Of a DNA stretch of 64,000 nt, positions 1 through 64,000 are shown piece after piece. Position 1 is the stretch's first letter, and each line of letters opens with the position of its first letter. The DNA is taken from positions 1-64,000 of the forward strand of contig JAHBNG010000050.1 in NCBI GenBank assembly GCA_019217005.1. Direction: 5' to 3'. The notes under the pieces were generated by a model. That model saw only the letters and a list, made by a program, of their open reading frames with translations. It was not told the origin of the DNA and did not search any database. The position numbers and the translations under genes were made by a program. The stretch is from Chloroflexi bacterium TSY (GTDB lineage: Bacteria > Chloroflexota > Anaerolineae > Caldilineales > Caldilineaceae).

Positions 1-2909
1 GTTGCCTGAGATAGCGTATGAGGCGGCTCTCGCAGCACTGAAAGATGAAAGCAAGCCGCCGCCTGCGCGAAGCGTCGTGGCTAAAGATATCAGCGGCAAC
101 ATTGCCACTGGCGATCAGTCACGCCAGATTCAGACAGACACCTACATCGAAACCCAGCAAGTGATTGCCGCCCCCGCAAGCCGATCCAGTCCGTTTACGT
201 CAAGCCTACCTGCGCGCCTCTATGAGCAAGCCAGTTATCTTTCCTTAAGGGGTGTGGATCCCAAAGTGGCCAGCGGTGACACTGACACGCGTCTCCATTT
301 AGAGGCGATCTATACAACGTTGTTAACAAATACGCCGTATCTACCGATACGGAATCTTGGCAAAACGGATACAGAAGAGCTGGATCATGCCTTGCTGATC
401 GAAACAGCAGATTGGATGCAACAAGAGCAGCGCGACCGCCTCTATTGACGGCTGTAGAGCAGCTGAACAAACACGCACACCTGGTTTTGCTCGGCGATCC
501 GGGAAGCGGCAGAGCACCTTTGTGAACTTCACAGCCCTGTGTCTGGCAGGAGAAGCGCTCCAGCAGGCAACGGATCAGCCCTACCGAGCCAACCTGACGC
601 TCTTCACCGCCCCATCACCACCGGACAAAGAGCGCAGTGAGAACGAAGATGCTGAGCAGGAGCGCCAACCGTGGGATCATGGTGTCTTGCTGCCTGTGCT
701 GGTCATTCTGCGTGATTTGGCCGTACATAGCTTGCCACCTGTCAGTCAGCAGGGAAGGGCAGAGCATTTATGGCGCTACATCTGTCATGAACTGGAAAAG
801 ACGGAATTGGCCGATTATGCACCCTACCTGCGCAGAGAACTGTTAGAGAAAGGTGGCCTGATTCTGCTGGATGGATTGGACGAGGTGCCAGAAGCCGAAG
901 AACGCCGCGTTCAAATCAAGGAAATTGTGGAGGTTTGCCGCTACCTTTCACCGTTGCCGCATCCTGATTACCAGCCGCATCTATGCCTATCAGCAGCAGG
1001 CGTGGCAGTTGACCCGATTTGAAGATGCGACGTTGATGCCCTTTCGTGACAGCCAGATCCGTCACTTTGTGGATCGTTGGTATGTGCATTGTGCCGATCA
1101 GGGGCGTTTCGTCATTGACGACGCCCGAGGGCGCGCCGCAACGCTGAAACATGCGATCTTTGCCAGTGACCGACTCCAGGGATTGGCCCAACGACCGTTG
1201 CTGCTGACATTGATGGCCAGCCTGCACGCGTGGCGTGGTGGTAATCTCCCTGAACGGCGCGAGGAACTCTATGCAGATGCCGTGGATCTGTTGCTCGACC
1301 GCTGGGAGCGGCAGCGTGTTGTGCAGGATAAGACGGGTACTTACCAAATCATTCAACCAAGTCTAGCAGAGTATCTGAAAATTGATCGAGAAGAATTACA
1401 GACCGTGCTGAATCGATTGGCATTTCAGATTCATGCCACACAGTTGGAACTAGTCGATGCGGCAGATATTTCTGAAGATGAATTGGTCCGCGTTGCTGGA
1501 GATCAGTCGAAATGCCCAGACCAACCCACTGCTCCTGATTGAATATCTCAGCCAGCGGGCCGGTCTGATCTTGCCGCGTGGTGTCGGCGTTTACAGCTTT
1601 CCCCATCGCTCTTTCCAGACATATCTGGCGGCCTGGCATCTGACCGACGAAGACTATCCAGACCAACTGGCAGCGTTGGCCTGCAATGTCCCAGACCGTT
1701 GGCGTGAGGTCGCTTTGTTGGCTGGTGCCAAGGCGGCTCGCGGGACTGCATCTGCCATCTGGTCGCTGGTGGATGCGCTCTGTCATGAAGAGCCGTCGGA
1801 ATGGGGAGAGGCTCAATGTTGGGGGGCGCATCTGGCTGGTCAAGCCCTGGTAGAAACCGCCAATCTGCATCGGGTCAGCGAGCGTAACCAAAAGAAACTT
1901 GCTCTTGTCCGTAAGGGGCTTTTGTACGTGATGCGTAAGAGTGCACTAAATGCCCTGGAACGCGCCCATGCCGGTCGCAACCTCGCCGAGATCAGACCCG
2001 AAGTCATGACGGTTGAGCGGATGCCCTTCTGCTATGTACCAGCGGGACCGTTCGAGATGGGGGACGGCGATGAACGGCACACCAACTGCCATCTGGACTA
2101 TGATTACTGGATTGCCCGCTATCCAGTGACCAACGCCCAGTTTCAGCAGTTCATAGACGCGGGTGGTTACGCCAATCCCGACTACTGGTCAGAGGCAATT
2201 GAGGCTAATTTCTGGCGAGAGGGAGGGTTTAAAGGCCCTTGGAATAGTGAATTTCGAAATGGTCCCAATAGGTATAGAGAGCCATTCAATCTAACCAACC
2301 ATCCTGTCGTGGGCGTTAGTTGGTATGAGGCACTGGCTTTCACGCGGTGGCTTACCGATCATCTCCAGAGCATCCACCTACTTCTCCGTGATTGGCGCAT
2401 CGTTCTGCCCAGTGAAGCAGAATGGGAGAAAGCAGCCAGAGGTGGTCATCATGTTCCGGTGGAGATACGACAGGCAGCGCCAACAAACAAGGTGTGGGTT
2501 CCATTATCGCCACTGGCGACCCGGCCTAATTCCCATTCGATTCGTGTTTATCCCTGGGAAGATGATGCAGCTGATTCCGACCGAGCCAACTGACAAAACC
2601 GACATTAGTAAGACGAGTGCAGTCGGTTGTTTCCCAACGGGTGCCAGCCCCTATGGTGTGGAAGAACTAAGTGGTAACGTTTGGGAGTGGACGCGTAGCT
2701 TGAGAGACTTTAGATACCCGTATGATCCTGGCGACGGGCGCGAGAAACTGAATGCCTATGCAAATACCAGCCGTGTTATACGAGGTGGCGCCTACTGGAA
2801 TGAAGTAGATGCCGTGGGTTGCGGTTTGCGCTACTGGGACTTCCCGAACTTCAGGTACGACCGCTACGGTTTTCGAATAGTAGCGTCCCCATCCACCTCT
2901 GTTTTCTGA
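1..2909 (+). pseudogene. NACHT-FGE protein gene, 5'-truncated frameshifted copy
   Basis: Same gene as at 57796-60818 but cut by the window edge and broken by at least eight indels, so it appears as overlapping pieces. The P-loop region near 490-530 is frameshifted by a missing A. The Walker B region (LILLDGLDEVP) lies near 860-895. The C-terminal FGE-sulfatase domain runs from about 2010 to 2909. At 1893 this copy carries AAAA where the other has AAA, and the frame runs unbroken from the NACHT tail into the FGE domain. This supports one fused gene. The damage is probably sequencing error rather than biology. Confidence 0.8.
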
Positions 2910-2926
2910 TTACCAAATAGAGTCAC

Positions 2927-2992
2927 TTAAACTCCGTACTTTCGCAGCATTTTTTACTCTTGCAGAGTTACGGACGAAAGTACGGAGTTTAA
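2927..2992. repeat. Long perfect hairpin downstream of NACHT-FGE gene
   Basis: Perfect inverted repeat with 18-bp arms (2927-2944 and 2975-2992) around a 30-base loop, flanked by GTCAC on the left and GTGAC on the right. It starts 18 bases after the NACHT-FGE stop. There is no T-run, so it is either a factor-independent processing or termination hairpin or a tiny mobile palindrome. Repeated at 60839-60905. Confidence 0.75.
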
Positions 2993-3581
2993 ATAATGTG
3001 ACTATAAGCTCTGGAATTCTGGACACAAAGTGGGCGCATTGCGTCCATTTCTGAACTCTGCTCGAATATTTCAAACCGTAGAACAGACAGCCTGTTTGTT
3101 CATACACCACAAACAGAACAACCGCGCTACCTCCCCTCACCACACACCACCCAAGCATCACCAACAAATCGCCACACCCATCGACACCTCTTCTGCTCTA
3201 CGTTCTGCGCTCTACATTCAAGCGTTAACCTCACTACGTGTCGTCGACGGCATGAGTTTGATCGGCGATCAGCTCTACACGATAACAAATAATTTCCAAG
3301 ATGACATGTCGATCGACATTGGCAAATCAGCATTCATAATTGTCTGAGAGTTAGAAATGTCAGCAAATTGTAATATGTCTTTTTTTAGAACAGTCTTATA
3401 CTAAATATCTACTGCCATCATACTATTAATCTATCCTTCTCCGAAACAGTAGATACAGCAGATTCCTTTCTCGAAATAGTAGATTTTTTTGACATTTATA
3501 GAGGTTCTTGTAGCGATTTAAGCCTTAAATATTGATCCTGTAAAGAAGGCAGTCAAATGTTGACATATACCACACTCACTC

Positions 3582-3643
3582 ATATCTGAGAATAAATTCG
3601 ACTGTTCTATCCGACCGAAAGCGGTCAATTTATTCTCAGATAT
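3582..3643. repeat. 17-bp-arm inverted repeat with nested hairpin
   Basis: Arms 3582-3598 and 3627-3643 are perfect reverse complements. The loop contains a second small hairpin, GACCG-AAAG-CGGTC. It lies upstream of the HTH-NB-ARC gene and could be an operator or structured leader. The same structure is at about 61495-61556. Confidence 0.65.
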
Positions 3644-3655
3644 TGCAGGACTTAG

Positions 3656-3735
3656 AACCTATCCAAAAAGTGGTTGTGAGTTCGATCAGCTTCCCGAGTG
3701 AGAATACATCGCCACAGAACTTTTCGGATAAGCAC
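3656..3735. mobile_element. 80-bp miniature element (family 3)
   Basis: Palindromic element with termini AACCTATCC and GGATAAGCAC, flanked on both sides by TTAG (3652-3655 and 3736-3739). Related copies are at 22742, 29369, 32853, 49512 and 61569. The flanking 4-mer fits the YTAR target of IS5-group elements; the mobilising transposase is not identified. Confidence 0.75.
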
Positions 3736-4021
3736 TTAGTATAGTTTCGTTCTTGAAACCACTTCAAGAACCGACCATCGATTCCCAAAATATAGAACAT
3801 CAATAAAGTATCGTTGGTTAGCGGCGAGTTTGCCCTTGTATAAAAAATTGAGATTCTTTGAGTTTTCGTGAAGTCTCCGTTGGAGAGTTTGTTAGTTTGC
3901 AGTTTTTGTTGACCGACTCGTAAACCAACTGAATGCCACACAATTTTTCTGACAACTAAACTTGATTATTTGCGATTGATCATTTTCGTGATGTGACGAA
4001 TCCGACAGGGGAGTGAATGCC

Positions 4022-6520
4022 ATGCAAGAACATTTTGGTGATGTATTCAATGAATATATGAAAGCTCAACGGCGTAATCCAGGGCAATTGGCAAAGCTCA
4101 CTGGTATTCCCAGACAGACCATTATTAGCTGGAAGAACGGTACAGTGAAGCGACCACAGCGCATTCTCGATATCCTGCGGTTAGCACAGCCTTACACCTA
4201 GACCGAAGCCAAGTTAACCGGCTTCTGCGCGCAGCGAACCATGAACCGGTGGAACAACTGGCCGAGCAGGATCATAGCGGACAACAAGGCAATAGCAGAA
4301 GCGCTTGACATATGGCTAACGAATTCAACGTCAGTACAGTCCAGCACAGTTGATGCACCCTCCGCTCCATTTTCAGCACCACGACCCATCCACAATTTTG
4401 TAGGACATTATGGGCTAATTCATGAAGTGAGCACAGCTTTACGCCAAGGAGGAATCTGTGCGCTGTGGGGCATGGGCGGTATCGGGAAGAGTGAACTGGC
4501 CAAGATCTTGGCCGATTTATTGCGCAATGATTTCCCACATGGCGTCCTTTGGGCCGACATGAGTCGAGATCCAACGAGTGATACAGTAGATGAGATCCGA
4601 TTACGCGAAATTCTTGGAAATTGGCTAGAACTCTGTGGTCGGCGCGTTGGCGGTGATGGTGATGAGACGCAGAGCATGGCAGGCCGTAGTAGCATTCTGC
4701 GCACGATTCTCAGTCAGCGCAGAATGTTGTTGATACTAGATGATGTTCGCTTTTCGGAAGAGATCGAACCATTTTTGCCCCCCGAGGGCAGTTCCTCTGC
4801 ATTACTCATCACGACTCGCAATCGACAATCAGGAAGACGATATGGTCAGCTTTTTGAAGTTCCACCGCTGAAGGAAGACGAAAGCCAGCAGCTAATCCAG
4901 AGTTATTTAGGACACAGACGGGGGTGGTTCATTTTAGGCGGACAATTAGGTTTACATTTTTGCAAAGAGAAAAGATGTTTATATTTTCTAATTTGAGCCA
5001 TGCTCAGGCAGAAAATGACCTCATATAGATTTTTGTCTATGTATCAAAAGTGTAAACCTAATTCTGAACCACCCCCACAGACGCATCCATAAAGAACAGG
5101 GGAATGTGGCGACTTTGGTTCGGTTGCTGGAAGGACATCCGTTAGCTTTAAGTATAGTGAGCAGCGATTTTGAAGCAAGTCATGAGCTAACAATTCGAGT
5201 ATGTTGAACTGTTGCAGAACGAAGATCAACGTCTTTCGCATCTTGATGACTGGGCAGATAGTTCGCGCCGAGCGCGGGCCACCATTGAGATAAGCTATCG
5301 TCATCTGCCCGCTGATCTGCAAAAATTTTTTCTGCTTCTTCCTCTTTTTGAAGAATCCGATTTCGATAGCGCCGCTGTCGCAGCAGCGGCCGACAAGCCA
5401 CCACTACAGATCAAGAAGAATCTGGGACGTCTCTGTGCACTGACTCTGGTTGAAGAGGTACGCTATGCACATGATAGCCATTTGCCAGAAGCAAGCGAAA
5501 AGATGGGACAAGCAAGTGATCAACACATTCGTTACCGACTGCATTCTCTCATCCGGCTCTTTGCTATCGAAAAGGCGAAAGAGGGCGACCAGAGCATAAA
5601 CGGGTCAGAAGAGCGACTAGCGAACCATTATATCCAGCTTGTGGAAAAACAGAGCGCTTATCCATTCAGCAGTCTCCAGCAGGACATTGAACATATCTTG
5701 CGTTCCTTAACATGGCTAGCCCAACAGGGAAAGTGGACGCTCTATCGCAAAACCGTCAATAACCTAACCAACATCCAATTGGGTTTAGCTGGATTTCTGG
5801 ACAGTCGTGGCCACTGGTCAATGGCCATTGAGTTACTTCATCGCTGCCTACAAGATGAAACCCTAACGACCAATCCTCAAGGGGTGGCCGAGATTTATCT
5901 GAAGCTGGCACTCTTTTATGAGCGTCAAGGCAAACAGGTAGAGGCATCAGCTCACCTTGGACTAGCAGAGAAAGCCATGCTCTCCTCACCCGTAAGTCCA
6001 ACAGAGCATCGGTTTTGGGCTTACTTTTATCAATTGCGCGGTCGCCTCAATCCATCCGATGTATTGATGTGGAGCCGAAGAACTCTAGAGCAGATTCAGC
6101 AGGATGAAACAGCTAGGGCCAGTTACGAGAAAGGCTACTTTCTGATTTGGCATGGTTCAGTTTTAGGACGACAAGGAATGCGGGATCCGGCCAGAGGACA
6201 CTCAACAGGGGCTTACGCTCTTACCTCCAGAAGCAAACGCCGCTCGCATCAATGGTCTCAACGCACTGGGTATTTTGCAGGAAATATCAGGTGACTCTCA
6301 AGCTGCCATCACAAGCTGGCAACAAGCCATGACCTCAGCCAAAGCCGTTGGCGACCTGCGGCGGGAAGGAATGCTCTGGGCGAATATCGGTGCAACAGAA
6401 AGTCGTTGTGGTCGATTGCAGGATGCGATTGTGAACAAGCAGGCGGCTTTGGAACGCTACCGTGCCGTGGGTTTCCTCAGTGGACAGATCTTGACATTAA
6501 GCAATCTGGCGGCAGATTAG
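4022..6520 (+). pseudogene. HTH-NB-ARC-TPR STAND protein, broken copy
   Basis: Damaged reading of the gene at 61937-64000, extending further 3' than that copy. An N-terminal XRE-like helix-turn-helix is followed out of frame by an NB-ARC ATPase with P-loop GMGGIGKS (near 4470) and Walker B LLILDDV (near 4735). It is then interrupted by the 155-bp element at 4921-5075. After the element come the GHPLAL motif typical of NB-ARC domains and TPR-like helical repeats. Further indels occur near 4187, 5203 and 6195. The 3' end is cut by an IS701-type element at 6521. The missing C-terminal end is recognisable in the paralogue at 40448-41500. Confidence 0.8.
4921..5075. mobile_element. 155-bp miniature element (family 1) inside NB-ARC gene
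   Basis: Ends are GGGGTGGTTCA and TGAACCACCCC. The 8-bp target duplication CACAGACG is at 4913-4920 and 5076-5083. Removing the element and one duplication gives a continuous NB-ARC reading frame (LGHRR-IHKEQG). No coding capacity. Other copies: 8707-8861, 20898-21052, 62837-62991. Confidence 0.92.
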
Positions 6521-8129
6521 TACTACTGTGCAGCAATATATTGTGAAACACAAAGGAAATTCGTTATATTTCTGGGCATATTGCTAACAAAACGCAAACA
6601 GAATGCAAAGGAAAAATGAGATAGACTGAAGAGCCAATAAAATGAAGCAGTCTTCGATGAAAGGAAATCAAGATGAAACTTGCTCAAGCAGTCAATCAAT
6701 ATGACTACAGCCAACTGGAAAGCCCGCCGCTGCTGGAACTGACAGAAGAGCAACTGGCGGCACTGGCCGACCAACTCCAGGAGTATCATGCCATATATAG
6801 TCCATACTTCAGCCATGTGGCTCAGAGAGAGCATGCGTACCACTACATGCGAGGCTTGTTAGACCCCGAAATCAAACGCAAATCGGCCGAGAACATCGCG
6901 CTGGCGACAGTAGGAGAATCGGGTGTACGCCCCCCTGCAAAGCTTTGTGGGTCAGAGCCGCTGGAGCGGTGAAGCGATGCTGGCGGAACATACTCGACAG
7001 ACAGGTGAGTTGTTGGGAGACGCAAATGGCGTCTTACTCCTGGATGGGAGCGACATTCCCAAGCAAGGAGAAGAGTCAGTGGGCGTCAAGCGGCAGCGGT
7101 GTGGCGAACTGGGCAAGATCGCCAACTGTCAAGCCGGAGTCTTCCTGGGATATAATAGCTCTCATGGCTATACCTTACTGAACTGTCGGTTGTATATCCC
7201 CCAAGAATGGTTTAGTGATGAGTATGCAGAGAAGCGGTACAAAACCGGTCTTCCCACTGACCTGACCTTCCAAACAAAAAATGAATTGGCTTGGTCCATG
7301 ATTGAGCAGACGCACGCCCTGGGTGCGTTGCCCATCCGCTGGATCACTATGGATGAAGCCTTTGGCAAAGATACTCATCTGCTTGACTGCATTGATGGCC
7401 AAACCGCTTACAGCTACTTTGCTGAAGTGCCCAAAGAGACTCGTGTCTGGACCTCCAGCCCCCAGACCTATCTGCCCGCATCATCTGGACGCGGGCGCAA
7501 AGCTCAAGCTCCGCGTCCGGCCTGGTGAACCTACGCCTCTCACCGTTGCTCAACTCGCTGACACCTTCCAGGAGCATGAGTGGCAACAGCATGTTCTCAA
7601 AGAGGGCTCCAAGGGCTTCATCGTTGCTTCCATTGCTTGTCGCCGCATTGTCTCTGTCCGCAATGGGCTCCCCGGTTCTGCTCTCTGGCTCATCGTCCGC
7701 CGCAATCCCGATTGCTCTCTGCAATACTTTCTCTCAATGCACCCTTGAGACTTCCTTGGATGACTTCGCCACTGTTTCTGCTTTGCGTTGGCCCATTGAA
7801 ACCATTTTTGAACAAGCCAAGCAGTTTCTCGGACTCAACGAATATGAAACTCGCAGTTGGCTCGGTTGGCATCATCATATGACCTTAGTCATTTTGGCCT
7901 TTGGTTTCTTGGCTCGTTCTCAGTTTTTCCTCAAATATGATGCCCCCGCTCTCACTTTGCCACAGGTTGTTGAACTTCTCCATGCCGTTCTGCCTAAACC
8001 TGTCTTGACACTCGCTGAGACTATCGAGCGCCTTCGCTACAAGCAACGTCGTCTTGCTTCCGCTAAACGCTCGCATTATCTTGTGCAAAAATCGAACATT
8101 ATCGAGCCTTTACTTGATGCACAGTAGTA
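6521..8129 (+). mobile_element. IS701-type insertion sequence, copy A
   Basis: About 1.6 kb, bounded by 12-bp inverted repeats TACTACTGTGCA (6521-6532) and TGCACAGTAGTA (8118-8129). A near-identical copy lies inverted at 41502-43108. Here the flanks are TTAG on the left and CTAA on the right, so there is no matching target duplication. Together with the loss of the TPR gene to the right, this implies a rearrangement after insertion. Confidence 0.88.
6673..8127 (+). pseudogene. IS701-type transposase, frameshifted copy
   Basis: Encodes a DDE transposase of about 485 residues when read across frameshifts. It begins MKLAQAVNQYDYS and contains LLLDGSDIPKQG (first catalytic Asp region) and the SVGVKRQRCGELGK block characteristic of the IS701 group. 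Compared with the copy at 41504-42956 it has an extra C in the C-run near 6930, an extra A near 7500 and missing bases near 7737 and 7746. These leave three overlapping open pieces. Either decayed or poorly sequenced; the other copy has one frameshift at a different site, so neither reads through as written. Confidence 0.85.
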
Positions 8130-8375
8130 CTAAGCTACTCCTTTTATAAAAAACACCTCAGAACTGACCCATCTCCAGTCAGCTACTAGCACACACGAAA
8201 GAGGGGAATATAAAAGCAAGGATGCTGCCACACACCCCTATCAGCACGCTCTTATAATTACCCTAATTTTCAAGTTTAGCATAAACTTTTGAGTTACCCA
8301 ATTGTTAAAACTCTAGGACAATAGCGCACTTCGTAATAGCATCGAATTTTGGTTGCGGAAAAATGGGGGGTATTT

Positions 8376-8403
8376 AGTTGGATCGCCGGCCAGCGATCCA
8401 ACT
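8376..8403. repeat. Hairpin, 11-bp arms
   Basis: AGTTGGATCGC and GCGATCCAACT enclose a 6-base loop. Possibly a bidirectional terminator or protein site; no T-run follows. Confidence 0.5.
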
Positions 8404-8410
8404 TGTTTGA

Positions 8411-8651
8411 GGGTTGTTTAACAAACGCCCGAGGAGTGGCCACGAGAATGCACTATGCTACTCGGGTAATTAAGAAGTAGTCAGAAAAACCCTCGTTTTT
8501 CTTGCTGTTCATGCAAGGGCTAATTTCCGGCCTAAATCGACAAGAAAACCCGTTCGGAAATCAAAACCAGGAAAACCATAGGCGTTTTATCTTTTCGGAC
8601 AGCTATTTTTCCCTTATCGTGGCCGTTCGTCGCACGTTTGTTAAACAACCC
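8411..8651. mobile_element. 241-bp putative miniature element (family 4)
   Basis: Perfect 17-bp terminal inverted repeats, GGGTTGTTTAACAAACG at 8411-8427 and its complement at 8635-8651. The similarity resumes after a gap with GGCCACG just inside both ends. No open reading frame. Only one copy is seen in the window and no target duplication is clear, so mobility is inferred from structure alone. Confidence 0.55.
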
Positions 8652-8706
8652 CCGTTATGCGGATGACGGCCATTTCCCACCTTCTGCACTATTCCTTATA
8701 ATCCCT

Positions 8707-8861
8707 GGGGTGGTTCAGAATTAGGTTTACACTTTTGATACATAGATAAAAATCTATATGAGGTCATTTTCTGCCTGAGCATGGCTCAAAGTAGAAAATA
8801 TAAACATCTTTTCTCTTTGCAAAAATGTAAACCTAATTGTCCGCCTAAAATGAACCACCCC
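8707..8861. mobile_element. 155-bp miniature element (family 1) at LuxR gene start
   Basis: Reverse-oriented copy of the element at 4921. The 8-bp target duplication TAATCCCT is at 8699-8706 and 8862-8869. It inserted immediately upstream of the start codon at 8872, so it must have replaced the original promoter and leader spacing of that gene. Confidence 0.92.
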
Positions 8862-8871
8862 TAATCCCTGT

Positions 8872-11638
8872 ATGGAAACCACGCTCCTGCAAACCAAGTT
8901 CTACATCCCTTCGCCCCGAGCCAGCCTCGTTCCCCGCCCACGCCTGCTCGAAAAACTCAACGCAGGACTGCGCGGCAAACTAACCCTCATCGCCGCGCCA
9001 GCCGGCTTTGGCAAGACTACCTTAGTTGGCGACTGGCTCAGGCAATTGGACTTATCCGCGGCCTGGCTTTCATTAGACAAAGGCGACGATGACCCCATCC
9101 GCTTTCTGACCTACTTTATCGCTGCGCTCCAGCGGGTTGACCCTGAAATCGGGCTAACGGTACAGGCTGTGCTCCAATCGCCTCAACCACCGCTGACTGA
9201 AGCCCTGATCACCACGCTCATCAACGAAATTGCTGCCTCTTCCACCAACCTCACCCTCGTCCTTGATGATTACCATCTTATCAATGCCCAACCCATCCAT
9301 GATGCTCTTATCTTCTTGCTGGACAACCTGCCGCCGCAGATGCACCTCACTATCACCAGTCGCGCCGACCCCCCGCTGCCGCTATCGCGCCTGCGCGCGC
9401 GTGGTCAAATGAGTGAACTTCGGGAGAATGACTTGCGCCTTACATTCGAGGAAGCCGCGACGTTTTTGAGCAACGTCATGGGGTTGCCTGTTACGGCAAA
9501 GGAGGTACAAGCCTTGACAGATCGCACCGAGGGCTGGATCACCGGGCTGCAACTGGCCGGGTTGTCTATGCAAGGGCGAGATGACATCACGAGTTTCATC
9601 AATAGCTTCACCGGCCGCCATCGCTATATCCTCGACTATCTAACGAATGAAGTTTTGAGCCAACGACCTGAAGGAACTCGGCACTTCTTACTGAAGACAT
9701 CTATCCTCAATCGCCTATGTGGCTCCCTGTGCGATGCCGTTACCCAACAAGATAATAGTCAGGCCATATTGGAAACCCTGGACGCCGCCAATCTCTTTCT
9801 TATTGCGCTGGACGACGAGCGGCGCTGGTATCGGTATCACCATCTTTTTGGCAACCTGTTGCAGCACTATTTGGAACGAGAGATTGGCCAAGAAGAGTCA
9901 GTCACGCTACATCAACGCGCGTACGACTGGTATAGTCAGAACGGATTTCCCGAAGAATCCTTGGAGCACGCTTTGGCCGCGGCAGATTTCGACCGCGTCG
10001 TGGTTTTGCTGGAGCAATTCGCCTGGACAATCATGAAGCGCAGTGAGATCAGCACTCTGCTGCGTTGGCTCAAGAAGCTGCCGGATGAACTGATCCGTAA
10101 CCGGCCACGACTTAGCCTCTATTACGCCTGGATGCTTTTGATGAGTCTGCGCCTGAACGAAATCGAGCCTTATGTGCAGAGCGCCGAACAGATCCTGCTT
10201 GCAAAGTCTGACAGTGGAAAAAAACCGAGACAGGCTGAGATGAATCTTTTGGGCGAGATCGATGCACTCAGAGCCTTCTTGGTTCGCATACGCGGCAATG
10301 CATCCGAGGCACTAAAGCTGCATCATCAAGCCCTTGCGCGAATGTCCAAGGACCACGTGGTGATACGCGGGATGATTATGGTCGACTTGGGGCGAGCTTA
10401 CATGATGATTGATGAGTTGGACACAGCCAAGAAAATACTAGCTGACGCCCTTGAGTTAAACCGGGCTATCGACAATATACATACGTTCCTGTATGCCGTA
10501 TCGATTCTGGCCGAGGTCGCAGTCAATCAAGGTTATCTTCACCAAGCTGCCGAGCGCTACCAGCAGACGTTGCAAGACGTAACGGCAAGAGACGAGCTAT
10601 TACCACCAATTACAGGTATCATCTACGCTGGTTTGGCCGAACTATACCGAGAATGGAATGACCTAGATCAGGCCAGCCAATACGCCCAGAAGGCCATTGA
10701 ATTGGGGGAGCAACGTAACTTCCCCGATGCTTTGTTCCAAGGGTATCTTGCCCTGGGCCGCATCGAACAAGGAGAAGGCGAATTTGAGGCTGCTCGGCGG
10801 AGCTTCAAAGAAGCAGAACGGATCGTTCGTCAGTCGCAAACGCCTCAATGGATTATCTGTACAACCGCCTATCAGTCCAGGCTGTGGTTGATGCAGGTTC
10901 AAGTTGATGGTGATGATGAAAAGCTGCTGGCTGGTTTGGGCTGGGCACAAACCTCTGGCCTGGATCAAGATTGGCATCAACACGTCGCCACCGCTTTCCT
11001 CCCCAGCCATCCGCCCGATTTCACCCACCTGACCCTCGCTCGCATATTGATAATGCGGGGCGAATTTGATGAAGCACTGGCGTTGTTGACCTGGCTAACT
11101 CTATCTGCCGAAGCCAGCGGTCGTACCCGAAGCATCATCGAGATTTTGATACTACAAGCCATAGCCCTGCATCAAAAAGACCAACAGAGCCAGGCATTCA
11201 CAGCCCTGGAAGGGGCACTGACCCTGGCTGAATCCCAAGGCTACGTCCGCCTCTTTGCTGATGAAGGTGCGCCGATAGTTGTGTTGTTGTCAGCGTTAAG
11301 CAATCAGCAATCAACCGTCAGTCAATCTTATCTTGATAAACTCCTCATTGCTTGTGGAGAGACCGATACGCAACAGGCAACCACAAAGCGTAAACCAGTC
11401 TTGGGCGAAGCCAAAGGGGCTAATAACCAAAAGCTCATCGAGCCGCTCAGCGACCGTGAACTTGAGGTATTGGGGCGCATTGCCAAAGGACTATCAAACC
11501 GGGAGATTGCCGAGACATTGTTTGTTTATCTCGATCGGTACGGTCAAACGACACGTGAGCAACATCCACGGCAAACTGGGTGTCCGCAGTCGCACACAGG
11601 CCGTTGCCACTGGCAGAGAGCTGGGTCTGTTTTCTTGA
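8872..11638 (+). pseudogene. MalT/LuxR-type ATP-dependent transcription regulator, frameshifted in HTH
   Basis: Large STAND regulator of the MalT-like LuxR family. The N-terminal P-loop is APAGFGKTT (about residues 43-51), followed by LDKGDDDP, Walker B LTLVLDDYHLI and a TPR-like helical array from about residue 330 to 800. The C-terminal LuxR helix-turn-helix begins SDRELEVLGRIAKGLSNREI. Within it, GTTTGTTT near 11521-11530 looks like a 4-base tandem duplication that shifts the frame. The expected recognition helix (ISIGTVKRHVSNIHGKLGV) and stop at 11638 are in the next frame, and a strong terminator follows at 11673. As written, translation would run to 11748 without a working DNA-binding domain. 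No ribosome binding site is visible because a miniature element abuts the start. It may have regulated the nitroreductase-like gene downstream. Confidence 0.85.
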
Positions 11639-11672
11639 CCTTCGCGCCCAATCAACTCAAGCCCAGATTCCG

Positions 11673-11703
11673 AACCGAGGTCGTAGCCTCGGTTTTGTTT
11701 TTT
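11673..11703 (+). terminator. Intrinsic terminator after LuxR-type gene
   Basis: Stem AACCGAGG (11673-11680) and CCTCGGTT (11687-11694) with a 6-base loop, followed by TTGTTTTTT. Its position 35 bases after the in-frame HTH stop at 11638 supports that stop as the original end of the gene. Confidence 0.85.
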
Positions 11704-11865
11704 ACAACCCTCACGATTACAACCCCTGATGTTGCCTTTGGTACATGATACTACAACCCTTTAGTTGCTAGACTGACGCTGTCGCTGAACAGTATATGAG
11801 TCTCCTGAAATGCAAACGAAGGTCAACACACGTCAATTTAAATCTAAACAGACGGAGGGTGCGAG

Positions 11866-13062
11866 ATGAATAAGCAAAAAATGATTAGCCGTAGAACCTT
11901 TTTGAAAGGAACCGGTATTGTCACTGTCTTGGTTGCCGGTGGTGGTGTTTGGCGAGCCTCTACGCAAGGTGTATTTAGTACAGGTCAGGGCGCAGCATAT
12001 GAACCGTGGCAGACCTGGCAAACCGATACTCTTGAAGGACCGTTGGCGCTGGTGCGCGCTGGTATCCTGGCCGCCAATCCCCACAATACCCAACCTTGGT
12101 TATTTGAGGTTACCGATACGAACATCAACCTCTACGCGGATACGAGCCGTCACCTGGGTTCGATGGATGTTTATATGCGCGAAATGCACATCGGGTTGGG
12201 GTGTGCCGTAGAGAACATGCTTCTGGCCGCTAAAGCGAACGGATACGAGGGGCAATTGACGCTCTCCCCCGGAGACTTATCAGAACTGCACGCAAACTCG
12301 GAACCGGTACTTGCCGCCCGGCTTGAACTGTCGTCGGGCGAAGAGGCTGTCTCAGAGTTGTACAAAGCCATCCCGAATCGGCATACCGACCGCGGCCCTT
12401 ATGACCCGATGCGTCCAGTCTCGCCAACTGCATTAGAAACGCTCGAAGCGTTCGCAGATGACGATGTTGAGGTCAAGATATTCCTATTTACCACAGAAGG
12501 GGATCGAAAACAGTTTGCGGAAGGATCTGTACAGGCCACCAAAGATATCATCACCGATGCCACTATGTCGCAGGACAGTGCGAAAGGGTTCCGCCATAAG
12601 TGGCAGGATGTCCAAACCTATAAGGATGGTCCCTATATAGATACCGCCGGTGTCTCCCCAACAATGCGAGCTTTGGTCAAGATGTTACCCCCCGCTTCAG
12701 AAGAGGTGGCAAACAATGCCTGGTTAGATGCGACAGAAACGACCTTAACCACAACACCTGTGATGGGGTTCATTGCGGTACGTGAACTATATAATCGTTC
12801 ACAAGCGATGCAAGCCGGACAAGTGTGGCAGAGAATGCACCTTTGGGCCACGACCCAAGGTTTGTCAATGCAACCGGTGAACCAATTGTTGGAAGTCGTG
12901 GATAGAGAGCGGGAGTTAAATAAGGAACCGCGTACGAGTAAGTTCTTGGCAGATCTGATCGGCGATTCAAGCTGGCAGCCAACCTTTGCCTTTCGGGCTG
13001 GCTACCCAACTATGGCCGTGTTAGCCAGCCCTCGTCGCGCTGTTGAAGAGGTGCTTATCTGA
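11866..13062 (+). CDS. Tat-exported nitroreductase-like (Acg-type) flavoprotein
   Basis: 398 residues with a good ribosome binding site (GGAGGGTGCGAG) before the ATG. The N-terminus has a twin-arginine signal, SRRTFLKG, followed by a hydrophobic stretch, so export in folded form is expected. The mature part begins with a nitroreductase-like motif, NPHNTQPWLF (about residues 68-77), as in the Acg family of FMN-binding-fold proteins. A second conserved block is NRHTDRGPYD (about residues 169-178). These proteins are thought to bind or sequester flavin or to reduce nitro compounds; the substrate cannot be told from sequence. It sits between a LuxR-type regulator and a small conserved protein. 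Confidence 0.85.
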   Translation: MNKQKMISRRTFLKGTGIVTVLVAGGGVWRASTQGVFSTGQGAAYEPWQTWQTDTLEGPLALVRAGILAANPHNTQPWLFEVTDTNINLYADTSRHLGSMDVYMREMHIGLGCAVENMLLAAKANGYEGQLTLSPGDLSELHANSEPVLAARLELSSGEEAVSELYKAIPNRHTDRGPYDPMRPVSPTALETLEAFADDDVEVKIFLFTTEGDRKQFAEGSVQATKDIITDATMSQDSAKGFRHKWQDVQTYKDGPYIDTAGVSPTMRALVKMLPPASEEVANNAWLDATETTLTTTPVMGFIAVRELYNRSQAMQAGQVWQRMHLWATTQGLSMQPVNQLLEVVDRERELNKEPRTSKFLADLIGDSSWQPTFAFRAGYPTMAVLASPRRAVEEVLI

Positions 13063-13145
13063 TGGCGGAAGCGGAACAGACCTTCGTCATCATCCCCGTG
13101 GACATCTGCAGGTTCCGTTTCTACCCTCAATAAAATGAGTCTACT

Positions 13146-13403
13146 ATGGCTGACATCTATCAAATTCGACTCGAAGGGCATCTTGACACGAGCTGGTCTA
13201 CGTGGTTCAACGGTTTGAGTATGACGTGTTATGAAGATGGGACGATGGATTTGACAGGCCCTATAGCCGACCAGGCGGCGCTACACGGTCTACTCGCCAA
13301 AATACGCGATTTAGGTCTGCCCCTCGTCGCGGTCCATCGAATCGAGCCCAATCAGATCGAACCGAAATCGACCGTTTCCCGTCACTTTAGAGTATATCCT
13401 TAA
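13146..13403 (+). CDS. Small conserved protein of unknown function
   Basis: 85 residues, starting at ATG 13146, 83 bases after the nitroreductase-like gene and probably cotranscribed. The pattern EGHLDTSWSTWFNGLSMT, DGTMDLTGPIADQAALHGLL, then KIRDLGLPLVAVHRI recalls a small uncharacterised family often found near oxidoreductases or regulators in Actinobacteria and Chloroflexota. No signal peptide, membrane segment or metal motif. I do not know its function; the alternating strand and helix pattern would suit a small ligand-binding or protein-interaction fold. Confidence 0.7.
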   Translation: MADIYQIRLEGHLDTSWSTWFNGLSMTCYEDGTMDLTGPIADQAALHGLLAKIRDLGLPLVAVHRIEPNQIEPKSTVSRHFRVYP

Positions 13404-13541
13404 ACTCACTGTGTCGACCCCACCAGCAAGCGGTGAATCGGGAAGCACAATCGAACTTACAGGTAGGTTCTTGATCCGCTAAATAGCAATAGCAAACGGT
13501 TAAAAGAGTCGCCGTAATGATAACAGAAAGGGAGATCCAAC

Positions 13542-15043
13542 TTTACTTTCTGGTAAAAGAAAAGAGATGAGGTGAGAAATGTGACAAAAAGCGGTTAGCA
13601 GTTCATCCTAAAGGTAGAGAACCCAAAAAGGAGGAAGGAATGCTAACCGCGCCAGAAATAACTATAGCAGTACTGATGAATGTATTGCAAGTAACGCCGA
13701 TGGGAACAAACGTAAATGTAATGCGTCTGATGTGGGCAATGCTGAATGGGTCGTTTCTGAAAAGTCGAGGAGCAATCCATAGCGCATTGAAAGAAAGCGG
13801 GTTTGAAGATGAGGAGCTCCGGCGAAGCTGGTGGAGCTTTCGATATGGATCATGGGATATCACAAGTCTGCTGGGGTCGTGGCAAGAAGAAGTGGAAAGG
13901 GGGAATGGGAGGCAAAAAAGTTAGAAGGGTACCGAGTGAAAAGCATAGATATCACAGGGTTCTGGCGACCGAAGCTGCAAGGGAAAGTGAACCGACTCTA
14001 TAACTCAACGGCTCGTCGGGCATTGCCCGCGCTCATCTTTGGAGTGATGATAAGCTCGGGGGAGATAGGCGGGAAGCGAGTGCCACTGCTCAAGGCAATC
14101 ATGAGATGCACGGTTGGAACAAAGGAAAGTGAGTTTCGGAAAAAGCTGCTGACAGAGACGAAGAAATCACTGGAGTCAGACGAAGTGGCGGTGGTCGATG
14201 CCGGGTTTACAATCAGAGAAATGCTAGAAAGCGGCATCGACCGATTTGTCCTGCGGGAAGCCATTAACTGCACAGTGCGCCGCAATGAGTTCCCCAAACG
14301 CAAAGAAAAAAAGGCAGACCACCTGAATATGGTGATATTGTGCGTCCGCTCTCTCGCAGCTATAAGGGAAAGCGACTCGAGGCTACAACTCCGGACTCGT
14401 CTGGTCGCTTTCTCTATAGTGGTCGCCTGATTTGCTATCAAGCATGGCACAATCTCGTCCCCAGAACAACCAAGGTGGATACAGCCAACCGTACCTACTC
14501 GATTTACGTCATTCAGGATCCGGCCTACAACACACCTTTGGTTTTGGCGACCGTTATGACTTTGCAGCCTGAAACCATTTATCTTGTCTACCTGGAACGC
14601 TGGCCTGTTGAACATCCCCCCCTTGGCTTCCAAGCAGATGATTGGCTTACATCGTCAATTTGTTCATGCCGATGAGGCTTGTTTCCGCTTACCTGAACTG
14701 GGGCTGCTTGCTGGCAATCTTCTTTCCCATTTAGCCGCTTCTCTTCCTCCCATACCGACTGGCTACTGGGATCGAGAGCCTCAATCCACTCCCGGCAGGC
14801 TGCGCCGTGTTCTCTCGAGTGCTCTTTTTCCAACTCCTGACCAACTCGACCCTGACTTTCGGAAAAAGGCCTCGGTTTCACACCATTTCCCTAAAGGCGT
14901 TCTCGCTCATCGCCGCCTCAATGCCGCTGCTTAAACTAGCCGAGCACTATTTTTACATTTTATCCCGTTTTTTCAGGGTGGATTCTTTTTTCCGCCCCTT
15001 TCGGTTTGCCCTTTGTCACTCAAGCCTTTACCAGAAAGTAAAG
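13542..15043 (+). mobile_element. Decayed IS element, about 1.5 kb
   Basis: Bounded by perfect 17-bp inverted repeats, CTTTACTTTCTGGTAAA at 13542-13558 and its complement at 15027-15043, with a frameshifted DDE transposase inside. It inserted into the 3' end of the minus-strand membrane-protein gene at 15028-15489, whose last codons come from the IS end. No clear target duplication was found. Confidence 0.82.
13640..14934 (+). pseudogene. DDE transposase, multiply frameshifted
   Basis: At least four overlapping open pieces (13640-13924, 13831-14430, 14340-14675, 14584-14934) read as one transposase across frameshifts. Recognisable parts are an N-terminal helical domain, VDAGFTIREML (a likely catalytic Asp region), and LERWPVEHPPL, whose Glu would be the third DDE residue. 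The family looks IS4-superfamily-like but I cannot name it. Breaks near 13900, 14330 and 14630 make it non-functional as written. Confidence 0.75.
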
Positions 15044-15489
15044 ATTTCGGCGGTTTCCAGTTTGCGTTCCAGGATCCCAGATCGGGTCTCTTCCAAAATG
15101 GTCTGATGTTCTTCGGTGTAGGCTGCATCGAGCAAGGCGACACCCACTTCGCCGATGAGGGGAATGCCAAAGCCGAGTAGGCCGGCAATGTACCACTCGG
15201 CGCCATCTTGCAGGTAGATATAGGTTTGGAAGACTGCGCTCATGAGGCCGGACAGGATGGCCACGATCATGGCACGGTTGAAGAGTCGTTTGGTGCGTGC
15301 TGTGGCGGCAATGAAGGATGAGACAACTAATGTGAAGCCGAGGGAACTGCCCAGGGTCCAAGCCACCCACCCCTCATGGACAGTTTCAACCAGGCGGATG
15401 ATGTTGCCTGATGATGTGATGCCATAGAGGGCGATGAGGGATAGGAGTACGGTTGAGATGATGTTTTTGATAGTTAGAGCGTTTTTCAT
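15028..15489 (-). CDS. Small polytopic membrane protein, 3' end replaced by IS
   Basis: 153 residues with about four hydrophobic segments (roughly 8-28, 44-62, 72-90, 101-120), then a charged tail. The start at 15489 has a good ribosome binding site (AAGGAG) lying in the 10-base gap after the upstream nuclease-fusion gene, so the two are almost certainly cotranscribed. The final residues and stop come from the right inverted repeat of the IS at 13542-15043, so the native C-terminus is lost. No family recognised. It could be a membrane partner or an immunity-type protein for the nuclease fusion. Confidence 0.75.
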   Translation of the reverse strand: MKNALTIKNIISTVLLSLIALYGITSSGNIIRLVETVHEGWVAWTLGSSLGFTLVVSSFIAATARTKRLFNRAMIVAILSGLMSAVFQTYIYLQDGAEWYIAGLLGFGIPLIGEVGVALLDAAYTEEHQTILEETRSGILERKLETAEIFTFW

Positions 15490-15499
15490 GATGAGCTCC

Positions 15500-17539
15500 T
15501 TATTGATTGTTCATTGCGACTTGACAGGCGCTCCAGAGACCGATACCAGCAGACCGGGCGCTTTGCTCGGCGGCGGCGATGCGCTGGGTGTACTGGTTTT
15601 TGTCGCCGTAGTCGTTGTGTCGGGCCAGGCCGCTCAGGATTAGTTCTTCGTTGTAGAGGGTCCCGTCGTTGGTCCAGATGTAGGCGAGTAGCCGACCGTA
15701 TTTGCCACGGCCGGCTGTTTCTAGGTAGATGATGGTGCCGATAGCCAAGCGCTCTTTGGTGTGGTTGCTGGCTTCCGGGCCAAAACATTCGATTGGCTTG
15801 GATGGATGAACGGTTTCGGGCGTGTCCACATCGAGTAGCCGGATTCGTTCTTCAGCGCCGTCCATGAAGCGGACGTCGATAGTGTCGCCATCGGAGACGT
15901 GGATGACGGTGGCCATCTGGGCTGTGGCGGGAATGCCACTGTTAGACGCCAGTGATGCTGATTCCGCGGGCGTCACGGGGCCAGCCACGGGTGAGGTTTG
16001 GATACGGATTTCGACTTTGGCTGTGTTGCCCACTACGCCAACAATTTGCACGTCGACCACAGTACCGGATAGCAGGCTATAGATGCGCGTGGGGTCAATG
16101 CTGTTGTCGGCGGGTGGAGCTTGGGGTACTGCGGTCGGTATGATGTAGGCAGGGGTCGGAGTGGCCACCCGCTTTTGGAACTGTACGTAGGCCAGTTGTA
16201 GTTTGGCGGCAGCGGCGTCGATCTTTTGATGGTCAACTTGGGCGACAACTGTGGCTTGCGCGACGGCGATGTTGTATTGGTTGGTGGCTTGTTCGAGAGC
16301 GAGAGATTCGGACAACATGCCGATATTTGTTTTCCAGCTCACCTTGTCGTAGTTCGTCTGAGCCTGCTGGAGCGCTCGTGAACGGATATTGAGTTCGGCG
16401 GCAGCTATTTGCATTCGTTGAGCGTCTGGCTGCGCGGAGAGGGCTGCAGCGGTGGCTTGGGCAATGGCGATTTGCAGTCGGGCGCTGGCTTCGGCCTGGA
16501 TCAAGGGATTGATTACAGCAGTGGGTATTGGTGGAACTGTGGTTGGCGTTGGTATGGGCGGTATTGTGAGTTGTTTGCGGTAGGTCGCTAGATCCGCCAA
16601 CAGATCGCCCTGTTCTACGACATCACCGACTGTAACAACGATTTCGGTGTTGGGATCGGCAACGTGGTCCACGCGTACGGGAATGATGACGGGTGTCGGT
16701 GTCGGCGTAGGCGTGGGGCCTGGTGCAGCGGCTTGGCGGATGGGGCCTCGTTCTACGACAACGTGGCGGATGTAGATGGGTTGTTGGGCCTGGCCGGCTT
16801 CGACGAGTTGGTCATTGATGCGCAGGTGGAAAGTATGGCCGACAACGCGTTCCACTTCAAAGCGCCCTTCAATTGCTTGGCGTGTGTCTTGCCAGGTTCC
16901 GCGAATGTCCGCGTAGATGGTGGAAGTCGCTTCCCAGTTGCGATAATCGGTGATGGCATAGTCCAGGTTACCGGTTGCTTGGCGGACCCATCCGCTTGGT
17001 GATGGAACGCCCCAGATTGCAGGCCAGGTTACGCCGATGACGAGGAGGAATGTGGCGATTCTCTCTGGTAGGCCACCGGTGGGCAAGTCAAGTATGTAGA
17101 ACTGGGTCGGCGATGGCCAAAGCAGAGTCACGCCAGCACGACCACCGATAATCATGTCTAGAACCAAGTGTGAACCATACCAGACCGGGAACCACCACCA
17201 GGACCAGGGTTCAACGCCAAAGATGGCAGCAACATAGGCAAGTAGAGCGATCATTCCAACGGCGAAAAGAGAATGAGTGATCGTGCGGTGTCCATAATGC
17301 TGATAGATATAATGAGAGAGAGATTTAACAAATCGCCCAATATGAGACTGTCCGGTGTCGATATCTGGCAGATTGCCGATTAAAAATGCACAAAGAATGA
17401 ACTCGACCGATAATTGCAGATCACCAAAAGAAGCCAACCAAACAGCAGGAAGCAAGGCGGCCAAACCATGAGAAAGAGGCGGTAACCAATTGTTGATGTA
17501 AGTCTGGAGTCTTCTAAGGTCAGTGGTGTTAGTGGTCAT
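15500..17539 (-). CDS. YdjM-like membrane protein fused to HlyD-type adaptor and thermonuclease
   Basis: 679 residues with three parts. Residues 1-180 form a YdjM/DUF457-type membrane-embedded metal-dependent hydrolase domain with NLPDIDTGQSHIGR, HRTITHSLF and SHLVLDMIIGG, plus several transmembrane segments. About residues 200-500 resemble a periplasmic adaptor: a half lipoyl motif (VTVGDVVEQGDLLADL), a long Ala/Gln-rich coiled-coil hairpin, then a second half motif (LLSGTVVDVQIVG), joined by Thr/Pro linkers. About residues 540-675 are a staphylococcal-nuclease domain with VSDGDTIDV, RIRLLDVDTPE (Arg and Glu), GRGKYGRLLAYIW (second Arg) and LILSGLAR. The expected catalytic residues are present, so it should be an active extracytoplasmic nuclease. 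No ribosome binding site is obvious at the ATG. The neighbours are a membrane ATPase upstream and a membrane protein 10 bases downstream. Confidence 0.85.
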   Translation of the reverse strand: MTTNTTDLRRLQTYINNWLPPLSHGLAALLPAVWLASFGDLQLSVEFILCAFLIGNLPDIDTGQSHIGRFVKSLSHYIYQHYGHRTITHSLFAVGMIALLAYVAAIFGVEPWSWWWFPVWYGSHLVLDMIIGGRAGVTLLWPSPTQFYILDLPTGGLPERIATFLLVIGVTWPAIWGVPSPSGWVRQATGNLDYAITDYRNWEATSTIYADIRGTWQDTRQAIEGRFEVERVVGHTFHLRINDQLVEAGQAQQPIYIRHVVVERGPIRQAAAPGPTPTPTPTPVIIPVRVDHVADPNTEIVVTVGDVVEQGDLLADLATYRKQLTIPPIPTPTTVPPIPTAVINPLIQAEASARLQIAIAQATAAALSAQPDAQRMQIAAAELNIRSRALQQAQTNYDKVSWKTNIGMLSESLALEQATNQYNIAVAQATVVAQVDHQKIDAAAAKLQLAYVQFQKRVATPTPAYIIPTAVPQAPPADNSIDPTRIYSLLSGTVVDVQIVGVVGNTAKVEIRIQTSPVAGPVTPAESASLASNSGIPATAQMATVIHVSDGDTIDVRFMDGAEERIRLLDVDTPETVHPSKPIECFGPEASNHTKERLAIGTIIYLETAGRGKYGRLLAYIWTNDGTLYNEELILSGLARHNDYGDKNQYTQRIAAAEQSARSAGIGLWSACQVAMNNQ

Positions 17540-17603
17540 GGTGGGAGAAAAATTTTTTACTATACAAGTGCCGAATATAGAAAATCCTAAATTTGTCTAG
17601 TTA

Positions 17604-18578
17604 TCACCGCATTATTTTGTAGATTAGGGGTCTGAGAAGCACACTTGCCAGCACAGAGCCTACACCCGCAAGCAAAATGAGCGAGTTGTCATCGAATCCT
17701 CTGAATACATACCGTGAGGCCATTAAGAAGATAATGGCAGCAAAGAGCAGCGGGATGCCAAGGTTGATGCGTCGTACTTGCACATTTGAATGCTCAAGTT
17801 CTCGAATGGCGGCTAAGTTGCCGCCGCTGCCCCGCAGTTGTTCGCACATGTCAAAGATAATGCCAGGCATTCCCTGAGCTGTGCGTAGAATCTTCTTTTC
17901 AATTGTGTTGGCATGTTTTGCCTCCTCACGATCCAACAGGCTCCAAATCATGGTGCGGGCCTCGTCTTCATCTAGCTGTGGCATCTCAATTTGTTTGAAG
18001 CGATCCAGAATAGACTGCACGCGCCTGCGCTTGGCCAGTGTATTTATGTCCGCCGCGGCCAGCACTATGCCATCGAGAAGTGGTTTGACGATTTCAAGCA
18101 CCGTCTTCTCGGTGGCTTTGTCTAAATCGTCTAGGATGAGCGTCAGTCCATTCATATGCTCAGCGATGAGAGCAATCAGCTTGGGAATTGTGTGTGACTT
18201 GAGCTTCTTGGTGGCAGCCTCCCAATCGTCGGCGTCATCGATGAGCAACAGGCCATCATCAAAGAGCCGCTCACAGATGGTTAGAATCACTTCTCGTTTA
18301 CTTTGCGATAGCGTGAGATGAAGCGCACCAGGAAACTCTGCGCGCATCCGTTCCAACATCCATGTGCGACCACTGCCATACTCGCCGGTGAGCAAGACAT
18401 GTTGACCGCGCTTGATGTGGCGTCGGATCGTCACAACCAGCTTTTCACGGCTGCCTGTTGTGATGGGCTGAACGTTTTCGGTTTGGATCTGCGATAATGA
18501 ATATAGCTGAGGTGTCGGTCGGCGGGCGTGTAGTGGGCGTCGGGTGAGCGGGTGGACTTTCATGGTTGTAACGGTCAT
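17604..18578 (-). CDS. Membrane-anchored AAA/STAND-type ATPase with variant Walker A
   Basis: 324 residues. The start at 18578 has GGAGG seven bases upstream. An N-terminal basic linker leads to a P-loop LLTGEYGSGRTWML (about residues 61-74) in which the usual Lys is Arg. Then come LLLIDDADD and LTLILDDLDKA as Walker B candidates, and a helical region. Two hydrophobic segments near residues 272-292 and 300-318 put the C-terminus in the membrane. The layout resembles ExeA-like AAA ATPases that couple to envelope machinery. It is 64 bases upstream of the nuclease fusion on the same strand and divergent from parA. The K-to-R change may weaken hydrolysis, making a nucleotide-sensing role possible. 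Confidence 0.75.
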   Translation of the reverse strand: MTVTTMKVHPLTRRPLHARRPTPQLYSLSQIQTENVQPITTGSREKLVVTIRRHIKRGQHVLLTGEYGSGRTWMLERMRAEFPGALHLTLSQSKREVILTICERLFDDGLLLIDDADDWEAATKKLKSHTIPKLIALIAEHMNGLTLILDDLDKATEKTVLEIVKPLLDGIVLAAADINTLAKRRRVQSILDRFKQIEMPQLDEDEARTMIWSLLDREEAKHANTIEKKILRTAQGMPGIIFDMCEQLRGSGGNLAAIRELEHSNVQVRRINLGIPLLFAAIIFLMASRYVFRGFDDNSLILLAGVGSVLASVLLRPLIYKIMR

Positions 18579-18730
18579 TGGATATCCTCCGTAAACTTAC
18601 CAGTTTCTTACGTCTCACTTCTTACCCAATATATCGTCGCCGCTCTTGCAATTCTTATGACAAAGATATTACAAAACCCAAACAGTGTGTTCGTGTATAC
18701 AGAGAGTTGCTATATGTAAACATTATGTGT

Positions 18731-18797
18731 ACACTATGAAACACAATAAAACAGAGTCACACACTTTGATACACTGTGAATCAGAATGAAACAGGGT
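18731..18797. promoter_or_regulatory. Direct repeats upstream of parA (candidate operator or centromere)
   Basis: Two 27-base repeats at 18731-18757 and 18771-18797, 40 bases apart, match at 22 of 27 positions (core ACACTRTGAA then AAACAGRGT). The left one is preceded by GTGTACAC. Ribbon-helix-helix partition proteins typically bind direct repeats just upstream of their operon, so this is a likely parS site and promoter operator. Confidence 0.65.
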
Positions 18798-18826
18798 GTC
18801 GAATCATATCAACAGGAGTAGACATA

Positions 18827-19582
18827 GTGACACGCACTGTAGCCATATGTAGCCAAAAGGGGGGTGTCGGCAAAACCAGCCTGACCCAGAATCTTGGGGC
18901 CGAACTCGCACGAACTGGGGAGCGGGTCTTGGTCGTTGATTTTGATCCCCAATCGAATCTCACCAGCGGTTGGGGATTTGACCCGGTTGAGGAGCGACCC
19001 ACCGTTTATACAGCCATGCTTGACCCGACCCAAGCGCAGGCCTGCGTGATCCAACACCGTCCCAATATGGACCTGCTCCCCGCCGACCTGGATCTATCGG
19101 GGGCGGAACTTCAATTCCTGGCTGCGGTAGACCGCAACACCAAGCTCAAGAAGGCTCTCGCACCGCTCAAGGATGGGTATGACTTCATTTTGATCGATGG
19201 TCCGCCTAGCTTGGGGTTCTACACTGTGAACGCGCTCACGGCTGCCACAGAGCTCATCATCCCGCTGCAGGCGCAGGTCTATGCATACAAAGCGCTCGAT
19301 CAGTTGCTCAACATTGTGGGGCAGGTGCAAGAGATCAATCCGAGCCTACAACTCTCTGCCGTGGTGTTGACCATGTACGACATACGCAACTCTCTCACTT
19401 CATCGGTGGAAGAACAGGCGCGTAAGAAGTTTGGTGACTTGGTGATGCAGACGGTGATACCGGTCAATGTGCGCATTGCCGAAGCACCATTGGATGGTGT
19501 ATCTGTGCGGGAATATGCAGCAGAGAGCAAAGGGGCAGAAGCCTATACCAATTTGGCAAAGGAGATATTGGACCGTGGCTAG
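18827..19582 (+). CDS. parA: ParA-family partition ATPase
   Basis: 251 residues from the GTG at 18827, chosen over an upstream in-frame GTG (18776) because AGGAG lies at 18814-18818 and homologues begin close to the P-loop. Deviant Walker A KGGVGKTS is at about residues 10-17, the A' motif VVDFDPQSNLT follows, and Walker B is FILIDGPPSLG. ParA ATPases move plasmid copies apart by forming gradients on the nucleoid. The short form without an N-terminal HTH, followed by an RHH protein, is a type Ib partition arrangement. The stop overlaps the start of the next gene by 8 bases, so the two are translationally coupled. Confidence 0.93.
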   Translation: MTRTVAICSQKGGVGKTSLTQNLGAELARTGERVLVVDFDPQSNLTSGWGFDPVEERPTVYTAMLDPTQAQACVIQHRPNMDLLPADLDLSGAELQFLAAVDRNTKLKKALAPLKDGYDFILIDGPPSLGFYTVNALTAATELIIPLQAQVYAYKALDQLLNIVGQVQEINPSLQLSAVVLTMYDIRNSLTSSVEEQARKKFGDLVMQTVIPVNVRIAEAPLDGVSVREYAAESKGAEAYTNLAKEILDRG

Positions 19583-19886
19583 GAAGAATCAACTGAGTGG
19601 GAAATTGGAGAACAATCAACCTCAAGGCTGGCAGGATCAGATCAAGACTCGTCAAGCCGAAGCGGAAACAGAACCCAAGAAAGCGCCAACAAAGACCAGC
19701 ACCTACAAACGCAAAACTTTCCTCATGACCCAAGAGCTGATTGATCGGATCCAAGCCGTCTCGGAACGGGAGAATGTGGGACAAAATGAACTCGTGCGCT
19801 ATTTGATCGATCGGGCATTACAGCAAGTAGAGCAGGGAGAACATGCACTGCCGACGCGTCCAGGGCGAAATACGCTGGGCATTTAG
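19575..19886 (+). CDS. Ribbon-helix-helix DNA-binding partner of ParA
   Basis: 103 residues from GTG 19575, overlapping the end of parA by 8 bases. The N-terminal 45 residues are polar and probably disordered, as expected for the part that stimulates ParA. The C-terminal half, YKRKTFLMTQELIDRIQAV then GQNELVRYLIDRAL, fits a ribbon-helix-helix fold. It probably serves as centromere-binding protein and operon repressor at the repeats upstream of parA. It ends in a 4-base overlap with a convergent gene. Confidence 0.85.
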   Translation: MARKNQLSGKLENNQPQGWQDQIKTRQAEAETEPKKAPTKTSTYKRKTFLMTQELIDRIQAVSERENVGQNELVRYLIDRALQQVEQGEHALPTRPGRNTLGI

Positions 19887-20758
19887 GCACTGTAGGGAAA
19901 CGCAACTCGTTGCACCTTTTTTGGCAGATCGTCCGTTGTGTTGACCATGCGGTGGTCAGGTTTGTGCAAGATCCGGTGCTGGTCCTGGTTGGTAGGTTCG
20001 GAAGAAGAGGCATCACCTTGGAACAACGTCTTGATCATACCAAATGTTGCTTCGACAAGCTTAAACGCCGCAACGGAAAAGAGAATCGTTGGTTCGAGCG
20101 ATAGGGCAGTCGTGAGCACTGTCGCATTGACGGCCGTGGAAGCCTTCGCGAGTGCAGGGTCATTGGTCCCAGCCTCATCGTGCAAATGTTCCATTACAAA
20201 TTTGCCTACGCTTAAAGCATCGAAAACCGCATCCAGGCCACATCGATTTACCTCATTCAAAACCGTGTTAAATGCGACATTGTTTTTCGGTGGATCGCTT
20301 TCCTCAAAGGACTTTAGCAGTTCAGCTACGGCTTGCCTGTCTGCCACTACTGACTGCTGCGACTCCTCTGCGATGGCGCATGGGATAGAGTCAGCGACTT
20401 GGCTAGCAGAAGAGGGAGCTGGCTTCATTTCTAAGGAAGATGTAGAATTTAGGGAAGTATTATTGAGGAGATAGTCTAAAATCGGCTCTAGAGTCTCATC
20501 AGCAAGGGTGTAGCGGTTGGGCTTATCCTTTATTTTGGTTACTTCCAGGGTGTTCTTAGTACGAGCGTCGTCGGGCTCATCCTCTAATTTGGAAGAGTCT
20601 ATATAAAGCTCTAGGGTCTTCGAAGAACTCTCCGTATACGTTCTTCTCAAATCATCCTGCGGAGATTGCTCAGTCGATGTCTCACGTTCGGCGGGAGATT
20701 CACCATATTTCACTTGCCTCGTCCGATCATCCTGAGCCGCACGTTGCCTCTCAACCAT
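19883..20758 (-). CDS. Unknown protein with disordered N-terminus and hydrophobic C-terminal helix
   Basis: 291 residues if started at the ATG at 20758, eight bases after AGGAG; upstream in-frame ATGs at 20764 and 20788 are less well placed. The first 80 residues are rich in Glu, Asp, Ser and Thr. A middle region is helical (AVAELLKSFEESD, NEVNRCGLDAVFDAL). Near the C-terminus is a hydrophobic stretch (LSLEPTILFSVAAFKLV). No family recognised. It is convergent with the partition operon, and the C-terminal codons overlap. Confidence 0.6.
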   Translation of the reverse strand: MVERQRAAQDDRTRQVKYGESPAERETSTEQSPQDDLRRTYTESSSKTLELYIDSSKLEDEPDDARTKNTLEVTKIKDKPNRYTLADETLEPILDYLLNNTSLNSTSSLEMKPAPSSASQVADSIPCAIAEESQQSVVADRQAVAELLKSFEESDPPKNNVAFNTVLNEVNRCGLDAVFDALSVGKFVMEHLHDEAGTNDPALAKASTAVNATVLTTALSLEPTILFSVAAFKLVEATFGMIKTLFQGDASSSEPTNQDQHRILHKPDHRMVNTTDDLPKKVQRVAFPYSA

Positions 20759-20897
20759 CACCATTTCTCCTTTTCCGATAATATGCATCTCTGACTACGG
20801 CTAGATTATACACGATCTGAGCCATTCTTGCTCTGCACTTCTGATCTGTCTAAGCTAGACTTTGTAAGTTTTAAGCACTATAAAAAGTTAATAACAG

Positions 20898-21052
20898 GGG
20901 GTGGTTCATTTTAGGCGGACAATTAGGTTTACATTTTTGCAAAGAGAAAAGATGTTTATATTTTCTACTTTGAGCCATGCTCAGGCAGAAAATGACCTCA
21001 TATAGATTTTTATCTATGTATCAAAAGTGTAAACCTAATTCTGAACCACCCC
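20898..21052. mobile_element. 155-bp miniature element (family 1) inside IS
   Basis: Target duplication AATAACAG at 20890-20897 and 21053-21060. It sits just outside the transposase stop, near the IS end. Confidence 0.92.
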
Positions 21053-22626
21053 AATAACAGACAGCAGAAAGTAAGGTGTTCACCTGAGAGGGAGAGAATA
21101 AACGAAGATCAGGTGAAAAGTGAGATGTCTGGAAAAGGAAATGGCACCATAAGCGGCGGCGAACCAGAGAGAGGAGGTCATGGAAGGTGGCGTGAGTCTT
21201 GTGATACCAAGCAGCTTGAGGCAAAGGGATAGAGCCATCAGGAGAGAAGGCATGAGCCATCAAGATGACAAGGCTCAGTAGATCCAAATTTGGCGTTTTT
21301 GGCTATTTTCAGTCGAGATTGCAGGGATTTTGGAGTCATTTATTCAGATTTCGGTTACAGAAAACAACCTATTTCATATCTGAAAATCGCCCAAATCTAA
21401 CGCAAAAACTAGATATCGACCGGCAAATTTGTATTTATGTCAACTGTTTAGCCAGAATTCTCTCTCAAAACCTGAAATTTGGATCTACTGAGGCTGAAAA
21501 GACCAAAGAGAGCAGGAGTAGTCCTCTCAATGGCCAAGTCACTCCACTGGCGCTGAGTTTCGACACCGAGGTGAGCTCTGGCTTCCTCGAAAGAGACTTC
21601 AATGGACCAACGTTTGACGAAATCAGCGATGATGTGGGGGGCAGCCTGATGAATATCGGTGGAGAAGTAAGCGACGGTCTCAGCTTGGCCTTTGGGATCG
21701 CGGACTAAAACCCAGCGCAGAAGGAGCGGAGTTGTGCCGGTAGAGTACCAAAAGGCAATACCAGTGGCCCAGTCGACGACTTCAGATTCTCCCCCATACC
21801 AGTCAATGCGGCAGCGGTGCCAACAGGTGGTTTTGAAGAGGGCAACATCTTCCAGCTTGGGCAGTCGCTGCCCAACGACAGGAGGACGACCAGGTCGTTT
21901 TGTGCCGTCAGGTTTCAAACGGGAGGGTGGATAGTCAAAGAGACGCGCATCCAGGCGCAGAGGCCCAATCAAGGTGACTCCTTGGGATTGACAGCGCAAC
22001 CCCAACTCGATCACACTGTAAGCCCCATCGCCGATGAGCTTGATTTCTCGACCTGGCAAAGCTCGACGCAGCCAGGCCACCACCTGCATGGTTCGTTTCG
22101 CCACTGTTCGGTGGCGCTGGTTGAGCGTTTCGCTGACTTTCGGTGTTGTGAGTAAGACGCTCAGAAAGGGCATTGACCAGTAGAGGTCACTCCACGGCAA
22201 CTTGACCACCACACAGAAGAGCAGCCACCGCAATCCGCTCGTGCTTACGCTCATCTTCCGGCCTGACGCCAGGCTATCTCGCCAGTGTCCTCGTTTGCTG
22301 ATCTTGGGACCCCAGCGCCTTTCTAGCGTCTCGTCTACCGTTATCTCGACTGGCGCTCCCATGACCACAAACGTATCCACAATCAAGTGCAGTAAGATAT
22401 AGCTCAACATCAATCCATCCCACTTTGCTCGATTCAGCACATGGTGATACTTGGACCAGTCTCCCTCTTGCTCCAATCCCATCACTCTCAACGCCGCTGT
22501 CACCGTTCGTCTTCCCTTCGTTAACACCGTCCCTATCACCAAGACCAGTGCCTTTTGGTACGTCGGTTCTGTGAAGACTGGGCGAAAGCTCTCGAACAAC
22601 GGGATTATTTCTGCTGGAAGGAACAT
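21053..22626 (-). pseudogene. IS transposase interrupted by a miniature element
   Basis: Begins MFLPAEIIPLFESFRPVF at 22626, as in the intact 451-residue copy at 35923-37278, with catalytic-type blocks ITVDETLERRWG and LIGDGAYSVIELG. After LFGLFSL the frame is broken by the 215-bp element at 21276-21490. The remaining C-terminal codons resume at 21275 and run to about 21056. Not functional unless the element excises. Confidence 0.9.
21276..21490. mobile_element. 215-bp miniature element (family 2) inside transposase
   Basis: Ends CAGTAGATCCAAATTT and AAATTTGGATCTACTG, with 5-bp target duplication AGGCT at 21271-21275 and 21491-21495. A copy differing by almost nothing is at 52541-52755. No coding capacity. 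Confidence 0.92.
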
Positions 22627-22741
22627 TGGGCTCTCCTCTCTTTGATAGTTGTTTTCTCACTCCTATCTTACATCAGCTTCCCTTTTGTTCCTTCTTTATT
22701 AACTTTTTAATGTGCCCAAATTGTACAAAGTCGAGCTCAGA

Positions 22742-22867
22742 ACTTATCCGAAAAGTGGTTGTGAGTCCGACCAGCTTCTCGAGCGAGAAGGCATCGTGGC
22801 GTAAACGCCCACTTCGTGTTTGGTTATCAGGTGCATCGCACCCACACAGAACTTTTCGGATCAGCAC
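22742..22867. mobile_element. Family-3 miniature element with internal extra segment
   Basis: Ends AACTTATCCGAAAAGT and ACTTTTCGGATCAGCAC as in the 80-bp copies, but about 46 bases longer because of an internal GC-rich segment (around 22798-22845). It abuts the end of the IS at 22738. Confidence 0.7.
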
Positions 22868-22887
22868 TAAGGTGAAATATGCTTATC

Positions 22888-22947
22888 ACATCATGTATGC
22901 GAGTGTAAACCAGTGTACACATATGTTTACACTCGCATACATGATGT
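22888..22947. promoter_or_regulatory. Perfect 23-bp-arm palindrome containing GTGTACAC
   Basis: Arms 22888-22910 and 22925-22947 are exact reverse complements around a 14-base loop, which itself contains the palindrome GTGTACAC. The arm ends in GTGTAAAC. The same GTAAAC plus GTGTACAC combination occurs just upstream of parA (18717-18734). Possible partition, origin or regulator site; alternatively the stem of an unknown mobile palindrome. The rest of 22739-23164 shows no gene. Confidence 0.6.
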
Positions 22948-23164
22948 ATCATAAAGGCGGATTTTTATCTCTACGCGAAAGTGTTTATTGATACCAACAG
23001 ACACTTTCACTCATTAGACATCTCTTCATCACCCAGAATTAGTTGACCAAACCTTGCTGGGCTCATTCTGCTTGGTCATGGATACCAGTTGAGGAGTAAA
23101 GCCTCGATGCTTCATAAGGGCAAAGCAGCAACGAAACGAACTGTTGCATCTAGAACATTTGAGT

Positions 23165-24139
23165 ATGAACGAATTAATGTTGGTTTTACTTCTGATTCTG
23201 ATGGTGTTTACTCTCTGGTACTGGCTGTGGAGGCTGGCTCAGTATCTGTGGCGGCCAGTGTCGGAGTGGACAAATTCTTACCGGATTCCGATATGGCAAC
23301 CCAGGCACCCGAGGGTAGTAATCATTGCGGCTCTGGTGGGTTTAGCAGGCGTCATTGTAGGGCTTCAAGACTCAAACGCCTTTGCAAGTCCCGTATGGAG
23401 ATTTCTGGTTGACCTAGCTCCCGAAATGGTGGGGTTGGCTTTTACGGTGGTGGTGATTGATGAGCTGGTTCAGCGTGCCGTCAAACAGGAAGAACTACAG
23501 GTTGAGAAAGAGCGCATTTTTGAGCAATTGCATAGTCCAGTACGAGATGTGGCGGTGGAAGCGTTACGGTTGGTGCGTAAAAATGGCTGGTTTGGTGAAA
23601 TAGAAAAGATTAGGCTAGCCGGAGTCCACTGGTCGGGGGCAGACCTTGAAGGGGAAAATTTGGCGGGGGCTAACCTTCGAGATGCGCAATTGGAGGGGGC
23701 CAAACTAATAGGTGCAAATTTGGAGGGAGCTGACATTTGGGGTGCAAGGTTGGCGGGGGCTGACCTTATGGGTGCGAATCTAAAGGGGACTCAATTAATG
23801 GGTGCGAATTTGGAGAGAACTAACCTTGCTTATGCGAATTTGGAAACGGCAGATCTTAACAATGCAAATTTGGAGAGAACTGTCCTTGAATGTGCGACTC
23901 TACAGGAGGCTAATCTTCGAGAGGCGCGGTTGGGACCTGATCTTTGGGGTGTAAAGCTGGAGGGGGCTGACCTTAGCAAGGCAAATTTGGAGAGGGCTGA
24001 CTTTGAGTATGTGAATCTGACAGGGGCCATGTATACCGCCGAGACAACATGGCCCGATGGCTTCGACCCCAAAGCTGCGGGAGGCATCGAAGTAGACCCA
24101 GCAACAGGTGAACTCCTAGATACACAAGAAGAGAAATGA
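23165..24139 (+). CDS. Membrane-anchored pentapeptide-repeat protein
   Basis: 324 residues from the ATG at 23165. The N-terminus has hydrophobic segments (LMLVLLLILMVFTLWYWLW, VVIIAALVGLAGVIVGL and a third near residue 90), then a charged helical linker (VKQEELQVEKERIFEQL). From about residue 155 it is built of A(D/N)LxX pentapeptide repeats such as GADLEGENLAGANLRDAQLE, expected to form a right-handed quadrilateral beta helix. It ends with WPDGFDPKAAGGIEVD, a C-terminal block shared with the protein at 27114 and a remnant near 27005. Probably inner-membrane anchored with the repeats in the cytoplasm. First gene of a likely operon with the next two. Confidence 0.82.
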   Translation: MNELMLVLLLILMVFTLWYWLWRLAQYLWRPVSEWTNSYRIPIWQPRHPRVVIIAALVGLAGVIVGLQDSNAFASPVWRFLVDLAPEMVGLAFTVVVIDELVQRAVKQEELQVEKERIFEQLHSPVRDVAVEALRLVRKNGWFGEIEKIRLAGVHWSGADLEGENLAGANLRDAQLEGAKLIGANLEGADIWGARLAGADLMGANLKGTQLMGANLERTNLAYANLETADLNNANLERTVLECATLQEANLREARLGPDLWGVKLEGADLSKANLERADFEYVNLTGAMYTAETTWPDGFDPKAAGGIEVDPATGELLDTQEEK

Positions 24140-24169
24140 AATACCGAGACCGACAAGTGATGACTGGGG

Positions 24170-24583
24170 GTGATCGGTTCCGGTTCCTCAACTCCCAACA
24201 AAGTGAAGCCCTATTTTTCCGGCTGTGACCAAGCCACGAGAGACACAAAAATCCTGTTTGCGACGACTATATTAATGTATCACTTCATGTACGAAGACGA
24301 TTTAGGCACGGAAACCAAAGATGTCTGGCAAGCCAAAATCAAGGCCCATTTGGATTTCCGTAGCAGCGGGTTATCCGAGCAACATTACGGCACTCGCAAC
24401 TATCGACTACTGATGCGGCACTTAAAACAGTGGACCGAAGAAGTTGGCGGTATGCGCTTTCCCTGGTTTACTACTGGGGAACGGCTGAATATTTGGCAAC
24501 CCACCACGTTTTTGGACCCGATTTGGCAGATGGCGGGTGAGAGTGGGGAGTTTGAGTTGGGGATGACAGGCTCAAGGAAATAA
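24170..24583 (+). CDS. Unknown protein
   Basis: 137 residues using GTG 24170; the start is uncertain. Soluble, with Trp- and Phe-rich segments (YHFMYEDDLGTETKDVW, GMRFPWFTTGERLNIW). No family recognised. It follows the pentapeptide gene by 30 bases and precedes the TPR-HEAT gene by 6 bases, suggesting a three-gene operon. Confidence 0.5.
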   Translation: MIGSGSSTPNKVKPYFSGCDQATRDTKILFATTILMYHFMYEDDLGTETKDVWQAKIKAHLDFRSSGLSEQHYGTRNYRLLMRHLKQWTEEVGGMRFPWFTTGERLNIWQPTTFLDPIWQMAGESGEFELGMTGSRK

Positions 24584-24589
24584 CATGAA

Positions 24590-26758
24590 ATGACGGGCGA
24601 ATCTCAATCAACTGGAAAAAACCAGGGTGAGAGCAAAGTAGACATCAGTGATGTTGAGGGTGGGATTCTTTTTGCTATCTGGCGATTCATCAGACGCCCC
24701 AAATCACATACCCTAGACTCATCTAGTAATAGCGTGAGCACCGATGACATTGATGGCGGTATCCACAGTTCAAATATTGCGGGACGGGATATCCACATCC
24801 ACAACAATATGGATGGAAACATCCCTAACTTGGTCACCCTTGGGGATGATGAGATAGAAGATTTGTTGAGTAAAGCTAGACAGCTAGAAATTATGGGGAA
24901 CTTAGGAGGGGCACTTGATATTTACCACCAAATTCAAAATATTGACCCGATATATCCTGGCCTAAAAATAGCTATACGGAGAGTTGAAGCCGATTTATCG
25001 AAAACTTATGTAGATATATATGGCAAGATTATAGAGAGTGAACTTGTTCGACTGGTAGCAATAATAATAGTGTTTATAGCTATTTCCCTCGCATTCATTC
25101 TATCTCCCTGGGGGGCAAAAATTATAGAAACAGTGAGAGCCTTTCTGTTTTCCACGCCTACCCCAGTAGAGTTGCCTTTACCCAAAAAAACAGAAACGCC
25201 TGTGGTATTTATGACACCGCAACCTACTCCCGTGCCCTCACTTACTGCCACATTTACGCCGATGCCAACGTCATCTCCAACATCCATCAGCACACCAAGC
25301 CCTGATAACACATCAACTCAATTTGATACTGAAACCTACTTCAATCTAGGTGTCGATGCTTTGAATCGAGGAAAATACGAATTAGCTATTAGTAATTTTA
25401 ATGAAGCGATTCGTATTAATCCTAATTACATACTCGCCTCGGCTGTTGTAGGCGAGTATGAGTTAGCTATCGCTGATTACGCCAAAGTCATCACCCTGGA
25501 CCCGGAGCTTGCACTTGCCTACTACAACAGAGGGAATGCTTATCAGGCCCAAGGTGAGTACGAACTGGCTATCGCTGACTATAACAGAGCCATCGAGCTT
25601 GACCCAGAGCCTACACTTACCTACTACAATAGAGGGAATGCTTATCAGGCCCAAGGTGAGTTTGAGAAAGCCATCGCTGATTACACGAAAGCTATTAGGG
25701 ATAAAGACAACTTAGTGCGTGAGTCTGCTGCCGAAGCGTTGGGACAGATAGGATCAGAGGCAGTCCCGGCGTTGATTACAGCCCTGGCGGATGGAGACTA
25801 CTTCCTGCGTAGGGCCGCCGCACGGGTGTTGGGACAGATAGGACCAGAGGCAGTCCCGGCGTTGATTACAGCCCTGGCGGATAAAAACGACTTCGTGCGT
25901 GAGTCCGCTGCACGGGTGTTGGGACAGATAGGACCAGAGGCAATCCCGGCGTTGATTGCAGCCCTGGCGGATGGAGACTACTTCCTGCGTAGGGCCGCCG
26001 CACGGGTGTTGGGTCGGATAGGACCAGAGGCAATCCCGGCGTTGATTACAGCCCTGGCGGATAAAAACGACTTCGTGCGTGAGTCCGCTGCTGAGGCGTT
26101 AGGCCGAATAGGACCAGAGGCAAAGGATGCAGTCCCGACGTTGATTGTAATCCTGACAGATAAAAACGACTTCGTGCGTAGGGCCGCCGCACGGACATTG
26201 GGCCGGATAGAGCCAGAGGCAAAGGATGTAGTCCCGGCATTGATTGTAGCCCTGACGGATAAAAACGATTTCGTGCGTAGGGCTGTTGCCTAAGCGTTGG
26301 GCCAAATAGGACCAGAGGCAAAGGATGCAGTCCCGGCATTGATTGTAGCCCTGACGGATAAAAACGACTTCGTGCGTAGGGCAGCTGCACGGACGTTGGG
26401 CCAAATAGGGTCAGAGGCGAAGCGGTCAGTCCCAGCTTTGATTGTAGCCCTGACGGATGAAGACCACTTCGTGCGTAGGGCAGCTGCACGGACGTTGGGC
26501 CAAATAGGGCCAGAAGCGAAGTGGTCAGTCCCAGCTTTGATTGCAGCCCTGACGGATGAAGACTACTTCATGCGTAGGGCCGTTGCCGAAGCGTTGGGAC
26601 AGATAGGACCAGAGGCAGTCCCGGCGTTGATTACAGCCCTGGCGGATGAAGACGCCGACGTGCGTGAGTCTGCTGCCGAGGCGTTGTTGAATATTACTGA
26701 CTTAGAGTACGGTACGGATATTGACCGATGGCAAAAATGGTGGGAGAAGCAAAAGTAA
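24590..26758 (+). pseudogene. Membrane TPR-HEAT repeat protein with an in-frame stop
   Basis: 722 codons with one TAA at 26291-26293, where neighbouring repeats have GAA; a single G-to-T change would explain it. Order: an N-terminal block with DGGIHSSNIAGRDIHIH (residues about 54-70), a helical region, one transmembrane helix (about 158-178), a Thr/Pro-rich linker, three TPR units (YNRGNAYQAQGEYELAIADY), then about ten HEAT-like repeats of 31-37 residues (ALGQIGPEAVPALITALAD). TPR and HEAT arrays are protein-interaction scaffolds. Repeats are nearly identical at DNA level, so unequal recombination or misassembly could alter copy number. Whether the stop is real cannot be told here. Confidence 0.8.
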
Positions 26759-26822
26759 ATCTTTTGGATTACTAGTGTAATACTGAGATGTGGATGCTAT
26801 CGTGTCGCCTGCGGAGACCCAA

Positions 26823-27050
26823 ATGATAAAAATCCTATTCCTAGCAGCCAACCCAACGAATACCACCAGACTCCGAGTTGATGAGGAAAGCCGAGCCATG
26901 GATGAGATCCTGTGCAAGTTGCTGGCGACCAAAGGTAATCCTTCGAAGGTGGTGTTGGTTCGGGGTGAAAACCTGCTGCTTCTTCTCAAGAATTACATAC
27001 GAAATGGCCGGATGAGTTTGACCCGGCAGCCGCGGGAGCGATCAAAGTGA
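26823..27050 (+). pseudogene. Chimeric remnant: CHAT/EAD-type N-terminus joined to pentapeptide tail
   Basis: Starts MIKILFLAANPTNTTRLRVD, the usual opening of an N-terminal domain found on CHAT- or TIR-like signalling proteins of Chloroflexota and cyanobacteria. After about 45 residues the similarity stops. Further on, in another frame (about 27003-27050), the DNA encodes KWPDEFDPAAAGAIKV, the C-terminal block of pentapeptide-repeat proteins such as those at 23165 and 27114. Two unrelated gene ends have been fused by deletion. Not expected to be functional. Confidence 0.65.
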
Positions 27051-27113
27051 GAAAACGAGATAGCACTTATCAAAGGTGGCAGCCGATTGATGGGTTATGG
27101 GGGGAAAAGACAC

Positions 27114-27983
27114 ATGTTTTGCGTTAATTGTGGAACGGAATTACCGGATGATGCTAATTTTTGTTTGAAGTGTGGCAAGTCACAAAAGGAAAAGGTTGAC
27201 CAAGGTACGAGCTCTGTTACCATCGGCACCGTTGATGGCGGTATTCATGACTCCACCATTGCTGGACGGGATGTTGAACAAATGCAGGTGACAGGCAATG
27301 TCGAGACCAGTGGTGACTTTTTTACGGGTGATAAGGTAGATGGAGATAAGGTTGGTAGAGACCAAGTTGAGGGCGACCAGACGACGATTCGTGAAATCAG
27401 TGACAGTACGGTGGGAGTGGGTCGAGGTGCCCAAGTGGCAAGTGTAAGTGAAGGTGGGACAGCGTATCAAGCCCAAGGGGATATCGTCCTAGGCAAAGCC
27501 AAACGTGATGAGCAATATCAGATTGTCTTGAACTGGGATGGGAAAACTCGGTTGCGAGGATTTGATTTGTCGGGTCGAGATTTATCTGGACTCAAGTTAG
27601 ACAATGCTGACTTGCAGGGTTCAAACCTACAAGGAGTTAACCTGCGGGAAACGAGCTTGGTTAAAGCAGATTTGAGGAATACAAATCTGCAGTGGGTAGA
27701 TTTATCTGAACTCAGTTTAATCAACGTTGACTTGCGAGATTCAAATCTCCAAGGGGCTAACTTATGGGAAACGAGTTTGGTTAAGGCGGATTTGAGGAAT
27801 GCAAATCTGAAAGGGGCGAGATTCTGGAAAACCGACTTGTATGGGGCTGATTTAAGGGACACCGACCTGCAAGAGGCGAAGCTGTCGGGAGCCAACCTGC
27901 AAGCAGCGACATATGACGAATATACAATATGGCCCGATGGGTTTGACCCCGAAAAAGCAGGGGCGGTTTTGGTGGATGGGTAA
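27114..27983 (+). CDS. Zinc-ribbon pentapeptide-repeat protein
   Basis: 289 residues from ATG 27114. The N-terminal zinc ribbon is CVNC-x10-CLKC (residues 3-19). A low-complexity linker follows with DGGIHDSTIAGRDVEQ and repeated GDKV/GRDQV units, likely a short beta-helical or disordered coil. Pentapeptide repeats from about residue 155 (ADLQGSNLQGVNLRETSLVK) end in the WPDGFDPEKAGAV block. It appears cytoplasmic. The IAGRD segment matches one in the TPR-HEAT protein upstream. Role unknown; scaffold or adaptor is a guess from the repeats. Confidence 0.8.
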   Translation: MFCVNCGTELPDDANFCLKCGKSQKEKVDQGTSSVTIGTVDGGIHDSTIAGRDVEQMQVTGNVETSGDFFTGDKVDGDKVGRDQVEGDQTTIREISDSTVGVGRGAQVASVSEGGTAYQAQGDIVLGKAKRDEQYQIVLNWDGKTRLRGFDLSGRDLSGLKLDNADLQGSNLQGVNLRETSLVKADLRNTNLQWVDLSELSLINVDLRDSNLQGANLWETSLVKADLRNANLKGARFWKTDLYGADLRDTDLQEAKLSGANLQAATYDEYTIWPDGFDPEKAGAVLVDG

Positions 27984-28107
27984 AACGCAACGTTGCGGTT
28001 TGGAGCAGGTGAGCAAAATGCTGGATTCGTTTTTATTTTTTTCTGGTTTGGTGCTAGACTGCTTGTGGTGATTTGTTTGCGAAGTTATCTGCAGATGAGG
28101 GAATGGT

Positions 28108-28572
28108 ATGGCGACCCCAATTGTTCTTGACCAGTATACTGTTCCGGATAAAGGAACATTTGACCTGCATATCAACCGCTCGGTTGAGATTCAGACCACG
28201 GCGGAAGAGGCTCGACGCAAGGTGAAGAGATGGCTGATTGATGAGATCAGCTATATGATGACGGCTGAGCTACCAGCTTTTGTGTTTGGAGAGCAGGTTG
28301 TTTGGCGCGTCCCCGCAATCTTTACAGCATCGCACATTGGACATGTGGGGGCTGCTGGTGAAGTGGATGTAGATGTAGAAACTGGGGAGATGTACATCAC
28401 GCCGGAGATCAAAGCGGCTATTCTCAAGGGGGTTGACCATTTGGCTGCGAATATGGCCCCTTACAAACCAGCTGAAGCGATCTCTGATGAATGGTTGGCG
28501 AAAGATAGAGAGTTTACGCATGAACCGGGCAGACCTGAAGGCAATCCGCTCACGCTGCTTCCAGCGGACTAA
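28108..28572 (+). CDS. Unknown protein paired with C39-like peptidase
   Basis: 154 residues from ATG 28108, no signal peptide. Features are VEIQTTAEEARRKVKRWLID, PAFVFGEQVVWRVPAIFTAS and GEVDVDVETGEMY, a pattern of an N-terminal helix and a beta-rich core. I do not recognise a named family. It ends 15 bases before a peptidase-like gene on the same strand, so a functional pair (substrate, inhibitor or carrier for the peptidase) is plausible but unproven. Confidence 0.65.
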   Translation: MATPIVLDQYTVPDKGTFDLHINRSVEIQTTAEEARRKVKRWLIDEISYMMTAELPAFVFGEQVVWRVPAIFTASHIGHVGAAGEVDVDVETGEMYITPEIKAAILKGVDHLAANMAPYKPAEAISDEWLAKDREFTHEPGRPEGNPLTLLPAD

Positions 28573-28587
28573 AATTTTCTCTCCATC

Positions 28588-29067
28588 ATGCACTTCCAAC
28601 CGCCATCCTCTCTCCAGATCCCCGTGCCTCATCGGCGACAAAAGAATACCGGTGAATGTTTGGCGGTCTGTGTCGAGATGGTGCTGACATATTTGAACGC
28701 TCCGCGAGATTACAGTCAGCTCGTTAAAACACTTGGTATCAGATCTGATGTCGGTACGCCATTTCCGAACATTCAAGAACTGGAGAAACTGAATGTCCTT
28801 GTTGGCTATCGTCGATATGGAACGCTTGAGAATCTGTATACTTTGCTCCAACATGGATGGCCTGTCATCGCATCTGTGAATACAGGGCCGTTGCCTTACT
28901 GGCGTTACAGTACAGGGCACGCAGTGGTTGTGGTTGGTATGGATAACGAGTATATCTACCTCAACGATCCCGAAATGTCGGACGGTCCCACAAAGGTGCT
29001 GCTCGGTGACTTTGATCTCGCCTGGCTTGAGCAAGATGAACTCTATGCTGTTTTGGTGCCTCAGTAA
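28588..29067 (+). CDS. C39-like papain-fold peptidase domain protein
   Basis: 159 residues, a single domain resembling the peptidase_C39-like fold. The putative nucleophile lies in NTGECLAVCVEMVLTYL, the His in TGHAVVVVGMD and the Asp/Asn in YIYLNDPEM. Typical bacteriocin-processing C39 domains are fused to ABC transporters; this one stands alone with no signal peptide or membrane segment, so it is probably a cytoplasmic peptidase or pseudo-peptidase. The adjacent gene (28108-28572) is a likely partner. Confidence 0.75.
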   Translation: MHFQPPSSLQIPVPHRRQKNTGECLAVCVEMVLTYLNAPRDYSQLVKTLGIRSDVGTPFPNIQELEKLNVLVGYRRYGTLENLYTLLQHGWPVIASVNTGPLPYWRYSTGHAVVVVGMDNEYIYLNDPEMSDGPTKVLLGDFDLAWLEQDELYAVLVPQ

Positions 29068-29487
29068 GAGTGTTAGACCAATCTAATTTCTAAACGATCC
29101 ACAGATTGACGGGATTGACTTGGTTTACAGCAGCGCTTGCTTTTACGATGTTCAGGACATGATTCGGTCCTTTTTAGATAAATCGTATAATCGGCGAGAT
29201 CAGCAGCCAAAAAAGACCGGAGAATATCATGATCAGAGGCGGCCACCACAAAATCCCCAGGCCTAACGTTCCTTCCTCATCCGGTTCTCTCCCTCATCAT
29301 AAATCCCCGTCTCATCAGTTTTCCGCGCACCCATATTTCACCAGCCTTTCCATGAGCCAGTACAATAAGTGCTTATCCGAAAAGTTCTGTGACGATCTAT
29401 TCTCGCTCGAGAAACCGGTCGAACTCACAACCACTTTTCGGATAGGTTCTAAGCAGAACCAACCCATCACAGAAAAGGACCACTTCA
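29068..29487. other. Non-coding stretch with family-3 element
   Basis: No gene recognised. The only structure seen is the 81-bp element at 29369-29449. Confidence 0.6.
29369..29449. mobile_element. 81-bp miniature element (family 3), reversed
   Basis: Ends GTGCTTATCCGAAAAGT and ACTTTTCGGATAGGTT; right flank CTAA, left flank ATAA. Lies just upstream of the duplicated membrane gene pair. Confidence 0.75.
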
Positions 29488-29793
29488 TTGAAGGGCATTC
29501 AAGTTATATTTTTCGTGGCGGCTTTGTGGCTGTTGAGCGGTGCGCTCATGGGCTTTGCGTTGCGCGTCAGTCTCGATATTGCTGGGGTTGTACCATGCGG
29601 GTTGCTCAATACGATGGTGGGATTACTGTGGTTTCTTTGGTTAACCCGTGATCCGCGTGAGGCAGCGGTGCTGTACGGGGAGAGGGAGCGCGGAGATGAC
29701 GAACCGTCGTCAGCCTGTTTGCTTATCGCTATTCCGATTGCCCTGATAGTTGGTGCGTTGTTCTTGCTGCTGGGTGCGCCCTTCACGCAATAG
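29488..29793 (+). CDS. Small membrane protein, plus-strand member of overlapping pair (copy 1)
   Basis: 101 residues from TTG 29488, which follows AAGGA at a suitable distance; no ATG is available. Hydrophobic segments are near residues 3-25, 33-52 and 78-97, separated by a charged RDPREAAVLYGERERGDDE loop. Nearly the same protein is encoded at 30253-30558, supporting the reading. Its last 84 bases overlap, in antisense, the end of the gene on the other strand. No family recognised. Confidence 0.6.
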   Translation: MKGIQVIFFVAALWLLSGALMGFALRVSLDIAGVVPCGLLNTMVGLLWFLWLTRDPREAAVLYGERERGDDEPSSACLLIAIPIALIVGALFLLLGAPFTQ

Positions 29794-30150
29794 CTTAATG
29801 ATAAAGGGAACCATATACGCTGACCCGCAGGCATACGTAACGAATGCCATGCCAACAAAAAAGAGTGATCGATGCCACAGTGGGCCTGTTAGAAAATAAC
29901 CAGTCATCGGTATACTCTTGAACTCTGCCCCCGTAAAGGCCCACAGAAAGCAAAGAAGCAAACCAGGCACACCCAGCACAATCGGCGGAAACAAGAGGAT
30001 AAACGCGTGTTCACGCGGCGTCCGTTCTTCGAGAGAACGGATTTTGTTGGAGCCGAGTTTGTAAGAGCAAGGCTTACCCAATATCCGATAGGCCAGGGCG
30101 TACAGCAAGATCTGTGGCGTAAAGAAGTAACCCTCAAGTTTGGCAAACAT
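29710..30150 (-). CDS. Membrane protein, minus-strand member of overlapping pair (copy 1)
   Basis: 146 residues, ATG at 30150. The N-terminal part, FFTPQILLYALAYRILGKP, is followed by a basic segment (RSLEERTPREHAF) and then by three hydrophobic segments (about 50-70, 90-105, 107-125) with a Gln-rich tail. The paralogue at 30475-30918 has the same ends but a diverged middle of different length that keeps the frame, evidence of real coding. Converges on and overlaps the plus-strand gene. Function unknown; the TA-like size and tandem duplication are noted without a claim. Confidence 0.65.
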   Translation of the reverse strand: MFAKLEGYFFTPQILLYALAYRILGKPCSYKLGSNKIRSLEERTPREHAFILLFPPIVLGVPGLLLCFLWAFTGAEFKSIPMTGYFLTGPLWHRSLFFVGMAFVTYACGSAYMVPFIIKLLREGRTQQQEQRTNYQGNRNSDKQTG

Positions 30151-30252
30151 GTCAACCAGTATAGCATGATTTGGCTAGAGAGGACAACCATATCACTGAA
30201 TCGCAAACGGGCCCGACGAAGAACCAACCCATCACAGAAAAGGACCACTTCA

Positions 30253-30558
30253 TTGAAGGGCATTCAAGTTATATTTTTCGTGGCGGCTTTGTGGCTGTTG
30301 AGCGGTGCGTTCATGGGCTTTGCGTTGCGCGTCAGTCTCGGTATTGCTGGGGTCGTACCATGCGGGTCGCTTACTATGATGGTGGGGTTACTGTGGTTTC
30401 TTTGGTTAACCCGTGATCCACGTGAAGCAGAGGTGCTGTATGGAGAAAGAGAGCGCGGAGATGATGAACCGTCGTCAGCCGCTGGATTGCTGGCTATCCC
30501 GGTTGCCCTGATAATTGGAGCGTTGAGCTTGCTGTTGTTTGCGCCCTTCACGCAATAG
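30253..30558 (+). CDS. Small membrane protein, plus-strand member (copy 2)
   Basis: 101 residues from TTG 30253, the same start context as copy 1. It differs from copy 1 at scattered positions (for example SLGIAG for SLDIAG, and SSAAGLLAIPVALIIGA near the C-terminus), mostly conservative changes. The 3' end overlaps the minus-strand partner by 84 bases. Confidence 0.6.
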   Translation: MKGIQVIFFVAALWLLSGAFMGFALRVSLGIAGVVPCGSLTMMVGLLWFLWLTRDPREAEVLYGERERGDDEPSSAAGLLAIPVALIIGALSLLLFAPFTQ

Positions 30559-30918
30559 CTTGATGATAAAAGGAACCATATAGGTTGACAGAGTTGCATA
30601 CCCGACCAACCCCATGCCCACGACGTAAAGCGCCTGATGCCAGAGCGGAGCGATAAAAGGGTAAACGGACAGATCCCCGCCAAAGTCAGTGCCTCTCGCT
30701 GTGTAGATCCAGAGAAAGCAAAGAATTAGCCCGGGCACGCCCAACACAATCGGCGGGAACATGAGAATAAACGCGTGTTCATGCGGCGTCCGTTCTTCGA
30801 GAGAACGGATTTTGTTGGAGCCGAGTTTATAGGAGCAAGGCTTACCCAGTATCCGATAGGCCAGGGCGTACAACAAGATCTGTGGCGTAAAGAAGTAACC
30901 CTCGAGTTTGGCAAACAT
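30475..30918 (-). CDS. Membrane protein, minus-strand member (copy 2)
   Basis: 147 residues, paralogue of 29710-30150. The first 68 residues and the last 30 are near identical to copy 1. The middle (CFLWIYTARGTDFGGDLSV) is diverged and one codon longer. Conserved frame despite divergence argues for selection on this strand. Confidence 0.65.
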   Translation of the reverse strand: MFAKLEGYFFTPQILLYALAYRILGKPCSYKLGSNKIRSLEERTPHEHAFILMFPPIVLGVPGLILCFLWIYTARGTDFGGDLSVYPFIAPLWHQALYVVGMGLVGYATLSTYMVPFIIKLLREGRKQQQAQRSNYQGNRDSQQSSG

Positions 30919-31102
30919 ACCAACCAGTATAGCATGATTTGGCTAGAGGGGACAACCATATCACTGAATCACAAAAGATGATCGCCGCTGATTCAGACGT
31001 AGCCTCGACGATGCGCGTCACTTCGACTTCTCGGACTTCGCCCGAGGTACAGGCCATCAATCGAAAAAATAGAGTAGAGGACATACAGGCTGATTCAAAG
31101 GA

Positions 31103-31152
31103 TTGACTTTTGTGGTTGAACATGGTAGCATTTACATTACATTAAACGCTAC
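31103..31152 (+). promoter_or_regulatory. Promoter and operator of first toxin-antitoxin module
   Basis: TTGACT at 31103-31108, a 17-base spacer, then TAGCAT at 31126-31131 make a good sigma-70-like promoter. An inverted repeat, GTAGCATTTA (31125-31134) and TAAACGCTAC (31143-31152), matches 9 of 10 and covers the -10 element, as expected for autorepression by a Phd-type antitoxin. Confidence 0.7.
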
Positions 31153-31171
31153 TCACAGGAGGAGTCAGTAT

Positions 31172-31447
31172 ATGCGAAAAACGATGCCGACAATGCCAGT
31201 TAGTGAATTGAGAAAACGTCAATCTGAAGTGATTGCAGCGATTGAGACAGAGCCTTATCTGCTGACCCACAAGGGGCACGGTGCCGGTGTTCTGGTATCT
31301 GTCAAGGAGTGGGACGCTATCGCGCAAGAGATGGACGAGTTGCGAAAAGCGGTCGCAATGCTCAGGAACGCCTTGGCGGTCGAACGCAAAGGGCAGAAGG
31401 TCCATAAGCTAACCGACATGATAGAGGCTGCGAGAATGCCAGCATGA
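31172..31447 (+). CDS. Phd/YefM-like antitoxin (module 1)
   Basis: 91 residues. AGGAGGAG precedes the ATG at 31172 by a suitable distance. The N-terminal PVSELRKRQSEVIAAIETEP, then LLTHKGHGAGVLVSVKEWD, is the Phd/YefM DNA-binding pattern. A helical C-terminal tail (AVAMLRNALAVERKGQ) would bind the toxin. The stop overlaps the next start in an ATGA arrangement, so the pair is translationally coupled. Confidence 0.85.
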   Translation: MRKTMPTMPVSELRKRQSEVIAAIETEPYLLTHKGHGAGVLVSVKEWDAIAQEMDELRKAVAMLRNALAVERKGQKVHKLTDMIEAARMPA

Positions 31448-31695
31448 TCTACTGGGAATGGGAAATTCCAGATGTCTATAAGGAGTACATTGACGAATTG
31501 ATCAAGCAGGAAGGTCTTACGCTTGTAGATAATCTTCTGGAGATTACTGAGCTAGAAGACGGCGTTCCACGCGAAGGGGCGACACAGACGATATTGGATG
31601 TTTATATCTGGGAGACAGCGGGGCACAAAGTATTATATGAGCGGATCGTTGATGCGAGAATTTTGTATTTAGTCTCAATAGAACGAATAAGGTGA
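31444..31695 (+). CDS. Putative toxin of module 1
   Basis: 83 residues starting at ATG 31444, coupled to the antitoxin. The pattern YWEWEIPDVYKEYIDELIK, then ELEDGVPR, a beta-rich centre (LDVYIWETAGHKVLYERIV) and a basic end (SIERIR) resembles a small RelE/ParE-like fold. It aligns along its whole length, with low identity, to the 83-residue partner in module 2. If RelE-like it would be a ribosome-dependent mRNA nuclease; catalytic residues are not clear enough to decide. Confidence 0.6.
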   Translation: MIYWEWEIPDVYKEYIDELIKQEGLTLVDNLLEITELEDGVPREGATQTILDVYIWETAGHKVLYERIVDARILYLVSIERIR

Positions 31696-31861
31696 TGCTT
31701 AAATAGATTGACCTGAAAATTGATATTTGAACGAAGAATAAGGTTCGTGGTTCTTTTGGATCTCCAATGGTTAACACAACCGTCACTTGACAGCCTCGCT
31801 GTAACTACGATAGAGTTGTAAGAAATGACAGGTTCGAACCGTTCGTAAAAAAGGAGCGTAA

Positions 31862-32146
31862 ATGAACATCATATCGCTGAATAGCAATGAGGCCCGCACC
31901 AATTGGCGTGAGATAATCGACAGGGCCCAATATCAGGACCAAATTTACAGCGTGGAGAAGTATGGCAAATCAGCTGTGTTTGTGATCTCTGCGGACCGTT
32001 GGAACGCCATGCAGCAAGCGCTGGCCAATTATCAGTGGGCTTTGGAGCGAGAGCGTAGTGGCAAGAAGGGCAAAGACATAGACGAACTCGTGGCAACGGA
32101 AGAGGTAGGCACAGGTGAAATATTGGAAGCTGTTCATCCCTCATAG
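31862..32146 (+). CDS. Phd/YefM-like antitoxin (module 2)
   Basis: 94 residues from ATG 31862, preceded by AAGGAG. LNSNEARTNWREIIDRAQYQ and VEKYGKSAVFVISADRWNAM match the Phd/YefM fold. The C-terminal helix is NYQWALERERSGKKGKDIDE. The 3' end overlaps the next gene by 32 bases. Confidence 0.85.
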   Translation: MNIISLNSNEARTNWREIIDRAQYQDQIYSVEKYGKSAVFVISADRWNAMQQALANYQWALERERSGKKGKDIDELVATEEVGTGEILEAVHPS

Positions 32147-32366
32147 TGCCGATCAGGACACGGTTGTCTTTTTCATCACACGCAAACATCCTTTGGCTGC
32201 CAAAATCCTGGGCCTGCAAGAGATTGAGTCTGGCATTGCACCGGGCGCACTGGAAGTCTATCCCAATCTCTATCACTGGGATGAAGACGGTTACCACATC
32301 GAATATCAGCTGATCCACGAACATAACGAGATTCTGATCGACGTGATCAGAAAAATCGAGGACTAA
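32115..32366 (+). CDS. Putative toxin of module 2
   Basis: 83 residues from GTG 32115, within the antitoxin 3' end. It has the same length and layout as the module 1 partner: M-x-YW at the start, an IP near residue 8, an ELE/EIESG turn, VYPNLYHWDEDGYHIEYQLI in the centre and a basic or acidic end. The central DGYHIEYQLI strand is typical of RelE/ParE-like toxins. The two modules probably arose by duplication and diverged. Confidence 0.65.
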   Translation: MKYWKLFIPHSADQDTVVFFITRKHPLAAKILGLQEIESGIAPGALEVYPNLYHWDEDGYHIEYQLIHEHNEILIDVIRKIED

Positions 32367-33228
32367 GGTCCGTTTGCCTAAAACCGAAAAATGTGTTTGA
32401 ATAGAAACAATTGCATATAGATCAACGCCCCTGGCCGGTGGTGGAACACCAACCAGAGGCTGACCAACCGGTGCGACAACCACCGGCAGGCTAAGAGGAT
32501 TTTATCACGCGCGTTGTACCTTTTGTGATATTTTTCCTCCTACGAACTGCACAGATGCCGCACACGGTTGAACCGTTGGGCGGCTTTTTTGATCCACGGA
32601 GGGGCACGAAGAAGAAAAAGCACAAGCAAAGAAAAACGTGGCTCTTTTGGAATTCAGGTGGTAGACAGACAATGTCCCCGGCATGAGATCCGGTTGAACC
32701 AAAAACGTTTCTTTGTATGATTTTAGAGTTGGCCTTGAAAGGGGGTGGGGCCTATCGAATAGCACGACAACTGAATCGTTCATCTTCCCGATGTGACAAT
32801 CGAGGTCAGATTGTTCAACCATCGATTGTCCATCTCTGGTCGATGAGTTTAGAACTTATCCAAAAAGTGGTTGTGAGTCCAACGAGCTTCTTGAGCAAGA
32901 AGAGAGCGTCACAGAACTTTTCGGGTAAACATTGAGTCGATTTTCTCGATATCCAGTGGCTCTGGCCGGTGTTGCAACCACCGACCAGAGCAAAAACCTG
33001 CGCCGTGAACGCTTTGAACCAAGCACGGCACAGGCGGTGCTATTCTACTCTGTTTGCGCCGCTCTGTGCCACTTTGCACGGGCGGCGCTTTCTATTTCCA
33101 GCCGCAATCCCCTTCGCTCCTCTGCGTTGAGTCTGATTCGCGGTGGTCGATTTGACGTCCAACTGTCGCTGAAACCATTCGTTCGTTTCCGTCGAGGAGC
33201 GGGGATTGCTCGATTCAAGGAGAAGACC
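32367..33228. other. Intergenic region with dyads and a family-3 element
   Basis: No convincing gene. CCGGTGGT near 32435 and ACCACCGG near 32480 can pair, and a related dyad lies at about 32958-32990. The family-3 element is at 32853-32932. An open frame from 32932 runs into the gene at 33229, but its extra N-terminus looks non-coding. Confidence 0.55.
32853..32932. mobile_element. 80-bp miniature element (family 3)
   Basis: Ends AACTTATCCAAAAAGT and ACTTTTCGGGTAAACAT; left flank TTAG, right flank TGAG, so the target duplication has decayed. Confidence 0.7.
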
Positions 33229-33609
33229 ATGTTGAATAACAGAGAAGAACGCATCCAGGAACTTGTGGAATTTGCCCAGGAGGAGGGGATTGAGCTTGCC
33301 CTCTCACCGGGCCAGATCGTTGACCGAGAGGTCGCGGGATTTGTTGTCGATCTGGAAACGGGTGCAGTCGTTGGGCGTGACACCGACCCGGCGCCGTTCC
33401 CCACAGTCCAGGGTCTGGCCCATGCTGCGGCCAATCATCTGCAAGAAGTACCGCATGAGAGTGTCTCGCATGAGAGTAGAGAGATTGGCGTGATCACCTT
33501 CTTCGGCGATGGCGATCCGGAAGAATTGTTGCACGTGCCGGCACTGAAGATCACGAGGGGCAGTGGCCAGGGAGCAGAATCATTTCTCTTGGTCGCAGAT
33601 GGGTCATAA
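33229..33609 (+). CDS. Unknown small protein
   Basis: 126 residues from ATG 33229, preceded by AAGGAG; the longer in-frame start at 32932 is rejected because the upstream part is low-complexity and overlaps a mobile element. Acidic and soluble: EERIQELVEFAQEEGIEL, then DLETGAVVGRDTDPAPFPTV. No family recognised. Two bases separate it from the next gene, so they form an operon. Confidence 0.6.
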   Translation: MLNNREERIQELVEFAQEEGIELALSPGQIVDREVAGFVVDLETGAVVGRDTDPAPFPTVQGLAHAAANHLQEVPHESVSHESREIGVITFFGDGDPEELLHVPALKITRGSGQGAESFLLVADGS

Positions 33610-33611
33610 CC

Positions 33612-34763
33612 ATGTCTATGGATTGGCCTCAGTTGGATCTGCCAAAGAAAGCTCAGTCCCAGACGGCCAAGTCTGGGACTAGGGCTGGCTATGTATCTTC
33701 CAAACCAGAGTCCAATGCGCTCGCCACCCGATCTGTACCCAAAGTAGAGATCATCGAGCCACAGCCTTCTGAGCCGCCAAAGACGGTAGACACCAGCAAG
33801 GTGCTGCCCAACCTCTATGACGGCACGCATAGCCAACGCGTGATCCACAGCGAGGAGTATAGCCGGCGCACCCAGGCGTTTGTGATTCGCTTCTGGCATC
33901 TGCTGGCCGTGTTAGCGCTCTTGGCCACAGCGCTGAGCAAGGTGGCAGGGTGGAATGCAGCCCAGGGCGTGGCCATCTTTGGCACGTTGGCCGTTGGCGG
34001 GTGGCTGGTTCTGCACTGGCTGGAACATCTGCACAGCGCCGAAGGCATCGAGCGCCACCGCATCAGCCAAGGCTCCCGCGTCATGCGCGAACAGATCCGC
34101 ACTGACCGGGCCGTGCGCCTGGCCCAGATCGCCGCTGAGCAGCAACAGAGAAGCGCTCAAGCTCATTTCAACGCGGTTATGCGGCAAGAGCACCAGCGAG
34201 CGATTGTGGAGCAGGTCGAGCGTCACAGCAGGCCCCAGAGCGATCGCAACCGATTGGCCAACCATGTGTCAGCGGAACTGAGTCGGCCAATCTCCCAACC
34301 ACCAATGCAGCCTCTTGCGCAAGCAACGTCAGCAGCTGCACCAACCAGCTCACAGCCACCAACGACAGACAACGTACGTCAATGGTCGCCGGAGGATCTA
34401 GAGATTCCAGACTTTCTCCTGGCCCCCGACAGCGAGCAACAGGCATATTTGGACACGGTTCGGGCGCAGATGCTGGAATTTATCGCCTCGCTCTATGAGA
34501 AAGACGACAAAGCCAGCTATCTGCGCATCAAGGAGAATGGCTTGCTCAAGAAAGGCGTGCGAGCACCATGGACGGACAAGGGCAGCATGTCCAATGGCGA
34601 GAAACGCCAGGCCAAAGAACTGCTCGACAAGATCGCCCAATACCGTTGGCTCATGCGCTATCGCACGCAGAACAAGACCTGGCAGCTCAACATCAAAGGC
34701 TATCCAACCGTACAAGCGGCAATCGAAATTCTGGACCAGTATGACACACTTGCCACTGATTAA
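33612..34763 (+). CDS. Membrane protein with cytoplasmic coiled coil, 3' end at IS junction
   Basis: 383 residues. N-terminal 90 residues polar and Pro-rich, then two transmembrane segments (about 92-112 and 117-136), a long basic coiled coil (about 140-210, rich in Arg, Gln and Ala), a Pro/Ser linker, and a folded C-terminal domain from about residue 260 (EQQAYLDTVRAQMLEFIASL, YRWLMRYRTQNKTW). The stop TAA at 34761-34763 is formed by the left end of the IS5-family element, so a few native C-terminal residues may be missing. The C-terminal domain might bind DNA or a partner; no family recognised. Confidence 0.65.
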   Translation: MSMDWPQLDLPKKAQSQTAKSGTRAGYVSSKPESNALATRSVPKVEIIEPQPSEPPKTVDTSKVLPNLYDGTHSQRVIHSEEYSRRTQAFVIRFWHLLAVLALLATALSKVAGWNAAQGVAIFGTLAVGGWLVLHWLEHLHSAEGIERHRISQGSRVMREQIRTDRAVRLAQIAAEQQQRSAQAHFNAVMRQEHQRAIVEQVERHSRPQSDRNRLANHVSAELSRPISQPPMQPLAQATSAAAPTSSQPPTTDNVRQWSPEDLEIPDFLLAPDSEQQAYLDTVRAQMLEFIASLYEKDDKASYLRIKENGLLKKGVRAPWTDKGSMSNGEKRQAKELLDKIAQYRWLMRYRTQNKTWQLNIKGYPTVQAAIEILDQYDTLATD

Positions 34764-34850
34764 GAAGGTGTATTAAAAGATCTGAAAAGGAATGAGACTT
34801 CCAGACAGGCTAAGTAAAATAAACTCCTCAAACGAAAAAAAACAGCTACG

Positions 34851-34938
34851 GCAAAAGTCGGGTACAAAAAATGACCATAAGGGGTGAAATCCTAGAGCAG
34901 CCCTCTGTTTGCATGAAAAATTTGTACCCGACTTTTGC
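34851..34938. repeat. 18-bp-arm inverted repeat inside IS5-family element
   Basis: GCAAAAGTCGGGTACAAA (34851-34868) and its exact complement (34921-34938) enclose 52 bases, just upstream of the transposase start. Either a leader hairpin limiting transposase expression or a nested 88-bp miniature element. Confidence 0.65.
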
Positions 34939-34971
34939 TGCTACTGAAAAAAAGAAGAATGAGGAGAGAAA

Positions 34972-35778
34972 ATGAGTCGAGAAGCCTACAGTACAGATAT
35001 GAACGAGATAGAGTGGCAGATAATAGAGCCACTGATTCCACCAGCCAAGACGGGTGGACGTCCCCGAGACGTCGATATGCGAGAGGTGATTAATGGCATC
35101 TTCTATGTGCTGCGAGGGGGCAACGCCTGGCGCATGATACCACACGACCTGCCGCCCTGGTCGACGGTCTATGGCTACTTCAACCGCTGGAGCAAGGCAG
35201 GCATCTGGGAAAAGATGAATGATGCCTTGCGGGAAGCGGTCCGCATCCTGGCTGGACGAGAAACCGAACCGAGTGCTGCCATCCTGGATAGCCAAAGTGT
35301 CAAAACGACTTCGGTTGCGGGTGAACGAGGCTATGACAGCGCCAAGAAGGTCACCGGACGCAAGCGTCACATTCTGGTTGACGTCATGGGCTTGCTCCTC
35401 CTTGTTCATGTCCACAAAGCTAGCATTCAAGAGCGAGATGGAGCCAAATCTCTCCTGAAGCGTCTCAAGCAGAAGGGCTTCCAACAACTCGCTCTCATCT
35501 GGGCCGATGGCGGTTACTCCGGTCAACCCATGATCGACTGGGTCTTCAACCTTGCTGGTTGGCTTTTCCAAGTCGTCACGCGTTCTGATGACGCTCAAGG
35601 CTTTGTCCTCTTGCCCCGTCGATGGGTCGTTGAGCGCACCTTTGCTTGGCTCGGCAACTATCGGCGGCTTAGCAAGGACTATGAAGTCTTGCCTCGCAAC
35701 AGCGAAGCCATGATTTATGCCGCTATGGTCCATATCATGCTCCGTCGCCTCAGCAACGACCCGGCTCTCGCTCTTTAA
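34972..35778 (+). CDS. IS5-family transposase
   Basis: 268 residues, intact. AGGAGAG precedes the ATG. N-terminal EWQIIEPLIPPAKTGGRPR with VINGIFYVLRGGNAWRMIP is the DUF4096-type domain of IS5 (IS1031 or IS427-like) transposases. The DDE residues lie in ILDSQSVKTT, WADGGYSG and RRWVVERTFAWLGNYRRL. Probably active. Confidence 0.93.
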   Translation: MSREAYSTDMNEIEWQIIEPLIPPAKTGGRPRDVDMREVINGIFYVLRGGNAWRMIPHDLPPWSTVYGYFNRWSKAGIWEKMNDALREAVRILAGRETEPSAAILDSQSVKTTSVAGERGYDSAKKVTGRKRHILVDVMGLLLLVHVHKASIQERDGAKSLLKRLKQKGFQQLALIWADGGYSGQPMIDWVFNLAGWLFQVVTRSDDAQGFVLLPRRWVVERTFAWLGNYRRLSKDYEVLPRNSEAMIYAAMVHIMLRRLSNDPALAL

Positions 35779-35811
35779 TTCTCTTGCCCAATACTTTTAA
35801 AACACCTTCTT

Positions 35812-37313
35812 AGCTCGACTTTGTACAATTTGGGCACATTAAAAAGTTAATAAAGAAGGAACAAAAGGGAAGCTGATGTAAGATAGGAGTGAGAAAACAA
35901 CTATCAAAGAGAGGAGAGCCCAATGTTCCTTCCAGCAGAAATAATCCCGTTGTTCGAGAGCTTTCGCCCAGTCTTCACAGAACCGACGTACCAAAAGGCA
36001 CTGGTCTTGGTGATAGGGACGGTGTTAACGAAGGGAAGACGAACGGTGACAGCGGCGTTGAGAGTGATGGGATTGGAGCAAGAGGGAGACTGGTCCAAGT
36101 ATCACCATGTGCTGAATCGAGCGAAGTGGGATGGATTGATGTTGAGCTATATCTTACTGCACTTGATTGTGGATACGTTTGTGGTCATGGGAGCGCCAGT
36201 CGAGATAACGGTAGACGAGACGCTAGAAAGGCGCTGGGGTCCCAAGATCAGCAAACGAGGACACTGGCGAGATAGCCTGGCGTCAGGCCGGAAGATGAGC
36301 GTAAGCACGAGCGGATTGCGGTGGCTGGTCTTCTGTGTGGTGGTCAAGTTGCCGTGGAGTGACCTCTACTGGTCAATGCCCTTTCTGAGCGTCTTACTCA
36401 CAACACCGAAAGTCAGCGAAACGCTCAACCAGCGCCACCGAACAGTGGCGAAACGAACCATGCAGGTGGTGGCCTGGCTGCGTCGAGCTTTGCCAGGTCG
36501 AGAAATCAAGCTCATCGGCGATGGGGCTTACAGTGTGATCGAGTTGGGCTTGTGCTGTCAATCCCAAGGAGTCACCTTGATTGCGCCTCTGCGCCTGGAT
36601 GCGCGTCTCTTTGACTATCCACCCTCCCGTTTGAAACCTGACGGCACAAAACGACCTGGTCGTCCTCCTGTCGTTGGGCAGCGACTGCCCAAGCTGGAAG
36701 ATGTTGCCCTCTTCAAAACCACCTGTTGGCACCGCTGCCGCATTGACTGGTATGGGGGAGAATCTGAAGTCGTCGACTGGGCCACTGGTATTGCCTTTTG
36801 GTACTCTACCGGCACAACTCCGCTCCTTCTGCGCTGGGTTTTAGTCCGCGATCCCAAAGGCCAAGCTGAGACCGTCGCTTACTTCTCCACCGATATTCAT
36901 CAGGCTGCCCCCCACATCATCGCTGATTTCGTCAAACGTTGGTCCATTGAAGTCTCTTTCGAGGAAGCCAGAGCTCACCTCGGTGTCGAAACTCAGCGCC
37001 AGTGGAGTGACTTGGCCATTGAGAGGACTACTCCTGCTCTCTTTGGTCTTTTCAGCCTTGTCATCTTGATGGCTCATGCCTTCTCTCCTGATGGCTCTAT
37101 CCCTTTGCCTCAAGCTGCTTGGTATCACAAGACTCACGCCACCTTCCATGACCTCCTCTCTCTGGTTCGCCGCCGCTTATGGTGCCATTTCCTTTTCCAG
37201 ACATCTCACTTTTCACCTGATCTTCGTTTATTCTCTCCCTCTCAGGTGAACACCTTACTTTCTGCTGTCTGTTATTAACTTTTTATGGTGCTTAAAACTT
37301 ACAAAGTCTAGCT
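35812..37313 (+). mobile_element. DDE insertion sequence, intact copy
   Basis: 1502 bp; termini AGCTCGACTTTGTA and TACAAAGTC-like right end (ACAAAGTCTAGCT), with imperfect 40-bp inverted repeats. Same IS as the broken copy at 20853-22738. Inserted directly against the end of the IS5-family element; no certain target duplication. Confidence 0.9.
35923..37278 (+). CDS. DDE transposase of the 1.5-kb IS
   Basis: 451 residues, intact; a GAGGAGAG ribosome binding site precedes the ATG. Blocks VTSALRVMGL-like (VTAALRVMGLEQEGDW), ITVDETLERRWGPK (first Asp), IKLIGDGAYSVIELG (second Asp) and RWSIEVSFEEARAHLGVETQ (Glu) define a DDE_5-type transposase related to the IS701/IS4 superfamily. The exact family name is not certain. 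Probably active and the source for the broken copy. Confidence 0.88.
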   Translation: MFLPAEIIPLFESFRPVFTEPTYQKALVLVIGTVLTKGRRTVTAALRVMGLEQEGDWSKYHHVLNRAKWDGLMLSYILLHLIVDTFVVMGAPVEITVDETLERRWGPKISKRGHWRDSLASGRKMSVSTSGLRWLVFCVVVKLPWSDLYWSMPFLSVLLTTPKVSETLNQRHRTVAKRTMQVVAWLRRALPGREIKLIGDGAYSVIELGLCCQSQGVTLIAPLRLDARLFDYPPSRLKPDGTKRPGRPPVVGQRLPKLEDVALFKTTCWHRCRIDWYGGESEVVDWATGIAFWYSTGTTPLLLRWVLVRDPKGQAETVAYFSTDIHQAAPHIIADFVKRWSIEVSFEEARAHLGVETQRQWSDLAIERTTPALFGLFSLVILMAHAFSPDGSIPLPQAAWYHKTHATFHDLLSLVRRRLWCHFLFQTSHFSPDLRLFSPSQVNTLLSAVCY

Positions 37314-37327
37314 AAGGAACGGATTGA

Positions 37328-37511
37328 GCGGATTAGGCAACAGATTAAGCGGATGGGTCAGCGGATGCAAGGCGGATGTTGCTGCACACGCGACTGATTT
37401 GCGCGGATAAAATCTTGCGACCCAATCGGTTCGTCTACTGGTACCACGCAACACGCATGACGCACGCCATCGCGACGTACATACTGACGTCCCATCTGAC
37501 GTCCCTGACGT
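37328..37511. promoter_or_regulatory. Short repeat cluster, possible origin-associated sites
   Basis: GCGGAT occurs at 37328, 37349, 37361, 37372 and 37403, the first four spaced 21, 12 and 11 bases, near helical phasing. Then GACGT occurs at 37474, 37486, 37498 and 37507. The cluster lies about 0.9 kb before the replication-type gene. Suggestive of binding sites, not proof of an origin. Confidence 0.4.
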
Positions 37512-37576
37512 ACGTACGTTCAGAGAGAACAGAGCAAAATTCAGGTCAATGGCTCAAAGAGTCCAGTAGGGGGAAG

Positions 37577-37807
37577 ATGAACCAAAAACGGTGGGGCATC
37601 CACATCAAAACACGTTCTGTGCGCATGTTTCGGCAATTTACGGATGAAGAGATGTGCGTTCACATAGAAGAGTTGCCAGCGCTCATTCAAGAACTGGCGT
37701 CGGCCTATGCTGCAGCCAGCGGTGATCACTTGATCATACTAGCGTCGCAAGGATGCAGGATGGATCACGATTTGGAATGGGTACCCAAGTCGGAGAAAGA
37801 CTCATAA
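37577..37807 (+). CDS. Unknown small protein
   Basis: 76 residues from ATG 37577, preceded by GGGGGAAG. Sequence features: KRWGIHIKTRSVRMFRQFTD and MCVHIEELPALIQELASAYA. No family recognised. Confidence 0.45.
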   Translation: MNQKRWGIHIKTRSVRMFRQFTDEEMCVHIEELPALIQELASAYAAASGDHLIILASQGCRMDHDLEWVPKSEKDS

Positions 37808-37919
37808 ACAACATCATTGAGCGATTGTGAATGGACACGGATTGACGCAGATAAACGCGGATTTTTTTGTCGAGGGAAGCAGCTTGCCCCAGGATAACGA
37901 TGTTTGGTGCTTAAAATCC

Positions 37920-37960
37920 GTTTGTGAAACGGTCGCTGTTGGCATGCGTGTTTCACAAAC
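37920..37960. repeat. Inverted repeat, 11-bp arms
   Basis: GTTTGTGAAAC at 37920-37930 and its complement at 37950-37960; possible operator. Confidence 0.5.
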
Positions 37961-38107
37961 ATTTGATCGATTCGCGCGCACAACTCAATGATTCTGTCCA
38001 TTGGGCGTACCACAGGATTGGCATTACAGGTTAACTGTGCTACAATCCAGTTGACCAATAACAAAAGCGCCCTGGATGGCCTGGTAACCTAAAGAGCGCT
38101 TCTGTCA

Positions 38108-38178
38108 AAATAACTGTTGTGTTCATTACTTGACACCAGCATCATTCTGGTGTCAAGTAATGAACACAACAGTTATTT
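38108..38178. promoter_or_regulatory. Perfect 32-bp-arm palindrome
   Basis: Arms 38108-38139 and 38147-38178 are exact reverse complements around a 7-base loop (CATCATT). It starts AAATAACTGTTGTG and ends CACAACAGTTATTT. Such a long perfect hairpin in the replication region could be a single-strand origin, a regulator of the downstream gene or a very strong bidirectional terminator. Confidence 0.7.
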
Positions 38179-38184
38179 AACGAC

Positions 38185-38226
38185 AAAGCACACGGGCGAC
38201 TAGATTGGTTGCCGTGCGCTTTTATT
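38185..38226 (+). terminator. Terminator-like stem and T-tract
   Basis: AAAGC-A-CACGG pairs with CCGTG-C-GCTTT across one mismatch, followed by TTTTATT. It lies between the palindrome and the replication-type gene. Confidence 0.45.
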
Positions 38227-38323
38227 ATAACAAATACCCAATCAACAAACGAACCCATGAAAAGAAAGCCCGCCTGCTGCCAACAGGCGGGAATGGGTCA
38301 CCATTTGCCGAAAGGATATACCC

Positions 38324-39739
38324 GTGCTTAGTATACCACACATCACCCAAAATAGCACCTTCCCAAATGTTAACAATTTGATCGAACCCTTTACATATGT
38401 CCGGAACCAGGCAGCGACCAGCCAAATTATGGCTGCGCAGTTGCCTCCATCCACCGAACGGGTGGCCCATCGCCTGCTCAGTCGCGCCCATCCAGACAAT
38501 GGCCACATCACCTTTACGTGGGATGAACTCACCGACCTCCTTGAGTTGAGCCAAGGGCGCATCCGCTACCATCTGGGCGTTCTCAAACAGCGCGGCATCA
38601 TCCACTACTCAGCCAATGGCCATGTTTATATCACCTTCCGCATCTGGTTGGAGAGCAAGACTGCTGTCGAAACGCCAGCCATGACGCCACCGAGCGTTCT
38701 GGCCATGGTCGAGCAAAGCCCGAGGATAGAGAGCGATCATGGACGCGCGACTATCGATCATCCACGCGCGACAGTTCTCCGTCCAGCGCTTGGGGAAGGA
38801 AAGGAAATCTCTCCGGAAACCGATTGTCAGCCCGAAATCGATCATGGACGATCGGAACCCGCGCGTTCACGCGCGACTATCGATCATCCACGCGCGGCGG
38901 AGCCTACATATGTTTGTTTGTTTGATCCTACTCCTTCTATAGAAGAAATGAACAAACATGTAGAAGAACCAAAAAGCAAACCAAACAACGGACTGAGTAG
39001 CGGATTTGTGGAAAAAGAGCATGAGTTAAGAGAAAGTGAGTTCGCAAATCAATGTATGGGCAGTGACTTGGACGTTGAAGAATCGGTTGTTGATTTGAAG
39101 CAAGAGGCTGCGGATGATCCAGAGGCAAGTTGTTTGGCGTTATTGATTGATTCGGATGTGGCGATTGGGGAGCAAGTGGCTGCGCAGTGGGTGGTTGAAC
39201 ATAGCCCCGAGTGGCTTGAGCGTCAGGTTTTTGCCTATTTGAAGGATCTGGAAGTGGGCAAAGTCAGCGGACCCGGCGCACTCTTTAACCGAGTCGCCCA
39301 GCGTTGGAACGCACCCTCTCTGAGCGAGCAAGATAAGCAATCCGACCTCTACCTGCGCACGCATCCGGTCTATGCAGAGAAACTGGCTCGATGGAAAGCA
39401 GAACTCGCCGAACAAGAGCGTCAATGGCAGGCAGAAGCCACACGTCAACAGCAAACGAAACTTGACTATCAGAAACAAGCAGAAGCCGACCTCACGGAAC
39501 GAGTCGGTGCACCCGGCAGCGAACGCCGGCGGGCGCACAACGCTATCTGCCGGCACCTACGCATCGACCCGGCCCTGGTTGACTGGTCGATTGAGGTCAA
39601 CGAGGACCAGGTGATTGTCAACGAAGCAGGGCGCTATGCGACGCATCTGGAAAGAGCGAATCAGATGATTGAACGGTATGCGCTGGGTTTGGAGTTGGGG
39701 CGGGGTATGGCGTTGGTGGTTCAAAATATTTCTGAATAA
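38324..39739 (+). CDS. Winged-helix plasmid replication-type protein
   Basis: 471 residues from GTG 38324, with AGGA seven bases upstream. About residues 40-108 form a winged helix-turn-helix (FTWDELTDLLELSQGRIRYH, VLKQRGIIHY, GHVYITFRIWL). A long acidic, probably disordered middle follows (about 125-275) with the motif RATIDHPRA twice. The C-terminal part has an alpha-helical region, a charged coiled coil (ELAEQERQWQAEATRQQQ) and a small end domain. The layout resembles replication initiator or helicase-loader proteins of plasmids. The assignment is inferred from the wHTH, the repeats inside the gene and the partition genes on the same replicon. It could also be a transcription regulator. 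Confidence 0.55.
   Translation: MLSIPHITQNSTFPNVNNLIEPFTYVRNQAATSQIMAAQLPPSTERVAHRLLSRAHPDNGHITFTWDELTDLLELSQGRIRYHLGVLKQRGIIHYSANGHVYITFRIWLESKTAVETPAMTPPSVLAMVEQSPRIESDHGRATIDHPRATVLRPALGEGKEISPETDCQPEIDHGRSEPARSRATIDHPRAAEPTYVCLFDPTPSIEEMNKHVEEPKSKPNNGLSSGFVEKEHELRESEFANQCMGSDLDVEESVVDLKQEAADDPEASCLALLIDSDVAIGEQVAAQWVVEHSPEWLERQVFAYLKDLEVGKVSGPGALFNRVAQRWNAPSLSEQDKQSDLYLRTHPVYAEKLARWKAELAEQERQWQAEATRQQQTKLDYQKQAEADLTERVGAPGSERRRAHNAICRHLRIDPALVDWSIEVNEDQVIVNEAGRYATHLERANQMIERYALGLELGRGMALVVQNISE
38734..38897. repeat. Iteron-like repeats within the replication-type gene
   Basis: A 17-base unit, CGATCATSSACGCGCGR or a close variant, occurs at 38734, 38755, 38839 and 38881. Spacings are 21, 84 and 42, all multiples of 21 (two helical turns). 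A 28-base stretch at 38743-38770 recurs exactly at 38869-38896. Confidence 0.6.
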
Positions 39740-39810
39740 AGCAAGACTGAAACGTTGCTTGTGTCCGTATACAGTGGGTATCTCGTTGTAGTAAAAAGAC
39801 AACTAGAGAA

Positions 39811-40206
39811 TTAGAGAATCGGTCGCCAAGATGAATATAGGCCAGAAAAAGGTACCGGTACTGGGATATATATTCTTTCACTATTCCGATAGCGATACAT
39901 TTGTTCCCGCGCCTTCCGATAACCAGCCCAATAGGCACGGTACTCTTCTTCAGAGATATCACCATGCAGGTCAAATTGATCTTCAGGATGTAGGTCAATT
40001 GCATTCTGGTCATTGGAGTTAGGGCTCGCGTGGCCAATTTTGCCCAACAAGGGTGGCTGTTCATGCGCAGTTTTATCATCTGTTGTTGGTGCTGAAGCTT
40101 TGGTTTTGATGCGTTGTGAGACAGGGAGACTCGTAACAATATCTGTCTGATTCGCGCTTTTATCTTCAAAGGGTACAATCGATCGTTTTGTTGTCTTTTC
40201 AGACAT
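39811..40206 (-). CDS. Unknown protein with disordered N-terminus
   Basis: 131 residues; AAGGAG lies before the ATG at 40206. The first 75 residues are polar and Lys/Ser/Thr-rich. Then a short folded part: DISEEEYRAYWAGYRKAREQ followed by a Tyr/Arg-rich tail (MYRYRNSERIYIPVPVPFSG). Convergent with the replication-type gene. No family recognised. Confidence 0.55.
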   Translation of the reverse strand: MSEKTTKRSIVPFEDKSANQTDIVTSLPVSQRIKTKASAPTTDDKTAHEQPPLLGKIGHASPNSNDQNAIDLHPEDQFDLHGDISEEEYRAYWAGYRKAREQMYRYRNSERIYIPVPVPFSGLYSSWRPIL

Positions 40207-40287
40207 GATTTGCTCCTTGAGCGATCGGTTCGTGAAACGCTCAGTTTTTTTGTTATAAATTGATAAGGAGTGGTTGAGATATTCACT

Positions 40288-40318
40288 CGTGAAGCAGGAG
40301 GTCTACTCCTGCTTCACG
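40288..40318. terminator. Hairpin with perfect 13-bp arms
   Basis: CGTGAAGCAGGAG and CTCCTGCTTCACG around GTCTA. No T-run directly follows; either terminator or operator upstream of the minus-strand gene at 39811-40206. Confidence 0.5.
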
Positions 40319-41501
40319 GATCAAGATAGACCGAATAGTTTATTGACTCAGAGTATTTCATAAATGGAGATTAGAAACATCTATCAATTTGTATAGTATT
40401 TGTATGAAATCGAAGGAGATAGTTGTTTTAAGCAGTTCTTTGTATGTTTAAGAGGCAGATTTCGATTGATGGATGTTGGTTTGCAGCTGCTCGACCAATG
40501 TGACATGATTTGAACAGTTCAGTTCAAGAAAGGTCTTATGAGCGCTTGCGAGAGTGCTCTCAGCTTGGTCGAATAGTTGCTCATGGAACAGGCATTTTCC
40601 CAGAGCATATTGTGTACGAGCTGCTTCGAAAGAATTTGTCTCGGCAAAGCGTGATTCACTTTGCCGGTAGGCATCTTGGGCGGCATCAGGGTTTCCCAGG
40701 TAGTTCTGTATCTTGCCTAAGAGTCGGTAAGCCAGACCATCCTCTACCTGTTCGTTCTCGGCGATTTTGATCAAATCCGCAGCCAGAGTGAAAGCTTCAT
40801 CCGATTGCTGGCGTTGTAGAGCCAACTCAGCCGCCAGTCGTTTGTAGATAATTTCCTGGTGTTTCTCTTGGAGTTGCTCTTGAAGCTGAGCGGCTTCGTT
40901 GTATACGGATTCAATCAGCTGCACTGGGTCGCTCCGCTCAAGCATGAGTTGGGTTTTATTGAATAACACCCATTGCAGTTCTGACAACAGTCCATTCTGT
41001 CGAGCCAATGATTCCGCCTCCGTCAAGTGAATCCGGGCTTTATCAAAGTCCAACAGCTGGGTGTAATCTGCCGCCAGATTGCTTAATGTCAAGATCTGTC
41101 CACTGAGGAAACCCACGGCACGGTAGCGTTCCAAAGCCGCCTGCTTGTTCACAATCGCATCCTGCAATCGACCACAACGACTTTCTGTTGCACCGATTAT
41201 TCGCCCAGAGCATCCCTTCCCACCGCAGGTCGCCAACGGCTTTGGCTGAGGTCATGGCTTGTTGCCAGCTTGTGATGGCAGAGTGAGAATCGCCTGACAG
41301 TTCATGTAAATTACCCAATACATTCAGGCCATTGATGCGAGCGGCGTTTGCTTCTGATGGCAATAGCTCTAGTCCCTGTTGAGTGGTCTCTTTGGCTGGA
41401 TCCCGCATTCCTTGTCGTCCTAAAACTGAACCATGCCAAATCAGAAAGTAGCCTTTCTCATCGCTGGCTCCAGCTGTTTCGTCCTGCTGAATCTGCTCTA
41501 G

Positions 41502-43108
41502 TACTACTGTGCATCAAGTAAAGGCTCGATAATGTTCGATTTTTGCACAAGATAATGCGAGCGTTTAGCGGAAGCAAGACGACGTTGCTTGTAGCGAAGG
41601 CGCTCGATAGTCTCAGCGAGTGTCAAGACAGGTTTAGGCAGAACGGCATGGAGAAGTTCAACAACCTGTGGCAAAGTGAGAGCGGGGGCATCATATTTGA
41701 GGAAAAACTGAGAACGAGCCAAGAAACCAAAGGCCAAAATGACTAAGGTCATATGATGATGCCAACCGAGCCAACTGCGAGTTTCATATTCGTTGAGTCC
41801 GAGAAACTGCTTGGCTTGTTCAAAAATGGTTTCAATGGGCCAACGCAAAGCAGAAACAGTGGCGAAGTCATCCAAGGAAGTCTCAAGGGGTGCATTGGAG
41901 AGAAAGTATTGCAGAGAGCAATCGGGATTGCGGCGGACGATGAGCCAGAGAGCAGAACCGGGGAGCCCATTGCGGACAGAGACAATGCGGCGACAAGCAA
42001 TGGAAGCAACGATGAAGCCCTTGGAGCCCTCTTTGAGAACATGCTGTTGCCACTCATGCTCCTGGAAGGTGTCAGCGAGTTGAGCAACGGTGAGAGGCGT
42101 AGGTTCACCAGGCCGGACGCGGAGCTTGAGCTTGCGCCCGCATCCAGATGATGCGGGCAGATAGGTCTGGGGGCTGGAGGTCCAGACACGAGTCTCTTTG
42201 GGCACTTCAGCAAAGTAGCTGTAAGCGGTTTGGCCATCAATGCAGTCAAGCAGATGAGTATCTTTGCCAAAGGCTTCATCCATAGTGATCCAGCGGATGG
42301 GCAACGCACCCAGGGCGTGCGTCTGCTCAATCATGGACCAAGCCAATTCATTTTTTGTTTGGAAGGTCAGGTCAGTGGGAAGACCGGTTTTGTACCGCTT
42401 CTCTGCATACTCATCACTAAACCATTCTTGGGGGATATACAACCGACAGTTCAGTAAGGTATAGCCATGAGAGCTATTATATCCCAGGAAGACTCCGGCT
42501 TGACAGTTGGCGATCTTGCCCAGTTCGCCACACCGCTGCCGCTTGACGCCCACTGACTCTTCTCCTTGCTTGGGAATGTCGCTCCCATCCAGGAGTAAGA
42601 CGCCATTTGCGTCTCCCAACAACTCACCTGTCTGTCGAGTATGTTCCGCCAGCATCGCTTCACCGCTCCAGCGGCTCTGACCCACAAAGCTTTGCAGGGG
42701 GCGTACACCCGATTCTCCTACTGTCGCCAGCGCGATGTTCTCGGCCGATTTGCGTTTGATTTCGGGGTCTAACAAGCCTCGCATGTAGTGGTACGCATGC
42801 TCTCTGAGCCACATGGCTGAAGTATGGACTATATATGGCATGATACTCCTGGAGTTGGTCGGCCAGTGCCGCCAGTTGCTCTTCTGTCAGTTCCAGCAGC
42901 GGCGGGCTTTCCAGTTGGCTGTAGTCATATTGATTGACTGCTTGAGCAAGTTTCATCTTGATTTCCTTTCATCGAAGACTGCTTCATTTTATTGGCTCTT
43001 CAGTCTATCTCATTTTTCCTTTGCATTCTGTTTGCGTTTTGTTAGCAATATGCCCAGAAATATAACGAATTTCCTTTGTGTTTCACAATATATTGCTGCA
43101 CAGTAGTA
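41502..43108 (-). mobile_element. IS701-type insertion sequence, copy B
   Basis: 1607 bp, ends TACTACTGTGCA and TGCACAGTAGTA. Target duplication CTAG at 41498-41501 and 43109-43112, matching the YTAG preference known for the IS701 family. The uninterrupted target is visible in copy A as CTCTAGAGCAG. Confidence 0.93.
41504..42956 (-). pseudogene. IS701-type transposase, copy B with one frameshift
   Basis: Frame opens at ATG 42956 (MKLAQAVNQYDYS) and is broken near 42808, where two bases present in copy A (the AG in CAGAGAGAG) are missing. From there to 41504 the frame is open. Blocks are LLLDGSDIPKQG, SVGVKRQRCGELGK, WITMDEAFGKDTHLL (second Asp region) and LRWPIETIFEQAKQFLGLNE (Glu). Combining both copies gives a full protein of about 485 residues. 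Whether the 2-base loss is real is uncertain. Confidence 0.88.
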
Positions 43109-43673
43109 CTAGAGCTTTCTGGCTCCACATCAATGCGTCAATTGGATTGAGGCGAGAGCGCAATTGATAACAATAGGCCCAAAACCGATGCTCTGTTGGA
43201 TTTGTGGGGGAAGAGGGTATGGCTTTCTCTGCTAGTCCAAGGTGAGCTGATGCCTCTACCTGTTTGCCCTGACGCTCATAAAAGAGCGCCAGCTTCAGAT
43301 AAATCTCGGCCACCTTTTGTGGATTGGCAGTGAGTGCTTCATCTTGCAAGCAGTGATGAAGCAACTCAATGGCCATTGACCAGTGACCACGACTATCCAG
43401 AAATCCAGCTAAACCCAATTGGATGTTGGTTAGGTTATTGACGGTTTTGCGATAGAGCGTCCACTTTCCCTGTTGGGCTAGCCATGTTAAGGAACGCAAG
43501 ATATGTCCAAAATCCTGCTGAAGACCACGAAATGGATAGGTACTCTGTTCCTCCACGAGCTGAATATAATGGTCAGCTAACCGTTGTCTTGGTTCATCCA
43601 TACCCCCCCTTTCATACTCCGCATGTGCTGTAGCAAAAAGTTGAACGAGTGAATGAAGCCGATTACAAATGTG

Positions 43674-46600
43674 CTACCGTTTCACCATGAAAGGTAGCCA
43701 CATTCGCTTCTGTATGGAGGGGTTGATCAAATCTGGAGTTGTGGCAATCGGGGTTGGTGTTGATGGTACCATCTGTATAGAAGTCGGGGTTGGCGTTGGT
43801 GTCGAGGGGATGAGAGGAATAGAAGAAGATATAGACAATGAGTGGAACCATGCCTGGCGGTTGTCCCAAGTGCGATTGTGGCTCATAACCCAAGGGCCAA
43901 CGCGAAAGATTATCTGATGGTTGCTAGTGCCACACTGGTGGATGAATTCGGGCTTGACCATTAATACGTAGGCTAGCTTGCCCTCTAATTCCACAATAGT
44001 TGTTGTGGCATAGACAGTACCATTCATTTCAGCAGTGACCTGCATACCGACCGTTGGGGTAAAATATGCTGTAGGCGTAATCCAACCATAGTAGGTAGCA
44101 GGGGGTACAATGACATGGTCCTGCATCTGGAGACTGCCCGCCTGGATGGTAATGTCACCCTCTGAATCGATGGGTAGATAGGGGATAATCGGTTCGGTGG
44201 CGAAGATGCGATAGGCATCTCCCAAGCGCGTCGATGTGAGGGTGTTGACTATCTGTGTAAAAGCTGATCTTACTGTCGTATCATAAAGCCGCCAACCACT
44301 CGGTGCCGTTGGGTCTTCCAAGTAAACAGAGGTGTAGGCCCCATCCAGTGAGGCCAGGGCCTCGCCGATGGGGCGATTGGTTTGCATAGGATATCCCATC
44401 GGCAAGTTGCAACCGGGTTGGAGTGGTGACATGGGTTGACTAGTGGTTAGCACATAGATGCCGGTGCCACCCATGCGCGTTAGTGCCAAATTCCACACCT
44501 TGGCTACCTTGGTCGATAGCCGCTGCCAGGTGAGACCATTGTCGGGTGAGAAATAGATGGCCAGCTCGTCCTCGGAGCGAGGTGGCACATCACTCTCCAG
44601 GTAGCGGAAAAGGATCGAGGCATTGGTTGGTGGCATATCGGCATCAATGCGATAGGCATGACCAACTGGGGTGAGCCAATGAGGAAGTGTCGATAAGAAA
44701 TCGATCCTCTGTAGAAGATAATGTGTATTGATGTCAAAGGTGTTTTCGAGTGGAATCACCTGAACTTGTCCATCAGACGACATAACCGGTACGCCCCAGG
44801 CAAAGCCCTGAGCACCCCAGCCAAGAGCGGGTGCCGCCCAGTCAAAAGCTTGATTAGTGCGATCAAAAGCCTTTTCTTCCCAGTTAAACATTGGGCTATT
44901 CCAATCAAAGGCTTGCCCATCCCAATCAAATTTGTTGGCGAACTCGACGATAAATTCTCGAACCTCACCACCATCTGACCTCATGAGACAAGCCGGAGCA
45001 CAGATGCGGACGTGACCGTAGTAGGCTCCTTGGCTGGCTATAACAGTAGCGCTGAAGGTGCCGTCTGTCTTGGTCATGTCTACTGGTGTCGACGCCGTAC
45101 CTACTGCGGGATAGAGTTGTATCTGAAGTTGCTCTTCTGCGATTCCTGTCACAACAACTTCGACAGTTCTTGTGTTGACGCTCGTTACCTGTACATTGGG
45201 ATGCCAGTCTTGAACCCCAGTCAGTTCAAGCGTTCTAGTTTGTTCATCCACAGTCGTACAGCCACTGCGCAGCGTCTTCCTACTGGTATCGAAGACACAG
45301 AGCCGATCTCCGACGGAAGCACCTTGGGCCAGAAGATTATCCCCCTGAGGGCGCCCTAAATCGACTAAATATTCAATCTCGCGTTCATCCTGGGACCGAT
45401 CTGTTGCGTCCGGTGCTGAACGTTTGGTGAGCAGGTAAGCTTGTCCGGTACTCACCGGCAGGCGAAGAAGGGTGCCATCTGCGTCTTTGAGGAGGAACTG
45501 CATCTCTTTGACCGTGTTCGGTGCCCATGTTGGGTTCCAGAAGCGGATCTTTGTGACAGGCAAGACCAGGTGTTGCGGACCTGGATTCTCTCCTCTGTTG
45601 CGCAAAATCGGCACCGCCGCCTCAATCCCTTCCCAATCTGAGCGGCTGAGCTTAAGCGCGGCCAGGCTGTTTTGACACCCGACCTCTTGTGTCCACTGCT
45701 CACTACTGAGAAACTCACTGTATTCTGGCAGGAAAGGATTGGTCATCATGCTACCTGGACAGTCGATGATCGTCACTGCATCATTTTTTATGCCCAGGTA
45801 GTTGTCAAGCAGACGGAACAGATAATGACCCAACTCGCGAGCCAACACCTGTGCCCAGTCATCATTGTCAGCCGACTGTGACTTGTCCCCATACTTTGTA
45901 TAGCGCGGCGGCATCCGTATCTGTCCTGGCAGATAGACTATCGGCCGGCCATCCACATCTACTTCTTGGGTGGGAGTTTGGACCCACCCCCCTAAAACGG
46001 CACTGGGACGCTGGGTGTTGCGAGCCGTGACGGCGACGTCAACCTGGTTCCAAAATCCTTTGTCGTGAAATATGTCGATAGACCCCAATGCTGCTTGCCC
46101 GTTGGTCAGATCATAAAGAATCTCCGATGTACGTTGTAGATCGCGTCTTAGTTGGTCCTGGAAAACAGTATCATGGCGTGCATCCCACTCCAATCCGACT
46201 CGCAGATTGAAGAGCAGCAGTTGATTGTTGGCAGAGACCGTCAAGGTTTGGTCTTGGAAGAAGCGGATTTCTTGCGAGTCTAGCTGTCCCTCATTCGTGA
46301 TGGGCGCACTGGTATGATAATAGTGGGTGTAGACGTTTGTCTGGCTAATCGATGGGGAAGTGGTGAGTTCGTCCCGTTTCTTAACGGATAACAAGGCAAC
46401 CAATCGATCGCCAGTAAAAATCTGTGGATGGCCGATCAGATAGCCGGCGCGATTAGTGCGCAGCGGTTCTCCAGAATCGTTGATCAATGGAGCGAATTGG
46501 TCTGTGCCTGCTGGTGCCCGATGGATGATGGCGTTTGCACCTGGCACAAGACCAGAGTCAGTCTGCTGCATAACCCGCACCGTCATGCCCCGTACGCGCA

Positions 46601-49274
46601 ATGGCGCTGTATATGCTACATCTTTGGCATATTGGCAGCTATTCAGACAGGCAGGATAGGCCGTAAAGCGCACAATCACCTGGTCCAAGTTTCCAACCAG
46701 ACCCGTTCGTGCCAGATCCCAATCATATTCATGCTCTCCCACAGTTGGGTTGACTCTCAATCGGTTCACTGCTCTGGTCAGACTGGATGCAGATGCATCC
46801 GTTCCAGAGGTCTTGATGAATGGAAGAAAGAACTGTTCTTTCAGTGATGGAGAAGAGTGAGCGATGGCTGCCGTTTGTACTCGATTCATCAACGGGATGG
46901 TCCCGGATAGGATGCCTGTAGAAACCATAGTCGTAATCGTATCTGTGGTAGCAATGGCTGCTTGCCAATCTGTATATCCATCGATCGTATACGCAACATT
47001 CAATCTGCGCAGAGGTAACCCCATGCGGCTTTTGACGGTGTAGGGAAAACGAATACGGCGATTGTCTTCTTGATGAGGAGGTTTCAGTTGGATGGACAGA
47101 TTTGTACTGTTCTGGTTGCGCCAGTAGCGATTCAGATAGAGCTTGTTGACGCCGCTAGAGATACCGACAGCGAGGTCAAGATCGCCATCATTGTCTACAT
47201 CCCCCCACGCCATGCTCGTTGTGTTCTCCCACACTGGCTGCCATGAGATGTCGGACTGAAGTTCGCCTCCTTCATTTAGATAGAGCTTATTGGCACCAGT
47301 GTTCCCGACAGCGAGGTCGAGGTCACCATCGTTGTCCACATCTCCCCACGCCACGAGCGTTGTAGCGTCTGATTCTGGCTCCCACGCTCTGTTGAGTGTG
47401 AGTGTCCCTCCTTGGTTCAAATAAAGCTTGTTTATACCACCCCAATTACCAACAGCGAGGTCGAGGTCGCCATCATTATCCACATCTCCCCACGCTACAC
47501 TTCTTGTATAGCCTGGTGTTGGTCGCCACGAGGTGTCGAGTGTAAGCGTCCCTCCCTGGTTCAGATAAAGCTTGTTGACGTCGCGACCGTTACCAACGAC
47601 AAGGTCGAGGTCGCCGTCGTCGTCCACATCTCCCCACGCTACGCTTATCGTATAGTCAGACTTCGGTTGCCATGAGGTGTCGTGCGTGAGCCTTCCCTCC
47701 TGATTCAGGTAGAGCTTGTTGATGCCATCGTTGCCAACAGCAAGGTCGAGGTCGCCATCGTTGTCCACATCTCCCCACGCTACACTCCATGTATCATCCG
47801 ATTCTGGCTGCCATGAGGTGTCGAGTATAAGCGTTCCGCTTCGATTTAGGTAGAGCTTGTTGGCGTCGCCATGGTTGCCGACAGCGAGATCAAGATCGCC
47901 ATCGTTGTCCACATCGCCCCACGCCACGCTCTCGGTTGTATCTGATATTGGCCGCCATGAGGTATCGAGTGTAAGCGTTCCGCTTCGGTTTAGGTAGAGC
48001 TTGTTGGCGTCGCCATAGTTGCCGACAGCAAGATCAAGATCGCCATCGTTGTCCACATCGCCCCACGCCACGCTCATTGTATTTTCTGTTTCTGGCTGCC
48101 ATGAGGTATCGAGTGTAAGTGTTTTCCCTTTATTTAGATAGAGCTTGTTGACGTCGCGACCGTTGCCAACGGCAAGATCGAGGTCGCCATCGTTGTCCAC
48201 ATCGCCCCACGCCACACTCATTGTACTCTCTGATTCTGACTGCCAAGTTGTGTCGGGTGTGAGCGTCCCCTCTTGGTTCAAATAGAGTTTATTGACACCA
48301 TTAGAAATGCCGACAGCAAGATCAAGATCGCCATCGTTGTCCACATCGCCCCACGCCACGCTCATTGTCCTGTCCACCCCTGGCTGCCATCTGGTATTCA
48401 GTATGAGCGTTCCTCTCTGGTTCAGATAGAGCTTGTTGACATCATCATCATTGCCAACAGCGAGGTCGAGGTCACCATCGTTGTCCACATCTCCCCATGC
48501 CACACTCTCTGTATAGTCAGATTCTGGTTGCCATGAAGTGTCGAGTGTGAGTTTTCCCTCCTGATTCAGATAGAGTTTGTTAACGCCATTGTTGCCGACG
48601 ATTAGGTCGAGATCGGCATCAGTATCTACATCTCCCCACGCTATACTCCATGTATCGTCCAATTCTGGCTGCCATCTGGTATCAAGTACGAGTGTTCCTC
48701 CCTGGTTCAGATAGAGCTTGTTGACATCATCGTCGTTCCCGACGGCGAGATCGAGATCACCATCGTTGTCCACATCTCCCCACGCTAGACTTTTTGTACG
48801 GTTCGACTCTGGTTGCCAAGCTGGATCGAGCATCAGTGTTCCTGCTTGGTTCAGATAGAGCTTGTTGACACCATAGTTCCCAACGGCGAGATCGAGGTCA
48901 CCATCATTATCCATATCTCCCCACGCCACGCTCTTTGTATAGTCCGACTCTGGTTGCCATGTCGTGTCGAGATAGAGCGTCCCTTCTTCGTTCAGATAGA
49001 GCTCGTTTATCTCGTTCCAATTCCCGACGGCGAGATCGAGATCACCATCATTGTCCACATCTCCCCACGCTATGCTACTTGTGGTTCTATTGTCGGGATC
49101 GTAACCGATAGGAATTGGTGGAAAAAATGAAGATGTATCACCTACTTGAGCCTGAGTTCTCGGAGACGTGACGATCAACAAGCAGATAATGGAGGAGAGA
49201 ATAACAAACTGTCCAACCCTCATTAGCAGATGATGCGATCTGAAGAGTTGTTGACAAATCGTGTAATGATTCAT
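43674..49274 (-). CDS. Secreted FG-GAP repeat protein with inactive-looking metalloprotease domain
   Basis: 1866 residues from ATG 49274, preceded by AAGGA; a longer in-frame start at 49409 is less likely because the signal peptide follows 49274. Signal peptide with a hydrophobic core (VILSSIICLLIV) and an AQA cleavage site. Then 14 FG-GAP/VCBS repeats of about 47 residues, each with a calcium-binding D-x-D-N-D-G loop (WGDVDNDGDLDLAVGN). After a beta-rich region comes a domain with [12 protein letters not shown] where the paralogue has HELGH, so the first zinc ligand is Arg (codon at 45837-45839). Near the C-terminus are repeats of a DW motif, Ig-like domains, a Thr/Pro linker and the end WLPFMVKR, probably a cell-surface sorting signal. 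Adhesion or matrix role is likely. Confidence 0.85.
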   Translation of the reverse strand: MNHYTICQQLFRSHHLLMRVGQFVILSSIICLLIVTSPRTQAQVGDTSSFFPPIPIGYDPDNRTTSSIAWGDVDNDGDLDLAVGNWNEINELYLNEEGTLYLDTTWQPESDYTKSVAWGDMDNDGDLDLAVGNYGVNKLYLNQAGTLMLDPAWQPESNRTKSLAWGDVDNDGDLDLAVGNDDDVNKLYLNQGGTLVLDTRWQPELDDTWSIAWGDVDTDADLDLIVGNNGVNKLYLNQEGKLTLDTSWQPESDYTESVAWGDVDNDGDLDLAVGNDDDVNKLYLNQRGTLILNTRWQPGVDRTMSVAWGDVDNDGDLDLAVGISNGVNKLYLNQEGTLTPDTTWQSESESTMSVAWGDVDNDGDLDLAVGNGRDVNKLYLNKGKTLTLDTSWQPETENTMSVAWGDVDNDGDLDLAVGNYGDANKLYLNRSGTLTLDTSWRPISDTTESVAWGDVDNDGDLDLAVGNHGDANKLYLNRSGTLILDTSWQPESDDTWSVAWGDVDNDGDLDLAVGNDGINKLYLNQEGRLTHDTSWQPKSDYTISVAWGDVDDDGDLDLVVGNGRDVNKLYLNQGGTLTLDTSWRPTPGYTRSVAWGDVDNDGDLDLAVGNWGGINKLYLNQGGTLTLNRAWEPESDATTLVAWGDVDNDGDLDLAVGNTGANKLYLNEGGELQSDISWQPVWENTTSMAWGDVDNDGDLDLAVGISSGVNKLYLNRYWRNQNSTNLSIQLKPPHQEDNRRIRFPYTVKSRMGLPLRRLNVAYTIDGYTDWQAAIATTDTITTMVSTGILSGTIPLMNRVQTAAIAHSSPSLKEQFFLPFIKTSGTDASASSLTRAVNRLRVNPTVGEHEYDWDLARTGLVGNLDQVIVRFTAYPACLNSCQYAKDVAYTAPLRVRGMTVRVMQQTDSGLVPGANAIIHRAPAGTDQFAPLINDSGEPLRTNRAGYLIGHPQIFTGDRLVALLSVKKRDELTTSPSISQTNVYTHYYHTSAPITNEGQLDSQEIRFFQDQTLTVSANNQLLLFNLRVGLEWDARHDTVFQDQLRRDLQRTSEILYDLTNGQAALGSIDIFHDKGFWNQVDVAVTARNTQRPSAVLGGWVQTPTQEVDVDGRPIVYLPGQIRMPPRYTKYGDKSQSADNDDWAQVLARELGHYLFRLLDNYLGIKNDAVTIIDCPGSMMTNPFLPEYSEFLSSEQWTQEVGCQNSLAALKLSRSDWEGIEAAVPILRNRGENPGPQHLVLPVTKIRFWNPTWAPNTVKEMQFLLKDADGTLLRLPVSTGQAYLLTKRSAPDATDRSQDEREIEYLVDLGRPQGDNLLAQGASVGDRLCVFDTSRKTLRSGCTTVDEQTRTLELTGVQDWHPNVQVTSVNTRTVEVVVTGIAEEQLQIQLYPAVGTASTPVDMTKTDGTFSATVIASQGAYYGHVRICAPACLMRSDGGEVREFIVEFANKFDWDGQAFDWNSPMFNWEEKAFDRTNQAFDWAAPALGWGAQGFAWGVPVMSSDGQVQVIPLENTFDINTHYLLQRIDFLSTLPHWLTPVGHAYRIDADMPPTNASILFRYLESDVPPRSEDELAIYFSPDNGLTWQRLSTKVAKVWNLALTRMGGTGIYVLTTSQPMSPLQPGCNLPMGYPMQTNRPIGEALASLDGAYTSVYLEDPTAPSGWRLYDTTVRSAFTQIVNTLTSTRLGDAYRIFATEPIIPYLPIDSEGDITIQAGSLQMQDHVIVPPATYYGWITPTAYFTPTVGMQVTAEMNGTVYATTTIVELEGKLAYVLMVKPEFIHQCGTSNHQIIFRVGPWVMSHNRTWDNRQAWFHSLSISSSIPLIPSTPTPTPTSIQMVPSTPTPIATTPDLINPSIQKRMWLPFMVKR

Positions 49275-49511
49275 GATGGATTCCTTAATCACGAACAGGC
49301 GATTATAAAAGTCAAAAACACAAAATTCGCTTTGAGCTACGCGAATCTTGTTGTCCAAACGGTTCTTTTCAATGCGATGAGGGGTGACTTCAAAATACTC
49401 TTGACTCATCTCCCAAATGTGTACAGGGCGCCTTGTAGCTCAGAGAATAATTGTTGTCAGCACACAATTGGGAGATGAGCGAATATTCTTTTTGACCTGT
49501 GTTCGAGTTAG

Positions 49512-49591
49512 AACCTATCTGAAAAATGGTTGTGAGTCCGACCGACCTCTCGAGCAAGAATGTATCGCCACAGAACTTTTCGGATAAGCAC
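49512..49591. mobile_element. 80-bp miniature element (family 3)
   Basis: Ends AACCTATCTGAAAAATG and ACTTTTCGGATAAGCAC; TTAG on both sides (49508-49511 and 49592-49595). Confidence 0.78.
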
Positions 49592-50057
49592 TTAGACCGA
49601 ACACTATGAACGGTGTAGAGTATCTCAGAGTTGGGGCGCGGAAACACCTACTGATTTGTACAGATTTTGTATGAAATCATATGGACAAATTGGATTGGCT
49701 TCCTTCTGGCATTGGGGAGTGCGTGGGCAATGATACTGGGACGAACACAGGATCCTATTTTTTTGGCGATTGGATGTGCGGCAGTTTGATTCTCACCATT
49801 GCCTTTATCGTCCTAACCAACCAGAAGGACAACTAGCTCATAGACAAACGTGGAGTCGCCATGCATGGCGCAGCATTCTCTCATGCGAACGGGTGTTAGA
49901 GAATGCCTTCTCCCCATCGTATGACTTCTTATTTGTTTTGTCCATCAGTTGTGGAAACAGTAACATCCCTGTAAGCCCCTGTTCCATTGTCCAAAGTGTA
50001 AGTAGCGTTACTCTTAGTGTCTATGACCAATTATTTTCTTAGCATTCATAAGCACCC

Positions 50058-50079
50058 ACCCGTGGGTTGAACCACGGGT
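50058..50079. repeat. Small perfect hairpin
   Basis: 8-bp arms with loop GTTGAA, beside CACCCA and AGGAAAGC. Resembles subterminal hairpins of IS200/IS605 elements but no such transposase is nearby; may be a terminator. Confidence 0.4.
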
Positions 50080-51435
50080 AGGAAAGCTAAGGGACTGGAA
50101 GTCCATAGTTTTTTACTATCCATACGCTTCAAGCGCCCTGAAAGTCCTTTGAGACAATAAAGCCAGTGACAACTCTGACTACCGGTTTGCCACAAAAGGT
50201 AGCCAAATTTGTTTTTGTATAGGGGGCTCTATTGTCATAGTAGGCTCTATCGTACCCACTGGATTGACTCCATCTGACAAAGTCGGTGTTGGCGTTGGGG
50301 TTGAAGTTGGCTCCGGCTCCAAAGTCGGTGTTGGCGTTGAAGTCGGCGTAGGTGTCGGTGTGAATGTAGATGTCGGCGTTGGGGTTGAAGTTGGCTTCGG
50401 TTCCAAAGTCGGTGCTGGTGTTGGGGTTGAAGTTGGCGTAGGTGTTGGCGTAAATGGGGGCGGTGTAGCAGGCACTGACAATGAGTGGAGCCATGCTTGA
50501 CTATTGTCCCAGACGTGGTCATGGTCCATGATCTGAGAGCCAACACGGAAGGTTATCCGATGGCTGCTGGTACCACACTGATGGATCAATTCGTGCTTGA
50601 CCATTAGTACATAGGCCAGCTTACCCTCTAACTCTACAATCGTTGTTGTCCCATAGACGGCGCCATTGATTTCAGCAGTAACCGGCGTACTGACCGTTGG
50701 AGTAAAGCCTACTGTAGGCGTGATCCAACCGTAGTAGGTAGCCGGTGGTACAACGACACGGCCCTGCATTCGTATGCTGCTAGCCTGTATGGTATTGCTA
50801 CCTTCTAAGTCGACGGGTAGATAGGGAGTGATTGGTTTGGTAGCGAAGATACGATAAGCATCGCCTAAGTGTGTTGATTTGAGTGTATTGACTATTTGTG
50901 TAAAGGGTGGCTTTACGGTTGCATCGTAAAGCTGCCACCCGCTCGGTGCAGTCGGGTCTTCCAGATGAATAGAAGAGTAGGCTTCGTTCAGCGAAGCCAG
51001 GGCTTCGGCGATAGGGCGGACGGTTTGCATAGGGTATCCCATCGGCGAATTGCAGCCTAATTGGAGTGGTGACATAGGACGACTGGCTGTTAGGACATAA
51101 ATACCGGTATCAATCATGCGTGCTGACGCCAGATTCCATGCCTCTGCAATCTCGGTTGATAGTCGCTGCCAGGTGAGACCATTGTCAGGTGAGAAATAGA
51201 TGGCCAGTTCGTCCTCGGCGAGAGGCGGCACATCAGTCCCTAGGTAGCGGAAGAGGATCGAGGCATTGGTTGGCGGCGTATCGGCATCAAAGCGGTAGGC
51301 ATAGCCGACAGGGGTGAGCCAGCTCGGAAGTGTCGCTAAGAAGTCGACCTTCTGAAGCAGATAATCGGCATTGATATCAAAGGTGTTTTCGAGTGGAATC
51401 ACCTGAACCTGCCCATCAGACGACATAACCGGTGC

Positions 51436-51533
51436 GCCCCAGTCAAAGGCTTGACCACCCCAGTCAAAGGCTTGATTACCCCAGTCAAAGGCTTGATTAC
51501 CCCAATCAAAGGCTTGATTGCCCCAATCAAATT
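51436..51533. repeat. 21-bp tandem repeats coding for QAFDWGN
   Basis: Five near-identical 21-base units on the minus strand encode a heptapeptide repeat (QAFDWGN). The paralogue has the same region in a diverged form at about 44800-44930. Confidence 0.85.
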
Positions 51534-52540
51534 TGTTGGCGAACTGGACGATAAATTCTCGAACCTCATCACCGTCTGACCCCGTGAGGCAGGTCGGAGC
51601 ACAGATGCGGATGTGACCATAGTAGGCTCCCTGGCTGGCTATAACGGTAGCGCGAAAGGTGCCGTCTGTCTTGGTCATGGCTACTGGTGCTGACGCCGTC
51701 CCTACTGCAGGATAGAGTTGTACCTGGAGTTGCTCTTCCGCGATACCTGTCACAACAACTTCCACAGTTCTCGTACTGACGCCGGTTACCTGCACATTGG
51801 GGCGCCAGTCTTGAGCCGTGGTCAGTTTAAGTGTTCTGGAATGTTCATTTACAGTCACACAACCGGTGCGTAGTCTCTTCCCGCTGGTATCGAAAACACA
51901 GAGCCGGTCTCCAACAGAAGCACCGCGGGCCAACAGATCATCCCCCTTGGGGCGTCCCAGATCGACCAAATATTCAATCTCGCGTTCATCCTGGGACCGA
52001 TCTGTTGCGTTCGGTGCTGTACGTTTAGTGAGCAGATAAGCTTGTCCAGCACCCCGTGGCAAATGAAGTGAGTTGCCATCTGCGTCTTTGAGGAAGAACT
52101 CCGCCTCCCCCACCGTATTGGATGTCCATGTTGGGTCCCAGAAGCGAACATGAGTGACAGGCAGGACCAAGCTTTGCGGACCTGGATTTTCTCCCCGGTC
52201 GCGCAATATCGGTACCGCCGTCTCAATCCCTTCCCAATCCGAGCGGCCGAGTTTAAGCGCGGCCAGGCTGCTTTGACACTCGGCCTCTTGCACCCATCGC
52301 TCGGCGCTTAGAAACTCGCTGTATTCTGACGGGAAAGGATTGGTCATCATGCTATTGGGACAGTCGATGATGGTCACCACGCCATTTTCTATGCCCAGGT
52401 AGTTGTCAGGTAGACGAAACAGATAGTGACCCAGTTCGTGAGCCAGTACCTGTGCCCAGTCATCGTTTTCAGGCGATTGCTCAGTATCCCCATACTTTGT
52501 ATAGCGCGGTGGCATCCGTATCTGTCCTGGCAGATAGACT

Positions 52541-52755
52541 CAGTAGATCCAAATTTGGCGTTTTTGGCTATTTTCAGTCGAGATTGCAGGGATTTTGGAG
52601 TCATTTATTCAGATTTCGGTTACAGAAAACAACCTATTTCATATCTGAAAATCGCCCAAATCTAACGCAAAAACTAGATATCGACTGGCAAATTTGTATT
52701 TATGTCAACTGTTTAGCCAGAATTCTCTCTCAAAACCTGAAATTTGGATCTACTG
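52541..52755. mobile_element. 215-bp miniature element (family 2) inside FG-GAP gene
   Basis: Same element as 21276-21490. Target duplication AGACT at 52536-52540 and 52756-52760. Ends CAGTAGATCC and GGATCTACTG. Confidence 0.93.
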
Positions 52756-55375
52756 AGACTACCTTTTGAGTAGATACAGCCTTTTGAGTTAGAGTTATAA
52801 TCTCTTGAGTAGGCGTTAACACCCATCCCCCTAGAACCGCGCTAGGACGCTGAGTATTACGTGACGTAACAGCTACATCAACCTGGTTCCAGAAACCTTT
52901 GTCATGGAATACATCAATAGTCCCCAATGCTGCTTGCCCGTTGGTCAGATCATAGAGAATTTCTGAGGTGCGTTGTAGATCCTTTTCAATCTGTTCTTGG
53001 AAAACGGTGTCACCGCGTGCATCCCACTCCAGACCAATTCGCAGATTAAAGAGCACCAGTTGATTTTCAGCAGAGACTGTCAAGGTCTGGTGTTGGGAGA
53101 ACTGAACTTCTTGTGGAGCGAGTTCTCCTCCATTCGTGATGGATGCACTGGTATAATAATGTTGAGTGTAGACGTTGGTCGGGCTAATCGATTGAGGGTT
53201 GGTGAGTTCGACACGTTCCTTAATAGAGAGCAGGGCAACCAATTTATCGCCGTTAAAAATCTGAGGATGGCCGATCAGATAGCCTGCCCGATTGGTGCGC
53301 AGCGGCTCTCCAACATCGTTCGTCAACAGTGCAAACTGATCGGTGCCAGCTGGTGCCCGGTGGATGACAGCATCCATACTCGGTTCAAGACCGGAATCAG
53401 TTTGCTCTATGACCCGCACCGCCATGCCCCGTACACGCAACGGCGCTGAATAGATCATCTCTTTTTTGGCATATTGACACGTGTTCACACAAGCTGGATA
53501 TGCTGTAAAGCGCACCATCACCTGGTCTAGGTGGCCGACCAACCCCGTGCGTTCCAGATCCCAATGATATTCATGTTCGCCCGTGGGTGGATCAACTGTT
53601 AATGGGTCAATCACCCTGACCAAGCCGGATGCAGACGCCTGGGTTCCGGATGTCCGCATGAGTGGAAGATAGAACTGTTGTTGCTGAGCGAGAGAAGAAT
53701 GATCAATTGCCGCCGTTTGTATTCCACCCAGCAGGATGGTGCTGGATAGGATGCCCGTCGATACCATTGTCGTAATCGTATCTGAGGTGGCTATTGCTGG
53801 TTGCCAATCTGTATATCCGTCAATTGCATAATCGACGTTCAGTCTCCGCAGAGGGGATCCGACGCGATTTTTGACAGTATACGGAAAACGAAGACGACGG
53901 CTGTCTTTTTTGTCGGGGGGATTCAATTGTATGGATAGGTTTGCATTGTTTTGATCCTTCCAGTATTGATTCAGATAGAGCCTGTTTATGTCTCTGTTGC
54001 CAATGACGAGATCAAGATCGCCATCATTGTCCACATCTCCCCAGGCCATGCTCTTTGTATTCTCCGACTCTGGTTGCCATGAGGTGTGGAGTTGGAGCGT
54101 GCCCTCTTGATTCAGATAGAGTTTGTTGACGCCATCATCGTTGCCGACAGCGAGATCAAGATCGCCATCATTGTCCACATCTCCCCAGGCTACGCTCTCT
54201 GTGTTATCCAACTCTGGTTGCCATGAGGTGTGGAGTTGGAGCGTGCCCTCCCGATTTTCATAGAGCTTGTTGATACCTTGGTTTCCATAGTTGCCGACAG
54301 CGAGATCGAGGTCGCGATCGTTGTCCACATCTCCCCAGGCTATACTCCAAGTGTTGTCCGACTTTGGTTTCCATGTATCGTCGAATTGGAGCTTGCCCTG
54401 CTGGTTCAAATAGAGCTTGTTGATGTCTTTATTGCCGATCATGAGGTCAAGGTCACCATCGTTGTCTACATCAGCCCAAGCCATGCTCCTTGTATTGTCT
54501 GAATCCGGCTGCCATGTATCGTCGGGTTGGAGCTTGCCCTCTTGATTCAGATAGAGCTTGTTGACACCGAAATTTCCAACGGCAAGATCAAGATCACCGT
54601 CGTTGTCTACATCCCCCCAGGCCACGCTCCTCGTATCGTCTGATTCCAACTGCCATTCGACCAAGTGGAGTGCACCTTCCCGATTTTCATAGAGCTTGTT
54701 GACACCATCATTTCCAACCGCGAGGTCGAGATCATCATCATTGTCTACATCTCCCCAAGAGACACTAAATGTACGGTCCGATTCTGGCAACCATTCTGGG
54801 TCGAGTTGGAGCTTACCCTCCCGATTTTTATAGAGTTTGTTGACCCCATTCTCGTTGCCAACAATCAGGTCGAGGTCTCCATCATTATCGATGTCCCCCC
54901 AGGCCACGCTCCTTGCACGATCTGAATCCGGCTGCCATTCTGGGTCGAGTTGGAACGTTATCTTGTTTTGTATATACAGCTTGACGCCATTAAAGTTCCC
55001 AATAATCAGGTCGAGGCCGCCATCGTTGTCCATATCTCCCCAAGCAACACTCCTTGTATCATCTGATTCTGGCTGCCATTCTGAATCGTTTTTGAGTTTG
55101 CCCCCTTGGTTTAGATGGAGCTTATTGACACCATCTGCATTCCCTCTTTTTTTCACTGATCAACCAAAACACGGGACGTCGAACAGGCGCCTCGTATTAC
55201 AGAATTGATTGGACGCAGTTCTTTTATTGTATCGGTTCTATTTACAAGAGTCAAGACGTTTTTCAGACTCCTCTAAGACAAGCAGGAGACGAGGATAGCT
55301 TAAGAGTAACTTCCATTAGACAAATATATAGCCGTAGCACGCGATGGTCATGACGCTATTCATTGGGAGACGACC

Positions 55376-56001
55376 ATGAGCAACAAACACGATTACCGCT
55401 TAGATTTTTATTCAGAATTTGCCAATGCGATCTTTCTTGTTGTTGGTTTGATCGCTAGTTTGATTACGATCTGCACTGCGATTATGGTTCGGTTACGCGA
55501 ATGGTCTACCACCAAACTAACCAACATCATGGCTGGTATGACTATAATTATGTTATTTGTGGTGATGATCCTGCTAGTGATGGTATTGAAAATTCAACAA
55601 GATATTTCTTCTATAGAACCGCCTGGACAGGTTCTAGTTCCCACTCAAAACACCAGAGCCACTATTCCAACCTTTACCCCTACCTGCACACCAACAAATA
55701 CACCGCAGCCCTCAGCAACTCCTACATCAACGTTAACTCCTACTCCGACCCACACACCAACTCCAACATTATTAGTCCATAAACTTCGTGGGAGATCGTA
55801 ACATGTCTTGCGCTTCACTACTATGGGAACGTGATCTACTTCAAGGATTTATGCGATTATAATGGTTATCCGAACGCAACTGGTAGCAACGAGTGGACAG
55901 AATGTAGTAATTTAGCAGATGGAACAGAGATCGAAATTCCTAATAGCCTCGCTATTCAGACTGAGGCAGGGACTACAGTGATTCGACTACGTAAATCTTG
56001 A
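55376..56001 (+). pseudogene. Membrane-anchored LysM-like protein with a frameshift
   Basis: ATG 55376 opens a frame with two transmembrane segments (about residues 16-37 and 50-71) and a Thr/Pro-rich linker, ending at 55801 after LLVHKLRGRS. In another frame the DNA from about 55784 continues SWEIVTCLALHYYGNVIYF, then ECSNLADGTEIEIPNSLAI, to the stop at 55999-56001. That block has the shape of a LysM domain. A short deletion near 55780-55790 would explain the break, since the expected GDT of LysM is missing there. The intact protein would present a sugar-binding LysM domain outside the membrane. The 3' end overlaps a convergent gene by 46 bases. Confidence 0.6.
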
Positions 56002-56192
56002 ACTTCGGCCATCAGACCGACTACCTGAAAGCGCAGGCCTTCGATAGTGGTGCCACGGCTAACCTGTCGATTCTCCCAAGCGGTACGCACTAGGTTCGAG
56101 ATATACTCTCCCTGCTTACGCGGACCATCGACCAAGTCCAGCAATTTGCCGGGAATATCTTCATCGACATAAACTGAGATTCGTTTGGACAT
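55956..56192 (-). CDS. Ribbon-helix-helix (CopG-like) protein
   Basis: 78 residues from the ATG at 56192, six bases after GGAGG; an upstream in-frame ATG at 56207 is less well placed. SKRISVYVDEDIPGKLLDLV is the beta strand plus first helix, and GEYISNLVRTAWENRQ the second helix. A C-terminal helical tail follows. Small RHH proteins like this act as antitoxins or operon repressors. No toxin partner was identified with confidence; it may regulate the recombinase next door. Confidence 0.7.
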   Translation of the reverse strand: MSKRISVYVDEDIPGKLLDLVDGPRKQGEYISNLVRTAWENRQVSRGTTIEGLRFQVVGLMAEVQDLRSRITVVPASV

Positions 56193-56340
56193 TTGGAGCC
56201 TCCACATATTGCGCGCGGTGAAGGGCGCGATCCATCTCCGTATGTGTCAGTGCCTCTAGATCGTAAACCGCGCGGTAAGCCTTTGTAAATGGTCCAATGG
56301 TACCAATTAGGCGTGCTCTATTTTGCAGGCCAAAAAAGCT

Positions 56341-56379
56341 ACTGATTATTTATACTAATCAGTATCTATTTGCTATAAT
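56341..56379 (+). promoter_or_regulatory. Promoter and operator of the recombinase gene
   Basis: TATAAT at 56374-56379, only seven bases before the ATG at 56387, suggests a leaderless transcript. Just upstream a perfect inverted repeat ACTGATTA (56341-56348) and TAATCAGT (56356-56363) would cover the -35 region. Confidence 0.55.
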
Positions 56380-56386
56380 CCCAACC

Positions 56387-57451
56387 ATGCTCAAAATCGA
56401 CCAACCAAACGCAATCATCCAACCCAGCGACATCGAGGCCCTGCAGGTGCTCGCCACCCAAGCCGACCAGGTTGCAGCAGACAATCGCTTCACCATCTAT
56501 CGCTCCACAAAGAGTGAGGAAACCACCCGGCGCCAGCTTGCCGATCTCAACCTCTTTGCCCAATTCATCCACCAGCAAGCGCCCATTACACTCACTGGCC
56601 AAAACTTCCTCGACAATCCGGCTGCCTGGTCCGCGGTCAGTGGAGGCCTGGTCGAATCCTACAAGTATTGGATGATCAACCAAGGCTACAACATACGCAG
56701 CATCAACGTGCGCCTCTCCACCATCCGCACCTATGCCCGACTTGCGTTTCAGGCTGGTTACTTGGACGATCTCAAGCATCTGAGCATTCAAGCGGTCAAG
56801 GGATTCAGTCAAAAGGAGGCGGGCCGCATCGATGAAAAGCGCGAGAAAGCCCGGGTGGGTGCAAAGAAGATAGAAGCCACGCCCATCAAACGCATCAGCG
56901 CCACGGCACTCAAGCACATCTGGATCGCCAAGCGACCGCAAAAGCCCTCTCATCTACGCGACCGTCTGCTCATGTGCCTACTGCTGGATCATGGCCTGCG
57001 CGTCGGCGAGGTGGCCATTATGCAAACGTGGAACATCAACCCCGAAGACAACGAGATGCGCTTCTATCGACCCAAGACCCGAGACTGGAGCATCCACAAA
57101 CTCACCGAAGATACGGCCGACATCATCCATCGGTATCTAGACGACCAAAACATCACTGATACCATCAATGATGAATCACCCCTACTCAAGGCCTCCAACA
57201 AATCGGGTCAGCTGCTAGAGGGAGGCATGTCAACCCGAGCCATCAACCAGCGGGTGCGCATCATCGGTCAAGCACTAGAGATCCAGACTCTTTCGCCCCA
57301 CGACTGCCGGCACGCCTGGGCCACCGAAGCCGCCAAGCATTCAAGCCTCGACGCGCTCATGCAGGCTGGTGGCTGGTCCAGCCCAGCTATGCCGCTGCGC
57401 TATATTGAAGGTCGTCAAATTGCAAATGAGGGGATTATTATTACGTACTGA
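56387..57451 (+). CDS. Tyrosine recombinase / phage-type integrase
   Basis: 354 residues from ATG 56387; the open frame begins at 56297, but the promoter -10 lies inside that stretch. The N-terminal SAM-like DNA-binding domain is about residues 20-140 (EETTRRQLADLNLFAQFIHQ). In the catalytic domain LDHGLRVGEVAIM carries the first Arg, LSPHDCRHAWATEAA the His-x-x-Arg, GGWSSPAM the usual Trp/His position, and LRYIE the nucleophile Tyr. On a plasmid such an enzyme usually resolves multimers or integrates the element. No attachment site was recognised. Confidence 0.88.
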   Translation: MLKIDQPNAIIQPSDIEALQVLATQADQVAADNRFTIYRSTKSEETTRRQLADLNLFAQFIHQQAPITLTGQNFLDNPAAWSAVSGGLVESYKYWMINQGYNIRSINVRLSTIRTYARLAFQAGYLDDLKHLSIQAVKGFSQKEAGRIDEKREKARVGAKKIEATPIKRISATALKHIWIAKRPQKPSHLRDRLLMCLLLDHGLRVGEVAIMQTWNINPEDNEMRFYRPKTRDWSIHKLTEDTADIIHRYLDDQNITDTINDESPLLKASNKSGQLLEGGMSTRAINQRVRIIGQALEIQTLSPHDCRHAWATEAAKHSSLDALMQAGGWSSPAMPLRYIEGRQIANEGIIITY

Positions 57452-57795
57452 GGTGTCAATTCGGTCTCTTTGGCGAAAAGTACAAAAATTGACCGCACAG
57501 AAAGCTCGCAGAGCGACGTTTTTGACCAAAGCCATAGTAGATGACCTCGTAATTCTTGTAGGATCAAGAGGATTTGCATTCAACGGCAATTAAATTTGGT
57601 ATACCGCAGTAGATGTAGCTGCAAGCCGCACGAAGCCCAAGATTGCACTTCAAGCAGTGCCTACGTTTAGCGATCTATTTTCTGAATGCTCATCAAACTG
57701 TTTCCCATGCGATTGCATCCGTAAACTCAAGAAGGTATACTGCACAGAGAGCGCTGCCCAAACTCGGCGTTTCGGCTATTATACGCTCATAACGA
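57452..57795. other. Intergenic region before NACHT-FGE gene
   Basis: No gene, strong hairpin or element seen in these 344 bases. Confidence 0.5.
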
Positions 57796-60700
57796 ATGGC
57801 TCTTGATAAAAAGAATACCACCGATTCAATATCCATGACCGATAACGAACGCACCCAATCTATGGTGCGACTAAAACAACTATACGAGATGGGAGAGTTG
57901 CCTGAGATAGCGTATGAGGCGGCTCTCGCAGCACTGAAAGATGAAAGCAAGCCGCCGCCTGCGCGAAGCGTCGTGGCTAAAGATATCAGCGGCAACATTG
58001 CCACTGGCGATCAGTCACGCCAGATTCAGACAGACACCTACATCGAAACCCAGCAAGTGATTGCCGCCCCCACGCAAGCCGATCCAGTCCGTTTACGTCA
58101 AGCCTACCTAGCGCGCCTCTATGAGCAAGCCAGTTATCTTTCCTTAAGGGGTGTGGATCCCAAAGTGGCCAGCGGTGACACTGACACGCGTCTCCATTTA
58201 GAGGCGATCTATACAACGTTGTTAACAAATACGCCGTATCTACCGATACGGAATCTTGGCAAAACGGATACAGAAGAGCTGGATCATGCCTTGCTGATCG
58301 AAACAGCAGATTGGATGCAACAAGAGCAGGCAGCGCGACCGCCTCTATTGACGGCTGTAGAGCAGCTGAACAAACACGCACACCTGGTTTTGCTCGGCGA
58401 TCCGGGAAGCGGCAAGAGCACCTTTGTGAACTTCACAGCCCTGTGTCTGGCAGGAGAAGCGCTCCAGCAGGCAACGGATCAGCCCTACCGAGCCAACCTG
58501 ACGCTCTTCACCGCCCCATCACCACCGGACAAAGAGCGCAGTGAGAACGAAGATGCTGAGCAGGAGCGCCAACCGTGGGATCATGGTGTCTTGCTGCCTG
58601 TGCTGGTCATTCTGCGTGATTTGGCCGTACATAGCTTGCCACCTGTCAGTCAGCAGGGAAGGGCAGAGCATTTATGGCGCTACATCTGTCATGAACTGGA
58701 AAAGACGGAATTGGCCGATTATGCACCCTACCTGCGCAGAGAACTGTTAGAGAAAGGTGGCCTGATTCTGCTGGATGGATTGGACGAGGTGCCAGAAGCC
58801 GAAGAACGCCGCGTTCAAATCAAGGAAATTGTGGAGGAGTTTGCCGCTACCTTTCACCGTTGCCGCATCCTGATTACCAGCCGCATCTATGCCTATCAGC
58901 AGCAGGCGTGGCAGTTGACCCGATTTGAAGATGCGACGTTGATGCCCTTTCGTGACAGCCAGATCCGTCACTTTGTGGATCGTTGGTATGTGCATTGTGC
59001 CGATCAGGGGCGTTTCGTCATTGACGACGCCCGAGGGCGCGCCGCAACGCTGAAACATGCGATCTTTGCCAGTGACCGACTCCAGGGATTGGCCCAACGA
59101 CCGTTGCTGCTGACATTGATGGCCAGCCTGCACGCGTGGCGTGGTGGTAATCTCCCTGAACGGCGCGAGGAACTCTATGCAGATGCCGTGGATCTGTTGC
59201 TCGACCGCTGGGAGCGGCAGCGTGTTGTGCAGGATAAGACGGGTACTTACCAAATCATTCAACCAAGTCTAGCAGAGTATCTGAAAATTGATCGAGAAGA
59301 ATTACAGACCGTGCTGAATCGATTGGCATTTCAGATTCATGCCACACAGTTGGAACTAGTCGATGCGGCAGATATTTCTGAAGATGAATTGGTGTCCGCG
59401 TTGCTGGAGATCAGTCGAAATGCCCAGACCAACCCACTGCTCCTGATTGAATATCTCAGCCAGCGGGCCGGTCTGATCTTGCCGCGTGGTGTCGGCGTTT
59501 ACAGCTTTCCCCATCGCTCTTTCCAGACATATCTGGCGGCCTGGCATCTGACCGACGAAGACTATCCAGACCAACTGGCAGCGTTGGCCTGCAATGTCCC
59601 AGACCGTTGGCGTGAGGTCGCTTTGTTGGCTGGTGCCAAGGCGGCTCGCGGGACTGCATCTGCCATCTGGTCGCTGGTGGATGCGCTCTGTCATGAAGAG
59701 CCGTCGGAATGGGGAGAGGCTCAATGTTGGGGGGCGCATCTGGCTGGTCAAGCCCTGGTAGAAACCGCCAATCTGCATCGGGTCAGCGAGCGTAACCAAA
59801 GAAACTTGCTCTTGTCCGTAAGGGGCTTTTGTACGTGATGCGTAAGAGTGCACTAAATGCCCTGGAACGCGCCCATGCCGGTCGCAACCTCGCCGAGATC
59901 AGACCCGAAGTCATGACGGTTGAGCGGATGCCCTTCTGCTATGTACCAGCGGGACCGTTCGAGATGGGGGACGGCGATGAACGGCACACCAACTGCCATC
60001 TGGACTATGATTACTGGATTGCCCGCTATCCAGTGACCAACGCCCAGTTTCAGCAGTTCATAGACGCGGGTGGTTACGCCAATCCCGACTACTGGTCAGA
60101 GGCAATTGAGGCTAATTTCTGGCGAGAGGGAGGGTTTAAAGGCCCTTGGAATAGTGAATTTCGAAATGGTCCCAATAGGTATAGAGAGCCATTCAATCTA
60201 ACCAACCATCCTGTCGTGGGCGTTAGTTGGTATGAGGCACTGGCTTTCACGCGGTGGCTTACCGATCATCTCCAGAGCATCCACCTACTTCTCCGTGATT
60301 GGCGCATCGTTCTGCCCAGTGAAGCAGAATGGGAGAAAGCAGCCAGAGGTGGTCATCATGTTCCGGTGGAGATACGACAGGCAGCGCCAACAAACAAGGT
60401 GTGGGTTCCATTATCGCCACTGGCGACCCGGCCTAATTCCCATTCGATTCGTGTTTATCCCTGGGAAGATGATGCAGCTGATTCCGACCGAGCCAACTAT
60501 GACAAAACCGACATTAGTAAGACGAGTGCAGTCGGTTGTTTCCCAACGGGTGCCAGCCCCTATGGTGTGGAAGAACTAAGTGGTAACGTTTGGGAGTGGA
60601 CGCGTAGCTTGAGAGACTTTAGATACCCGTATGATCCTGGCGACGGGCGCGAGAAACTGAATGCCTATGCAAATACCAGCCGTGTTATACGAGGTGGCGC

Positions 60701-60818
60701 CTACTGGAATGAAGTAGATGCCGTGGGTTGCGGTTTGCGCTACTGGGACTTCCCGAACTTCAGGTACGACCGCTACGGTTTTCGAATAGTAGCGTCCCCA
60801 TCCACCTCTGTTTTCTGA
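57796..60818 (+). CDS. NACHT ATPase fused to FGE-sulfatase (C-type-lectin-fold) domain
   Basis: About 1007 residues when one base missing near 59800 is restored from the copy at 1893; as written here the frame ends at 59838 and reopens at 59829. The N-terminus has a SHOCT-like helix pair (RLKQLYEMGELPEIAYEAAL), then GNIATGDQSRQIQTDTYI. The NACHT domain has Walker A LLGDPGSGKSTF, Walker B LILLDGLDEVP and ILITSRIYAY. A helical region follows. The C-terminal 300 residues form an FGE-sulfatase domain: YVPAGPFEMGDGDERH, HPVVGVSWYEALAFTRWL, LPSEAEWEKAARGG, ELSGNVWEWTRS, RVIRGGAYWNEVDAVGCGLR and YGFRIV. NACHT-FGE proteins are STAND-type sensors, with the lectin-like end probably used for ligand recognition rather than catalysis. 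A conflict or signalling role is inferred. Confidence 0.85.
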
Positions 60819-60838
60819 TTACCAAATAGAGAAGTCAC

Positions 60839-60905
60839 TTAAACTCCGTACTTTCGCAGCATTTTTTTACTCTTGCAGAGTTACGGACGAAAGTACGGAG
60901 TTTAA
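60839..60905. repeat. Long perfect hairpin, second reading
   Basis: 18-bp arms 60839-60856 and 60888-60905; the loop has one T more than at 2927-2992. Confidence 0.75.
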
Positions 60906-61568
60906 ATAATGTGACTATAAGCTCTGGAATTCTGGACACAAAGTGGGCGCATTGCGTCCATTTCTGAACTCTGCTCGAATATTTCAAACCGTAGAACAGA
61001 CAGCCTGTTTGTTCATACACCACAAACAGAACAACCGCGCTACCTCCCCTCACCACACACCACCCAAGCATCACCAACAAATCGCCACACCCATCGACAC
61101 CTCTTCTGCTCTACGTTCTGCGCTCTACATTCAAGCGTTAACCTCACTACGTGTCGTCGACGGCATGAGTTTGATCGGCGATCAGCTCTACACGATAACA
61201 AATAATTTCCAAGATGACATGTCGATCGACATTGGCAAATCAGCATTCATAATTGTCTGAGAGTTAGAAATGTCAGCAAATTGTAATATGTCTTTTTTTA
61301 GAACAGTCTTATACTAAATATCTACTGCCATCATACTATTAATCTATCCTTCTCCGAAACAGTAGATACAGCAGATTCCTTTCTCGAAATAGTAGATTTT
61401 TTTGACATTTATAGAGGTTCTTGTAGCGATTTAAGCCTTAAATATTGATCCTGTAAAGAAGGCAGTCAAATGTTGACATATACCACACTCACTCATATCT
61501 GAGAATAAATTCGACTGTTCTATCCGACCGAAAGCGGTCAATTTATTCTCAGATATTGCAGGACTTAG

Positions 61569-61649
61569 AACCTATCCAAAAAAGTGGTTGTGAGTTCGAT
61601 CAGCTTCCCGAGTGAGAATACATCGCCACAGAACTTTTCGGATAAGCAC
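61569..61649. mobile_element. Family-3 miniature element, second reading
   Basis: Same insertion as 3656-3735 with one extra A; TTAG on both sides. Confidence 0.75.
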
Positions 61650-61936
61650 TTAGTATAGTTTCGTTCTTGAAACCACTTCAAGAACCGACCATCGATTCCC
61701 AAAATATAGAACATCAATAAAGTATCGTTGGTTAGCGGCGAGTTTGCCCTTGTATAAAAAATTGAGATTCTTTGAGTTTTCGTGAAGTCTCCGTTGGAGA
61801 GTTTGTTAGTTTGCAGTTTTTGTTGACCGACTCGTAAACCAACTGAATGCCACACAATTTTTCTGACAACTAAACTTGATTATTTGCGATTGATCATTTT
61901 CGTGATGTGACGAATCCGACAGGGGGAGTGAATGCC

Positions 61937-64000
61937 ATGCAAGAACATTTTGGTGATGTATTCAATGAATATATGAAAGCTCAACGGCGTAATCCAGGGC
62001 AATTGGCAAAGCTCACTGGTATTCCCAGACAGACCATTATTAGCTGGAAGAACGGTACAGTGAAGCGACCACAGCGCATTCTCGATATCCTGCGGTTAGC
62101 ACGAGCCTTACACCTAGACCGAAGCCAAGTTAACCGGCTTCTGCGCGCAGCGAACCATGAACCGGTGGAACAACTGGCCGAGCAGGATCATAGCGGACAA
62201 CAAGGCAATAGCAGAAGCGCTTGACATATGGCTAACGAATTCAACGTCAGTACAGTCCAGCACAGTTGATGCACCCTCCGCTCCATTTTCAGCACCACGA
62301 CCCATCCACAATTTTGTAGGACATTATGGGCTAATTCATGAAGTGAGCACAGCTTTACGCCAAGGAGGAATCTGTGCGCTGTGGGGCATGGGCGGTATCG
62401 GGAAGAGTGAACTGGCCAAGATCTTGGCCGATTTATTGCGCAATGATTTCCCACATGGCGTCCTTTGGGCCGACATGAGTCGAGATCCAACGAGTGATAC
62501 AGTAGATGAGATCCGATTACGCGAAATTCTTGGAAATTGGCTAGAACTCTGTGGTCGGCGCGTTGGCGGTGATGGTGATGAGACGCAGAGCATGGCAGGC
62601 CGTAGTAGCATTCTGCGCACGATTCTCAGTCAGCGCAGAATGTTGTTGATACTAGATGATGTTCGCTTTTCGGAAGAGATCGAACCATTTTTGCCCCCCG
62701 AGGGCAGTTCCTCTGCATTACTCATCACGACTCGCAATCGACAATCAGGAAGACGATATGGTCAGCTTTTTGAAGTTCCACCGCTGAAGGAAGACGAAAG
62801 CCAGCAGCTAATCCAGAGTTATTTAGGACACAGACGGGGGTGGTTCATTTTAGGCGGACAATTAGGTTTACATTTTTGCAAAGAGAAAAGATGTTTATAT
62901 TTTCTAATTTGAGCCATGCTCAGGCAGAAAATGACCTCATATAGATTTTTGTCTATGTATCAAAAGTGTAAACCTAATTCTGAACCACCCCCACAGACGC
63001 ATCCATAAAGAACAGGGGAATGTGGCGACTTTGGTTCGGTTGCTGGAAGGACATCCGTTAGCTTTAAGTATAGTGAGCAGCGATTTTGAAGCAAGTCATG
63101 AGCTAACAATTCGAGAGTATGTTGAACTGTTGCAGAACGAAGATCAACGTCTTTCGCATCTTGATGACTGGGCAGATAGTTCGCGCCGAGCGCGGGCCAC
63201 CATTGAGATAAGCTATCGTCATCTGCCCGCTGATCTGCAAAAATTTTTTCTGCTTCTTCCTCTTTTTGAAGAATCCGATTTCGATAGCGCCGCTGTCGCA
63301 GCAGCGGCCGACAAGCCACCACTACAGATCAAGAAGAATCTGGGACGTCTCTGTGCACTGACTCTGGTTGAAGAGGTACGCTATGCACATGATAGCCATT
63401 TGCCAGAAGCAAGCGAAAAGATGGGACAAGCAAGTGATCAACACATTCGTTACCGACTGCATTCTCTCATCCGGCTCTTTGCTATCGAAAAGGCGAAAGA
63501 GGGCGACCAGAGCATAAACGGGTCAGAAGAGCGACTAGCGAACCATTATATCCAGCTTGTGGAAAAACAGAGCGCTTATCCATTCAGCAGTCTCCAGCAG
63601 GACATTGAACATATCTTGCGTTCCTTAACATGGCTAGCCCAACAGGGAAAGTGGACGCTCTATCGCAAAACCGTCAATAACCTAACCAACATCCAATTGG
63701 GTTTAGCTGGATTTCTGGACAGTCGTGGCCACTGGTCAATGGCCATTGAGTTACTTCATCGCTGCCTACAAGATGAAACCCTAACGACCAATCCTCAAGG
63801 GGTGGCCGAGATTTATCTGAAGCTGGCACTCTTTTATGAGCGTCAAGGCAAACAGGTAGAGGCATCAGCTCACCTTGGACTAGCAGAGAAAGCCATGCTC
63901 TCCTCACCCGTAAGTCCAACAGAGCATCGGTTTTGGGCTTACTTTTATCAATTGCGCGGTCGCCTCAATCCATCCGATGTATTGATGTGGAGCCGAAGAA
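61937..64000 (+). pseudogene. HTH-NB-ARC-TPR STAND protein, interrupted, runs off the window
   Basis: ATG 61937 with GGGGGAG upstream. The first 80 residues are an XRE-like HTH (RNPGQLAKLTGIPRQTIISW, then LARALHLDRSQVNRLLRAA). That frame stops at 62224. The NB-ARC domain lies one frame over from about 62157: FVGHYGL, P-loop GMGGIGKSELAK, Walker B LLILDDV and LLITTRNRQSG. The join may be a true frameshift or an uncorrected indel, since both readings share it. The 155-bp element at 62837-62991 then interrupts the gene. Beyond it the frame resumes with GHPLAL and runs open into TPR-like repeats to the window end. Intact homologues are STAND sensors or regulators. Confidence 0.82.
62837..62991. 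mobile_element. 155-bp miniature element (family 1), second reading
   Basis: Same insertion as 4921-5075, with CACAGACG at 62829-62836 and 62992-62999. Confidence 0.92.

Follow-up and report, generated by a model that had tools for sequence, protein, structure and literature searches.

Adaptors of the EmrA, HlyD and AcrA type fold in the order half-lipoyl, alpha-hairpin, half-lipoyl, and the protein analyzed here has the same order and fold. The gene neighborhood is similar as well, since a TolC-family gene lies nearby in Thermus and in two cyanobacteria. However, our adaptor is fused to a YdjM domain and carries a nuclease, and instead of an MFS, ABC or RND pump its partner is an AAA ATPase with a membrane hairpin of its own. 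Among nucleases, EndA of Streptococcus pneumoniae is of the Endonuclease_NS kind, and we know of no tie between EndA or NucT of Helicobacter pylori and a YdjM-adaptor-ATPase gene set. ParB of RK2/RP4 belongs to the SNase family and, like Nuc of pKM101, is a stand-alone protein with no fused membrane stalk; both are plasmid-borne and represent the two nuclease families found in the fusions described below. EndA is reported to hydrolyze the nontransforming strand (PMC8579336), and NucT and pKM101 Nuc are assigned to the PLD family (PMC5714352); EndA and NucT are placed outside the cytoplasmic membrane, as we propose for the fusion. Plasmid-borne membrane proteins together with an AAA+ ATPase are also found in the archaeal pT26-2 core module, for which the authors hypothesize a novel mechanism of DNA or protein transfer; in contrast to our gene set, the word "hydrolase" is absent from the main text of that paper, which lists pTBMP1, a carrier of the ATPase-YdjM pair, as a plasmid family apart from pT26-2 (PMC6972569). 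Elsewhere, pTBMP1 is described as showing no apparent relationship to any other thermococcal plasmid known at the time (PMC3543421), and a region of it, bearing other genes, as similar to an island of Pyrococcus (PMC5126054). Among open-license PMC papers we found no description of the gene set itself. To our knowledge, no known system has this composition.

In the window, by which we mean the whole stretch of 64,000 nucleotides analyzed, an intact single frame of 679 amino acids at positions 15500 to 17539 of the minus strand joins YdjM, a small beta domain, an adaptor and an SNase nuclease. The YdjM membrane-hydrolase domain (residues 21 to 154; 17078 to 17479) reached 72.6 bits against PF04307 (E = 3.7e-20), for which the gathering score is 29, and the SNase domain (residues 541 to 671 approximately; 15527 to 15919), with a conserved Cys pair at 585 and 672, scored above the gathering score of PF00565. 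Between them, on the same strand, lie the beta domain (approximately residues 206 to 267; 16739 to 16924), not named in the first-pass annotation and missing from several shorter relatives, a first half-lipoyl (approximately residues 285 to 316; 16592 to 16687), an alpha-helical hairpin (approximately residues 345 to 459; 16163 to 16507) and a second half-lipoyl (approximately residues 485 to 514; 15998 to 16087). In the structure model the two half-lipoyls appear as strands and the hairpin as four helices, so that the predicted structure contains the lipoyl domain split around an alpha-hairpin by which an adaptor is recognized. The adaptor call rests on structure models because no significant match of the window protein to an HlyD/EmrA adaptor profile was found and Pfam lipoyl-type matches reached only E of about 0.07. 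The first-pass annotation had read the chain as YdjM, adaptor and SNase, and Pfam and the structure models together bear this out: Pfam recovered the two ends, but not the adaptor, whose fold is seen in the model only. Each of the parts comes from a known family.

A homologue search returned 78 proteins, 17 with YdjM and SNase and 6 with YdjM and PLDc_2 in the precomputed Pfam assignments. The same fusion, called unusual at first reading, is therefore found elsewhere. We aligned 26 rows, including the window protein (alignment A1). Their C termini were SNase in 16 rows (window protein included), a tandem PLD in 5 and a PD40 propeller in 1, while the adaptor came last in 3; one row, P0017, has a C-terminal tail matching neither SNase nor PLD. 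Besides the window protein, 15 further aligned homologues share the YdjM-adaptor-SNase order. One fusion homologue (P0003) is 57% identical to the window protein, two relatives (P0017 and P0028) are labeled Chloroflexota or Chloroflexi, and P0034, which is more distantly related, combines YdjM with a coiled-coil part and SNase and by eye resembles the YdjM proteins of Saprospiraceae. The earlier reading had named an assembly join as one outcome that would undo it; this was rejected, since a protein identical to the window fusion (P0001) comes from a separate record, a contig of 5,311 bases, and full-length relatives exist.

Six sister fusions (P0016, P0018, P0023, P0024, P0027 and P0029) carry PLD instead of SNase. 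As SNase and PLD are unrelated folds that occupy the same place, it would be the nuclease activity that matters at the C-terminal position. The six PLD fusions have a common Cys pair near the end, at the same two positions counted from the C terminus, and in P0027 the first half-lipoyl is additionally followed by an SH3_3 domain. Two scans of genome contigs gave no fusion; their single YdjM match, a short one, came from a Gemmatimonadetes metagenome-assembled genome (MAG) (L001; L002 is the same gene taken from the whole genome, and L003 a second YdjM-like place in that MAG). Two of the viral scans were empty and one gave three YdjM loci (L004, L005 and L006).

With regard to the active sites, the seven His/Asp positions checked in YdjM were invariant in all 26 rows of A1. 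For SNase we took residue numbering and roles to be those of the Staphylococcus aureus enzyme. The equivalents of D19, D21, R35, T41, E43 and R87 were kept in 16/16 SNase rows, and at the position of D40 11 rows have Asp and the other 5 have Asn; the window protein has the catalytic D21, R35, D40, T41, E43 and R87 equivalents throughout. The earlier observation that the nuclease keeps its Arg, Glu and Arg (R35, E43 and R87) consequently holds for every SNase row.

Cysteines that come in pairs usually indicate disulfides, and with them a location outside the cytoplasm. Although the rows are relatives and thus not independent, the stalk held 0, 2 or 4 cysteines in all 26 rows (non-zero in 15) and the C-terminal region an even number in all 26 (non-zero in 22, one of which is P0017 with eight in its unmatched tail), and the count in the YdjM part was odd in 14 of the 26. 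The SNase pair, 585 and 672, was present in 16/16 SNase rows. The even counts in the stalk and C terminus argue for a nuclease outside the membrane, and the C-terminal half of the fusion is probably outside the cytoplasm. SNase is joined by a linker behind the second half-lipoyl, so that it would leave the stalk at the lipoyl end. The membrane-tethered outside nuclease on an adaptor stalk pictured in the first-pass annotation is thus supported, with the attachment at this end and not at the hairpin tip.

Because a fold search with the full protein was filled by SNase entries, we folded the nuclease-free relative P0010 and searched with its model instead. Nothing was found at an E value of 0.001; the best row was TrmB, and coiled-coil rows were also present. 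A search of a viral structure library gave 11 rows at E 0.001, of which 4 were nameless and all named ones were nucleases.

We then turned to the replicon. Bases 1 to 6082 of the window recur at 57897 to 64000 with 99.6% identity and small gaps, and repeated ends of this kind are expected when the reading of a circle runs on beyond its starting point. The window is therefore probably a circular plasmid of about 57.9 kb; a tandem duplication would be a less probable source of the repeat. On the minus strand, an AAA ATPase (17604 to 18578) is followed after 64 bases by the codirectional fusion and after a further 10 bases by a small membrane protein of 153 amino acids (15028 to 15489). The C terminus of the ATPase is a two-helix membrane hairpin (17622 to 17762), by eye the most recognizable common feature of the ATPase family. 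The small membrane protein has an ATP-synthase-c-like match of 23.7 bits, against a Pfam cutoff of 24, and a search of plasmids with it was empty at E 0.01. A ParA partition ATPase (18776 to 19582, plus strand; Pfam AAA_31, 4.4e-53; PHROG ParA-like, 3.6e-66) is divergent from the operon. Among the 17 window open reading frames (ORFs) given to Pfam, there were no relaxase or mating-pair genes.

The remainder of the window holds several other features. A tyrosine recombinase (56297 to 57451; Pfam 1.5e-20) lies on the same molecule as the fusion operon. Two copies that look transposase-like by eye (21448 to 22626, minus strand, and 35923 to 37278, plus strand) are 99.5% identical over 1252 bases, and an inverted pair of about 1.6 kb (6518 to 8135 and 41495 to 43111) is likewise 99.5% identical. 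A NACHT-type NTPase and, after it, an FGE-sulfatase-like protein (57796 to 60818) fall inside the end repeat shared with the window start. Pentapeptide-repeat, HEAT/TPR-repeat and zinc-ribbon/pentapeptide proteins are encoded on one strand at 23144 to 24139, 24590 to 26293 and 27087 to 27983, and internal DNA repeats are present at 25699 to 26686.

To determine whether the ATPase accompanies YdjM elsewhere, we counted the pairing at YdjM loci, the gene setting of the fusion itself being known from the window. By word search, the window ATPase had only five relatives besides itself. For one of them, P0100, the longest contig is 67,170 bases from ENA, just as for the fusion P0003, which hints that these two genes may also be neighbors. 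A tblastn search of plasmids with this ATPase found one of 25% identity on pTBMP1 of Thermococcus barophilus, where a YdjM gene comes immediately after it, and YdjM matches led to Thermus plasmids with a window-like layout, in which ParA is divergent from the ATPase, followed by a TolC-family gene, small genes and YdjM. We built an ATPase profile from 11 ATPases, of which L007, L008, L009, L011 and L014 supplied five. With this profile, the ATPase was present at 24 of the 27 plasmid loci chosen by YdjM similarity (six bacterial phyla), a count that is not an unbiased rate, since these loci were hand-picked for taxon spread and an ATP-binding gene was sometimes already listed. Without the training loci L008, L009 and L011, the ATPase was found at 21/24, three of the 21 (L010, L012 and L013) being Thermus relatives of training loci. 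It was absent from the fetched stretch at L028 (Azospirillum), L029 (Bacillus) and L030 (Flammeovirga kamogawensis). Two more plasmid loci, L007 and L014, one of them archaeal, were found via the ATPase and brought the plasmid loci to 29. At the nonplasmid loci L001 to L006, the ATPase was present only at L005 (IMG/VR), where the last part of an integrase also lies; L004 and L006 were without it. In the opposite direction, a five-sequence profile built from outside the window's group was run on all window frames of at least 60 residues with E up to 1, and its sole match was the window ATPase (E of about 2e-26). The gene set also occurs on pSYSX of Synechocystis PCC 6803 (L019) and on small Thermus plasmids. 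Hence, of the two neighbors whose co-occurrence had been raised at first reading, the ATPase recurs elsewhere, but no plasmid match to the small membrane gene reached E 0.01. The architecture proposed for the single protein is supported, but the fusion turns out to be one part of a multigene, plasmid-borne set. At individual loci, the ATPase is split over two frames in Stanieria (L015, 2083 to 2986), as is YdjM in Flammeovirga MY04 (L023, 6001 to 7265), and at L024 only the end of the ATPase is inside the fetched stretch.

At all five Bacteroidota loci tested (L014, L021, L022, L023 and L031), a tyrosine recombinase and the ATPase form one chain, in which Pfam recognizes Phage_integrase in front and AAA behind; these chains are annotated only as integrase. 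At some loci, adaptor, SNase or PLD are separate genes, that is, the same parts that are fused in the window or sister proteins. In Thermus the adaptor is fused to YdjM, and its own profile matched L008, L011 and L013, and not L010 and L012. Separate adaptor genes were found in Moorena (L009, 7.9e-8), Synechocystis (L019, 1.2e-3) and Synechococcus elongatus (L020, 7.6e-4); the one from Synechocystis has an HlyD-like NCBIfam match (E = 1.2e-5) far under the cutoff, and those of L009, L020 and L033 had no Pfam lipoyl-type match. TolC is annotated at 5/5 Thermus loci and about 5 kb downstream at L016, and Pfam OEP matched at L008 (3.6e-13) and in Nostoc (L018, 1e-5).

A profile run on all loci found a separate SNase gene at 7 of the 26 pair loci (L010 to L013, L019, L020 and L033), leaving out an SNase-like match at L026 (E = 2.7e-4). 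A separate PLD gene occurs at 1/26 (L007, Pfam 4.2e-26) and a separate Endonuclease_NS gene at 3/26 (L023 and L024 by Pfam, and L032 by annotation, with only its end within the stretch); these two families were taken from annotation with a Pfam check at L007, L023 and L024, so that others may be missed. Annotated nucleases of other kinds were not counted, namely GIY-YIG at L026 and L035, a 3'-5' exonuclease at L009 and a PD-(D/E)XK-like one at L023. At 15/26 pair loci the fetched stretch held no separate SNase, PLD or Endonuclease_NS. As background, an SNase match occurs anywhere in 3426 of 72,556 plasmid records. Directly after YdjM, a TrwB_AAD_bind/HerA-like motor was identified at the cyanobacterial loci L018, L019, L020 and L033, which is 4/4 of the genes tested, those annotated DUF87 or T4SS-type; the gene after YdjM at L017 is annotated DUF87, and those at L009 and L035 are not TrwB_AAD_bind/HerA-like. 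The best NCBIfam matches of the Synechocystis motor were CedD, HerA and CedB, all partial and far under the cutoffs. In Allochromatium a CHAP protein follows YdjM (Pfam 1.9e-8).

Taken together, the recombinase fusion, the TrwB-like motor, the ParA neighbors and the nucleases point to DNA as the substrate, and adaptor and TolC to a path through the envelope. In combination with a nuclease on the outside, this argues for a surface nuclease of a DNA-handling envelope complex. With moderate confidence, we propose that the plasmid encodes an envelope complex for handling DNA, most likely in plasmid transfer, with the fusion as its extracytoplasmic nuclease. Transfer is preferred since the motor resembles coupling proteins, since EndA and NucT, nucleases of related kinds, act outside the membrane in uptake, and since YdjM plasmids are mostly typed non-mobilizable while SNase plasmids are generally conjugative. 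Indeed, 67/71, 48/55 and 101/135 of the plasmids matching three YdjM queries were typed non-mobilizable, compared to 2382 of the best 5000 ParA matches, whereas SNase-matching PLSDB plasmids were conjugative in 2707 of 3426 records; as MOB typing is weaker outside well-studied groups, the excess among YdjM plasmids is only a hint at a role in transfer.

From the domains, active-site conservation, nuclease swapping, ATPase-YdjM pairing and neighboring genes, all read from sequence, we infer the oligomer, the topology, the handling of DNA in transit and its direction as follows. YdjM would be embedded in the cytoplasmic membrane, where it probably oligomerizes, with the beta domain and the lipoyl/hairpin adaptor forming a stalk or ring outside and SNase hanging on its linker at the lipoyl end. 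The AAA ATPase would dock on the cytoplasmic side via its membrane hairpin and power or gate the complex. Where hosts have two membranes, a TolC-like protein could extend the conduit, and in some cyanobacteria the TrwB/HerA-like motor could feed it with DNA. On the outside of the cytoplasmic membrane, the nuclease would cut DNA that is passing out or in, most likely while plasmid DNA is being transferred. Incoming or extracellular DNA, the target proposed at first pass, may be what it acts on.

The main alternative is exclusion or defense: a membrane-tethered nuclease would destroy DNA of phages, competing plasmids or transformation, with ATPase and YdjM as sensor and platform. Exchangeable nonspecific nucleases (SNase, PLD and Endonuclease_NS) fit destruction better than processing, and the Nitrosococcus copy has annotated Abi-family and PemK/MazF genes as neighbors. 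Single-domain matches to PADLOC defense models also speak for exclusion: SNc+LTD for the SNase region, the only part of the fusion to match (4.5e-38), DrmC for the PLD part of P0018 (2.9e-20), and mad8 (2.3e-21) and DndH (4.5e-21) for the Synechocystis motor. However, at a threshold of 0.001 no PADLOC model matched the YdjM proteins of Thermus, Synechocystis or Thermococcus, and the matches of the ATPases were weak (best mad8, 1.4e-6). In addition, many copies lack a nuclease, and a TolC-like conduit is unexpected for a simple barrier. We therefore regard exclusion as rather unlikely.

In plasmid maintenance, ATPase and YdjM would tether the plasmid to the membrane so that it can be partitioned or its dimers resolved, the nuclease being a passenger. 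This would agree with ParA as a neighbor of the operon both in the window and in Thermus, with ParA/ParB near it on two cyanobacterial plasmids and with the recombinase fused to the Bacteroidota ATPase, but it leaves the extracytoplasmic nuclease, the adaptor and TolC unexplained, and partition genes are common on plasmids anyway (at least 5000 ParA-matching records). Maintenance is hence improbable. A surface nuclease degrading extracellular DNA for phosphate and nucleotides, in nutrition or biofilms, would suit the extracytoplasmic location, and H. pylori NucT, a PLD nuclease, is described as implicated in purine salvage as well as in transformation (PMC5714352); since the ATPase, its recombinase fusions and the DNA motor find no explanation in it, we consider it very improbable. 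Finally, a lipid system with YdjM as membrane phosphoesterase and PLD as phospholipase can draw on a weak match of Thermus YdjM to Zn-dependent phospholipase C (E = 9.6e-5; 22.8 bits, under the Pfam cutoff of 26.8), but is hardly credible given that SNase and Endonuclease_NS are nucleases and that SNase and PLD take the same place.

Returning to plasmid transfer, we tentatively consider it possible that the set represents an undescribed transfer machine, distinct from type IV secretion and common to bacteria and archaea. Its parts would be an AAA ATPase anchored in the membrane and YdjM as channel or platform, joined in hosts with two membranes by a conduit of adaptor and TolC; the TrwB/HerA-like DNA motor would be optional and the nuclease at the surface exchangeable. 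If this were true, it would explain how many plasmids typed non-mobilizable move between cells. Overall, the recurrence of these genes on plasmids of very different bacteria and of an archaeon suggests an undescribed cell-surface machine for handling DNA. If the ATPase-YdjM pair is indeed such a DNA-handling envelope complex, it could help to explain how plasmids without recognized relaxases spread, or lead to a new form of plasmid exclusion.
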